From positions 121,708,979 through 121,772,978 of the forward strand of contig CM045762.1 in NCBI GenBank assembly GCA_025200525.1: DNA of 64,000 nt, in the 5' to 3' direction. Origin of the DNA: Camellia lanceoleosa. Taxonomy: Eukaryota; Streptophyta; Magnoliopsida; Ericales; Theaceae. Made by a program: the position numbers and the translations under genes. Below the pieces are notes generated by a model. It worked only from the letters and a program-made list of their open reading frames with translations. It was not told where the DNA came from and made no database searches. Shown in pieces: positions 1 to 64,000 of this stretch. Positions within the stretch are counted from its first letter, which is position 1. Every line of letters begins with the position of its first letter.

Positions 1-7
1 TTTTGAG

Positions 8-310
8 TCTTCATCAGGCCTGAAAAGAGCCTTGTTTTGGCCTTCTCATTATGTTTTGTTAAGGGTCTTAGGCCATTTGATGCATGCTTTTAGTACTTCA
101 TGTTGTACTCCCTATTTGGTTCATTAAATTGCATGCTTTGTTAGGCTTGCTTAGCTCCTGTATTCAGCCTTCATCAGGCTTAGAAAGTGTCTTATTTTGG
201 CCCATTCTTCATATTTTGTCAAGGGTCCAAAGTTTTTTGGTGTATGCTTATGGTACCTCATGTTATAGCCTTCGTTGGCTCATTATTTCGCATGCTTTGT
301 TTATCATATC
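8..310. repeat. Two degenerate ~160-bp tandem copies inside the giant LTR
   Basis: The block starting with TCTTCATCAGGC near position 8 recurs near 168, followed in both by TTTTGGCC, AAGGGTC and GCATGCTTTGTT at matching spacing. This is internal tandem structure of the LTR and is not coding. Confidence 0.6.
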
Positions 311-734
311 TACACACTGAATTGGGGGATTTCATCTCTTGTAAATATGCATATTTTTGGTCCCTCTTTAATGTTGTAGAACTGTTTTTTTTGGTTTGAG
401 CGTTGTATATACTACTTGCTTTGTAATTCCCCTCTTTTTCCCCATTTTTGCATGCTAATTTTGCCATACTTGTGGTTGTTGTTTGGCCTTGATTTATGCT
501 AAGAAAATGCTATTTTAGGGGCTGCCTTGCTACTGTTTTACATGTTATGTCCATATTGTGCATGTTTAGTAGGGCTGTAGGCCGTTTCGGGTGCATAACA
601 TTGCATTTCGGGCATCGGGTGTAATTTTGTCATAATTCGGGGGCTATTTATGCATCATTTTAGCTGCTGAAATTTGCATTTTTCATATGCCATATGCCAC
701 GTCTCATTTGCATGCCATTTTTGTGCCTTAGGGC

Positions 735-1450
735 CATGCCTTGGTTTGCGTGCCCGTGTGCGCGCATTTTGAGGCAGCTCATTTTCATCTCACGGCATCT
801 TATGTGAGTGCGGCTGAGGTCCTCTCATATTAGTGTAAGCCCAATTTGCCATTTTCATGCTTCTATGCCATTGCCTCGATTTGCGTGCCCGTGTGCACGC
901 ATTTCGAGGCAACTCTTTTTTATCCGCCGGCCTCTTATGTGAGTGTGGCTGAGGCTCACTCATGTTAGTGTAAGTCCATTTTGCATTCCATATCTCATTT
1001 TAGCATCATTGCATCGAGTATGCCACTGCCTCGGTTTGCGTGCCCGTGTGCACGCATTTCGAGGCACTCCATTTTCATCTCTCGGCATCTTATGTGAGTG
1101 TGGCTGAGGCCCTCTCATGTTAGTGTAAGCCCAATTTGCATTTTCATGCCTATATGTCATTGCCTCGGTTTGCGTGCCCGTGTGCACGCATTTCGAGGCA
1201 CTTCATTTCTCATCTCTCGGCTTCTTACGTGAGTGTGGCTGAGGCTCTCTCATGTTAGTATAAGTCCAATTCGCATCCTGTATGCCATTTTAGTTCCATT
1301 GCATTTCGTATGCCATTTTCTCGATTTGCGTGCCCGTGGACACGCATTTCGAGGCATTTCATTTTAGTCTCATTGTATATCATATTTCATGCTTTTATGT
1401 CATCACCTCGATTTGCGTGCCCGCGTGTACGCATTTCGAGGCATCTCATT
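735..1450. repeat. Six-copy tandem array, alternating ~135/155-bp spacing
   Basis: The core TTTGCGTGCCCGTG occurs near 744, 880, 1034, 1169, 1324 and 1411. Each is flanked by CCTCG before and CGAGGCA after, so each core is a short imperfect palindrome (CCTCG...CGAGG). Spacing alternates at about 136, 154, 135 and 155 bp, then shortens to 87. This suggests that a ~290-bp dimer was amplified. Short ORFs here are artefacts of the repeat. Confidence 0.8.
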
Positions 1451-3143
1451 CCCATAACATTGTGTATGTTAGGATTGCATATTAGCTACATTTCATGCAT
1501 ACCATGCATATTGCATTGTGTTCGGGATAGGAGTTAGCCCGGGCACGGGAAACGAGGTGCGTTCCGTACTCTAAGTGACGGAACGGGTCTCAATTCCCAA
1601 GTCACCGACACTCCGGATCATTCATGATGGAGTTAGGTTTTGTTGTAACATTCATGTGCATTCATCCCATATTGAGTTGTGCAAATCGACTCCTCGGCCA
1701 TCATGCATCGACATGCGTGATTGGTGGCACGAGGATCGAGGCATGCATATATTTGTGAAATACATTGCTATGCCCTTTTCCTGCTCTCTGTTGCAGCAAA
1801 ATCAAGGATCAGCAACTTTTCGGAGTCTGACATGCATTTCGAGAAAATTGCAAACAGAGGCTAATTGGGGCATCCCAGTGGATTTCCGTGCGAAGGTAGC
1901 CCAGCATACACTATTCATCAGAAGCAAGGCACCCCTTGGCTTGCATGCCAGTTTACAGTCTTTCTTTATTTAATTTGTCAATTAATTAGAAATTTGTATA
2001 TTTATTCGGACTGTATTATTCTTTCATTTTCGGACTGTATTATTTATTCGGACCCTCTGCGCGAGGGCAAAATTGTAATAAGTGTGCGTGAGTGTGATGT
2101 ATGTCTTCCAACCCCACGTCTTTCTCCCTTTTATTTACCTGCTTACGATGGTTAGATATAGGGCATATTTCAATTAGCATACAGTATGACAGCATGTTTG
2201 CATCATTCATCTGTTTTGCATGCACCGGGCTTGGCGCATCATACTAACTGCATTTGTATTTCAATTCCAAAATGAATACATGTTAACTGTAGCATTTCAT
2301 ATACCATGTTTAGAATAGCCGAGCCTGCTATAGTTGCATTTTGCATGTGTTGCATTAGGCATTTCAGCATATTTAGGATTCATGCATGATTTCTAATCAT
2401 TTTCCTGTTTTGGCTTGGAGTACTCGGTGAGTTTTATGCTTTAGCATCCTTGCATGCGTGTGAGTGTTACCATGAATAGCATGCTTACCATGAGGCTATA
2501 TGCTTATATGATATAACTGCCTTGAATGCCTGTGGGTGGAGGTTGAGTTATCTGAATTGGAATAATTCATCAAATGCTTGTTTTAAGCCCACTAGATAGT
2601 GGCAAAATCATGTTTTCTAAGCCCACCCGAGGGTGGCAAATCCGCGTCTTAGCCTACTTGCGGGTAGCACCATCAAACCATTTTCAAACAAACAAGCATG
2701 AAATGTTTTGTTCCAATTCAGGCGATTCAGTCTATACTTGTATGCTGTGCGCATCACATAGTAACCTAGGCTAATAACCGGAATAAGAACGCACAAAGTT
2801 TTCAAAAACAGATATCATGGTTAGTAGAGGCCGGTCTTTGGCCGGGCGAGCGGGGGTGCTCACGATGTGACCTTCCCCAATCGTACCCAAGTTCCCGAGC
2901 CAACTTTGGTGATGACGGACACGTGGCCTTTGGCACCGAGTTAGGGTTTCCTAAATTTCCCATTTTAAAAATATTTAGGTGGCGACTCTGTTATCTGGCA
3001 AAGCAGTCCATGTTTGGCACTTCTTTCAAAAAAGCTGTTTTTCTTCAAAACGATTTGCCGGATTTGGACTCTTTGGTTCAAGATTTGGAACCGCGACAAA
3101 ATCGAGTCCGAACTGTAGCGAGGTCCCTCGCGGGCTTGTTACA

Positions 3144-3718
3144 GCAGTGAATACAATACTGAGAATCTCTAGGATGTGTTTACAAGTAGGCTACAAGTAC
3201 TATCAATTGTCATTTTTACCAGTACTACCCCGAAGGCTCGGCACCTATCTGCGTGGGTTTTTGGACTTTCACTAAGGACACACAAGCCAACATTATACTA
3301 CAACTACACTCTTACCCAGATTTACCAAGATATTCACCATTTTTTCTTCAAAACAATAACCATTTTCAATGTGTTAAATATGTTATAATGCTCAATGCAA
3401 TAGATGAGAAATTAGTTTCAATTCACCTAATTCTCATTCAATTTCTACAACAATCATAACTATCCTCTACCGATGACCCAAAATAAATATCTCTATACAG
3501 ATAATTAATTTTCAACACAGATATACTTTCCAACATTTTCAAATAGGAGTGATAATTCATATCCAACTCCACCATTATCATCATCATCATCATTCTAATT
3601 TCATAATACCAACATTAATTTTAATTTCTCTTTACAAAACCAAATATTCACATTTTCGGGCAAAACCCCATTTTCTTTACAAAACAATTTCAAAGGTAAA
3701 AATACATTGTTTTACCAA
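3144..3718 (-). mobile_element. Fragment of the 3' LTR of a gypsy element
   Basis: From 3144 the sequence matches 12420-12590: CAGTGAATACAA, then GTGTTT, TAGGCTACAAG and a CGAAGGCTCGGCACCTATC-type block. The reverse complement also matches 46690-46940. It is bounded by two giant LTRs, so it is a piece of one LTR cut by later insertions. Its other piece is 9029-9933. Confidence 0.7.
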
Positions 3719-3889
3719 TGTAGACACCCTATTTTGACCGATTTTAAGACTTAGACGTCATCGTTTGAGCGCTCGATGATTGTGAATGTTTGTGTTCGTT
3801 TCGAGTTTTTTCAGAGTTTTCGGCTGAGTGCCTTGCCTCCGGGCCTCTGAACTCTTTGTGTTTTGGCTCGATTTGTGGACCAAGCCTTG

Positions 3890-4640
3890 TTGACCTTGCC
3901 TAGAGGGAGAGAGAGGTCCGTAGACCACTTTTTGTGGTCGTAGACCACTTTTCCCTCTGGTAAGCCAGTTTCCGGTTTCCGGAGCCTTTGACCAGGTGCC
4001 TTGTCTTGCTTCCCTTTTGGTTTGGTTTTGAACCAAACCTTGTTTTCCCTTCCCTGGAGGGAGAGAGAGGTCTGTAGACCACTTTTTCCTCTTGGAGACT
4101 AGTTTCCGGTTTTCGGAGCCTTCGGCCGTGCGTCTTGTCTCGGGACCGCTTAACGTTCTCCTCTTGACTTGGTTTTCGAACCATGTCTTGTTGCCTTTGC
4201 CTAGAGGGACACTGAGGTCTTGGAGACCACTTTTTGTGGTCGTAGACCACTTTTCCCTTGTGGTCCACTTTTGGTGCCCATAGACTAGTTTTTTAGGCTT
4301 CCAGCTGCGTGCTTTGTCCCCCGGACTTTCGTCTTTCATTCTTTTTGGTTTGTTTTTGGTACAAATCTTGTTTTCCTTGCTTGGAGGGTGGAATAAGGGT
4401 TGGAGACCAGTTTCTCTCCCTGAAAACCACTTTTCTTCCCTGCCAGCCAGTTTTTTGGTCGGCCATTTGGTCTTGGTGGTCTTTAGACCACCAAAAGTGG
4501 TCGGCAGCCATGCCACCACCTTGCTTTTTATGTGCAGACCACTCCTCTCCCTGGCCGACCACTTTTCTTTCTGGGAGACCACTTTCATTGGTCGGCCAAC
4601 CAGTGTAAGTAGCTGGCCAACCACTTCAAGTGGTCGGTAG
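3890..4640. repeat. Array of GACCACTTTT-type short repeats
   Basis: The motif AGACCACTTTT recurs many times, often with its complement AAGTGGTC nearby, producing many short hairpins. The same motif reappears around 7465-7510 in the same LTR. The bias gives an open minus-strand frame rich in KWS/KVV repeats. Confidence 0.75.
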
Positions 4641-4776
4641 CTTTCCTGCACCTTTCTAAAGATCTTTTCTTGCCAGCTGTGACAGCTGGTGAGCACAGAA
4701 ACCATCCTCCATACATGTGTATGGAGGGATGGCTTGGAGCTCTTGGCTTCCTCAACAAGCTTGTTGCTTATTTTTC

Positions 4777-4784
4777 TATATAAG
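4777..4784 (+). promoter_or_regulatory. Putative LTR promoter TATA box
   Basis: TATATAAG sits in a stretch followed by a pyrimidine-rich leader (CTCTCTCCTTTCTCC), about 1.06 kb from the LTR start. This is a plausible U3/R promoter. Transcription is not shown. Confidence 0.5.
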
Positions 4785-5410
4785 GGAGGCCCTCTCTCCT
4801 TTCTCCAGGTTGAGAAAAAAGTGGTTGAGAGCTATACATACATCTTTATCTCTATATTTTTGCTTCATATTTGTGCTCAAAAGTGTAGTTTCTTCACACT
4901 TTTTCACACAAACACATAGTGAAACACCATACTCTTGGAGTTGAGGCACCTAGAAGCTGGTTTTGGTGTTTTTGATTTGGTTTGAGTTCAGAAAAACTGC
5001 TGGAGTTGCAGCTTTGAAGTTGTTCTTCAAGGGTCAACTAGCCCTTTAAAGCTTTATTTTGATTAAGCTTTTAGACCTATTTGCATGCTTATTTTGGCTT
5101 GACTTTCTACTGCAAAAAGTTCTAATTTCAAGTGTTCTAAATGTTTGTTTAAGGCCTTGTTGGTGTTGGGAGTGGTCTATCCCCTCTTGTGCCTTGTTTG
5201 GCCTTGTTTTTGTGCTATCCTTTTAAGCTATTGGGACCACCTCTTTTGGGCCTTCTCACCACTGAAACTCAGAGGAATTTCAGTGGTGGAAAGTGTGTTT
5301 TGAAGTCCCAAATAGGAGGGGGTCATCCCCTCTCCTTGTATCTTGAAGGCTTGCCTTATTAGCCTCATGTTTAAGCATGGTTTTCTAGCATGTGTTGGCT
5401 TGTTCTCAAC

Positions 5411-6640
5411 TTGTTTTTGGTGTTATTTTGACATGGCATACCTCTGTCTTAGCTTGGTTGAGTCACCACTTGCATGCATTCTACGCTTGTAGTGTAATCT
5501 TGCATGCTAGCCTAACATGCATCATGCTTTGGACCATCATTCTAGCATGATTTTGGCTAAATTCCAGGAAGATTTTACTCATGTTTTACCATGATTAAGC
5601 TCTGATTTATATTGTTTTAGTCATGCATGCCATGCTTTGTATAGCCATAGTGCATTCTAGCTCACTAGCTTTGAGTTTCCAAGCCACTAGCATGCATTGC
5701 TTGGGCTATTTGCATGATTTGGCATCATTTGTTATGTGATTTCAGAGCATGTTTCATTGCCATGTCCTCACATCTTTCACTCATTCAATGCTTTGGAGGG
5801 TTGGTATTTTATGCCTTAAGTATGAGCCATCGTGTATGCCATCTTGCCTAGGCTTTTAGGCCACCATTTCAGTGTGTTTTGGGTGTTGTTTTTCCATGAT
5901 ACAACTCTATTTTTGGTTGGTTAAAGCATCCCTCATTTTCTTCTTACACTTGTAGTGTAATTTCTCTTTAATAGTCTTGCATGCCTAATGAGTGAGCTTG
6001 TTATTCTAGAATGTGTTGACTTGGTATTAGCCCATTTTTAGTATTAATTTGACATGCCATAACTCTGATTTTTATTGGTAAAGTCATCTCATACTTGGTT
6101 TTGGTAGGTGTAGTATACCCTTCCTTATTGGCCTTGCATACTCCATGCTTCATGCCTTTTATGCTATCTTGTTTTAGCTCTAGTCCATGCATGTTTTTCA
6201 TTGTTTTGGAATGCTCTAGGATTGTTTTGGGTTGTATTAGCCATATGCTTCATGTATTGCATAGCTATAGTGCAAGTGCCTATGCTAGTTTCAAGCTTTG
6301 AGTCTCCTAGCATGCTTCATTTGTAACATGTGCATGATTTGGCATCATTTGTTATGTGATTTCAGAGCATGTTTCATTTCTATGTCCTCATATCTTTCAC
6401 CCTTTGAGTGCCTCTAAGGGTCATGCCATTGTTACCTTATTTGTGGCCTAGCTTGTATGCATGCATGCCTAGACCTTTGAGCTCCCCTCTTAGCATGTTT
6501 TGATCTTTGTTTTGACCTAATTAAGCTCTGTTTGTGGCTGGTTCATCCATTTGTGCCATGCATTGCATGCCTCTTGTCTAGTCTCATTCACTAGCTTTCA
6601 TGTTTAAGGGCTCTTGCATGCCATACTTGTGTTGTTTGAG
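5411..6640. repeat. ~620-bp direct duplication inside the giant LTR
   Basis: TGCATGATTTGGCATCATTT occurs at 5711 and 6331, with long flanking similarity including GACATG(G/C)CATA near 5430 and 6050. A third, more degenerate piece is near 6640. It explains part of the unusual LTR length. Confidence 0.75.
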
Positions 6641-9028
6641 TGGTTTGGCACCATTTCATACATGATTTCAGTGCATTTAGTGTTGTCACACTTCCATATA
6701 TGTCACTCCTTGATCATGTTTGAGAGTTGTGTTGTTATGCTTAGTTGATAGGGCCCTCACATGAGCATGTGTTCTTGGCCCTTTTGTGCCTTAGTTTTGA
6801 TGCATTTTGGCCACTGTTTTAGGTATGACTAAGGTCTGTCCATATTCGGTTTAAGTCCATATAGCATGTTGTTTGCATTTTGTTGCATTGCATTGCATTG
6901 TGTTCACATGTTGTTGGCATGTTATTACATCGCATTGTTGTTTGCATGCTTTTGTTGCATTGCATTGTGTTTGTATGCCATTAGCGTTGCTAGGTTGATT
7001 ATGTTGCATTAGCATTGTTCGCATGCCATTAGCATAGATAAGTTGATCATGTTGCATTAGCATTGTTTGCATGCCATTAGCTTTGATAGGTTAAGCATGT
7101 TCCATGCATTACATTGTGTTTGGATCGGGCGTTGATCCAAACACGAGAAACGAGGGATGTTTCATACTTGAAGTGATGAAACATGCCTCATTTCTCGATC
7201 GCCGACCCTCTTGATCATGCATGATAGAGGTTGAGGCTTTATGTGTTATTTGTGCATTCATTCACATTGATTCGTGCAATCTTGGCTTCTCGGCCACCGT
7301 GCATTGCGATGCATGGTTGGTAGCCCGAGAGTCGAGAACTATACTCCCTTGAGCTTGAGAAATGATAGGGAGAGTGGTTGTGCACACATGTCTTGCAAAT
7401 ACACTGCCGTGCCCCTTCTTGTTCTCTATTGCAGCAAACTGGAGAAGTGCAGAATTTTCTGGTCGGCAGACCAGTAAAAGTGGCTGGCCGACCACTTTTT
7501 CTGGTCTGCAGCAAAGGTAGGTAGTCGGCCATACTTCTGGAGGTGCCCATGATGGAGCAGAAGCCATCTGTAGGTTTGTGCAGTGTTCTGAAAACAAATG
7601 CAAACAGAGGCAAGTTGGGGCATCGTGATGGATTTCTGAATGAGGCAACTGAGCATGCATGCGCTTCTCACTCCGAGGCCCTTTCTATTTGCTTTACTTT
7701 GTTGCTTTGCTTAAGCTAGCTAATGCTTTGGTTTTGTACTTAATTAGTTAATGCGCTTAACTATTCAATTTGTGTTGTAATAACTAATTAGTTAACTAGG
7801 ATTAGTTAATTAGTTTCATCTTGTAAGAATTAGTTTAATTAGCATAGATTAACTGGTTAGCTTATTATTTGGACCCTCCGTCGAGAGGGCGAATTTTGTA
7901 ATAAGTGTGCATGTGTGTGTGCATGTCTTCCAACCCTCATTTCTTTCTCCCTTTTATTTAACGGCTTTCAGTGGTTAGTTTTAGGGCATATTCCAATTAG
8001 CATCCTTATGCTTGTATACGTGCATCATTCATTTTGTCTTGCGTGCACCGGGCTCGGCGTATCATACAAACTGCATTGTATTTCAATACTAATTTGAATA
8101 CATGTTATCAAGTTGCATTCACATGACATCTTAGAATAGTCGAGCTTATTTTAGTTGCATTTTACATGTGTTGCATTAGGTATCTTGTATAACTAGGATC
8201 ATGCATTGATTTCTAATTGGTTTCTTTTTTGGCTCGGAGTACACTGTGAGTGTTTACACTTTAGCATACTGCATGAGTATGAGTGTTGTCATGTTAGCAT
8301 GCTTGCCATGAGGCTAACTACTTAATTGATTAACTGCATGAATGCCTGTGGATGAAAGCTTCATTGCTTGAATTGGAATAATTCATCAAAATGTACGTTT
8401 TAAGCCCACTTTGCGGAGTGGCAAAATCATGTTATTTCAAGCCCACCTTGTTTGGTGGCAAATCCGCATTTCAGCCTACTTGCGAGTAACATCTTTCAAA
8501 CCATTTTCGAAAAACAAACATGAGATGTTTTGTTCCAAATCGAGCGATTTAGTCTATACTTGTATGCTGTGTGCATCACATAGTAAGTTAGATTAATAAC
8601 CGGAATAAGAACACATGTGTTTTCAAAAACAACATATCATGTTAGTAAAAGTCGATCTTTGATCGGGCACGAGCGGGGGTGCTCATTTCAGGACCTTCCC
8701 CTCTTGTACTCAAGTTCTCGAGCTGAGGCAACTTTGGTGATGACGGACACGTGGCCTTAGGCACGAGTTAGGGTTTCCTAAATTTCCCAAAATAAAATAT
8801 TTACGTGGCGACTCTGAAATCTGGTAAAGCAGTCCATGTTCGGCGTTTTTTGATTAAAATCGATTTTTCAAAACAATTTGCCGGATTTGGACTCTGTGGT
8901 GATTTATCAGTCTTACATTGCACTTTGTGAGATTAGATTCAGAACCGTGAGAGGAGTCCGAACTGTAGTAGCTAGAACGACAATTCGCGCCCTCACGCAC
9001 GGAGCGGAGTTCGGGGCTGTCTATACAC

Positions 9029-9933
9029 AACTCAACCACATTTACAATTCTACAACCATTTTCAAGGATCCATTTGAAAATCCCTCTTTTGATTTCAATA
9101 CCAAAACCCTAGATTTTTGTCAAAATTCCCAAATCTCATGATTTCTTTGAAAAGACAAATAACTAACTTAAAAATCATACTAAAGTGTGGAGAAATCCTT
9201 ACCTCAAAGACAAGGACCAAGAAGAACAAGAGTTATAACTTGATGAAGCCGAAAACGAATTTTGTTCCGATCAGATGAAAGCTCTAGTTAAGCCCTACCT
9301 TTTTCTCCAAAGGACAAGGGTTGAGAAACCACTAGATCAAGGTGTATTCGAGGGCAGAAGATGAGTTATAGAGAAAGAGTGTCTAGATTTAGGGTTTGGA
9401 GGTGTTTAGAGAGATATATGAAAAAGTGACTTAAAAATATGACTTTACGGACTGATATACTCGCAAACTGCTCGAGCGTAGGAATGGTCGCTCGAGCGAC
9501 TAGATACAATAAAAGAGACCGCTGGAGTGAACAAAGTACCGCTCAAGCGAAGAACACCACCTTTTCAGTACCTTGTAGGCCAGCAAAAGTACTAAGAGTT
9601 CTAAAAGACCGCTTGAGTGCAAGAAGGACTGCTCAAGCCAAGACCGCTCGAGCGCAAAAAACACCACTCGATCAAATAATGCCATACTCCTAGTAGTTTT
9701 GCAAACCTGCAAAAGTACTAGAAGTTCTCAAAGTTCGCTCAAGCGAACAAGCCAAAAACAGGACAACAATAGTTTGAAAAACTAACTCCCAACCTGTTTC
9801 AAACACAACCAAGGCACTTCCATAACCAAACTCAACAAGGAACGAGACAAAACAGGACATGAATAACCATCAAGACAAGAAAACCCGGATCCAAAACCAT
9901 GAACGGGTCAGGTTTAAACCATAATCTCTATAA
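9029..9933 (-). mobile_element. Start of the 3' LTR of the degenerate gypsy element
   Basis: Reading leftwards from the polypurine tract at 9934-9944, this continues into 3718-3144 once the giant LTR is removed. It carries many copies of a CGCTCGAGCG-like motif (9470-9740) that also mark the LTRs at 15.9, 43.9 and 46.0 kb. Similarity to 43740-44430 in opposite orientation supports an LTR. Confidence 0.7.
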
Positions 9934-9944
9934 CCTCCCCCTTT
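9934..9944 (-). other. Polypurine tract of the gypsy element
   Basis: On the minus strand, AAAGGGGGAGG follows a TTTCGGGGATGAAATTCC stretch. This is the usual end of the internal region of Ty3/gypsy elements, just before the 3' LTR. Confidence 0.65.
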
Positions 9945-10191
9945 AAGGAATTTCATCCCCGAAATTTTAAAATCAACACAATAATCGTTGTATTTAAATC
10001 AACATAACAAAGATCCAACCATCCTCATAACCATGACTTATCTACCGGTCATTCATTCTCATAATAATAATAAACAAGGTTCTCAATACTGAATATACAA
10101 TTCACATTATCAAAACATACACAATGTTAACATTTGATTAACATAATAAGATCTTCCTTATAAGTTTTCAAATATCAACAAAAAGGTTCGG

Positions 10192-10600
10192 ATACTTCTC
10201 ATGAACTTCAGCCTCACGTTTCCAAGTCGTTTCCTCAACCCCGTGGTGTCTCTACAACACCTTTACCAATAGAATTGTCTTATCTCGCAAGACTTGGTCT
10301 CGCATGTCTAAGACTCTAGCTGGTCTCTTCTCATACGAGGCATCCTCATCTACGTCTAACTTGGTCCAATCCAACACTTGTGACTGATCGGGCTCATACT
10401 TCTGAAGCATACAGATATGAAACACATTATAAATCTCGAAAAGCTGTGGCGACAAGGCCAAACGATAAGCTACCTCCCCAATACGCTCTAGGATCTTAAA
10501 AGGCCCAATGACCCTCCCTGACCACTTCTCCTAGAACCAGAACTTGGTACCGGGAAAGTGGACCTAGATTGTGTTCCCTAGGACTACTGTGGATTAGAAC
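10192..10600 (-). pseudogene. Gypsy pol remnant: C-terminal end of integrase
   Basis: The minus-strand translation runs from a GPFKILERIGEVAYRLAL stretch through IYNVFHICMLQKYEPD, RPARVLDMRDQVLRDK and VKVL to RHHGVEETTWKREAE. This is the conserved extreme C-terminus of plant Ty3/gypsy polyproteins, downstream of the integrase core. A stop interrupts VKVL/RHHG, and others lie upstream. Protease, reverse transcriptase, RNase H and the integrase catalytic core are absent, and this piece lies directly after gag. It is a dead remnant. Confidence 0.85.
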
Positions 10601-10624
10601 CCCTCTGTCTTTTACTGTCCCGAG

Positions 10625-11433
10625 TCTCTCCCTAAACCTCCTGATTCCTTTACTTAGAGCTCCTCACTCGCTCCTCCTTAGTCTGAATCACGGTCTCTAA
10701 GTGAGTCGCTGCTTCCACAAGACGACCGTAATCCCTAATCATGGATGCGACCTCCTTAAAAAGGAGTTTGGTCTTCAACCTCTTCCCAAACTCCAAACAA
10801 CGGTGTTTCTCCGTTGCTACTAGCTTAAGTGCAAAGCTTGACAGACTAGTGAAGGTAGCCTCAAACTTGGCCACCGGTGTGTTAATATTGCTTGAGCTTC
10901 AAAAACTGCTCCCTCAACCTCTCTCTAACTGTGAGGGGTAAAAACTTACCTTGGAAGACGTTGACAAAAGCCTCCCAAGTCACTCCAATGTGCCCATGCA
11001 CAAACTTTTACCACTGACCCGCATCTCTCTTTAGCTAGAATGATGCCAAGGTCACTCTTAACCCATCGTCCTTGATGCCAAGCATCTTGAACGTCCTTAC
11101 CATCTGCTTTAGCCACTGATCCGCCTTTAGTGGCTCCTTCGGATCCCCCAAAAACTCATCCAGATTCGACTGGAAGAACTCCTTCTTCAAAAATGATGGC
11201 CATGTCTTAGCAACATGGGTCTAGATTTGATTCTCAGCTCTGAGAATGTCCATAGATTCCCGCAAAGCTTCAATCATCTCAGGGGCTAAAATGCCCATGG
11301 CCTGCTGACCAATTGGTTTGGCCACATTGGCCTGACCAACCGCTTCCTTCTGTGTCGGAATATCATTTGGTAACAACACCTTCTACCGTCTAGGCCTGCC
11401 ACGCCTACCACCACCACGTTCACGTTCTGACAT
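10625..11433 (-). pseudogene. Gypsy gag remnant
   Basis: The minus-strand start MSERERGGGRRGRPRR at 11433 is followed at once by a stop. After that come recognisable gag pieces: MGILAPEMIEALRESM, DPKEPLKADQWLKQM, FKMLGIKDD, VTWEAFVNVFQGKFLP, and a C-terminal part with LELVAT/KLVATEKHRCLEFGKRL. This order matches the Retrotrans_gag capsid region of Ty3/gypsy elements. Several stops (for example after LASF and after LKQY) show it is inactive. It lies between the primer-binding site at 11817-11828 and the pol end at 10600. Confidence 0.85.
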
Positions 11434-11816
11434 CCTAATGAAGGTAACATAAGATAATAACATATTTACAAATGTGCTGAAGCTAATTCACTCTCCTAAT
11501 GTGGTAGACAATAATTAATTCACTCCACATAAGCATATAGTCACATAAACACATACGAATTTCCTTTCTAGATAATGATCATCCAGCGATGTTGCCAGAG
11601 TTCCAGTTAGAAATAACAGTGATCAAGTGTTCTTCTAACAGGACTTCTAGAAACTCATAGACCTAATCAATATCTTAGAAATTAAATCTCATACTTGCTT
11701 AGTCACATAAACATGTTATCACATAGCCTATCAGGTTTATTCCTGATATCATATAGCAAGGGAACCCATTGTAGTAATAACCACTTCCCACGATCCCAAA
11801 GTATTCAAACTTGGTA

Positions 11817-11828
11817 GCTCTAATACCA
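11817..11828 (-). other. Primer-binding site (initiator tRNA-Met type)
   Basis: On the minus strand this reads TGGTATTAGAGC, three bases after the LTR end GGGGCGTTACA. The usual plant PBS for initiator tRNA-Met is TGGTATCAGAGC, so one base has changed. Confidence 0.8.
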
Positions 11829-11831
11829 AGT

Positions 11832-12595
11832 TGTAACGCCCCGAAAGAATTACAATAAAATCATCCCACGACAGATATTAAATAATAATAGATGTCTAAA
11901 TATAATGTTTTCTCATTCATAAGGTTTCATCTCTTTACGAAAGTATAACACATGCAGTAATACATTCATAAGTCCTAATCTTGAATCTATAGCATGTGTC
12001 ATAGCAAAAGATATGAAATAAAAGTTAAACAGATATAGTAGTGCCCTATTGGTAAAAACTTTCCAAGACAATACTTAGTTACAACAAAAGTGAGTTTAAA
12101 CTCAATACAAATAAAGCCTTATGTTTGTATAAAATAAATACAACAATAACAAAATAAAAGCTCTTGGCTTCAAGTACTCCCAAGTTATTGCCTTGGCGGA
12201 GGTATATCATCAATACCTGAAAATGATTTTTCACATAGGGTGAGCCAAAGCCTAGTAAAGATACTCTAACACAGTGTATGAATCTTAACAGATTTAAAAG
12301 GTGAATGTATATGCAATGCTCATGCTAAAAACATCTTTTTACATCTCTTTCTAAAAACCATGTAATACCAGTTTATATCACAATTCATGAATCATTTTCT
12401 TTACAATTGAAAATAGGGCAGTGAATACAACACTGGAAATCTGTAGGATGTGTTTGCAAATAGGCTACAAGCACTACCAATTGCCATTTTTACCAGTACT
12501 AACCGGAAGGCTCGACACCTATCCGCAGGAGTTTCTAGACTTTCACCAAAGAGACACAGGCTAATATAATACCACAACTACACTCAATAGTTAGG
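11832..12595 (-). mobile_element. 5' LTR of the degenerate gypsy element, truncated
   Basis: On the minus strand it ends GGGGCGTTACA at 11832 beside the PBS. Its content matches 47310-46690 in inverse orientation (GGCTCACCCTATGTG, CCTCCGCCAAGG and the GGCTTTATTTG region) and 3144-3310. Similarity to the 3' LTR stops near 12590, where a plus-strand element begins, so this LTR was truncated. Confidence 0.75.
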
Positions 12596-12599
12596 TTAA

Positions 12600-13419
12600 T
12601 ATCTTTCACCATGACCTCCTTCCTTCTCGCTACTTCTTAGGGTCATAATCTTTTCCCCATGCGTGTGTAACTGCTAGCAATTGCTTTTTGTTTATAGCAC
12701 CTTGAATAATACTATACTATTATCCATTTTTGAATGCCTTAAGCCAAATTAGTTATCTTATTATATAAAATAGTTAAATTAATACTTAGAAAAGATTATA
12801 ATTAATAAGTTTTAGGGACAAACTTCTATTTAGAAGGGAGATGTGACATCCCAAATATTTAATTAATTTAACAAATTAATTAATTAATTAATTATTTAAT
12901 AATTTTATGTATCTATTTATTTATTTATTAAATTAATTAAATATTTGGGGTGTTACATTTTATATGATTTCTGCACCACATGTCTGTTATATTAAAGTGA
13001 TTTTTGTATTATATTAAAATGATTTATTTATTCGAATCAAACTATTCTCTGTTTAGCTTAAATAATTATCCATGGTGATTTTTGTACCCTTATACTCTCA
13101 GTATAATATTACTTACTTTGCCATGTGTTTATAACTATTAAACACTTTCATGTGAGGAAGCTTAGGGAGGGGAGTTAATTCCTTATTCAAAAGTTAGAAG
13201 TAACAGGACCACTGCGTATGGTAGGCATAAGGCACTTTATAATTATAGTCTAGCTCATGTAAATAAATAAAAGCTCTAATGTATATGTTTTAATTAAATA
13301 AATATTTGGATACTATTTTATTTTACTCCGCTGCATTATTAATTTGTTATGACCTCAGTTTTTGACTTGTCGCGAGATTGCGAGATCTAACCTTTGGGCA
13401 CCGGGTTTGGGTCGTAACA
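12600..13419 (+). mobile_element. 3' end and LTR of another gypsy-like element
   Basis: A polypurine-like end (AGGGACAAACTTC then AGAAGGGAGA at 12832-12841) precedes TGTGACATCCC at 12842. The segment closes with GGGTCGTAACA at 13419, so 12842-13419 looks like a ~580-bp LTR. It opens with a hairpin: TCCCAAATATTTAATTAA near 12848 pairs with its complement near 12930. No coding part remains. Confidence 0.55.
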
Positions 13420-13489
13420 TCGTTAACTCCTTCTTTACGTACCTCTCATATGTTGCTCATTATCTTTACTAGTTGAACTTGCATTCGTG

Positions 13490-13770
13490 ACTCACGTGGG
13501 CACCTTCGAATATAATAATATAATTCGGCAGTACAAAGCCGAATAGAACAATATAATTCGGCACTTTATAGCCGAAATAAATTACTAAATTTGATTGATA
13601 AGTATCAAAAAATTAATTAAGAATCGATATTAAATTATCTAAATAATCTCTTATTTTCGGTCTTAGTGTGTCGAAATAAATTAAATGATTCAGCAGTTGA
13701 TGTCCGAATATATTACAGTAATTCGACACTGGTTGTTCGAGTGAAAACCGTGAAAAGAAAAAAAAAAATT
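13490..13770. repeat. Clustered ATTCGGC/GCCGAAT inverted short repeats
   Basis: Several ATTCGGCA and AGCCGAA motifs in both orientations (13523-13580, then degraded forms to 13745) lie in AT-rich DNA. This resembles the subterminal repeats of a DNA transposon, but I see no clear terminus. Confidence 0.4.
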
Positions 13771-14554
13771 GTGCACGAAAAAACTAATTTGTTCATCACT
13801 AATTTTCCTGTTACATGGCATATTTTTGCCTAAGTTTGAACTTCTATTATTTTGCAACTCTTCCATAACAAAATCAAAAAAAAATTGTGTAACTAATAAG
13901 AAATAATATAAATAATAGATTATAAACGTACATATTAAAGCAATATAAGAGTTGTTATGAGAGTATTGTTTTGTAAGTCATAGAGAAGTATACAGCAAGC
14001 AGAGTGACAATAATGAAAAAAAAACTAAGATTTAGCTTTTTTTAGTCAAAAGGTCTACACTAAGATTTTTTTCTTTTTCAAAAATATGTACATAAATTTT
14101 TTTCATATAATATTGTAGACATTGATAAATGGCTATTATAGTTATTTTAATTTAAAATATAATTATTATTAAAATATTATTTCATTAAATGTGTCTATTG
14201 GCTTGTTTTGGGAAGTTGGTAAAAAGTTAACTTTTAGCTTTTTACCAAGCTTTTTGACTTTTTTGGAAGTGATTTGGGAAGTTAGTAAAAAGCTAACTTT
14301 TTGCTTTTTAGTTTAATATTTATTTATGGTGTCAAATCAAATTAAAATGACCAAAATACCCTTACCCAATATAAGAGATTTATTTTTTTTTCATAGGCCC
14401 TAATTTGTAATTTTAAGGCTGCGTTTTTGGCACTTCCCAAAGGGATTTTGTTACGTTTTTGGCAGCCACGTTTTTGGACATTTTGTCTAAAAACGTGGCT
14501 TTTTACTATGTTCCCAAAATGGCACTAAGTGCGTGAAAATCGAACTACCCATAG
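13771..14554. other. AT-rich non-coding stretch with MITE-like remnants
   Basis: No gene is seen. Around 14199-14530 TTTTGGGAAGTTGGTAAAAAG appears twice in direct orientation, followed by inverted ACTTCCCAAA and an ACGTTTTTGG/CTAAAAACGTGG hairpin. This looks like a degraded foldback element of the TTGGGAAGT type seen elsewhere in the window. Confidence 0.4.
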
Positions 14555-14735
14555 TTTAGGAGTTCACAACCCAGTAACCCAGTTGACTGGTTTAGAGTTC
14601 GACTGAGCTGAGCGGCCTAATCTATGAAGAATGGATAAATGGATCCTCTCTTAACACCTGCAGCTGATTTCATCCTATTCCTTCCTCTAAATGACAATTG
14701 AACGAATAGTGGAGGAGTTCACAATCCATAAGGTT
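14555..14735 (+). repeat. Duplicated copy of the Z-ISO 5' flank
   Basis: This matches 17850-17995: TTCACAACCCAGTAACCCAG, GAGCTGAGCGGCCTAATCT, ATAAATGGATCCTC and GCAGCTGATTTC. It is followed directly by a second partial start, GACAATTGAACGAATAGTGG (near 14692), which also opens the copy at 17832. This is a tandem duplication later split by the solo LTR. Confidence 0.8.
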
Positions 14736-14864
14736 TTCTTTTTCTGGAAACTTTGATGCAGAGAGCTAGTCGATCGGGTGGTCGACCGGTCAATGTAAAT
14801 TTTTGACAAATTATGTCTTGAGGTAGTCATTCGAGAGACATCCGGCCAGACGTTTGGCCGGTTG

Positions 14865-17291
14865 TGTCACGACCCAAACCCGCCCCGAGAAGGTTGGCAT
14901 CGTAACCGGCTAGTAATCCTAGATTACCACAGGCCTTTCTGAACAAAACATAAATAACCGGGGCTCGCGGAAGCGAAAACAAAACACTAGTAGTCCAAAG
15001 AGCTGTGCATTAATATGAACTTACATTTACATGCCAAAAATGTTAATTTACCCGCTACATTACATATCATGTACCATAAGATCATGTACAACGCATAGGC
15101 ATAAGCCACAGATGTAAAACAAAATAAAACTCGCTAACGGCCTTCCAGGCCTAGCCCCAACTTGGAGGCACACAAAACACCAGGTAGGCTTCAAAACGGC
15201 GGCTCGACCAAGACTCCGCCTAGGCTTGGCTCCCAGAATGCTCACCTATAAATACATATATACAAATAATGAACTAAAGCTCAGCAAGTAACATTAACGT
15301 AAAGAGGTTAGTGAACGAACTCCAACTTTTCATAAATCCGTAATAAATCAATCATAATCATAATCATATCAGAACATACATAATGGCATACTCCACAGAA
15401 CATAACATTTGTTGTCCAACGACTAGAGTAACCGGTCCCGGACACCGATTAAACACATACCGAGATCTCGTAACTGGTCATGGGCCTGCATTTTCATGCT
15501 GTCCCCCATGACTCGCTAATCATGGGCCTGCATGTCCATGCCGTCCCCTATGACTTCAAACTATCCATGGATGCCATACTAGATTTGCAAATAGGACGTT
15601 CGTTCACAGAAAACATTATCATTTCAAAATCATACATAACATAGCACTTTGAAACATAGTTCATAATAATATATCTTTACAGAAATGTTACTTACAGTGG
15701 GTTTCCAAAACTGGTTGCACGGTCTTCGAGGTTTGACCTGCAATTATCAACATTATAACACATTTCTTCAATACACATTATCATTAAATCACGTAACTCA
15801 TGCCATTCTATTCTTCCCTTATTTAATTTCATGTTCATGAGATGCCAAATGATGCAAATAACATATAAAAATCATGTAATTCAACTTCCCAAAATTTCCT
15901 GAATATAGGTCCCCGCTTGAGCGCCACTTTGTCCGCTCGAGCGGACTGCACAATTTTCCAAAACTACTGGGAGGTCGATTTTCACGCTCGAGCGGGATTC
16001 CCTCCGCTCGAGCGGACCAAGCAAAATCCGAAATTCTGAAATCTTCCAAAGCTTTAACCCTTCCTTTATCAAAAACAACTTCCCTTTTTGCAAAACCACT
16101 TCAACATTTATGAAATCCAAGTCTCAAAACACTTGATCAACAACTTGAACTAAACATTACAACTTCAATTCAAAGCCCACCTGGATCATAAACAAGATCA
16201 AACCCATGAACTAAGATGAAAAACAATGAACATACACATTAAAGCTTCATTTCTTTACATCCATGGAGGTTCTTCCCCAAACATGCCAATTAAAAAATGA
16301 ATCATAATATTTAAAGCCATGATCTTGAGTTCAACATGTTAGATGCCAAGAGTCAACAATCAATTTCATGAAAATCTTACCTTAAACACTTGGATGGAGA
16401 AGTTTAAACTTGATTTCTCCCTTTTTCTCCTTCTTTCCCTTGCTTTCCTCCCTTCCTCGAATTCTCTCTCTCTCTTTTCCAGATTTTCTTCTCTTTTTGT
16501 TTTGAGTCAAAGAGGGTCAACAATCCTTATCTATATATATTATAAATAAACCATTGTGCCAAAACACTTAAGCCAAACAAGGCCCTTATACTTACTTATA
16601 CATCGGCCTCGTTTGGGAAGTGGCTATTTTAGCAGGCTATTTGGCTTTTTGGCTATTTTAGTAGGCTATTTTAGTTTTGTGTTTGGGAAGATGAGATGAA
16701 TTTTTAGTTGAGTTTTTAGTTGAGTTTTGGTATTGAAAAGTGTGTTGAAATGATGTTTTAATGTAAAATGACAAATTTATCCCTAATTTTTTATTTTTTA
16801 AATTGATATAAAGGGACATAATGGTAATTTTGCCGGTGATATACCAAAAATACTGAAATTTGTGGTAATGTGCCTACACTGTCGATCTTGAAGGCTATAT
16901 ATATATATATATATATTTTTTTTTTTGAAAACCTGTGAACAGTGCCACTTTTTTGCTTATTTCTCAATTTAGGCTATATTAGCCTCACCCACCTCTTCCC
17001 AAACAGCCCCATCATATATAAACAATTGTGTCAACAACTTGAGCCAAACAAGACTTACAAATCAGATAAAATTCAGTCCTCAATTAAATATCCCAAATGG
17101 TTCTAAAAATTCCTGGTATCACATAGGCGTGTTCAATTTCATTTTCCGAATCCATTATGGTTGTCAATTTCAGTCCCGAAGTTGTCATCTCAACAGATAT
17201 TCTTCTAATTCAAACAGATATTCTTCAATTAATTCGTATAAACACATAAGTAATTACTAATAATTACGCCATACATTTTTGGGTCATTATA
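14865..17291 (-). mobile_element. Solo gypsy-type LTR with 5-bp target duplication
   Basis: The left end is TGTCACGACCC (14865). The right end is TTTTGGGTCATTATA (17291), whose complement TATAATGACCC is a one-base-changed TG end. GGTTG flanks both sides (14860-14864 and 17292-17296), a typical 5-bp target duplication. On the minus strand a pyrimidine-rich leader and a splice-donor-like GGTAAG (near 16380) follow as in other gypsy LTRs. CGCTCGAGCG motifs lie at 15912-16015. No internal domain is present. Confidence 0.8.
16605..17010. mobile_element. MITE nested in the solo LTR
   Basis: The terminal inverted repeats are CCTCGTTTGGGAAGTGGCTA on the left and CTCTTCCCAAACAGCCCC on the right. The inside is AT-rich with GGCTATTTTAG repeats and a (TA)n tract at 16897-16916. 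I see no coding capacity. Confidence 0.65.
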
Positions 17292-17296
17292 GGTTG

Positions 17297-17830
17297 TCCG
17301 GTAAATTCACACTCAACGGCTATGCACAGTAAATTGTTGAAATGTGTAAGACATTCTCAATTTAGTAAAAGATTTGAAATATTCTTAATTTGATACAGCT
17401 TTGATGAAATCATTGGAGCTTAAAAAAATATACTTTTTCACCAAATTTAAATTTGGTGACGAATTTGGTTAAAGGTTGAAGATGCCCTTATTGATTTGAG
17501 ATTGATAAATTTGTTGGATATTAAAAGGTAGTTTAGACATTTTATTCTTTTAACTTTAACAGGACTCAAACTTTGACAGGATGTAATGTAATTTCTCAAA
17601 TATCATAGAACAGATTGTCATAAAAGCAAAAGTTATGCTAGGAATTCTAAATGAATTACTGAATATTTTATCAAATTTTTTACATGAGTATGAGATTCAC
17701 ATAAATCATATATATATATATATAAGTCCGACACTTATATAAAAAATTTGATAAAATATTTAATAATTTATTTAAGATCTATAATATTTATCTAAAAGTA
17801 AACCACTGGGTGTCAGTATAATTTCCCAAA
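17297..17830. other. Intergenic, no feature recognised
   Basis: This is AT-rich DNA between the solo LTR and the Z-ISO upstream region. It includes a short (TA)n tract at 17708-17722 flanked by an inverted pair, AAATTTTTTACATGAGT and a TATAAAAAATTTGATAAAAT stretch. No ORF or RNA gene is supported. Confidence 0.4.
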
Positions 17831-18000
17831 TGACAATTGAACGAATAGTGGAGTTCACAACCCAGTAACCCAGTTGATTGGTTTAGAGTTCGGCTGCTGC
17901 GTGACAGTTGAGCTGAGCGGCCTAATCTGTGAAGAAGAGATAAATGGATCCTCCCATATCAGCTGCAGCTGATTTCGTCCTATTCCTCCCTCCAAAATCA
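17831..18000 (+). repeat. Proximal copy of the duplicated Z-ISO 5' flank
   Basis: This is the partner of 14555-14735. It lies 130-300 bases upstream of the Z-ISO start codon, so it probably holds promoter or 5' UTR sequence. It contains a GCTGCTGCGTGACAGTTGAG insertion absent from the distal copy. Confidence 0.75.
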
Positions 18001-18098
18001 CCCACCCTAACGAATCACTCCTTCCAGATTCCCTTTCCCTTTCCCTTTCCCTCTCCCTCCCAAGCATACAAATAAAATAAAGTAACAACCCCCCTGAT

Positions 18099-18126
18099 TC
18101 TATCTCTCTCTCTCTCTCTCTCTCTG
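18099..18126 (+). repeat. (CT)n microsatellite just before the Z-ISO start codon
   Basis: An uninterrupted TC run ends a few bases before ATG at 18130. Pyrimidine-rich leaders are common in plant 5' UTRs. Confidence 0.85.
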
Positions 18127-18129
18127 AAC

Positions 18130-21100
18130 ATGGCGACTTCTCTTCTCCTTTCAAACCCCATCTCTCCCTACTCTCACCTCCCAGCTAATAAATTCAAAAC
18201 CACCTCAAAACTGTTCACTGTTTCAAACCCCTTCAAACCCTCCCAATTCAATTTTTCGCCATTCCTCAGCAATCGCAAACAATTTTCATCGAAGCCTCTG
18301 ACAAGAATACTCTCCCAAATCGACGGACCAACTCCGAGGTCAGTGTTGGAATTGTCTGATGAGGAGGAGGTTGATGATGTTTTGGTGGGCGAGGATTCTG
18401 CGGAATTCGATTTCGCCAAACAGAAGATTTCCTCTTGGATTTCCTTCGCTGCCGTTTTGGGGATTGTTCTGTTTGTACTAGACGTGGCCTGGATCGATAA
18501 CTCTACTGGGTTCGGCAAAGCCTTCATTGATTCTGTTTCCACCATTTCAGAGAGCCATGAGGTTAGTAAGCAAGTTCACATTTTTATTATTTTCGAATTT
18601 CTTGGTAGTATTTGATGATGGTACTAGTTTTATTCTTCTTAGTTCTTGTTTGATTAGAAGGATTGATAGTGAGAGTATTAACAATCCAAAGGATTAGCGT
18701 AGAATTGGTTATTCAATTGGATTAGTGGAATAAATAATCTCTTTCCGTCGTAGATGTTTATTTTGCAATGGATATAGATATATATATATATATATATATA
18801 ATCCCAATAATATGTTTGTTTTGTATTATTAGTTGTAGGATTAAAAACCCGCCAATTTTGTTAGACAGAATGCTCATCAGAATCTAATCCGGACAACAAA
18901 AATTGCAACCAAACACTAGAATGTGAGTCCCATCGATTAATTATCCCAATCCTATGCTATAATTTGTCTAATCAAACTGGCCCTTATATGCCAGTTTATG
19001 GTCGCTGAAAGAGAGAGTAATTATGTGACATCTAAAGTTTACTGAAACACCTACTTAATTTAGACTTGCAACTAGTATTTGGATTAATTGATGAGGTGAG
19101 AATTTAATTTCTTGGTACTGAAAACGGAAACAATTATAAGCATTCAAGAGTGTTGTTATACTGAAAGTAGGTGGGTGCCATGAACCTTGGTGAAGAGAGA
19201 ATGTAGATTGAAGAGTGGATATACAATCCCTTTTTTAAATGGAGGGAATCAAGCGGTGGTGACGAATTTTTGTCAATGGTCACATTTCAAAACTAATGTA
19301 GTGGGAAGAGCAAAATTTGTAGCAGCAAGAACACCATAACTCATCTGCAATTTTGTTAAATCCAAAGATTACTAGAATAATAGGAAAAATATAGAGAATA
19401 AATGTAAAGGAATTCCGTATTATTCATCAACTGGGGAACCCTGAAGCTGTGTTTGGTTGGGAAATTTGGGAAGTGATTTGGAAATGAAAAAGGAAAAAGT
19501 GTGTGAAATTAGGTGAAATATAGATATATTTTATTCACATTTTACCTACCTTTTCTCTTTCCTTTTCCAAATCCCTTCCCAAATCTTCCAACCAAACACA
19601 GCATAAGGCTTTTAATCGGATTTGTTTTTGGACCAAGTAATTGATAATAGAGAACTTTTTAAAAATGGAAAAATTGCAAAATTTAAGCCCTAAATGATGG
19701 AATTTGCCTAAATTCCAGATCCTGATCTCCACGACTTTTATGCAATTCTAAGCCCGTGCTGTGTGGTCCCTACTAATGTTGCTTGCCTTGTTTTTCTACA
19801 TGCCTATTTATGTGTTTTGGAATTGTATGGCCAATCACTCTGCATCAAAAACTATTTGGTATTGTTTTCATTTCTAGTAATTTCTTTTTTTGTGTTTTCA
19901 AAAAACAGTGAAAAAGTTGGAGAAACCCATGATTTTTATCTTTGTGATAATAAAAGTTGTTGAAAATTCTAAAAACAACTTAAAAGTGTTTACTAAAAAA
20001 GGGTTGTTTAAGACAATTTCTTGAAAATATTTTTTTTTGCAAAGTCAAGCAAATTTTTATAGTATAATTTGAGCAATTTTTTAGCAAAATTTTAGACAAA
20101 TTTTTAAAAAAGGGTAAGGGCACATGCATCAAACCCAAGGTTGTCAAAGTCAAGAACCTACATTGGATCATTGGAGGGACTCACAAGATTGGATTGTAGG
20201 ATCAGATTTAGGATGACGCCCAAATAGTGCACATTAATGTGTGTCCTACCAAATAGTAATTCTACATAAACTCTTTTCATATGTGACCTTTTTTCTCTAC
20301 ATTTTAGGCTTTAATTCTAGTCTATACTACCCCAGCCTAATTCATGAAATTCCTGCTATTTGCCTTTTCAAAAATCAAGCATGACTAAATTTCACTGCAA
20401 ATCCACTTTTAGGAAGCATTTGGCCAAGTTTTCTGAAATTGTCATGGGTCAGAAGCGGTTTCATAATAGAGGAACTTAGCCCATTGGAACTTGAATTGAA
20501 TTGATTTGGAATATATTTTACTTGATATCTTGTCAAGGTTACTGATAAATGTGATCTGATCCTTGTTTAGAACAACTCGTTCCATCATCTTCTCTTTTGC
20601 TTCTTATGATTGATGAAGGCAATACAATTAGGATACTTAAAAAACAGGATCAAGAATCTGGCTTGGTGCTGAAAATTTACCAGTATGCTAAATGGATTCT
20701 GTTGTTCTTCCCTCTCATGCTTTATGCTGGAACTTCACAAAGTAACTGTGATTCTATTTATACATGCTTATGAGGGTTTTAATTTCCATGCTACATATTG
20801 TAATAATCAAAAGGATTTGTTGCTATGTGTTTATCTTTACCAGTTGGTTTTTGTATTAGAGGATGCAGTATCCTATTTTGTTTTTTGTAATCTGTAGATT
20901 TATGAAAGCTGAGCCTGTAAACATTCTTCTGCAGGTTGTGATGTTTACGCTTACTCTCATTTTTGCCATTGTCCACAGTGGCTTGGCTAGTTTCAGAGAT
21001 AAGGGTGAGAAACTCATTGGAGAACGTGCTTTCCGTGTTTTGTTTGCGGGGTTATCTCTTCCGTTGGCTCTTAGTACAGTTGTGAGTTCTCAACCCTTTA

Positions 21101-23390
21101 TTATGTCTGGAAGATCGTACAAATGTTTAGTGTTTCCTTGAATTTATGGCCTTATGAAGTCTTTTCATCTTATTTTATTTTATTTAATGTTTAAACCAGT
21201 TTGATTGGTGTTTCACTTATTTGTGATTCAGGTATACTTCATTAACCACAGATATGACGGTCTGCAGTTGTGGCAGCTGCAAAGTGTTCCTGGATTACAT
21301 CAAGTTGTGTGGCTCTCTAATTTTGTTTCCTTCTTTTTCCTCTATCCTTCAACCTTTAATTTGTTAGAGGTAGCGGCTGTTGATAAGCCTAAAATGCATC
21401 TTTGGGAGACAGGTATCATGAGAATAACCAGGCACCCACAGGTATATAATCCATCACCTTTATCTAAAATGTCCATTTACTATTCTGACTAGTCTTATCT
21501 TGAGCATTTAGAGGAAACATGTGAATGTATAAAACCAGATTTGTCTTAGGCAAGGTTGATGGCTTTGGATCATAGCTTTTGTTTACTGCTGGTGCCGGGG
21601 ATTACAAGCAATGTTTTGAAAACTAGACTAGACTAGCCAGTTTGACTGGTCTAGCTTCCGGTCTGGATTAACCCCTGAATGCATTTTAGATTCAAAATGG
21701 GCTATTTTTGTAAACCTGGCTAGCACGACAGTTGAACCGGCTAAGCTTTTGAACCAAAAGCTGGTTCAACAAACCGGAAAGCTTCTACGTTGCTTAGATC
21801 ATTGCCAAACATTGAAAAAAGCTTCTCTAGGGGGGTTCAAACACAGAACCCGTCATAGTAGTAGTGTGCTTCAACCACTAAATTATCTCACCACTAATAT
21901 TAGTTACATATATATTATGTATTATGCATTCAATATATTTTCTCTCCAAACACCAAGTATAATTAATTTGTTTACAAGCAATCAATATAAATATATAGTA
22001 TATATAAACATAGATATTCAGTAAACATATATGTATCTTGAAATATAAAAATCGTTTAAATGAATGTCTTGTTACTTATTTTTTATTTAAATATAATTTT
22101 TAATATATTGATGAGAATTGTGACATCACGGTTCAATTCTACTTTACTTGATGGTTGAACTGGTGACCCTTGACCCAGTCCTTTCCCAATTTTAACAACA
22201 GTCCATGCTTTAGAACATTGATTACAAGAATGTTTAAAATATTTGGTTACATGAATAGTTCAAAAAATTGTCATTTATTTGGTTCTGTTTCATATTTCTC
22301 TATGAAATATCCTTTTGGCTAGGAATGTGGATGATACAATGAAAGTTATTTTCTTAGACTATGTTGGTATCACATTTACTGAAATAATGGGAATCTATGG
22401 AAGAATTGAGCTTCCTTTTGTTTTTTGTTTTTTGTTTTGTTTTGTTTTGTTTTTTTTTTTATGGTGGTTTCTTTCTTTTTCTTTTTCTTCTCATTCTTCA
22501 ATCATAATACATCAATCTATAGTTCACTGTATGGACCATCCACCAAAGTTTCCAGAACATTGACGAACAAGGGAAAAAGAAAAGTAGTTAAAAAAAAAAT
22601 AAAAATAAAAAATTAAGGAGGATAGGTTCAATATTCTGGTCAATGGATAAGGTTTCCAGTTTGCTATAAAAGTGGTTTTTGGATGGCTGGTGGACATATA
22701 AGTCTTTTTTTTTGTTTTTTCGGTTCAATTGTGCTTGATGTCTTAACTATCATCCTCCTATGAGTGAAGTTGGTGTTTAGTATTATTATTATCTTAGTGG
22801 AGGAAGCCCTGATGATCTTTGTAATGCGATGGTGTTGATTCGTTATAGGTGCTAACAAAAATAAAATTTAAAAATTCGATTAATTTTATTAATTTCTGCA
22901 TGGTGTCCAAAACCTTCCTTTGTTGTGGCATGTCAATAAGGGACTCTCTCTCTCTCTCTCTCCCCCCCCCCCCCCCCCCCCCCCTCATTTTTGTAAGTTG
23001 CCCAATAATGTTTTTTATTCTTTTTGTTAATTTATTTGTTTATTTTTCCTGCAGATGGTTGGGCAGGTGATGTGGTGCTTGGCTCACACAATCTGGATTG
23101 GGAACTCTGTTGCAGCAGCAGCCTCCATTGGCCTGATAGGACACCATCTGTTTGGTGTTTGGAATGGAGACAGGAGGCTAGCTATACGATATGGTGAGGC
23201 CTTTGATGTTGTGAAGAGCCGAACAAGCGTTATTCCATTTGCAGCCATCCTCGATGGTCGACAAAAGTTGCCCAAAGACTACTACAAAGAATTCATTCGA
23301 TTGCCATATTTATCAATCACTGCATTGACTTTAGGCGCATATCTGGCTCATCCACTCATGCAGGCCGCCAGTTTTCGGCTTCACTGGTAG
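18130..23390 (+). CDS. Z-ISO: 15-cis-zeta-carotene isomerase, chloroplastic (four exons)
   Basis: Exons are 18130-18561, 20935-21081, 21232-21441 and 23055-23390. All introns are GT-AG in phase 0, giving 374 residues, close to the ~367 of the Arabidopsis enzyme. Residues 1-60 are Ser/Thr/Pro-rich without strong acidic content, as in a chloroplast transit peptide. An acidic linker ([15 protein letters not shown]) follows, then the NnrU-type membrane domain with several hydrophobic segments (the first at about 98-118). Conserved histidines are seen at 158 ([10 protein letters not shown]), 261 (RITRHPQ) and 274 (CLAHTIWIG). In the family, histidines ligate the haem b required to isomerise the 15-cis bond of zeta-carotene in plastid membranes. 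Introns carry MITEs, but the frame is uninterrupted. The start is the first ATG after the CT-rich leader. Confidence 0.95.
18640..18990. mobile_element. MITE-like element in Z-ISO intron 1
   Basis: CTTGTTTGATTAGAAGGATT near 18643 is inverted as TTTGTCTAATCAAACTGGCC near 18963. The interior is AT-rich with a (TA)n run at 18778-18800. No coding capacity is seen. Confidence 0.55.
19446..19602. mobile_element. Short foldback MITE in Z-ISO intron 1
   Basis: GCTGTGTTTGGTTGGGAAAT at 19446 is matched by the inverted form ending CCAACCAAACACAGC at 19602. The pairing continues inward (TTTGGGAAG with CTTCCCAAA). The 157-bp element is almost entirely stem. Confidence 0.8.
21605..22215. repeat. Repetitive insertion in Z-ISO intron 3
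   Basis: The ends carry related inverted sequence (AATGTTTTGAAAAC on the left, CCCAATTTTAACAACAG on the right). Inside are repeated CCAGTTTGACTGG and TGGTTCAAC/GTTGAAC motifs. It is probably a non-autonomous DNA element. Class uncertain. Confidence 0.45.
22946..22984. repeat. (CT)n plus poly-C tract in Z-ISO intron 3
   Basis: A TC run at about 22946-22962 leads into a run of more than 20 C, about 70 bases before the exon-4 acceptor. The run length may be unreliable because homopolymers of this size are hard to sequence. Confidence 0.8.
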
Positions 23391-25450
23391 AGGTTAGATC
23401 CCACTTCATTTCAAATGAGAAACACTAATTTGAAATCCTATGTATCTGCATATATGTGTATCAAGATTATCTTTTTGAGTGTTATAGAAAAAAATTTAAT
23501 CTCTTGCACAAACTAGCTTGATATTGAAGTTATATGAAAGATTTGAACATTTGATTGGTTTCTCTTGTTCCTGTGTTATTTTCATCTTCTGTCTTTTCAC
23601 CACTTGGTATTCATTCATTCATTTTGAGCAATATCTCTCCGGCATCTTAGGCGAATCTGTAGGTTTCTGTGCTGATATTTGTTCCTTTCTTTTCCTCTGG
23701 AATTGTGATACTGAAAGCTCCTACTCTAAGCATAAAAATTCCTTTTCTTAAAGGACTTTCTTTAACTATATTTAAAAAATTCAATCTAGTTATTTTCCCT
23801 TGCATCGGCACCATGGGAAATTTCAGTTGCCACTTCCTCCTAAACAGAGTTTGGCTTTGCTGTAGTTGTTTTCTCAAGAACATGGATAATGTTCATTGAA
23901 TTCACTTTCTGATCAGGATTCATTTACATTAATTGAATTATTATACACTCCAGTGGCATCCTTGTGACTGTAAAGAACTCTGTTGTAATCCGTATTTGTC
24001 ATAGCTAGGGTTTTCCCCATACTTTGATTACCAACATACATGCGTGAAGTAGCGTGACGTCCAAAACCAGAATTTTGAGCTTCTAGAACAGGAAAATCAA
24101 CTTCAAATTAAGAATCCAAACATGGATCACACCTGCAATTCTTGGAGAATAGCTGGAAATTGAAAACTAGGGTGATTCACTTTGAATTTGCTGAGGAAGA
24201 ATCTAGGGTGAGAGGCTCTCAATTTTTATAGAAGTTTCTTCTTATATGAAAAAGAAGAGAAACTAGGGCTCCATTTGAATCGCTACGTTTTGAAAACATT
24301 TTTCCATGTAAAACTTTTTACAAGAAATTTTTTACTTTCGCCTTTTCTTTTTTTGGTGTGTAAAATATTTTGGATTAATTGCACCAAGACTCCCTCAATT
24401 ATTTGTAAATATCGCTGTACTTTCCTCATTTATGAATCTTAATTTTGAATATCGTGCAAATGCATCGCTTTTGAAGGTGATCTGGAAGTGTTGAAAGTGA
24501 TACATTTTCACAGTTTAAGAGTTCAAAATGTACGATTTCATAACCACCACAATGTTCACAAATTCCCCTAGTCCCCAACCCAACTCACATGACTCCACGC
24601 ACTAGAGCACTAATTTCCAACCTAAACTCTCATTTGTGAAATGACTAACCCAAATTTGGTGGGCAAGTCATTTTCCTTGATTTGGTAGAATAGATTTTAC
24701 ATGTAAAATGTTTTTCTCTAGTTCTTTGCAATCAAACGCAAAAAGACTAGGAAAATATTTTTATTCAAACAAACAGTGCCTCCGTGAGAGTGAGAACAAA
24801 AAACCATTTGACTGAAGTTAGTGTTTTCAGTGGAAGTATTTCATGTTTTAAAGCATGAGTGCACATTTACAGTGTACTCTCTCAAATCCACGAAGTTCAA
24901 TATGGGAGGATGAGTGTGTGGTCTGGACAGTCCAGTCTAGGCCATTGGGCTTGCTATGACTTTCCTTTTAATAATTTATTTTGTTGACTTTTTAAGTCTT
25001 TGGTGTGTTGACTACCTATTAAGAATTTTTTTATTCGATAAATATAGAAATGATTTTATTATCTTTAAAAAAATAGATGATATGTGTCATTTTGAAAATT
25101 GATTGTTTGTTTGTTTAAACAATATAGATAATCAAATCACGGGATTATAATTATCAGTACTATCTAGCCAAATCCACAAAGTGAAGAGAATTTAGTTCTT
25201 ATAATTGTTTATTTATTTATTTATGCTAGGATCTGGTTCTTAGAATTCAAATAAGGTTTTGAGAATGTGGTTTTTATTTATTTTATTTTTTTAATGATGA
25301 AAAACTTCTCCAAAGTAGAGAGGGCCTTTTGGATCCATTCTTGCAGAATAAATCTTAGATGCTTGCAATCTCTTGTAAATTACAATATAGGTAACAACGA
25401 GATCCGAAAATCCAATACGTTTGAATTTATGAGTCGTCTCTTAACTATTG
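23391..25450. other. Intergenic, between convergent genes
   Basis: This includes the Z-ISO 3' UTR region just after 23390. Around 24270-24770 there is a degenerate inverted pair: TTTCCATGTAAAACTTTTTA near 24300 against TTTTACATGTAAAATG near 24690. This suggests an old MITE. I see no ORF resembling a protein. Confidence 0.4.
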
Positions 25451-25451
25451 G

Positions 25452-25906
25452 GATGAGAGCATCTCCAAGATACTCTTTAAATGAGACTTGTTAGCTATTA
25501 TAATTAGTATTATCATATTTTAGTTACTCTAATGAGCTAGTTATTACAAATAGTTATTTTAACAAAATTCTTCAATATTAGCTATATTTGAAAAGCCTTG
25601 AGACACTCTTTAAACAGTTTGTGTGTATACACAAGTAAAATAAAGAATTGCGTTGGAGTATATAGATAAAAAATGAAGAAAAATGTTTGGTAGCTCGAAT
25701 TTGTATGTCCTGAATGACTCGAATATACTAAAACGACGTCTTTCATCTTCAAAACAACGTTGTTTTGAGACATTCGAGCTATTTAGATCATACAAATTCG
25801 GACTATCAAGCATTGTTGAAAATGAATTAGGCAAAATAAAGAATCACTTTTTTTTTTTTTATAGTTTAGCTTTTGAAAAATGAAGTATAATTGGAGTTGT
25901 TCTCAT
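25452..25906. mobile_element. MITE with terminal GAGCATCTCCAA-type repeats
   Basis: The left end GATGAGAGCATCTCCAAGAT is inverted at the right as AATTGGAGTTGTTCTCAT. The centre (25690-25805) is a second inverted pair around the palindrome AAAACAACGTTGTTTT at 25751-25766, with AAAACGACGTC just before it. Confidence 0.65.
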
Positions 25907-26283
25907 GTGGATTGAGGATATAGTATTTGGTGGCAGTTATGCATTAATTTCCTTTCTGCATAAAGTAAGAAAAATGGTTAGATTCATCTCACGTTTCACA
26001 TATTAGAAGCAAATTGATTAGAGTTGTTTGACAAGGTAATAAAGCAAATAGAATTATTCCGGAACTAGAAGATTTAAAAAAAAAAAAAAAAAAAAAAAAT
26101 GAAATGAAAACAAAATTATTAATAAAAGAAAAGAGCCATATCTTAACTCAAAATAGTAAGCTATGCCAATGTTAAGGTCTTGGTACTTTGATGAACAAAA
26201 AAAAAAAAACAGAAAAAAAAAAAAAAGAAGAAGAAAAAAGATTCAAATCTCGCAAAGACTATAACTTCTCCATGGGTTTATTG

Positions 26284-29200
26284 TCATGGCGAGTGAGCTC
26301 TATGTAAGTCTCTTATTAGTAACTTGGATGATGAAATGGTTCCAGACACAGCAAGAAGGCAGCCCAACACAATGAGCAATCCATTGAGAACGATAAGCGG
26401 TCTTGATATCTGATTCCAGAAAACCTTGGTATAGAATGCACATGGAAAAATGATGCAAATTGCAACGCTGACGAGCGAGCCTGTAAGGCTGAGAACGTAC
26501 TCAAAGTAGGGCACCGCGAGAGCCAAGGCTAGTATTATGAGCAACAAAAATGAGCCAACACTGCCTCGAACGATCGTCCTTGTCCTGGATTTCATGTTCA
26601 TGGAATGAGAGAGATGGTGATCGAGATGCATTGCGAAGGGTGCAAATTCGAGTGCGTATTTGGTCATTGGGGTGAGAACCGTTGCCCAGAGCGCGATCTT
26701 TGTGACTATGAGGTTGCGAGGCATGCTGAGGGTGATTTGGGAATTTACTTCAGGGCCAAACATTTTGGCACCCATGAAGGCTAAGGCTGTGTAGAGTAGT
26801 GTCACCAATGTGAAGCTCACTATAGATACCTGCATGCAAAAAGGTAATTAACATGTGAGTTTGAGAATTCAATATGTTCTTATACCAATTGAGAAATCGG
26901 TATGCTCTCATACCAATTGAAAATAATGTTAATTTATCACATTATTAAAATGGATATTGTTTAGATTTGATAGCTTCTTAAGTACATAACACACATTGGT
27001 GAATAAGAAAAAATTAGTGTAACATATTAGTTTGTATAACATCTTTTTGCAGAAATGATAGACTCTTGATGCAATGGACATGAAGAATGAATTTGTTCAT
27101 ACACATTTTTAGTGTGTGAAGAGAAAAAATTCACATCATTCATTGCTTGATACTTGTCAAGTTATTCTCCAAAAACTCAATAAAAAGTATTGGATTCCAT
27201 TATTTCAATCAATGAATTTGAAGTTAGAGCACCACATGGATATATCCCAGGAACAAAAAATAATTTCTCGTGTAAACAATACACAAAATGTGATTGTGGA
27301 CCTAATACTCAAAAAGTGTAATGGCCTTACCTAAAATGGTAGGTTCTACTATTTCACAACCAATCAAAATATATGTATTAATATTCTTGAAATGTGTAAA
27401 TAAAATCGGACTCATGAACATCTCTATTCCTTTTATGTAATGGAGAGAATTTGTATTTTATTTTTTATATTAATATATGATCAAGTTTGGATGACAAGAA
27501 TTTTAAAGGAGAACCATAGTATAGTTGTGGCTTTCTATGATTCTAATGTTTAAAATGAACTGAAATAATAAAGTTATTGATTTTAACCAGAATTATATTA
27601 TCAAACTAAGTAAGAATATGATTCCCTTACTTTCTCACAAGAATCTCATATGTTTAGAAAAATATTAACTATTTAAGAATAAAAATAATTATGAATCACA
27701 CCATATTTATTTTTTATTTTTTCACAAAGAATCCTAATAAAACCAAACACGTGAATCTTAATGGTAATAATATTCTTTTTCTGGCTCAAAATTTTTATAA
27801 TCCAAAAGTTGCATGTACATGTATGTTGCCATGCAATGCTATTATGTAAAATGAAGCAATTATAAGTTGACTTGAGCTTTTGCCAAACAACAATGCTACC
27901 CTCCTTTAATTTATCACTTCTAAATTATTTCTAGTGATGTTATATTGATCATTTAATTTATCACTTCTAAATTATTTCTAATGATATTATATTGAGACTA
28001 GATTTCACATAATAAAATATTTGATAAATCAAAATTTAATATTTGTCAAACACATCATTAAAAGTGATTTTTAAGAGTTATAAATTAAGTATCTCAATTT
28101 TTTTTTTTCCCTAAAAAGACACTTAGTGGGACTAACGGGCACCCCCCCCCCCCCCCCCACTTAACCAATTTTCAGATGGAATAAAAATGTGATTACAATA
28201 TTTCAAAAGATATAAAAAAAATTACAAAAAAACAAGATAATTTTATTCATACAAAAAATTGATCAGAATAATATGATAATATCATTATTGTAAAAAAAAA
28301 AAAAAAGTAATCATCTTCAATGATATTTTATTTTAAAATAAAATATTCAAAATAAACTACATTATTATGAATATTTTACTTATATAATATTACTCAATAA
28401 CATATTTGTAAAGTAACCAATATAAGTGGAGTAATCTCTTGAATGGAATAGTCTCTATCATAAGACCAATCAATATATGTACAGCTACTACTACTATTAT
28501 TATTATTTTTTATAATCACTTTATATTGACATTTTCAAAAGAATATTTTTTATAATTGAGTGGGGGCAATTACCCCTATCATATATTGCCCCAGTATACC
28601 TTCACCATACATAAGTCTTATGAGAAATGCAACTAGAATAATTTGAATTATCTTACCCTTAATTTTTTTTCTTTTCAAAATAATATTCACATTTTCCTTT
28701 TAACCTTTTACATTCTCATGTGCAGTAGCGTAGTCAGGAATTCAGTGTAGAGGGGACACAAATTAATGATAATTTGGTTCCATTTTTCTAAAAATACTTT
28801 TCAAAAAATTCTACTTTCTTATTTTCCGTCTTTTTTTGTTTTTACTGATTTTTTTTAATATTTTAAGCAATTTTTTTTTTTTACCTTTTAGACATACCTA
28901 CATAAATATACCTAAAAAGTAAAACAATTGTGAAAAAAAGACTTTTTAAAAATTCACTAAATACCAAAAATACAAAAAAAAAAAAATTACGAGAATTCAT
29001 TTTTTTGTATTTTTATGTATTTATTAATTTTTTAAAATATTTTTTCACAAATTTTTTACTTTTTAGATACATCTAAGTAAGGTTTAAAATTTTAAAAATA
29101 TTCACTAAAAATAAAAATCAAAAAACACGAAAATCAAAAAACTCAATTTTCAAAAAACTTAATCCAAAAAACTCAAACTAAACAAAATGATTAATTTTTT

Positions 29201-32200
29201 TTTTCATACTAAACAACAATGATATATTACTAAACTTAAATGTTAAGAGTTCATTTGGATAAATGTGAATTTTAAATTAAAGGATTTGAGATTAAATTTT
29301 ATACAAATTTTGAAGAGTAACTATTTTATAGATGGATTGGAAAATTAAAAAAGAAGATACGTTGAGACAGAAATGATATATTTTAGTATAGAAATTCTAT
29401 AAAACATATTCCAAAAAAAGTGTTTATCATATGTCGCAATTATGATCTTCGTGATCTTTAGTTATAACACATTATAGTGTTAGATATAATTTAATTATAA
29501 TTTCTTGTAGTTGTTATTTTAGTTATAACTATATATCAACTAATAGTTAGTTATGACTCGTTCTGATATTAGTTATGACCTATTGTAATTTTTTTTTTAA
29601 TTTTTATAATTGAAGATGTGTTGCTTGATTATAATTTATATAGTGGTCATTTTAATTATGAATGGAAAGAAACATATGAAAGATAAATTTCACATGTCAA
29701 ATGTAATTAATAATCCAATAAATTCTATATCTTTATTGAAATTAATTATGTTTACATATCAATAATGATAGACATCACTATTATATTGAAATTTTTATAG
29801 ATAATAATATGACTTATTATAGCCTCTTTATTTTCAATCAAAATAATCATTATTGTTCTCATAATTTTAAAAATGTCATTAACATTTCACTTTAAATAAT
29901 ATTTTTATAATTTAATGTATTTTCTTTATGTTAAAAAAAACAAAAATTCCCAAAACTTAGATGGGGGCACGTGACCCTTTGAGCCCAACATGACTCCGCC
30001 CCTACTCATGTGGGAGACAATAAAAAACGAAAGGGGTGTGAATATCATTTTAAATGAATACTAAGGACTCGTTTGGGAAGCAATCGGTTTAGCTAAAAAG
30101 TCAAAAAGTTATTAAAAAAATCAAAAAGTCAACAACTCATACCAAAAAGTCAAAGATTCTCCTTTCTCTTTACTTTTTACACATCTTTTCGTAAAAAGTC
30201 AAAAAACTATCCCAAACATATTAAGTTTTTTTTAGCTCATATTTTAATCAAATAACCAAAAAGTTACTGAATTAACATGTTCCCAAACGAGACGTAACTA
30301 GCACATCATCCATATGAATCCCACAAGGAAAAATTAACAAATAAAAAACAGAAATTTTTTTTTGAAAAAGTAAAAGAAATTTAAGTAATAGAAGTGGGAA
30401 TGACAAACCTTAGTGAACTTGGAGGGATCTTTCATCTCCTTATGAATATTTGGGAAGACAATATGTCCTGCAAAACTGAATATGTAAAGCCCAGAAATCG
30501 CCGGAATATTCTCAACATGAAGAATCGGTATCTCCCTATTCGCCTTCATGCCTCCCAAAATAGGCGTTAAAGCCACCATCGTAAAAATAATGAGTGACAT
30601 AAAAATACCCCCGGTGGAAAGAAAAGATATAGAAGAAAGATCTCTCAGCCACAAACTGGGAAGCGCGACCAAGACCGCGATCACAGTCAGCAGCTGAGAG
30701 GTCGATAAGTGAATTGAGGGTAAGTCGAAGTGGGCCCCGAAAAAGACGGTATTCAAGTTGTCGTGGAGAGAGATTGTGTAGGAAACAAGAGCCATGAAGA
30801 TTTCCATGTAGATGAAAGAGGCTGCTAGGAGCCTTCCTTTGGTGCCGAAAGCGTGGTGTCCGATATCGGTGTAGTTCATTAATTTGGGGTTGTTGGAGAG
30901 GCATTTTCCGAGGAGGTGGGAACTGTATGCGCAGACTATTCCGAGGCCAACGAGGAGGAATGCAGAGGACCATCCTCCGTTTTGTAGAGCATATGGAGTT
31001 GATAATTGCCCAAGTCCTGTTAAACATTAGTACGATGTTTCAGGTAAAGAATTATTTATTTTTGATTTAGGGCATCCACGATCGGATGACTAAAAAAGTG
31101 TATTAAGGTGTGTTATATGACAAAAAATAATAGAAGTGGGACCCAAAAAATGTTTGTGAAGATGTGTTAAGAGTTTGTTAATTTTATAGAGTGAGTGGTA
31201 GTGCAATGGATGTATTAAGGGGTGTGTTAAATTTATATATATATATATATGTGTGTGTACATAATAAATAAAATAAATAAATAATTTAGTTTAATCAAAA
31301 ATTTCAAGTCCAAAAAAAAATCCCAACAAGTAAAAAAAAAAAATAATAATAAAAAAAATAATAATAATCTTAAAAAAAAAAAAAATTGCCGTTGACCGGT
31401 CAACCGGCCGGTCAACCCGTAAGAACACAAACACACTCCTCTCCGCTAACTAAAACCCTCGTTGCAGATAACAAACAATTTAACACACACGACTAACATA
31501 CACCACTAACACACACTAATCGATCCACTGCAGCACCAAACAACAAACCTTGCTAGCTAAAACTTACCAACTGACACTAACACTCTCCTTAACAGCTCCA
31601 CTGTGGATGCTCGTAAGGCATCTACAATGGAATAGCTAAAAAAGTATATTAAAGTGTGTTATATGACAAAAAGTGATAAAAGTGGGATCCAAATATATGT
31701 GTTAAGGTGTGTTAAGAGTTTGTTAATTTTAGAAAGTAAGTAGTGGTGTAATGGATGTGTTAAGGGGTGTGTTAAGATGTGTGTTAAATATATATATATA
31801 TATATATGTGTGTGTGTACATAATAAATAAAATAAATAAATAATTTAGTTTAATAAAAAATTTCAAGCCCAAAATTAAATTTTAAGTCCAAAAAAAAATC
31901 CCAACAAGTTAAAAAAAAATAAAAAAAATTTCCGTTGACCGGTCAACCGGCTGGTCAACCCGTAAGAACACAAACACACACCTCTCCGCTAGCTAAAACC
32001 ATCGTTGCAGATAACAAACGTTTTAACACACACCACTAACACACACCACTAACACACCTACTAACAGCTTCATTGTGAGACCAAAAACAGAAAATGACTT
32101 GCTAAAAATTAGCAACTGACACTAACATAGTATTTAGCTACTCCATTGCTGATCCTCTTAGCATGTCAACATTAAGAGTACTATGTGAGCTAATGTAGCA

Positions 32201-32910
32201 TGATGTGATATTGATTACGTAATATTCTATTTAAGAATATCAAAAATAATGTGACATAACTTATTTAGTGTTTTAAATCAATCATTTAGTAAAAAAATTA
32301 CAAGCGGGAGATGTTAATTCACTTTTATTAAATAATTATTGAGTTGTGAAGCATCAAAAGTAAAAAGGAAGAATGAAGAAGAACAGTGAGAAGGCAAAGT
32401 TAAAAAGAAAAATGATATACACAAGTCTCATTTTTTAAAGCGAAATAATTAATTGATAATTAAAAAATTATAAAAAAATAAAATAACATATAAGAATAAT
32501 TGATTGATTAATCATTCAACTTGAAATATAAATCTATTTTTTGAATTAGAATAACACTACTCAAGTTAAAAAGGGAAGATATTAATACCTATAAGCATTC
32601 CAACCATGTTGATGACAGCATGAGCAAAAGAACTGTTGGCGTTTACTCTAGGAGTAGCAGCATGGTCGATCACACTACTACTCTTGAACAACTCCTCCTC
32701 AGTACTGATATTGTTGTCGCACTTACACACCTTCTCTTCTTCCTCTAAGCACACACTGCACCTTTCCAATGACGACGGCACAGCAGCAGCAGCAAGCTTT
32801 CTGGCATGCACCGTTTCGCTGGCAACTTGACTCCGATTACCCAAACAGACACAATCCGAGTTTGGTACACAACAAGGTAGCTTTGCTATGGCTTTACACT
32901 TCTTCCCCAA

Positions 32911-32913
<3 letters not shown>
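26284..32913 (-). CDS. AVT1-type vacuolar amino acid transporter (three exons)
   Basis: Exons on the minus strand are 32913-32589, 31016-30409 and 26829-26284, with GT-AG introns of about 1.57 and 3.58 kb, giving 492 residues. The first ~85 residues are a soluble Cys/Glu-containing tail. The Aa_trans (AAAP superfamily) domain follows, with motifs HAVINMVGMLIG, LSTPYALQNGGW, YSSHLLGKCL, SFAGHIVFPNIHKEMKDP and LTPMTKYALEFAP. About ten hydrophobic segments can be counted. AVT1 family proteins export neutral amino acids across the tonoplast by proton exchange. The exact paralogue cannot be told. An in-frame ATG at 32967 would add 18 residues, mostly an Arg-Glu repeat from the CT-rich leader, so I prefer 32913. 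The frame is intact. The introns host an hAT element and three MITEs. Confidence 0.92.
28723..30004. mobile_element. Non-autonomous hAT element in AVT1 intron 2
   Basis: CTCATGTG occurs at 28715-28722 and 30005-30012, an exact 8-bp target duplication typical of hAT. The left end CAGTAGCGTAGTCAGG and right end GACTCCGCCCCTA are imperfect inverted repeats resembling the CAGTGGCG(T/G)AGCCAGG ends of plant hAT elements. The interior is AT-rich with no transposase frame. Confidence 0.8.
30066..30292. mobile_element. Short MITE in AVT1 intron 2
   Basis: GACTCGTTTGGGAAGCA on the left is inverted as TGTTCCCAAACGAGAC on the right. The interior carries repeated AAAAAGTCAAAAAG. It is similar in style to the element at 16605-17010. 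Confidence 0.75.
31070..31612. mobile_element. MITE copy A in AVT1 intron 1
   Basis: GGCATCCACGATCGGATGAC is inverted at the right end as CAGCTCCACTGTGGATGCTC. It holds the palindromic block TTGACCGGTCAACCGG near 31391 and a (TA)n/(GT)n tract. It is followed within five bases by a second copy. Confidence 0.8.
31617..32155. mobile_element. MITE copy B, head-to-tail with copy A
   Basis: GGCATCTACAATGGAATAGC is inverted as GCTACTCCATTGCTGATCC. The interior matches copy A in order (AAAAAAGT(A/G)TATTAA, the microsatellite, TTGACCGGTCAACCGG, CTCTCCGCTA). The length is nearly the same (539 against 543 bp). Confidence 0.8.
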
Positions 32914-32949
<36 letters not shown>

Positions 32950-33038
32950 AGTTCCCAATTCCCACAAAGTTGGGTTGGGATACTTGCGTACTTGAGTTAG
33001 GCTGGGCTTGAGAAAAGAGTGAAAGGGAGGGTGGGAAT

Positions 33039-33046
33039 ATTTATAA
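33039..33046 (-). promoter_or_regulatory. Putative TATA box of the AVT1-type gene
   Basis: TATAAATA on the minus strand lies about 125 bases upstream of the chosen ATG at 32913, with the CT-rich leader (32915-32942) between. The spacing suits a plant core promoter. Confidence 0.6.
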
Positions 33047-33049
33047 GAC

Positions 33050-34223
33050 GGGGAGGAGGAAAAGGATTGAAATTGATACGCTTACGTTGTCATATATCAT
33101 ACTAAACTAGAAAAGAATCTTAAGTCACTACTACTACTGTTAGATATGCGTTTCTGAGTGGGGGAGGTGGTTCCTGCTACTTGGGGTACAGTATAATTTA
33201 GCTTTAGCAATTTGCTACAATGCAACACACAACCTCTTGGCTCCTCCATTCCATGCACGATTAGTGAGAGAAATGGACGAGAGAGAGAGAGACGACAAGT
33301 TTCCAGCAATCCTATAAATTTAGAAAAATATCCAGAAAAATATATAGAAAACAAATCTATAAATCACAATTATTGTAGATGGAATTAACATCACACAAAT
33401 TTTAATTCTACACCATATAACTCATTTCAGGATAAATGTCAAAGGATATATTCATAGCCCATAGCATTTTTGATTTTTTTTGAGAGGACAAGAGAGTAGT
33501 TATTTGTCTCAACATATTATCAAAATTTTTTAGTAGTACTTGGGGATTTGTCCAGAGAGATGCAGTAGTACTTCAAGATCTATTACATGTTGAAGGCCTT
33601 TTGTTGTTTTTATCATCTGTTGTTTTGACACAATTTTTTGGTTATTATTGTTATTAGGGTTAGTTATACTTAATATTTTTTCACTTTCATCAAAATTTCA
33701 CTTTAAATCATTCACTTTCAATTATGATAGTCAACGTCAAAAAAAAATTATGATAGTCAATCTCCGTCAAATTGTAATTTTATCTTTTTGTCCATCTATA
33801 ATTTAAGAGCCTAACAAAAATTAAAAGCAAAAGGAATAAGGTAAGATTTTGATAAAAGTGCAAAGCTGCTATGTGCAATTAACCCCCTTCTTCTTCTTCT
33901 TCTTCTTTTTATTATTATTATTATTATTATAATTATGAAAAATGTTAAAAATAACCTTAAGAGTTGTTGTTTGTGCTAGAAAAAGTGTATTGAAATGTCT
34001 AAAGAATGAATAAAAATATTTTAAGATATGTAAAATATGTATTAAGATTATAAATATTTTGATATTGTGTTTATTATTGACAGTACTTAGGATTGTCATT
34101 AGCAAAACCTTATTATTATTACAATATGTAAAAAGGAAATAGGAGAAGGGGAGACTACATAACACACTAATAAAATTTGAACCCAAGCATCACGCTTACC
34201 AAGCCAACCCCTTGGTCTTAGAA
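33050..34223. other. Intergenic, upstream of the AVT1-type gene
   Basis: This holds probable promoter sequence at its left end, then AT-rich DNA with a (TTC)n/(ATT)n microsatellite at 33889-33932. No gene is recognised. Confidence 0.4.
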
Positions 34224-34720
34224 CACTACAAGAATTTACACAATTGCCGACCATTTTTGCCGACCAAAAAAATTTTGGTCGCCAAAAAATGACATTTGGC
34301 GACCAAATATTAATTAGTCGCGAATGATCATTATTTTTAGCGACCAAATATTATTGGTCGCAGAAGGTTATATTTTGGCGACCAAAAAAAGAGTTGGTCG
34401 CAGAAAGTGGCATGTTTTTGCCGACCAACTACAAATTTGGTCGCGGAAGGTCATATATTTTTTGACGACCAAAAATTTGGTCGCCAAAAACTTATTTTCA
34501 GCAACAAAAAAAAATTAGTCGCCAAATTTGTACTTTTAGCGACTAATATTTTAGTCGCTGTTGATTGAGATTTGGCGACTAAAAAAGTTTGTCGGTGAAG
34601 GTACCTTTTTTGCGACTAATATGGTCTTTTGGTCGCCAAAAGTGGGGGAGGAAAATTTGATTTTTATAGAGGCGGGAATTGAATTTTTTTTGCGACAAAA
34701 AAGTTTGGTCGCCAGTTTTA
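34224..34720 (+). mobile_element. CACTA-type transposon terminus with subterminal repeats
   Basis: CACTACAAGAA at 34224 is the standard outer end of En/Spm (CACTA) elements. About 500 bp follow with repeated TTGGCGACCAAA / TTTGGTCGCC motifs in both orientations, the usual transposase-binding subterminal region. The element extends to the right. I did not find the matching TTCTTGTAGTG end or a transposase frame in the window. Confidence 0.8.
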
Positions 34721-34735
34721 AAACGACGTCGTTTT
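34720..34735. promoter_or_regulatory. Perfect 16-bp palindrome AAAACGACGTCGTTTT
   Basis: It sits at the inner edge of the subterminal repeats and just before a CT-rich, gene-leader-like stretch. The 14-bp core recurs at 63015-63028. Its role is unknown. The ACGTC core resembles bZIP-binding sites. Confidence 0.5.
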
Positions 34736-35407
34736 GTACCAAGAAAATAGAAAAAAAAAAAAAGAAAAAAAAGCCCTAATCTCTTCTTTCTCTGGCCCGC
34801 TCTCTGTGCCTATGTTGGTCTGTCCTCTCTCTCTCTGTGTTCTCTCTCAATCGGTGCCCACTCTATGTAGCTCACCGAAGTCCCTCACCACCATTGCTCA
34901 CGTCCGTCACACATCGTCACCGCCGCAAATCGCCATCGCCCTCTGTCTAATGGACTCCTCATTTCTAGAAGATCCTCACCCAATCTCACATCATCTCAGA
35001 CCAACGTCAAGACGCCACAGCTAAGCGCCACCGACGCCGCCTCTCATGTTCTCTCACTCTCGGTCTATCTCTCTCTCTATTTCTCGTTCTCTCCCTCTCT
35101 AGCCTTTTCCCTCGGTCTCTCTCTGTCTCTGTATATATATATATATATAATGCGGTGATCATCCGTACTGAGAGAGGGATTTGAGCCCTAATTGATGATT
35201 TTGAAGAGGTTTGTCATGATTTTGCGGTATGATTTTGATTTTGAAGAGGGTTTTTCGCGATCTGGGCCGTGGTTCAATCCTCTGTTCGGTTCGAATCTCA
35301 GTAAGTTTGAGTTTAGCTGTGTGTTTTTTAAGTGATGTGGATGATGGCTAATTGAAATGGGATAATCTGATTTTTCTTTGTTGTTTCACAGTTTCAATCT
35401 GCAACAC

Positions 35408-35676
35408 ATGCATGCCAATCACTTGCTTCTCACAGAGCCTATTAGGATGGCCTCCATTCTCGAGCCATCTAGAGCCGTAAGTTCCATTTTTTTCTTCTTC
35501 TCAATTTCAATGTCGATCTATACATCTTTGGGTATGTATATATATATATGATTGTGACTTTGATCTGGAACTTGTACGATGTTTATTGATTTCACAGAAT
35601 TTCTTCCCCACAATGACAAAGATCGTTGGGACTTTGGGCCCCAGGTCTCGATCTATCGTTAAAGCTGGAATGTCTG
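35408..35676 (+). pseudogene. Fragment of cytosolic pyruvate kinase (5' end)
   Basis: Exon 1 (35408-35476) reads MHANHLLLTEPIRMASILEP and ends at a GT donor. After a ~120-bp intron, 35598-35676 reads NFFPTMTKIVGTLGPRSRS then KAGMS. This matches the N-terminus of plant cytosolic pyruvate kinase. About nine residues that normally stand between SRS and KAGMS are missing, and similarity stops after MSG. The intron is kept, so the piece came from genomic DNA. A non-coding leader-like exon and intron precede it (35150-35390). The catalytic barrel is absent, so it is not functional. Confidence 0.85.
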
Positions 35677-36544
35677 GTATTATACCGGAGAATATAGATA
35701 ATCAAATTTAGATAATACCGGTGAATGGGTGGACATACCATGCTGCACCTCTTACTAACAACACCTAGAGAGATACCACCATCTATTGGTGTGACTAAAT
35801 ATAAGTTCATGAATCATCTGGAAATTTTATTATAACCTGAATTTGATCTCGATCTATAATTTCTGACAAATGATTGAGACAAATTGGCCAAGACTTCTCA
35901 TCAGTTCCATGGTTGGTTATGTGAAAACATTGGAATCTATTCAGAGGAAATTGTTAGCTAATGCAATAAAACAGGCTAAATCTATTTAATTACATGAATG
36001 TTCCCTTTACATGTATCTTTAGAGAAGTCTAACTTCTAAAACTATGGTGTTTTGTCTACATTATATTAGATACTGTGATGATAACATATTGAGAATATAT
36101 CTCATCTATCCCTCAAAATACATTACTAGGATATAAAAGAATTAGAGTTTACTTGTTCTACATTTTGTTTCAAAGTTGTTACATTTAGTCCATCTGTATG
36201 TGCATGTGTGAATGTATATATGTTTGTAGTAAGTATATCTTAATACTCATGAAAATACAAAACTAAGTATTTGGCAGTGTACGATTTAATAAATATGCTG
36301 ATTCCCTTATCCAGTTTTTATGCATGTAGAGATGTTGCACTTCATTCATTGGCGACTTTTATTACTTTTCCATGTGAATGCTCCCTGTTGATGTCCATTA
36401 TTTTGTTGCTTACACATTTTTTTTTTTTCTGACCATGCTTAAGCAAGTAATTGGTATGCTTTATTTGATGCATTCTTTCCAAGAATTGAATAGCTTTGCT
36501 GCATATGCTTGAGATTTTTTTCTTGCCCCTAATTTTCTGGTGAA

Positions 36545-37675
36545 GGTGGAGTTGCTGTAGGCACAACTGGACGTGACTTCACTCCTCATGTGGTAAAGAT
36601 AAAAGTAGGAGAGGTACTGTTAGATATGGAAAAGAAGTTTCCCTTATCGTCTTGTATTTAATGTCTGTCTGTTTTCCATTTCTTGTCAAGTTGCTACTAT
36701 TGGTGGGCGTACAAGAGATGATTACTTTTTGATTTTGTAGGACATTGCCGAAAAAATAGTGTCATTTTCTCAAGGAGGTCCTCGAGCCGTTTGTGTTCTT
36801 CTTGCTCATCGCCCTGTTTCTATAGTAGATATTCACCAAGTTTGGTTCTTGTGGCGTGGTATTTTAAGATATAAGGCATGATCGATACTAACTATTTTGT
36901 TTTCGCATCTTCCTATTTTTAATTTATTTCTGACATGATTTTTAAAGGATGAAATATTGGTATTATATTCTTGCTTGTGATTGAGATATTTTCTCTTTTT
37001 GTTCTGCCAGTTATTGGGATTTTGTTTCTTGTAGCTTCTATAGAGACTCCATCCCTTTGCTAGAAAAATTTCAAAAAATAGAAGTAAAAAATAAATAGAG
37101 GAAAAGTTTGACTTTGACCATGAAAAACATGAGGGATCCGAAAATGTTGTAAAACAATCCCATGGACCAATCCCATGGTGTTTATGATCCCACTCTAATC
37201 AAGCAATCACATACTACATCGGAATTGTATTTAAATATGAATTTTAAAGATGAAAAGGTTAGTTAAGGGGTTATGCGCACATGGACCAAACCATGGGGTT
37301 AAAGTGAACTATCTTTGAAACTAAGGAATCACACAAAAGATTTGATTGCATTGCATATGCAACCTCCACGGTTTTTGCATTTGAATTATAGGATTTGACT
37401 CTTTGATGTCATACAAAGAAAAAGAAACAGTTTTTTCATTCATGCATTATGAATCCAAATAACAATTTTCTTTTCTTTTTTGACATTTAACTTCTCCTAT
37501 CATCCTTCATGCAGGGCTGTTTTGAGCTATTAACTCTAACTGGATCACCTGCTCTTAATGAAGTGGGAGGTGTACGGCGCACAAATAGGCATGTTAAGTG
37601 TTTCGCTGGCCAAACCTGATGGGACAGTTTTTGGTGGTGCTGTTGCAGGATCTCCAAAAAACCTTCATTTTTAGC
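36545..37675 (+). pseudogene. Fragment of an AT-hook (AHL) PPC/DUF296-domain gene
   Basis: Three exon-like pieces are seen: 36545-36613 (TGRDFTPHVVKIKVGE), 36741-36840 (DIAEKIVSFSQGGPRAVCVL) and 37515-37675 (GCFELLTLTGSPALNEVGG, then after a frameshift MLSVSLAKPDGTVFGGAVAG). These follow the order of the PPC domain of AHL proteins, which bind AT-rich DNA and pack as trimers. The AT-hook itself is not seen. Intron borders are kept. The frameshift near 37590 and the degenerate end of the middle exon make it a pseudogene. Confidence 0.82.
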
Positions 37676-37984
37676 AATTGTTTTATCTCCAAGAATGTAT
37701 GGGGCTTCACTTACACAACCATTTAGCTGACATGATCAATATAAAATATTTTGTTATGCGCAACCTTGTCATTTACTCTGCAAATGACAGTGAAGTGAAT
37801 GTTCTGCTTGTGTTATTGTTTTTAGATTGTGGTATCTATAAGATCCATGTAATACTTATGTTAATTTCTTTTTTGATTTACCAGCTCATTATAGCAAGTT
37901 TCAAGCAGATTATCAAGAAACAACTTCTCAAGAGGCACTTTGTTGAATCTTCATCCGCTAACGGCATGCCTGGTGGTGATTTGG

Positions 37985-38070
37985 ATACTACACCAATGTC
38001 TACTATAAATGCTATTGCTGTTGAAGCGTATAAGAAATACATACTTGTCTCTCTTATTAACCTTGGGCAG
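37985..38070 (+). pseudogene. Fragment of COP9 signalosome subunit 3
   Basis: The frame reads TPMSTINAIAVEAYKKYILV then SLINLGQ and stops at a GT site after CAG (38070), as an exon border would. This sequence is characteristic of CSN3 in plants, where HHGQ or similar follows SLI. It lies in an open frame that begins at 37678, but the upstream part is not recognisable as CSN3. One exon-sized piece only. Confidence 0.72.
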
Positions 38071-39753
38071 GTTGGCTTTATTTTTCTTCTTAATCATTCT
38101 ATTTCATATTTATGTCTTGTAGAATAAGGAGAAGGTTTACAAAGAAGTGGCTGAATGAGTTGGGAAGATGTTGTTGTTATAAGTGAATCTTGTCTAGTGT
38201 AGTGCTTTTGTTTCCAAGAAGAAAAAATTATCCAATTGTTAATTAAGTTGGTAATTCTCTTGGACTTATTAACATGTTACTTCATTGAGTGGTTATCCCA
38301 CATAATTTTGTTCCACTTTGGCATTGTTTTAGAATATTTTATATTTTTTGTGAAGATTATGCCAACATAAATTAATAGGTGAAGATTATGCCAACATAAA
38401 TTAATATGTGAACATCAATTAAATCTGGTGAAGGAAGATGATAAACTAGGGAAGATATTCAGTTTAGACTTCAATAATGCCAGATCCATGTTCGTTAAAA
38501 ATATGTTTATTTAATCGAATGTTTATTTAATTAATGGAAGTTCTATTGCAACTCTTAATTTTTGACTTTTGATAAGCCATCTATATTTTCTTTGTTGTCC
38601 CATTTTTTATAACCTTTTGGTTGAGGTAGTGGGTGACTCAACATCTCTCCCTACTATTCTAGATACGTAAATATACATATATCCCATTTCTGTCTTCTCT
38701 AATCATGCCCATATTTATTACTTAATGTCCTAATTTGGATGATTCTTCAGGATCATATTCACAACTGGAGGAAGACTACTCTGATCCTAACATCCATTCT
38801 GTTTCTGGCAGCTAGAATATTGTGTATAGATCTAGAAACATAAAGGGGACAACAAAACTCTACCAAGGAAACTTGAAGCAACAATGAGTGCTATGAGAAT
38901 TTTCTTGTTCAAATCTTGGTGGTGCACTATTCTAACCTTTGGCATTCCTTATTTCAGAAGTAATTGTAAATAATGAGCTTCAGCAAATATTAATTTGGAA
39001 CCAGAAATTTGCCAAGCAAGAACCCTCCCAAAATAAATAAATAAAAAATTTGTCTTCCCTATATTAAGTAGATTGTTGAGCACAAATTTCTTTTGAGATT
39101 TATAATAAGAAGGAATTGCAGTTTATGGGTAGAGTTGGAAATCAACAAACACAGTTTGGTTCTTAGTTGGACCTATTTTTCTTTTACAATATAGTATATT
39201 GTAATATCCATTAGATTGTCATATTCTATATTAAAACATTTCATTTGAGATAGTACATTAGAAAACCAATTCATGAATTAGGTAAGAAAGGATTTATAAA
39301 GGGACCCTAAAACATCAGCTCTTATATGAGTATGGAATGAAAATAGATTTGTTTTATGGCATTTGATGCTCAATGTGATGGTGAAAGAATTTGTCAACAA
39401 AATTCAGTTTTACCACTATTGATAGTTCAAAATGGGAAAGTAGTTCATTCTGTTTTTTATGTCATTGGAGGTGATTCTCATTCCATAGATAAATCTACTA
39501 CCACCTTGGTGAGATTTGATACGACTGTGTTTCATGTTATCTGCTTGTGTTTTACAATTATGGTTTGAGTTAAATTTGAACAATTTCATTTCCATCTGGT
39601 GTAAAAACTTACATAATTTTTTGAGACTCAGAGGAGAGTTAGACTCATAATTCGTCCATTATTATTTTGAGTTCTGTATTTCACTATATTTATTAATAAA
39701 TGCATCTATGAAAGGATGCCCAAGTTTTTAATTTGATTAAATTTGTTCTCCAG

Positions 39754-40320
39754 GCACTAGGCATTCCCATTCATAGGCTTGTGCAGGCTGTTGATTCAGT
39801 TTCGGTAGGGTTACATGGTGACTGACATTCTAAGTTATATATATATATATATATTTTGGTGTTGTGTTTTTACAACTTAGTTCTTAGTTGGACCTATTTT
39901 TTTTATTTGAAGCTCGCATGAAGAAAATTAAATTACATAATTGAACAAGTTATCTTCTCTATTTTGTTATATTACATTATTTCACATTATGTAATCCAGA
40001 TATGTCTATCAAAAGGATTGGGCGCTCCAGCTGAAACTGTCATTGTTGGTTCAAAAGATTTTATTACTAGGGTATTACAGATATTTTTGCAACAATTAAG
40101 AATTCTGTTTTTCTCTCATTGTAGAAACTTGATACCTATCTCTCTCACTCTCTCTTCTTCTTCTTCTTCTTTTTTAATGGTTTTGTAGGCAAAGACTCTA
40201 AGAAAGACCTTAGGTGGTGGGATGAGACAAGTTGGAGTCCTTTGTACTGCTACTTTAGTTGCAGTGCAAGAGAATGTTAGAAAGCTCGAGTGATCACAAC
40301 AATGCTAAGTTTTTAGCACG
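39754..40320 (+). pseudogene. Fragment of L-threonine aldolase
   Basis: Three exon pieces are seen: 39754-39804 (ALGIPIHRLVQAVDSVS), 40000-40071 (CLSKGLGAPAETVIVGSKDF) and 40189-40320 (AKTLRKTLGGGMRQVGVLC, then QENVRKLE and DHNNAKFLA). The order matches plant THA-type low-specificity threonine aldolase around the PLP-lysine motif SKGLGAP. The enzyme cleaves threonine to glycine and acetaldehyde. A frameshift after KLE, a changed first splice junction and missing N- and C-terminal parts make it non-functional. A plus-strand frame at 39356-39569 just upstream may be another captured exon, but I do not recognise it. Confidence 0.82.
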
Positions 40321-40479
40321 AATTTTTGGAAATGAGAAAGTCACAAATGATGCTTGGCGGAAGGATGTTGAAGCAGGAGAAAAATGGCTAGAGAATTGTG
40401 GTGAGGATGAAGAATTTTTGAAACGTGAGAGCAAGAGGCTACATCGTGATTTGTTGAGAATTGCACTGTGTACATTGAG

Positions 40480-41935
40480 GCTCAAACTCGAAAATGAAAA
40501 ACAATTTCGTGGTTGGGAATCTGCTTTGGGCTTCAAGATGTCATTCGATGCATGAAGGAGGTCGTTATTTTACCATTGTTATATCCTCGAGTTCTTTAGT
40601 AATATGGGACTTACACCACCTAGGGGTGTTCTTTTGCATGGCTATCTGGAACAGTAAAACATTAGTAGTGCGCGCTAATTGGTTCTTGTGCTTGTGGTGA
40701 TAAATGGATAGCCTATTTTGCTCGCAAAGGAGCGATTGTTTAGGAAAATATGTTGGTGATCTTGGCACTAAGACTTTTGTTTCAAGTTGCCGAGAAATGT
40801 CAACCATCTATAATTTTTTTTGATGAGATTGATGGGTTGGCACCTTGCACTAAAGAAGATCGAACACATAATTGATTGTTTCCACCTTGCTTGCTCTATT
40901 AGATGGTTTAAAATCTAGAGGCTCGATTGTAGTAATAGCGCAACAAATCGCCGATCTTTGTTGATCCACTTTAAGACGACTGGTAGATTTGATAGAGATT
41001 TATTTCCCACTTCCATCGATTGAGGACAGTGAGCTATTCTCTCGCTTCACACACAAAGTTGGCCAAAGCGATCCTTTGGATTAGTGCTCAATTGGATTGC
41101 TAGAAGAACTGAGGTTTTGCTAGTCTTGTCTATGAGCTCTTTGTACCCAAGCGACCATTATTGCCCCGAGGAGGAACCGCCTTGCAAGAAATATTGTCTG
41201 CATGAGAAGAAAGCTTCTCATGGTAACGTCCTCCTCTTCCCACCTTTGCGGTGGAGAAGAGGATTGGTTGGAGTCTCTTGCATGTGCACCACCTCCATCC
41301 TCTCAACGGGGAGCAGGAATGGCTGCAAATTATGTGGTATCCTCACCTCTTCGCAGCCATCTTATTCCTTGTCTGCGGCAACCGCTGTCCAGATTGCTTG
41401 TTTCTCTTTATCTTGATGAACGTCTCTTGTTGCCTCCTCATCTTTATAAAGCTGCCACACTCATCAAAAGTGTAATTGTTTCTGCTTTGGATGAGGAGAA
41501 AGTGCCGAGTGATCATTGGTGGTTCCGTGTTCATGACTTGCTTCAATAAGCAGATGTTTTAAGGGTGATTGAGATTAACCTTTCACGTGGTGGCATTTTA
41601 ATTGGACAGGCTAGTGATTCCAATTTTGATGATTGGGGTGAGGGTACTAATGATGACAGTTTGAAGTACAAATATCCAAAAGATCAGCAAATAGGTACTC
41701 GACCTAGTTTGTTGCAGAATATATCTTACGCATCAGCAAAGAAGTTAGGATTCAAGATGTCGATTGAATCCCCAGATCTGGCCAGAGGTATCTTGCTTCT
41801 TGCCTTCTCCACTGCTTTGTTGGGAATGTAGAAATCCAAAAGGTTGATTTGGCTACAATTTCACAAGAGGGACACGGAGATGTAACTCAAGGAGTAACTC
41901 GAATATTAAGTATTTCCTTTCTTCATCTTGTCTTC
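40480..41935 (+). pseudogene. Fragment of an AAA-ATPase gene (ATAD2-like, plant At3g15120 type)
   Basis: Recognisable pieces in order are RGWESALG, a broken CMKEVVILPLLYP region, GSCACGDKWIAYFARKGA, LLFQVAEKCQPSIIFFDEID (Walker B), TGRFDREIYFPLPSIED, ALCTQATI, WLESLACAPPPSSQRGAG, SLYLDERLLLPP, SDHWWFRVHDLLQ, and NVEIQKVDLATISQEGHGD near 41840. The Walker A loop is destroyed by a stop and substitutions around 40640. Many stops and frameshifts follow. About 1.45 kb runs without clear introns, so it may come from a large exon or a processed copy. The preceding frame (40319-40480, WRKDVEAGEKWLENCGEDEE) may belong to the same gene, but I cannot confirm it. Confidence 0.78.
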
Positions 41936-43644
41936 TAGATGCATGATTCTGAATAACTTGGATTTTTATTCAGTTTCATTTACAAATCAATACATCCATT
42001 GTTACATGACACACTTTGTGCATCTTACATGGTTCCTATCTTTCTAGTTGATATAGGTGTATGTTTAATGGAACTCGACAGAAATGGGGTCTCTTGGTGA
42101 AGGATCCATCGAATTTATAAACCTTTGGACACAAGGATACATAACACTAATGTTGTGTTTGGATCTTGGATTTGTGAAGGGAAAAGGTAAGGGAAGAAAT
42201 TTGTGGAAAAATTTTGCTTCTATTTCATTCACTTTTCCCTTCCCTTTTTCTTTTTCCTCTACAAATCCAAGAGTTTCCAACTTTTGTTCTCCTATACCCT
42301 AGGGTAAAACTTGTGTTCTTACCTTACAGGCACTTAATATGAGTACCTCATTCATCTCAAAGTCTCAATATGTCAGGAAAATGAACATATTAAGATAGTA
42401 TCAGTGTCATGTTGTGTTCAACAGAGTTTGATTATGCATTTTGAGGTGTCCCTGTAACATAATTCTAGGCACTTTGGAGAAAGTGAAGTGGCTATTCTTG
42501 CAAGGATGGATGGATGCCCTTATGATGAGTGTTATGTATCAAAGCTCCATTGACTGTTTTGTATTAAAGCTTGAGTCATGACAGTAAAATTTTGCCTTAC
42601 TAATCAAATTGATCATTCAACTGTGTGTTCTGCTTATGTAGTTAAATGATTGATCATTCAACTTCGAAGTATGCATCATTTGGAGGAAGCCAGTTTTTTT
42701 TTTTTTTTTGATCACCGAGGAAGCCAGTTTATTGGTTAAAAAATTCGTTTTGTTAAAATATTTTTAACTCAGAAAACTTCTTTCTTGCCAAACATCCTAT
42801 TTAGACGTACTAATAAATTATTAAAAAAAGAAAAAAAAGAAAAAAAGAAAAGAAAAGAAAGAAGAATGTACCAAAGAAAATAGTTTTTTAGCACTAGTTT
42901 TTTGAGTAATTAAAAACATACCCTTTGAGATTTGTTTAAAATATAGATTATCCCCTATGGTTTGAAAAATTACAAATACCCCTTATTATAAATTTTTATT
43001 TAATAAAATTAATTGAAGAAATAAAAATTTTAACTGTTCTTCTATATAATAATAAAATTATCTAAATTATTAATTGAAATAAATTCCTGATATCATTAAA
43101 AACTATTAATTGATACGATGATTTATTAATAAAACAAACTATTTATTATGAAATAATAAAATTCAAGGGGCAAGTTATAATTTCTAAAATCACAAGAGGC
43201 ATTTCATATTTTAAATAAATCTCAGAGAGTATTTATAATTTATCCCAATTTTTTTATAGGATTATTTTTAACTAATATGCGAGCTTCTTAGCAAACTTCC
43301 AAAGTAAGATTGTGTCGTATTATTTATGTTGTGTTTTCGACAAATGAAGAATAACAAAATATATTTGGTAAGTCATTTCTTGTCTCGTAACTACCTAATA
43401 AGGGTAGATTAGCATTGTTTCACCTCATAAATTTTTTTTGATATGTTATTGGTCAAGAATACCACATGCACAATGACAATGCCATATGACACTTTGAGAC
43501 TACAAATAATTCCCACATAATATAGGGTAATGGTATAATACATATTTATTTATGTACATCATATATAAACTATTGCCTAAATTGATGTTAATTACAAACT
43601 ATTGCCTTGTTTGATTACGCGTTATTGTGATTGTGGTGAGGGAG
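41936..43644. other. Intergenic with two foldback elements
   Basis: No gene is seen. 42148-42275 is a short foldback: TTGTGTTTGGATCTTGGATT faces AAATCCAAGAGT. The larger 42905-43250 element pairs TTGAGATTTGTTTAAAATAT with ATTTTAAATAAATCTCAGAG. A purine-rich low-complexity run lies at 42822-42866. Confidence 0.5.
42905..43250. mobile_element. Foldback MITE
   Basis: The left arm (ACCCTTTGAGATTTGTTTAA then ATTACAAATACCCC) and right arm (GGGGCAAGTTATAATTTC then ATAAATCTCAGAGAGTATTT) are long imperfect inverted repeats with an AT-rich loop. Confidence 0.7.
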
Positions 43645-46600
43645 TGTGATGTCCTCGTTACCTGTGAGACTTATGTGGGAATATAATTTGGATTTTTATT
43701 CTATTTTAGGATTATTACTATCTTTGAAATTCTGAGTTACCTTCATTGACATCTATTTTTATTCTTCTAAATGATTCTTATCCTAGGTGGCCTTTGAGTT
43801 GAATATTGGTTTTGGAGTTGTGTTTGAAATAGGTTGAGATTGGTAATTCTGGGATGATTTTGACTGAGTAAACTTGAGTTCGCTCGAGCGATTGTTTGAT
43901 TGCTTGAGCAGTTTTCCTTTCTCCCAATTCTGGGTTTGAGGTGTGAACTTCTAAGAATTTGCTTTCTTTTCTCAAGCTTAGGTTTGTCATTCGAGCGATC
44001 CTTAGTGTTTGACGATCGAGCTTAGGTTTCGACGCTCGAGCAATTTGTTTTGCAAAGATGAATTTCTAGAAGTTTGGCTTTTTCGCTCGAGTTTGGTTTC
44101 TTCGTTTTGATGCTCGAGTGCAAATTTCACCGCTCGAGCAGTTTGTTTGAATAAAGCTACAAGAAAATTTTCTTTTTATTCACTTTTTGATCTATCTCTC
44201 TCTACCAAATATCTTCTTCTCTTTTGCTCTCACCTCTTTTTGAAAACCTAGCGTAAATTCTCCAATCTACCTTGATCCGTTGATTTTTCGAACGTCGTGC
44301 TTTAGAATTAAAAGTTGGGCTCGAAGAAGGAATCATTTTAATTTGAATAGTTTGAATTTTTGTTTTCATTGATTTTCGGGTGTGGTTCTTTTTTTCTTCT
44401 TACTTGAGGTAGGGATTTCTTTAATGATTTGTGTAACACCCCCAAAATATTAATACAGAGACATCAATTTCAAACATATAAAATACTGGATGGTTCTCTT
44501 TCTCATTGAACTAAGGCTTCCTATTATAGTCCCATGTTCAACTCATTAATTACAACTCAAGTTTATGACAAAGTTCAACAAATTAGAGAACAAAACAAAA
44601 TAAATTGTCGTATGGATTACAAAACTCAAGGCACAGCCTCGTTACAACAAAATGGGCTCACGACCCTTAGTATATAAGCTCTAAGCTTCCACAAATAAAC
44701 ATTCTTGAGCCTCGGCACTCCAACAAAACAAAAGAGCATACTTCACATCACTACGGTAGTGGCACATCACTGGTTCCTGAAAATGTTAGGTAGGGATGAG
44801 TTATATGCCTAGTAGAGATACATTTAACAGAGTATCTAATTTTTTTGAACAATTCACATGGCTCTATCACAACCCAACACAATTACCAATTTAAGTTCAA
44901 AAGTCATAAAAGTAGGAAAAGAAATGCATTTGCATTCTAGGAACCTTTCTCAACACTAATGGGGGTAAATATGTCTTGAATCCCTTGTAGGAGTCCCATA
45001 CTACATATACATATAGGTTTATAACTAAAACTATCCATACATTTACCGATTATTAATACGGCAGGTGGTGAGCACTCAAAACCATCAATTTTTTCACTTT
45101 TGTCGATTACTATATGGCAGGACTAGTGAACACCCAAAAGTATTTTTTCCACATTCGTCCGGCGATAAGCTCAAGACAGGGCAATTGAGCACCTTAACTT
45201 CCCTGCGCAGCTATCGACACAATACATTGTTCTAAAAAATCGACCCTTTACCCGGACCCATATGCTATCTACCACCCCTTATTTACCACCTTCCAAGTTA
45301 CCATCGCCCACAATTAAAAGAGATGGAAAGCCACATATACAAGACAAGGGTTAACAATTTCCAATCCACAAATCCCAATTCAACATACATTAATAACATA
45401 GCCAAAAATCTAGTTGTCACTCATTTATATATAATATCAAATAGAATTTTATGATTTGAAGCGTAATTTCACCCAAACATCACTTTTCCTCAAAATCACA
45501 ATTAGGGTTTATAATCAATTTGGGGCTTTTACATCCCCTTCTTATATGTGAAAATTCTCAACATCAATAATCATAATCCATAAGAACTTTATCAAAATTT
45601 TGATAAAAATTGGGTAAAATTCCTTTTTTCTCAACATAAAACGTAGTTTTTGCTCGTTCATCCAATTCAAATGTCATGGTCACAACAACACCACATAATC
45701 ATTGTCAAATCAAGGAGATACTACCTTAAGCAAAGAGCAAGAAAGTTAGACTTCAAAGAGAATTCTTCGTAGAATCGAAATCCAATCGGTAGAAAGTAAG
45801 ACCTTTATGTATGCTCCACTTCTTGCAAGAGATCTAGACTTGGATCTTAGTGAAATGAGAGATATTTAGAATAAGAATCTTAGGGTTTTCGGAATGAGAG
45901 AGAGGAAAGAAGATAGAAAAGGAAAAATGGAGAAATGATCTAAAAAGTAACTTTTTAAGTTATTGAAATTGCACGGACCGCTCGAGCCGTAAACAAAGTC
46001 TCTCAATATCTCTATTTGCAAAACGAGATACTAGGAACCCTTCATATTTTCTCGAGCGACCGCTTGTTCGCTCAAGTGATCCCTCGACCTGCAAAACTAC
46101 TGGAAACTTTACATCTACTCTCTAGCGCGGTACTTCCACCGTTCGAGCAGTCACCTGGAACAAGTTATCAAAATTTGCATGTTATTTGTGTTATTTGACT
46201 AGATTAACACTTTGGAAGGTTTGGGTTTGGTTAATATATATTTTAAATGTACAAAGAGAGGTTTTCTCAAAGTTTTCTTAAAAATATCTTATTGAGTTGT
46301 TGGTAATGGTATTTGGTATTAGAAATTTGAGAAAATGGTCTTTTAAAAGGAGGGCGTCCAATATTTCTACTACACCCTTGACTTGTGCTCAAGGATGAGA
46401 AGAAAACTATGTTATTAAAATTGTTGTGGATTCATGGTTTTGAGCCATATGGAAATGAATAAGATTTCTTTTGGGAAATGTTTAGGCAAGACAATATTCA
46501 TGGTGTAAGTGTTGTGGAAATGATTGGTTATACTCTTAATTTATATATTGTCCATTTTAGAACATATTGAATAGAGATAATTGTTTTAGCTATCGGTGGA

Positions 46601-47313
46601 GGATAACATTGATTATTGTAGAGATTCTATGAGAATTAGGAGAATTGAAACAATATGTATTCCATTTAAATTCTATCATTGGTTTCATACTTAAGCATTT
46701 TCATAATGTTAAAAAGTATTATTTTGAGAAAAAAAAAATGGTGAATATCATGGTGAATCTGGTTAGAGGGTGTGAGTGTGGCTTATTGAGTTGGCCTGTA
46801 TGTCTGTGGTGAAAGTCTAAAAAATCGTGTGGTTAGGATGCCTTCCTTTCGGTTAGTTGCCGGTAAAGAGTCTTTGGTAGTGTTTTTATAGCCTACTTGC
46901 AGACACGTACCTAGAGATTATCAGTGTATTTATTTACTGTCTTGTTTTTTTGTTTTAAAGGAAGATATAAATTGTGAATTGAACTTTGGCATAGCATTGT
47001 TTCAAAAAGGGGAAAAAGAAAGTTTTGTATGGCATTTTATATGCATTCACCATATGGCATTGTTAAACATCATATATATCATTAAACTTGTTTCAACTGG
47101 GTTTTAGCTCACCCTATATGGAAAAACCTTTTAGATGTTGATAGTATGCCTCCACCGAGGATATAGCTTGGGAGGACATTGGAATTGAATGCTCATTTGA
47201 GTTTTGTTTTGTGTAAGCATAGGGCTTTCTATGTTTTGGGTTCAAGACCCACTTTTATTGTAATCAAATATAATATTGAAAACTTATAGCCAACGTGGCA
47301 TGAAATTGTAACA
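43645..47313 (+). mobile_element. Gypsy LTR split by a nested insertion
   Basis: It starts TGTGATGTCC at 43645 and ends ATTGTAACA at 47313. Its two halves (43645-44431 and about 46190-47313) match, in opposite orientation, 9933-9029 plus 3718-3144 plus 12420-11832, so it is the same LTR family as the gag-bearing remnant. The sequence between is another LTR in reverse. CGCTCGAGCG-like motifs lie at 43880-44140. There are no flanking coding domains. Confidence 0.7.
44432..46190 (-). mobile_element. Gypsy LTR inserted in the previous LTR
   Basis: On the minus strand it ends GGGGGTGTTACA (44432 on the plus strand), a common gypsy LTR end. It contains CTCGAGCG motifs at 45977-46145 and a TTAAGGTAGTATCTC stretch near 45722 that resembles the splice-donor region of related LTRs. 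The right border is approximate. No clear target duplication could be fixed (ATTTG is a candidate). Confidence 0.6.
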
Positions 47314-47383
47314 GTTTAGACATTAACCTTTATCAACTACATGCTATTGATTCAGGTTTTGAAATCAATGAATATATTATGGA

Positions 47384-48650
47384 CAAGGGCGGACCTAGGA
47401 TTTGTCGATGGGGTGGGCTAATATTAAGGTAAGATTATACAATATATTTTAAGTATAACCACAAGAAAAAAGAGAATTTAATAATATAATCTAAATTAAT
47501 ATCTAAATTTATTGATTAGAAACAATCGAATTAAGTTGTGCTCGACGAGTCTTTAAAGATTCGAATTCATTGATTACAGAATCTAGATCAATTTTCAAAA
47601 AGCATGAAAAACAATATGCTTTATCCTTTGAAGGAGAATACTCTAGCCAATAAAATTGTCTAAACCAAATATGTTGAAATCGGCTATTCTGCTTTCTAAA
47701 TGAGAACTTAGGATACTCAAGTTTAGGTTGATAAGGCCCCAAGTTCACATAAGCTCGTCTAATCTCATCCTGTTGATTAACCGGATATTCACAATTTTGC
47801 AAGCGTAAACCAGGATCCCGTTCAATGACAGTTGAATCAAATTCGCTTGGTTTATTTGCTTGAGGTATGGAAGGCAGTTGCACATCAGAAAATGAGATTT
47901 CAACAACATTGGATGTTGTACTGTTAGATTTCAGTTTTGATCGATAAAATGGGAAAAGGGTTTTCCCGTTTTTGAGTGTGGAGGTTTAATTATTTATAAC
48001 CTAAAAAAAATTAGCCCTAATTGATATTAAACAAGAGTATATTCGCAATAATTTTAAATATTAGGATTTATATATATATATATATCCTCAATTATTTTTA
48101 TTTAAGCTTTCGTTATTTTTATATTTTTCCCAAAAAACTCTTTCAAAGTTCAAAAACTAAGAGCAATATAGAACATTGAACAAGGCAGCATCATAAAAAA
48201 ACTAAGAGTAATATAATATTTGTTGCATGAAGATAAAATTTCAAAATCATTGTTAATCAAATCAATTATCAACCAACGAAATAAAATAATTGGTTAATTA
48301 CACTTACCAAAAATGTTAGAAAAGTGGAGCTAATACAAGTTGCTGGAGACGACGGAGAGGGCCGCTGCCTATCTATTAAAAGACGTGAGTATTGTTTTGG
48401 AAGATTTGTTCTTTAAACAAATACAAACCTATTGGGCTGCCTATTTATTTTTTTGGGTAAGTATTGGGCTGGTATTGAGCTACCTATCTAAAAAACAAAC
48501 AAAAAAATTATCGGCCCTTATTTGGGATGGGACTGGATTGGGAGAGGTTGGGAGGCTGGACTGGGTTGGGCTATAAAAAAAATTTCTATAGATTTTTTAA
48601 ATTTTGGGTTGGGCTGCAGCAACCTATGCCCAGCCCTAGGTCTGCCCTTG
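47384..48650. mobile_element. Short hAT element with 16-bp ends and 8-bp target duplication
   Basis: The ends CAAGGGCGGACCTAGG (47384) and CCTAGGTCTGCCCTTG (ending 48650) match at 15 of 16 bases. Flanks ATTATGGA (47376-47383) and ATCATGGA (48651-48658) match at 7 of 8, consistent with an hAT duplication. It is about 1.27 kb long and keeps only the N-terminal coding part of the transposase, so it is non-autonomous. Confidence 0.85.
47509..47883 (-). pseudogene. N-terminal piece of a TTF-type zinc-finger hAT transposase
   Basis: The 124-residue frame has ERDPGLRLQNCEYPVNQQDE, then RRAYVNLGPYQP, FRKQNSRFQHIWFRQF, YWLEYSPSKDKAYCFSCFL. This is the TTF-type finger at the start of the zinc finger MYM-type protein 1-like transposase family in plants (the CFSCF cysteines are kept). 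The catalytic core and dimerisation regions are missing, and the tail has unrelated sequence. It lies inside the hAT ends at 47384-48650. Confidence 0.8.
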
Positions 48651-48944
48651 ATCATGGATGCGGTCTGATTTTGTAATACTATAAAACATTATGAATATCA
48701 ATGTGTGAAAACTTATAGTTGCTTTTGTTTGTTGGAAGGAAAATGTATGTGATGTGGATAGTCCGAGATTTCATGTTTCGGGGGCATGACAGTCAGCAAA
48801 TTATAAAATCAAAAATAATTATAACCCATTTTAGTGTTTCATTATATTGCAAAGTGGTATTGGTTATGAATCTAATGTGGTGATTTTAGTTACAATTAAA
48901 ATGATTGTCAATTGTCTATCTTAAAAAAAAAAAAAAAAATTGAT

Positions 48945-49196
48945 TGTCAATTATATTTTAAAATGGTGTAACTTATAACTCAATGTGACTATAATTAATG
49001 ATCTAGAGTTTTTTTTTTCTCTCTCTCTCTCTCTCTCTCTCTATTGATTGTTAATTTTATTTTAAAATGGTGTTACTTACAATTCAATATGACTATATTT
49101 AATGATCTAGAGTTCCCCCTCTCTATTGATTGTTAATTTTATTTTAAAATGGTGTTACTTACAATTCAATATGACTATATTTAATGATCTAGAGTT

Positions 49197-49254
<58 letters not shown>

Positions 49255-49255
49255 G
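48945..49255. repeat. Three tandem ~76-bp units separated by CT tracts
   Basis: The unit containing TTTTAAAATGGTGT(A/T)ACTTA and TTTAATGATCTAGAGTT occurs at about 48945, 49044 and 49120. Each is followed by a T- or CT-rich tract. The last is an uninterrupted CT run (49204-49252). Unit and tract seem to have been duplicated together. Confidence 0.85.
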
Positions 49256-49259
49256 CTAC

Positions 49260-52120
49260 AAATTTAGGGGGAAAAAAACTCAAAAAAATATTCAAAATTT
49301 GAATCCTATAGCCTAGATTCGCTAAAGGTTTAGCCCTACAACAAAAACTTTAGGAGAAATTACCATTAAGTGGTAATTTTAAAAAATTATTTTAAATTTG
49401 TAAAAAAAAATTATGGTTTTATTTATTAATATTTAATAAATTTACCACTTATTTGTAATATTTTTTTTTGTCCCCAAAACTTTAAATACACACCTTTAAT
49501 CAACTTTTCATGATAAATTTTTGGATCATTGGTTCTTTTATTTTTTTAAATAAAAATTAAATTCATTAAGTATATACTCTCTTTTTTTAAGGGTGGTTTG
49601 CCAAATTGGACAAATTGTGTTTTTCATTCGGCCACGGAAAGCAACCTTAGAGAGCTGAGAATCGCAGACAAAACATAGAGAATCGTCATTAGAGAGGTGG
49701 GAATTTTTTAGATCCTTATATTCGTACATAAAATACGTACTTGATTCTTATCGAATTCATCATGTGCTCTTATCATCTACTCCAATTCATGAACCATTTT
49801 TTTTTTTGTTTTTTGCTTTTATTTTTTTATGTTTTTTTTGGGCAAGTACTATGTACCAATTCTGTTGGGATGGAACATTGGATGGCTGCTGATTCTCCTG
49901 AAGATGAGGAGGAAATTATTTATAGGAAGGCTTCATGAACACAAACTTATGCTATGCTTTATTTGATTTGAATAATTCTAGGAACACATATGTGTTTCAC
50001 AGAATGAAACACAGATTTGTATTTTATACTGTGGAACACAGCTATGTTCATAGAATTCCTTTTATCAAAATGAGATTGAATAAAATGAAATGAAATGAAA
50101 TAAATATTTTTTATGGTATTATTTAGTTTACTTGAATGAAATGATCGTTTCGTCAAGATGTTTAATCTTATGTTTAATTTACTAGTACTCTATTTAGTTC
50201 ACGATTGGAAGTGAATAGTCATTCTTTAATATCATTTCATTTAATTTTGGCTCATTCTAGTGAACCAAATAAAACATAAATTTTTTTATAAAATGTTACA
50301 TGTCCTTTATCCAATAAAATTATAATATCATGACCTTAAACTAAAAATTCATTTTTAATTTTTTTTTTTCTTCTAATTCTCCCATTATTATTCCACATGA
50401 TATGGCGTGACGACATAAGCTTATGGTAGCTTTCATGTTTGTTACATGTCCTTAAGGTAGCTTTCATGTTTGTCTTCGTCAGAATTCCAATTAATATTTG
50501 TATTTATTAATATGAGTGTCATTATTTAAACTCAAAAGTTAAATTTATTTTTTAAATATAGTGATAAATCAAAAAAATAATTAATTGATAATTAAATATT
50601 TTTTAATTATTAATCAATCATTTTCTTGATATGAGTATAGAAAATGAATCTAAAAAATAAATTTATATATCATTTTCCTATTAATATTAATATTAGTAGT
50701 AGAAGATTATAAATGGTTGTTTTGAGAAGATGGTTAAAAGTTAATTTTTTTGACCTTTTTTTAATATTTTTTTTTAAAAATATGTAAAAAATATGATAAA
50801 TTATATAAATCAAAATAAATTAAAAATTAAAAAATAATTTTTAATTATCTTTTCAAAATAACCCAAAGTATAGCAGCGTAGCGTAGTGCTTGGGAAACAA
50901 ATAAAATGATGCCAAACGAATCGTATCAGATTTTGAGAGAGGATGATAGATAGAATCTCTGCCTGCCTGCCTACCTTCCATTGCTGGAAGAAATAAGCAT
51001 TCCCAAGTTGACAATTTTTTATTTTTGACAGGTACACTTTATTTATTTTATTTTATTTTGAGTTGATTCGCTTTGAAACCAACTAATTAAAATTGAAAAA
51101 ATTGCCATTAAGTGATAATTTCAAAAACATATTATAAATTCATGAAAAAATTTATAATTATATAATCATTAATATTTATAAGTTTATCACTTAATTGGAA
51201 TTATTGTTTATAACTTTCACTTACATGAAAATTTTCATGATTCATGATGAAGAATCACACGAACTAGGATCGATAAAGAATAGAGAGTAATAACGATAAT
51301 GTGAAGATGTTCAAAATCAATAATGAGTAACTACAGAAATACATAGCGCAACGAAGACGTGAATAATATTGAAAAGATCAAATACAATTATATACTATAT
51401 ATATATATACCAAGGGCAAGATCTTCCATACAAAAATACAAACAATTATTTTTGCCCCTGTGAAAGGAAACGATAGTGTTTGAGGGAAATGGGACTATTA
51501 TTTTTCACTCTAAAGTGTTAGGCTACGTTTGCGGGTTAGCTATCAAAATAAATATATATTAACCCAATCCCTAATTGTGAACTAACAAAGAGAAAAGGGG
51601 CTGTAACGTGCCACCGTTGTAATGATTTATTTTCTCCAGATGATACATTTTAAGTTACAAAATAATAATAATAAGAAAAAAAAAACTATTCTCATCCTAC
51701 TTTATTTCAAAAATACTCTTTCGTTGTCTTTATTATACATAAAAAAAGAAATTTATTTGAAGTAAAGTGAAATGATAATAGTAACTATATAATAAGGACC
51801 CAAATATATATATACATTTGAAACAAAATAGAGTGTAAATAGCAACTCCCCAAAAAGAAATTCTTAATATACTTTGATATTTCTATGATGGCGCTCATTT
51901 ACTTTCTAAATTAACAAATCTTAACACTTAAAATTATACTCAACTTTTCATCATTATTATTATTTTTTAAATCTAAATTAACTAGTTTCAAGGGAAGATC
52001 TTACTAATCTAACAATTAATCACTAATTTTTACCAATCAAAAAAGAAAAAAAAATACACAAGTACACGATGTCCACAAAAGATACTACATTCCTATTTAC
52101 CAAATGTAATATTAATTTAA
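49260..52120. other. AT-rich intergenic DNA
   Basis: No gene is recognised. A short plus-strand frame ending EHWMAADSPEDEEEIIYRKA (to 49938) is acidic and gene-like but too short to assign. Two related foldback repeats with ATTACCATTAAGTGGTAATT (49360) and TTGCCATTAAGTGATAATTT (51102) mark members of one MITE family. A (TA)n run is at 51395-51409. Confidence 0.4.
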
Positions 52121-52945
52121 GGGAGAATTACACTAATAGTCTCTATAATTTAAGACTCGTGTCACTTTAGTTTCTGACCTTTCAATTATGACACATTTGA
52201 CCCTGAATTTTGAATTATATTCTAAATAAAGACAATTGTAGAACTATGGATCAGTTTTAAAGGCAAAGTTGTCAATTTGATAAAATATAAACTAATTTGA
52301 CAAAAATAAATGCCAACAAATATTTTTAAATTTTTAAAAATAATTTCTACCCACCAAAGATAAAATTATATAAAATTGATAAATCTTTTAAACATTTATT
52401 TATTTATTTTCACCAAATTAATTTTTATTATATATTTGGATGATGATCATATAATAGGTGGTTGTTAAATTTTTAATGTGTAATCCATATACTTAATATA
52501 TGAATTTTTTTAAATTTTTAATTCTTTTAATTTAATAAATTGGTTAAGTTGTCGCAAAATTTGATTTTTGAAAAAATAGAAACTAATTTAATGAAAATAA
52601 AAACAACCACCCATTATATGATTATTATCTAAACACATAATAAAAATTAATTTAGTAAAAAAAATAAATGTCTAAAAGATCTATCAATTTTACATAATTC
52701 TATTTTTAGTGGGTAGAAATAACTTTTTAAAATTCAAAAATATTTTTTTAACATTTACTTTTGTCAAATTAATTTATATTTTATCAAATTGATAATTTTA
52801 CCCTTAAAATTAAGCAATTGTATCTTCAATTGTTCTTATTTGAAACAAGAGTTAAAATTTAAAGTCAAATATGTCTCAATTAAAAAGTCATGAATCAAAA
52901 TGATATAAAACCCAAACTATAGAAACCGTTAGTGTAATTCATCCA
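52121..52945. mobile_element. 825-bp foldback element, arms almost full length
   Basis: GGGAGAATTACACTAATAGT at 52121 pairs with GTTAGTGTAATTC near 52928. Inner blocks also pair all along: GGTCAGAAACT/AGTTTCTGACC region, TTTCTACCCACCAAAGATAA with AGTGGGTAGAAATAA, and GTGGTTGTTAAAT-like sequences near the centre at about 52530. A transcript would fold into one long hairpin. Confidence 0.8.
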
Positions 52946-53464
52946 TAATCTAATTATTAATAGTACATTAGACTTGTATACATGATATTACATTACAAAT
53001 ATACATTAGTAATGGAACTTATAGCCAATATCGTGTTGACAAAATTTAAAACTTGATATAATATAAAATGTGGTAAATCTAACATTATTGTTGATAAAAC
53101 AGTCTTGATTTTCTCTTAAAGGAAGAGTTATTGTGAAACTTCCACCCAAAAAGACAACAAAAAAATAAAAAAATACAAAATAAAAAATTTGTCTTTAGCA
53201 AAATAAATAAATAAATCTTATTTGACCTATTCCCCATTTCTAATCTAAAGTCACTTAAAAGAAAATGGCATCATATAAATAAATAAACCTTACTAATGTA
53301 GTTGAAAGCAATTAACTTGGGCCAAGCCATAGTTAGCTGCAACTGCAGCTTGCATTTCGTTCGCAACAATGCTACAAACCCATAAATATTATCCAGAAGC
53401 ATCATTGTGTGGTTAAAATTCATCTAAGCCATGAACCCCACAACACAATAAATCAATCTCAGCC
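52946..53464. other. Intergenic, nothing recognised
   Basis: AT-rich DNA up to the hAT target duplication at 53456-53464. Confidence 0.4.
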
Positions 53465-53764
53465 TATGAAGCACGGGTACTCCAAAAATAGTGCCGTACA
53501 CGCACCGGGTACTTAGGTGCAGACGCTGCACGTCGCACGCAGACGGATCGATACGAAAAACTAGTCGGATATCACGCTTAGATGCGGCATGGGTACGCCT
53601 TTGGTGCGTTTTGGGTACGGCGGGGGCAGAAACTAAATTTTTTGAAAAATTAAGGGGTACCGGAGCAATATTAAGAAAAATTTAAAAAAAAAAGAAAAAG
53701 AAAAATTGTGTATATTGCCCTAATCTCAACAAAAGTGATGTTCCCTAATCTGATTGAAGCAAAA

Positions 53765-54040
53765 GAGAGAGGCGATTCGACCATCTCCATCTCCCTCTTC
53801 TGCGACTTCGACAAAGAGATCGACCCTCACCCTCGTCTGCACTTCGAAACAGCAGATCGACTTCGACCCTCACCTCGTCTGCGACTTCGGAACAGCAGAG
53901 ATCGACTTCGGCCATAGATTCGACTTCGACCCTCACTCACCTTCGTCTTCGTCTTCCGCCACAGATTCGACCCTCGTCTTCGACTTGGACTTGGACCCAG
54001 ATATCGACTTCGATTCTACCCTCAACCCTCGACTTCGCAG
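53765..54040 (+). repeat. Degenerate CTTCGACCCTCACCTCGTCT repeats in the hAT leader
   Basis: Short units containing GACTTCGA and CCCTCACC repeat about six to eight times in the leader before the transposase. They yield artefactual frames rich in Asp, Phe, Pro and Arg. Confidence 0.6.
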
Positions 54041-54546
54041 GTATATCTATCTTCATCTGTATTTATTTATTTATTTTTCTTATTTGTTCTTTAGTTATTA
54101 ATACTGAAAATAATTTATTTATTTTTCATATTTGTTCTTTAGTTATTAATATTGAAAATATTACTTACACCAAAAAAAAAAAAAAAATACTGAAAATATT
54201 TTTTTTTAAATTATTAATTCTGAAAATGCTAATAAATATTAGAGATGAAAATGGTAATAATCATAAATATTATTATTAGTTATTAATAATAAAAAATTAC
54301 TTCATCTTTATTTGTTATTATTTTTTTCTTGTTTCTTCTTTAGTTATTAATACTGAAAATGTTAATAAATATTAATAATAATAAATATTAGAGGTGAAAA
54401 TGCTAATAATCATAAATTGTAATAATCATAAATATTATTATTAGTTATTAATAATAAAAAATTAGAGATGAAAATGCTAATAATAAAAAATTAGAGATGA
54501 AAATTAGTTAATAATCAAAAATATTATTTTTTATGCTTATAGGAAA

Positions 54547-56838
54547 ATGAGTTCATCAAGCAGTTTAGGTTCATCTGCTGCAAGTGCTTCTGCTCCTTCC
54601 ATTGATCAATCTGGAGATGAAATTGCTCCTTTTTGGGGCTATGTTACAAAATTAGTTAAAAGGGGAGAAGGAGGAAGTGGTAATACAAAATTTAAGTGTA
54701 ATTTTTGTAACATTGAGTATCAAGGGTCATATTCTAGAGTTAGAGCCCATTTGTTGTTACTTACTGGCCATGGAATTAGAGTGTGTGCAACTGTGAAGAA
54801 TAAGAGTGACCTTCTTTCCGAAATTCGAAAAGTAGATCAAGAAGTTGAAAACCGGAAAAAAATGGCAAAGCCAAAAAATGTTCCTTTACCACCTCCATCT
54901 TCTCAAATTAGTGCTAGCCACGGCAGCGTAGAAGATGTTGGAACATTTAGAATGGAAGGTTATGCACCAAGAAAGAGAAAGGCAATTGGGAGTAGTCCTT
55001 TAGATAGGGCATTCAATCAAAGTGCTAGAGAGCATTTACATTCTTTAATTGCCCGTATGTTCTATTCAGCCGGTTTGCCTTTCCATTTGGCTAGGAATCC
55101 ATACTTTGTAGATGCTTTTCAATATGCTGCTGAGAATCAAATTGTTGGGTATGTCCCTCCTGGATATAATTTGTTGAGGACTACCTTACTTCAAAAAGAA
55201 AGGGCAAACATTGAAAGGTTATTGGAACCAACTAAGAAGTCATGGGATGAGAAGGGGTTGAGTATAGTATCTGATGGATGGACTGATGCGCAAAGGAGGC
55301 CTCTCATTAATTTTATGGCAGCATGTAATGGTGGAGCTATGTTTATAAAAGCTGTTAATTGTTAGGGTGAGACCAAGGACAAGTATCATATTGCCAAACT
55401 AATTAGTGAAGTGATTGATGAAGTGGGTCCTAATAATGTAATTCAGGTAATTACTGATAATGCTCCAGTTTGTAGTGCAGCTGGATCAATTATTCAAGGT
55501 AATTATCCGAAGATTTTTTGGACACCTTGTGTAGTTCACACTCTTAATCTTGCTCTTAAGAACATTTGTGTCTTGAAGGAAGTTGGAGTTCTTTGATATG
55601 CTTATGATGAATGCCATTGGATCACTGTGATTGATGATGTAATGTTTGTGAAAAATTTCATCATGAATCATTCTATGAGATTAGCTATTTTTAATGAGTT
55701 TGTACCTTTGAAGCTACTTTCTGTTGCAGATACACGCTTTGCATCTGCAATTGTTATGCTAAAGAGGTTTAAACTTATATATCATGGTCTCCAAACAATG
55801 GTCATAAGTGACAAATGGGCTTCTTACAAGGAAGATGATGTTGGGAAAGCAGCTGTTGTAAAGGAAAAGTTGTTGAATGATGTTTGGTGGGATAAGATTG
55901 AATATATACTCTCATTCACATTGCCTATTTATGAGATGCTTAGATTTTGTGACACTGATAAGCCATGTCTACATTTGGTTTATGAGATGTGGGATTCAAT
56001 GATTGAACGGGTGAAGGCATCCATCTATAGGCGAGAAGGGAAGTCAGAAAATGAAGAGTCATCCTTTTATTCTGTAGTGCATCAAATATTAGTGGAAAGG
56101 TGGACAAAAAGTAGCACACCTCTTCATTGCCTTGCTCATTCCTTGAATCCAAGGTATAATTCACATCTGACTCATGAATCCAAGGTTTATACTTTAATTT
56201 TTTTCATTGCATAATTTACTTATTATTTTTTTCTAATTATGAAATCTAGGTATTATAGTGGGATGTGGCTTCATGAAAATCCCATTCGTGTTCCTCCTCA
56301 CAAAGATGTTGAAATTTCTGAGATGAGAATTAAGTGTTTTAAGAGATACTTTCCTGATTCAGATGAGAGAAGGGTTGTTAATACAGAGTATGCGAAGTTT
56401 TCAGGTTGTTTGGAAAGTTTTAGTGACTCTGACTCAATATGTGATAGAGGAGTAATGGAACCAGTGGTTTGGTGGTTGGCACATGGCTCTTCTGCACCTA
56501 TACTCCAATCCTTGGCAGTGAAATTACTTAGCCAACCATGTTCCTCATCATGTTGTGAAAGGAATTGGAGCACCTACTCTTTCATTCACTCTATGAGGAG
56601 GAATAAAATGACACCACAACGGTGCGAGGATTTGGTTTTTGTGCACTCCAATATTCGCCTCTTATCAAGGAGGAGTCAACTATACACAGAAGGAGAGACC
56701 AAGTTATGGGACGTTGGGGGAGATGCATTTGATTCATTGGAAGGTTCTGGTTTCCTTGAAATTGCAAATCTTTCACTTGATGAGCCAGAGATGGAAGCTA
56801 TTTTATTCAATGATGAAGTTGATGGAAGTGAACTTTGA
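54547..56838 (+). pseudogene. hAT transposase (BED finger, DUF659, C-terminal dimerisation) with two stops
   Basis: Exon 1 is 54547-56153 and exon 2 is 56250-56838, with a GT-AG intron that rejoins LNP-RYYS. The BED-type finger has FKCNFCNIEYQG followed by HLLLLTGHGIRVC (residues ~51-84). The DUF659 region holds SDGWTDAQRRPLINFMA. The RNase H-like core includes VITDNAPVC and TPCVVHTLNLALKN. The C-terminal part has VVWWLAHG...LLSQPCSSSCCERNWSTYSF, the hAT dimerisation motif. In-frame TAG (55363-55365) and TGA (55594-55596) interrupt it, with the frame the same on both sides. It was active recently but is now dead unless read through. Confidence 0.92.
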
Positions 56839-57201
56839 AGTGTCAAGTTTAGATATATAGGGCTTTCTTTTGTTTTTTTTCCTTTGCTTGTGTTATGGAC
56901 TGAATTGGCCTTGTTTTTCTTTTGGTGTTGGTTGTTTTTCCTTTGCTTGGATTATGGACTGAATTGGTGTTGGTTATGTTATGTTGAATTCAAATATATT
57001 AATATTTGTCTTTTAGTTTTATAGTTCTCTTTTTAGTTTTGATATTTAACTTCAATTTGTAGGTTGGATCTTTTAACCATTATAAAAAAAATAAAAAAAT
57101 AAAAAAATATCGGCGCATCGCACTGCATCTGCACTGCATTACCCTACTTTTTGGAATTTTGTCGTACTCGTACCCGCACCCGTGCTTCATGGATCTCAGC
57201 C

Positions 57202-58030
57202 ATGCACTAGTGCTCTGAACAGTTTTCATGGTAACTTTTTTGGGTCCATGGCTTTAGTGTTTCGTTAGCAGTGTCTATCAAAACAAAAGCCGACGGCCCA
57301 AGATTAGAACAATTACTTTTCCAACATGGATTCAATCTGGTGCTGTTAAAAAGCCATCTGTATTCTGTACTAGACAAGATGGAGCATAACTATAAACCTT
57401 ACATTTTTGGGTGCATATGCTGGTTACCAGAACACACTGAGCTACCCATTTCATCTTCCCAAAATCATGATGTGCTGCTTCTTTTTGCTCTAAGTAGATC
57501 ATCACTTTCACTTTTTTAGATATACTGAAAGGATAATGAGCAGATCCTATTTATGCCACCGAATTCTTCATCTTAGTTTCAGAAATTATGCCCTCATCAA
57601 GATGGCAATACCCTCCCACTCTAAACTACATATCATATCCTGTTATGGCAACAATTGAAATCATGAGTCATTTTTAGCAATTCGGCAGATATATGACATA
57701 GCGAAGTAATTTATCCCCAAAAATGTCGTACATCTCTAACATAAACTGAGGGATTGTTTGGAATGTCCTAAATAAGTATACTTTTTGACATTTTGGACTA
57801 AAAAGTTGAGGAAAAAAATATGGTTGTGTGGGTTAATTTTTTGACTTTTTATAAAAAAATGTGTATTAAAAAATTGCATAAATTAGTGTGTAGGGGAAAA
57901 TTAGAATTGGGAGTTGTGCAGCGTACTTTTTGACTTTTGGTGAATAGTGATTAGTTTTTAACTTTTTGAGTAACTTTTTGATTTTTTAGCTTTTTAGCTT
58001 CATGCCAAACTTGGCCTAAGTATAGGAGGA
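57202..58030. other. Intergenic with a MITE
   Basis: 57749-58018 carries GGATTGTTTGGAATGTCC at the left and CATGCCAAACTTGGCCTAAG at the right as imperfect inverted repeats, with ACTTTTTGACTTT repeats inside. The rest has no recognisable gene. Confidence 0.5.
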
Positions 58031-58053
58031 AGAGAGAAAAAAAAACACATCAC

Positions 58054-58817
58054 TGAGGGGTTCTGTCGGTCAATGTCAAAGCTGTTGATAGCACATGGTT
58101 CAGCCAGGAGTTCGATGGGCTCCTCACCTGTGCAAAGGAACAGTGTGAAACAAATCCACCACCAGATAAGAGAGGTTAAATATTGTCTGAAGCAAGTATT
58201 CCTTTCGTAGAGGAGGCAAAAGGTTTGGATGGGTCAAAACGAATTATGCATTTTAAAAACCTACCATTTAACAAACAGGTTTAAGTGAGTTGTGTTGAAT
58301 TTGGTACACAGTTATGGGAAATTAATTTGATCAACCCATTAACTTGACAAATTAACCAGATCAACCCAACAGGTATACAACTCATTTATAACCCGTTTAT
58401 TTATATATTTTGATGAGAGTTTAAATGGGGTGAAATTGAATGGATTTATGGTTTCGGGTTAAGTGCACCAGCTCTATCTTCTTGCCACAGAAAACAAGAA
58501 ATATGAATTCGGCCACTTAGCAAATAAGATGACCTTAAGCCTTTCCACTAGAGCACTCAAATGGAAAAAGCCAGATATGGCAACAAACTTCATACCTTGT
58601 CCAACAACAGCAAGGATTCCATCTTCTGAGCAGATCATAACAGGTAACACCCGTGATGTTGAAATGTTACCAATGTTTGAAGAATAGCTGTCATACTGGA
58701 CCTCCCAAATTTCACTCTCAGATAATGAGTGGATCGAAACTCACCGCTTTCAGAAGAACTATTGGTCATTTGCCACCGAAGATCCCATGCAAATACAGTA
58801 CCAGAAGAGCCTCCTGC
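58054..58817 (-). pseudogene. Fragment resembling nucleoporin NUP43 (WD40 protein)
   Basis: On the minus strand, 58817-58596 reads AGGSSGTVFAWDLRWQ, then after a frameshift LSESEIWEVQYDSYSSN, and LPVMICSEDGILAVVGQ up to a GT donor. A second exon from 58127 reads GEEPIELLAEPCAINSFDID and RQNPS to 58054. This matches the C-terminal half of plant NUP43, a WD40 subunit of the Nup107-160 nuclear pore complex. The frameshift, the absence of upstream exons in the next 2 kb, and no visible last exon (usually DVICSLEWESI) indicate a broken copy. Intron borders remain, so it derives from genomic DNA. Confidence 0.7.
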
Positions 58818-59211
58818 CTTCATGTAAACCAGCATAATAAATAAACAATCTCGAAATTTTTGTCAAGTCAAAACACAGAAAGACAACTTATTTGGTTTCC
58901 AAATAACCATGTAATCCAATAATTAAATGTGGAAGAATTTCAATGTGGTCACAAAATCCTTTGAATCATCGCCCAGCATGAAATTTAAGCATGTAAACCA
59001 ATATATTATCATGATCAGTCAAAATGTTCAGCATTGAATGAGTGCAACTCACATCTGGATCCAAACAATTGATATACCTTCCACTAAATTAAACAAGGTG
59101 ACCCACATTCTAGTTCTGATCCAAACATAACCACTATAAAATTGAGGAAGCCGATCGACATTCCTGATCTTTTCTGGACTACCAATTCAACGTTTTATCG
59201 ATGAATCAACA

Positions 59212-59730
59212 TTTCATCATTTCCATTTGGATATTCCACACCCGTTTGGACCATCGATTCACGTTCATCTCAAAAGTAGCAACCACATCTTTATTCTGCA
59301 CCCTTGTCCGTGAATGCGTGTGATGTTGTGGTGTGAAGAACTGCAACATCGAAATTGATGGTGACATGCGTACCAACGTTTCATCATTCTCATTTGGATA
59401 TTCCGCCCCCGTTTGGACCACTGATTCACGTTCGAATCATTATTCCAAAAGTGGCAACCACAACTTCATTCTACACCCATGTTCGTAAGTGCGTGTGATG
59501 CTGTGGTGTGAAGGACCACACTGCCGGAAGTGATGGTGGTATGTGTAGCAAAGTTTCATCATTCCCATTTGGGTATGCCGCACCCGTTTGGACCATCGAT
59601 TCACATTCGAATCTTCATCCCAAAAGCAGTAAGTAACCACATCTTCATTCTGCACTTGTGTCTATAAGTGCATGTGATGCTATGGTGTGAAGGATCGCAT
59701 TGTCGGAAGTGATAGTGGCATGAGATAGTG
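59212..59730. repeat. Three tandem copies of a ~170-bp unit
   Basis: Units start with TTTCATCATT at 59212, 59379 and 59554. Each contains CCCGTTTGGACCA, GATTCAC(A/G)TTC, GCGTGTGATG-like sequence and GGTGTGAAG. A partial fourth tail (CTGCCGGAAGTGATAGTAAC) is at about 59800. The GC content is higher than in the surroundings. Confidence 0.85.
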
Positions 59731-60239
59731 GTCTGGGTCTCTGTTCCGTAGGCCACCATGATGCGAACGTGCGATGCGGCATCCAAATGTGTCGACTGCA
59801 CTGCCGGAAGTGATAGTAACGTAGCATCGTTCGAAAACGAATCACACGAACAAGCAATTGAAAATGGTGATGGACATCAACTGGACTATAATTTTCTTAA
59901 AATTCGAATGTAAACGTATGACATATAAGATCACCGTGGGCTCTTGTGACGTATATGACAACCGTTGGTGCCGTCCAACAACAGCCAAAACCTAACTTCA
60001 TATTCCAAAAGAAGACTCACTGATTTCCCACTCCTTATAATTATGGGATTCGAACTACCAAACGTGGCATCCACGTATCCCCCAATATCTGTTACTCCTA
60101 CAATACCGTCAATTGATTAACAAAAAGGACAAATTCGTCCAGCAAACAATCCAAAAAATTCAAAAAGGGACTTGGCTAACTAAAAGAACACATCAGTAGG
60201 ACTTGCCAATCTAATAGAAAAAATGTGGGACCATATAGT

Positions 60240-61720
60240 GCAACAGTTTGTGAAATGAGATTTTTTGATAATTTTTCCTAAAAAAAATAATTGAAAAAAA
60301 TAACAATTAAAATAGTAAATAAAAAAGATTATTTAGAACCATTGAACAAATTACAATCACATTTTTCTTTTTGTGAGTATTTATGTTTATCTAACTTCAA
60401 TCATATTAAAAAATAAAATTATAAACAAAAGGAGATAATTTCAATCATACAAATCACAATTTTTTTAATACTATCTAATTATCATCAATAATTAAAAAAA
60501 TAATCACAAATTAAGTCAATTGATAATTAAAAAACACAATAATTTATTTTTCAAAAAACATAGTGAGTTAAAAAGATCAATTACAAATTTTTTTTGGTCA
60601 AAATACAATCTAATCATCATCAATAATTGGTACATTATGTGACCCTAATGAGTACAATCCATTTTGCTTTTCAAAAAATACAGTGAACTAAAAATCAAAT
60701 CACAAATTAAGTAAATTGATAGTTAAAAAAATATAATAATTTTTTTTCAAAAAACACAGTGAGTTAAAAAAATCAATTACAGTTTTTTTTTTCAAAATAC
60801 AATCTAATCATTATCAATAATTGGTATTTTAAAAATCAAATCAGATATAAAATCAAATCAAATCAGAAATATTTTTATGCTATCTAACTATAATCATATT
60901 TTTTTCATAAATAATTGTAAAGAAAAACCATTAAAACAGTAAATAAAAGATTAAATCACATTAAAAAAATAGAAACATTGAACAAACTACAATCACATCA
61001 CATTTTTCCCATAATAAAAAATAAATAAATAAAAAAAAGAACCATTAACTAACTACAATCACATTAAAAAAAAAGAATAATTGAACTAAGTACAATCACA
61101 TTTTTTTCTTTGTGAGTGTTTATGTTTATCTAATTTCAATCATATTAAAAATAAAATTAAAATAGTAAATAAAAAGATTAAATAACATTAAAAAAAAAAC
61201 TCATTGAACTAACTACAACAATCATATTAAAAAAAAAAAGCCATTAAACAAACTACAATCACATCACATAATTTTAAATGAAAAAAAAAGAACTATTAAA
61301 CTAATTACAATCACATTAAAAAAAAAAAAATCATTTAACTAATTATAATCACATTTTTCTCTTTGTGAGGGTTTATATTTATCTAATTTCAATCACATTA
61401 AAAAATCAAAAATAAAATTAAAATAGTAAATAAAAAGATTAAATAACATTAAAAAAAAACCATTGAACTAACTACAACAATCATATTAAAAAAAAAGAGT
61501 CATTGAACAAATTACAATCACATCACATTTTTTCCATAATAAAATAAATAAATGAAAAAAAAGAACTATTAAACTAATTACAATCACATTAAAAAAAAAA
61601 ATCATTCAACTAATTATAATTACATTTTTCTCTTTGTGAGGGTTTATATTTATCTAACTTTAATTATATTAAAAAATCAAATTATAATTTTTTATTCGCT
61701 AGAGAAATCATAAATAGTTT
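60240..61720. repeat. AT-rich degenerate tandem array, ~250-bp period
   Basis: TTTGTGAG(T/G)(A/G)TTTAT(A/G)TTTATCTAA recurs near 60371, 61110, 61363 and 61634. Each is followed by related blocks with CAATCATATTAAAA and (A)n-CCATTGAAC. Spacing is about 253 and 271 bp, and the first gap is about three periods. No coding is seen. Confidence 0.75.
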
Positions 61721-62548
61721 TATGCGCTATCTAACTACAATATTAAAACAGTAAACAAAAGGAAAATTCAAGAAGAAGAAAACAAAAAGAAGGCTTACTG
61801 TTTGCATACGTGATCACTGAAGTTAAAAGTGTAAAAGTGAGAAGTCAAAAAGGAGAAAACAAAAAGGAAACTCACTGTTTGCAATATGTATGTGAAAAGT
61901 TAAAAAGAGTGTATGTATTGAAAAAGTTAAAAAGACTTGGAAGAATTTAATAAGTACTAAGTTTTTTTGTTTAAAAAAAATCGAAAAAATTAATAAATTA
62001 AAGTTCAGATATTAGAACTCTCACAAAACTTGTGGATTAAAGATAGATATAAATAAATAGATAGATATAGATATAGATATTTATATTTGTTTTAAATTTT
62101 TTTTAATATGCAAATTATTTGTTTCGGAAAAGGTGCTGCAGTAATTGTAAGAGAAGTCAAAAATTCTTGCGCGTTGAGAGAAGTCAATAAATGCTGAGGT
62201 TACTTTTTTTAAAAATAAAAAATAAAAAATTAAGATTGACATATTGAAGCTCCCACAGGCCTTGGAGGTTAAAAATCTAATTTTGCTTAATATATAGTAT
62301 AGATTGATGTGAGTTTCACGCACTAAGAAAAGAAAAGGCATTAAGGGGTTGTTTGAGATGTTCTAAATAAATATACTTTTTGACTTTTTATGAAATATGA
62401 ATTGAATTTGAAATGATATGATAGAAAAGTGATGTAACTTAAATAAGACAGTGACTTTTTAACTTTTATTAAAGATGTCGAACTTGACCTAAATCAAAGC
62501 CAACCCACGCCGCTTTTCTTTTCTCTCTTTCCCCTCAAACTATAAACA

Positions 62549-62552
<4 letters not shown>

Positions 62553-62582
<30 letters not shown>
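62553..62582. repeat. (CT)n microsatellite
   Basis: A pure CT run of about 30 bases lies between two near-identical CTCTCTTTCC(C/T)CTCAAAC blocks (62524 and 62583), so the flank is duplicated around the repeat. Confidence 0.8.
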
Positions 62583-62583
<1 letters not shown>

Positions 62584-62979
62584 TCTCTTTCCTCTCAAAC
62601 GGTAAACCACACATTTGTTTGGAAAGAATTGTAGTTGGATTTTTTTTCATTTTTTCTACTAAACGATAAAAATTTTACAAAATTAAAAAAAATACATCTA
62701 AATAAAATATTAAATCTAATTTCATAATTATTTTTTTTTCTCTCACAAACATCACATCCAATAAAAAAAACTCAACTATTTTTCCAAACACAAAAAAAAA
62801 ATTTCTTCAATAATATTCTACATCTAAAAAAATCTACATAAAAATCCATTACCCAAACACCATCTCTCTCTTTAACTGATGCCTTTCTATCTCATTGACA
62901 CCTGCCGTCGACCACCACCAAATCACTCACTCTCTCTCACAACACTTGCAAATAAAACCCCCAGTTGTGATTGGTAGCT

Positions 62980-63290
62980 CGAATTCCCTTTCCCCGAATC
63001 CCCCGAATCCCCCGAAACGACGTCGTTTTGTATTTTTTTTTTTTTTTTTCCATTTCAGACGCAGAGAAGAGAAGAGAAGAGAAGAGAAGAAGAAGAAGAG
63101 AAGGGGAGGGAGAGAGGAGGGCGGAGGCGGAGGCGAGGCGACGGGCGACGAAGCCGAGTCATGGGACGACGCCGGGCGACGCCGGGCGACGAGAGGCTAC
63201 GCCTCGACTTAGCCTCTTCTCTCTCTCTCTCTCTCTCTCCCTCCTGAAACTGATTTCGGGGGATTCGGGGGAGCTCGATTTCGAGCTCCC
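62980..63290. other. Inverted-repeat cassette with a GA-rich core
   Basis: TCCCCGAATCCCCCGAA at about 62992-63016 is inverted as TTTCGGGGGATTCGGGGGAG at 63255-63274. The outer TAGCTCGAATT/GATTTCGAGCTC sequences also pair. Inside are the palindrome AAACGACGTCGTTT (63015-63028), a T run, and a GAGAA/GGCGACG-rich stretch. The open frames across it are compositional. Confidence 0.6.
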
Positions 63291-63299
63291 AAGCTTTAT

Positions 63300-64000
63300 T
63301 CTAACCCCCCCCCTCCCAAAAAAAAAATTACTAATCTTAAGGTTAATTATGCAAATTCTTACATGATCAAAAACACTAGAACTTCAGATTTCTTGAGGGG
63401 AGTCCAACTAAAAAAGAAAAACAAAACTCCTCCACAAGTTGTGCAAACCCATAACCCCAATGGCGGCCAAGCCAGTCCTGACATCCCATTTGATTTCCCT
63501 CCTTTGTCTGGCCTCAAAATCATGAACCTATCACTTAACAATTTCAATAACCAAATGCATGGTTCAGAGATTTGATTTTAACACTTGAAATACCCAAAAT
63601 TTCATAAACCCACCTCAAGAAAAACATCAAGAAACAAAAATTCAGATAAAAAAACAAAGCTTTAGTCTTGGCTTTGTCAATTTCATCATCATCAACTATT
63701 GTGTTGCCCATGGTTGTATGTATTGCATATGTACAGGAAAAGAGAGAAGTCATAAATGAAGAACAAATGGTTGATCTCTCTACACCCATTCAATTACCTT
63801 TCAAGATAGACAAAATTAGGGTTGGTTAGTTTCGAGATCGAGTCAGGATCATCATGGGTTGTAGTTTGTGTGTTTGTGTATGTGTATGTGGAAGAATGTG
63901 CGTGAAAAGATGTGGAGTTTGTACCAAAATGGAGGTCTTGTGGGTTTTGACCAATGGAGTCTTAAAGAAAGAGAGTAAAAATGGTGCTTTTAAACCCACT
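63300..64000. other. Window end; possible minus-strand gene start, unassigned
   Basis: On the minus strand, two short frames (63789-63544, start MGVERSTICSSF; 63547-63359, with RPDKGGKSNGMSGLAWPPLG) have less biased composition than their surroundings. The region to 64000 resembles a leader. I do not recognise a family, and the body of any gene would be elsewhere. Confidence 0.2.

Follow-up and report, generated by a model that had tools for sequence, protein, structure and literature searches.

Pieces of five genes in a probable non-autonomous Pack-CACTA transposon of Camellia lanceoleosa, truncated at its 3' end

Pieces of five unrelated genes lie in one orientation behind a CACTA-type terminus in a 64,000-nucleotide stretch of Camellia lanceoleosa DNA (the window), raising the question of whether they form a single transposon or a cluster of unrelated insertions. 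The initial annotation had proposed one chimeric Pack-CACTA element, and a second copy bears this out. The 8.4-kb arrangement at 34224-42654 was repeated as a unit on another contig (C10:14991809-15000225), in the same order and with 97 to 97.5% identity in a genome search (8377-base query) and a pairwise alignment; all sequences compared come from one assembly. The first aligned base is 34224, where CACTACAAGAA begins, and the last is 42654. The 5' flanks of the two copies are unlike each other, and the C10 site was absent among the scored candidates of genome searches with the window flanks (33000-34240 and 42640-44200). We read 34224-42654 as a single copy of a non-autonomous Pack-CACTA transposon that lacks its 3' end, and the two copies with an exact 5' border and differing flanks indicate that it was mobilised as a unit. 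Segmental duplication of chromosomal sequence between C5 and C10, with no transposition, would explain 97.5% identity across 8.4 kb, but it is refuted by homology that starts exactly at the CACTA terminus and by flanks without a match at the C10 site, and we consider it extremely unlikely.

The CACTA terminus with subterminal repeats was present as first described. The repeats occur in both orientations, as in the CACTA (En/Spm) superfamily, and the end words of this element type are CACTACAASAATTYACACA (5') and GTTGCCAAAAGTGTTAATTCTTGTAGTG (3'). With up to one mismatch, the terminal 11-mer was seen twice in the window against 1.63 expected, which alone is not significant; what counts is that the homology of the two copies starts exactly at this point. 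A second CACTA end, for which a downstream search had been suggested, was not found with up to one mismatch in 34235-64000 or as an exact match in the next 19.8 kb. Among the matches listed, those with three mismatches were near the chance level (260 seen, 237 expected). The second end is absent because the window copy is 3' truncated, as shown by the C10 copy and a complete relative on C9. Past the point equivalent to 42654, the C10 copy continues for about 2.5 kb through 3' subterminal repeats to an end ...GTTGCCAAAAGTGTTAATTCTTGTATG. This 3' end is nearly intact (TTCTTGTATG, one base short of TTCTTGTAGTG) and has the nonidentical flanks CAT and CAA. These final 2.5 kb, 3' end included, are absent from the window copy, and a search with the C10 tail gave 0 matches at an E value of ≤1e-3 in either the rest of the window or the following 19.8 kb.

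The relative at C9:107074718 is complete, with the ends CACTACAACAA...TTCTTGTAGTG and a GAT/GAT target duplication, and the bases beyond this 3-bp duplication differ between its flanks. Ends of the CACTA...TAGTG form were found in this family, with the 3' end intact at C9:107M and C9:74.5M. The C9:74.5M relative has CACTA-type ends flanked by CTT and AGA, and the C12:132.9M relative has TGA/TGA if its end is read as TTCTTGTAGCG. For the C1 element, the 5' end was found, and no 3' end appeared within 11.5 kb. The relatives carry subsets of the window cargo or other cargo; from reading of frames, we take the C1 family to be MOR1-like and L056 to be proteasome-RPT-like.

Two other explanations were weighed against these relatives. 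Separate transposon insertions and gene duplications clustered beside an unrelated CACTA end would fit a window without a second CACTA end, and some blocks also occur singly elsewhere, such as the AHL piece in L016, L017, L018, and L020. However, cargo subsets recur behind the same CACTA end type at C9 and C12, and the C10 copy, with the same order, 97.5% identity, and other flanks, refutes such a cluster unless that copy is an assembly duplicate. We therefore give this explanation hardly any credence. A Helitron that received a CACTA insertion at its start is just as improbable. Maize Helitrons typically carry several gene pieces on one strand, introns included, but the border common to the copies is the CACTA end, the relatives have CACTA 3' ends, and a strict scan (30001-64000 on the plus strand and 20001-64000 on the minus strand) found no CTRR plus T after a perfect GC-rich hairpin. 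Rice Pack-MULEs also capture multiple genes at the DNA level, introns included, and their hallmarks are long terminal inverted repeats and 9- to 11-bp target duplications. The element was not assigned to this type, as the ends of the complete C9:107M relative are of CACTA type and its target duplication is 3 bp long.

The plus-strand pieces of pyruvate kinase (PK), AHL/PPC, CSN3, threonine aldolase, and AAA-ATPase genes were all confirmed (Table 1). The five genes of the initial annotation thus stand, whereas its end point at 41935 does not, the shared unit ending at 42654, and neither does its count of five donors, as there are more source blocks. Alignment of each fragment to its genomic paralogue gave a likely source locus in the same genome for all five genes, so that, as in Pack-CACTA elements, captured pieces of host genes have counterpart loci elsewhere. 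The PK piece comprises two exons and the intermediate intron and retains its outer splice acceptor and a candidate outer donor. Introns were mostly kept, as first noted, being retained in the PK, AHL, CSN3, and threonine aldolase pieces, which indicates capture at the DNA level. Retrocopied (processed) gene pieces were rejected, since introns are kept and the AAA piece and its source locus in the genome are collinear. The AAA piece looks intronless, but L013 is uninterrupted in the same way, and a retrocopy origin was therefore rejected for this piece too.

Table 1. Coordinates of the features of the element in the window
Feature	Position	Strand	Evidence
Candidate left half of 3-bp target duplication, GAA	34221..34223	.	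Right half lost; C10 5' flank differs
5' CACTA terminal inverted repeat CACTACAAGAA	34224..34234	+	Exact; C10 homology begins here
5' terminal region	34224..34948	+	Besides C10, at least 23 other loci at 85-92% (a lower bound, 40 of 2708 candidates scored), of which 16 extend to at least position 719 of 725
Subterminal repeats TTGGTCGC / GCGACCAA, both orientations	34261..34712	+	Sequence scan
Internal block	35150..35374	+	Whole in three other loci (94%), partial in more
PK piece	35378..35684	+	91% to PK locus, best C10:93453960-93454281 (L064); PF00224
AHL/PPC piece with introns	35691..37989	+	95-97% to locus with PF03479, best C11:73140929 (L014); 193 bp of L014 absent near 37657
AHL::CSN3 chimeric exon	37885..38073	+	Open frame between splice acceptor and donor; identical in C10
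CSN3 piece, exon 37987-38073 and intron to 38351	37987..38504	+	PF22788, E=1.8e-6; 93% to CSN3 gene (L050)
Short block, another multicopy source	38513..38829	+	Best C10:81564436, 92%
Short block	38820..39071	+	Best C1:58185419, 94%
Short block	39060..39164	+	Best C10:81564147, 97%
Short block	39235..39449	+	Common to 8 other listed loci (95-97%)
Short block	39437..39560	+	Best C1:6697710, 95%
Threonine aldolase piece, three exons and introns	39539..40327	+	PF01212, E=1.3e-11; 93% to source, best C11:13074634 (L028)
AAA-ATPase piece, ATAD2/Yta7/Abo1 type	40326..42654	+	94% to source over the part searched, to 42600; best C5:28848082 (L013), there with a 712-codon open frame; Pfam alone weak in the window itself (PF00004, E=0.014)
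Truncation point	42650..42663	+	C10 homology ends at 42654; border word TTGATCATTCAACT repeats a word at 42609

Between the CSN3 and threonine aldolase pieces there are at least five additional short blocks, and the block junctions bear short shared and duplicated words. Homology to the CSN3 gene ends at 38351, and homology to the L045-L049 family goes on to 38504 (97%). Since the CSN3 piece carries neighbouring sequence of this other CACTA-associated family, it was probably relayed through that family and not taken straight from the gene.

Very probably, then, the element is a non-autonomous CACTA transposon (Pack-CACTA) whose cargo was built stepwise at the DNA level. No transposase domain was found by Pfam in the plus-strand frames of 35300-41937 (E≤1) and 41900-51892 (E≤0.1), in the minus-strand frames of 34223-42654 (E≤0.01), or on either strand of the C10 tail (L042:280-2132; E≤0.01), and we therefore infer mobility in trans. 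Cut-and-paste movement would be carried out by a transposase supplied elsewhere, working on the CACTA ends and subterminal repeats. Cargo may have been acquired in the repair of breaks or gaps within the element, with other genes and other CACTA elements serving as templates for repair synthesis and the copies linked through short words in common and small templated insertions, as in abortive gap repair. This capture mechanism is suggested by the appearance of the junctions. Beyond the element, the plus strand of 41900-51892 had no Pfam match at E≤0.1, and the minus strand had two weak ones (E values of 0.029 and 0.042).

All five gene pieces are on the plus strand, and the minus strand of 34223-42654 had no Pfam match at E≤0.01. 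In the three types of element examined, all 7 gene sources that gave a Pfam match, whether in the captured piece or at its source locus, were in sense orientation (the five window genes, a CDC48-type AAA gene on C9, and gyrase A on C1, the last under its Pfam cutoff), a small, post hoc tally with a two-sided sign test of about 0.016. The scanned minus strands of these element types, that of the C9 element in part, had no Pfam match at E≤0.01. Sense orientation may be retained because the pieces follow the 5' end of the element and can still be spliced, and antisense or terminating pieces would therefore be lost.

The AHL::CSN3 exon appears to be in frame between its splice sites, the CSN3 frame being given by Pfam and the AHL frame by the open frame of L014. 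The element could function as a chimeric gene, with AHL and CSN3 domains combined in its transcript: this exon is a single open frame that has retained its acceptor and donor and is the same in both copies, and the splice sites of the PK and threonine aldolase pieces appear undamaged. However, the upstream AHL exons and the AAA part show many indels relative to their relatives, in one or both copies, and although many of these may be sequence errors, we regard a working gene as very unlikely. Many apparent frameshifts fall at CG/CHG sites, and long-read consensus can err at methylated cytosines; these frameshifts may be assembly errors. Against this idea, differences between the window and C10 copies per 250 bp showed no significant correlation with CG/CHG density (Spearman 0.27, P=0.12). 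Most likely, the element encodes no protein and would yield, at most, a chimeric spliced RNA at a low level and small RNAs directed at the source genes. A further possibility, which we hold to be rather doubtful, is an orientation rule in these Pack-CACTA families, in which only sense pieces with usable splice sites are kept and are relayed between families, so that a shared exon pool would make spliced multigene RNAs, including the in-frame AHL::CSN3 exon.

Comparable elements have been described, and the following draws on parts of the published accounts. In the soybean CACTA element Tgm-Express1 (wp allele), the fragments are incorporated by splicing into chimeric RNAs as additional exons (PMC1947982). 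The present element, in contrast, has other source genes, a second copy, relatives, and all five gene loci identified, is 3' truncated in the window, and is known from DNA alone. In the En/Spm-type Tpn1 family of Japanese morning glory, nonautonomous CACTA elements keep their ends, the inside is replaced by host genic sequence, and chimeric transcripts are reported (PMC5105172). The host differs, and fragment relay between families is not described in the part of that account used here. Pack-CACTA or Pack-TYPE elements of Arabidopsis, rice, and maize conserve their ends, hold new DNA internally, and grow by fusion of neighbouring insertions and remobilisation (PMC8903248). Two detailed examples in the part consulted have gene pieces of 58 to 280 bp (PMC8903248), whereas here five genes and further blocks span about 8 kb with small duplicated junction words. 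Maize Helitrons capture multiple genes at the DNA level with introns (PMC4683698). Unlike these Helitrons and rice Pack-MULEs, the present element has CACTA termini, with a 3-bp target duplication in its complete relative.

Multigene CACTA capture is known from Tgm-Express1, Tpn1, and Pack-CACTA elements, and the window element is an unusually well-traced new case. To our knowledge, the order and route of CACTA captures are seldom traceable. Frameshifts in such elements of this assembly call for caution, as they may be sequence errors. Because the gene loci, the second copy, the complete relative, and the junctions are all available here, the sense bias and the capture mechanism can be tested directly, the alternatives for the mechanism being gap repair with template switching and fusion of neighbouring elements.

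The whole arrangement from window position 34224 to 42654, a CACTA end followed by pieces of five genes, recurs on contig C10 with other flanks. Of the two readings offered by the initial annotation, one chimeric element or a cluster of captures, this bears out the first. A genome search with 34224-42600 matched all 8377 bases at C10:14991809-15000225 with 97% identity, and in a detailed alignment the homology spanned 34224 to 42654 at 97.5%. The 5' flanks are unlike (...CTTAGAA in the window and ...CACACAT at the C10 copy), and when the window flanks (33000-34240 and 42640-44200) were searched against the genome, the C10 site was absent among the matches listed. A segmental duplication as the origin of the pair is ruled out by these differing, unmatched flanks. 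Judged from sequence, the pair is a unit moved by transposition.

Positions 34224-34234 of the window, which is part of contig C5, match CACTACAAGAA exactly and are followed by clustered TTGGTCGC/GCGACCAA subterminal repeats (34261-34712). This 11-mer occurs 7222+7203 times in the 3.0-Gb genome, which we read from its genes as that of a plant, versus 1528+1439 times for the reversed control; because it is far above the control count, the window's 5' end is one of an abundant group. The second, downstream CACTA end sought by the initial annotation was not found at up to one mismatch in 34235-64000, nor was an exact right end in the 19.8 kb beyond the window. The C10 copy continues for approximately 2.5 kb past the window's break, up to 3' subterminal repeats and GTTGCCAAAAGTGTTAATTCTTGTATG, the canonical end minus one base, and this tail has no match elsewhere in the window or in the following 19.8 kb at an E value of ≤1e-3. 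On these alignments, the window copy is therefore 3' truncated. At its break, TTGATCATTCAACT duplicates a word located 41 bp upstream. Some 1.2 kb past the 3' end of the C10 copy there is another CACTA-type 3' end, in inverted orientation (L042 3921-4540, about C10:15003921).

The relative at C9:107074718 is complete (CACTACAACAA...TTCTTGTAGTG, 9,963 bp, flanked by GAT/GAT), and that at C12:132.9M has TGA/TGA flanks, provided that its end is read TTCTTGTAGCG. Clean duplications are absent at C9:74.5M (CTT/AGA) and C10 (CAT/CAA). The C9:107M and C12:132.9M relatives share with the window the 5' end, part of the pyruvate kinase (PK)-AHL stretch, and 127 bp from the CSN3 region, and then diverge. 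The C9:107M element carries a CDC48-type AAA piece (PF00004, E=6.2e-10; PF02933 only at E=0.05); the threonine aldolase and ATAD2 pieces are both absent from it. At L022 (C25) and L023 (C9:74.5M), AHL directly abuts the 3' portion of the ATAD2 piece, an arrangement most simply read as internal deletion.

Each fragment could be aligned to a paralogue in the same genome, with a likely source locus found for all five genes, CSN3 being located at C1:222876679 (PF22788). Since introns are retained, the cargo was copied from DNA.

Cargo pieces in the window and their likely source loci (identities are window versus locus)
Piece	Window position	Identity	Source locus
Pyruvate kinase	35378-35684	91%	C10:93453960
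AHL/PPC	35691-37989	95% and 97% (two stretches)	C11:73140929
Threonine aldolase	39539-40327	93%	C11:13074634
ATAD2/Yta7-type AAA	40326 to at least 42600	94%	C5:28848082

The PK piece runs from slightly before a splice acceptor to slightly past a candidate splice donor, cut directly outside both outer splice sites as though pared down to exons that can be spliced; in both copies its second exon lacks 18 bp. The AHL locus contains PF03479, and 193 bp of it are missing from the element. Four further loci (L016, L017, L018, and L020) hold the AHL piece only (C10 element 2098-3435), each adjoining one common sequence of ~480 bp that is also found near C10:15006796-15007265. The ATAD2/Yta7-type locus has a 712-codon open frame in the matching region and is 95.7% identical to the C10 copy. 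Tandem repeats of ~185 bp (81 to 85% alike) adjoin the ATAD2 piece in the source locus (L013 3852-4221) and the C10 element (8445-8736).

The claim that the fragments share one orientation held: all five window gene sources are sense, with no minus-strand Pfam match at E≤0.01 in 34223-42654. Minus-strand scans of L046, L070, L071:660-4000, and L042:280-2132 likewise gave no match at E≤0.01, and the part of the C9 element's minus strand that was scanned (L069:1-3002, E≤0.1) gave a single weak match (0.051). Among gene sources for which Pfam matched either the piece itself or its source locus, 7/7 read in the sense direction relative to the CACTA 5' end, in a small sample chosen post hoc from three element types (window/C10, C9, and C1) and with gyrase A under its cutoff.

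The match of the window to the CSN3 gene stops at 38351 (93%), whereas that to five loci (L045-L049) continues to 38504 at about 97%. At C1:209001483, ~4.8 kb ahead of the CSN3 match of the C1 locus, there is a CACTA 5' end accompanied by subterminal repeats. The sequence between and beyond these contains a more extensive CSN3 piece, a gyrase A-like piece (PF00521, E=7.6e-6, under the curated cutoff), and a frame that we take to be MOR1-like. The C1 region (209000824-209012341; L046/L070/L071) represents another CACTA-associated gene-collecting family, with all three pieces on one strand. A 3' end was absent from the 11.5 kb examined there; L051, which shares part of the C1 CSN3 family, carries one resembling that of C9. 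The four other loci (L045 and L047-L049) are 94 to 95% alike across 1.5 to 2.9 kb. Most likely, the window element obtained CSN3 via this family or an ancestor common to both; transfer from the window element to the C1 family is less likely because the latter holds more of CSN3.

Downstream, 38513-39560 comprises at least five mostly abutting blocks of 105 to 317 bp matching different places, with 39165-39234 lacking a match. Block 39235-39449 belongs to a 470-bp multicopy unit (94%) at L056, L057, and L058, near which an L056 frame resembles a 26S proteasome ATPase exon.

As we read the borders, the AHL/CSN3 junction shows ACTG common to both sources, and small duplicated words occur at the PK-to-AHL and 38504-to-38513 junctions. 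These words fit capture by break or gap repair with template switching, and for CACTA capture the available text of one report points to Rubin and Levy's abortive gap repair (PMC8978399). Fusion of neighboring elements, a model in the accessible part of PMC8903248, may account for the CSN3 relay.

Over 8,356 aligned bases, the window and C10 copies differ by 20 isolated substitutions and 70 indel or multibase clusters, which crowd into a few blocks. Clusters touching CG/CHG were compared with random placement in 2,000 trials, with the reversed motifs GC/GHC as controls.

Difference clusters at CG/CHG and at control motifs
Comparison	CG/CHG	Expected	Trials (of 2,000)	GC/GHC	Expected	Trials (of 2,000)
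Window v. ATAD2 locus	32/39	14.4	0	25/39	18.0	25
C10 v. ATAD2 locus	18/24	9.8	1	17/24	12.2	64
Window v. threonine aldolase locus	7/13	2.6	8	6/13	4.7	625
Window v. AHL locus	9/16	5.4	93	10/16	6.7	172
Window v. C10	45/70	19.8	0	37/70	27.1	14
C9 v. C12	21/38	9.9	0	17/38	14.8	579

The control enrichment is weaker, yet present in places. Three of the six comparisons showed CG/CHG enrichment of isolated substitutions (AHL, 15/33; window v. C10, 11/20; C9 v. C12, 21/52), and no significant correlation linked difference counts per 250 bp to CG/CHG density (Spearman 0.27, P=0.12). Copies and source loci vary by indels and short scrambled words within 36428-36857 and 40509-41224, mostly at CG/CHG sites. 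Much of the pattern possibly reflects consensus or assembly errors where cytosines in repeats are methylated; genuine mutation, or exchange among copies, is also possible, since some local variants are common to several elements. Reading-frame breaks in these elements should not be accepted at face value. At 6.5e-9 substitutions per site per year, isolated substitutions only (0.24%) would put the split between the copies at ~0.2 million years ago, a rough lower figure.

As far as the available text of the reports describes them, Tgm-Express1 of soybean (PMC1947982), Tpn1 of morning glory (PMC5105172), and Pack-CACTA (PMC8903248) are of the same kind as the window element. What is added here is traceability: gene loci are located together with a second copy and a complete relative, CSN3 was probably relayed between families, and an AHL::CSN3 exon is predicted, a single open frame with putative splice sites at both bounds, its CSN3 part supported by Pfam and its AHL part by the open frame of the AHL source locus.
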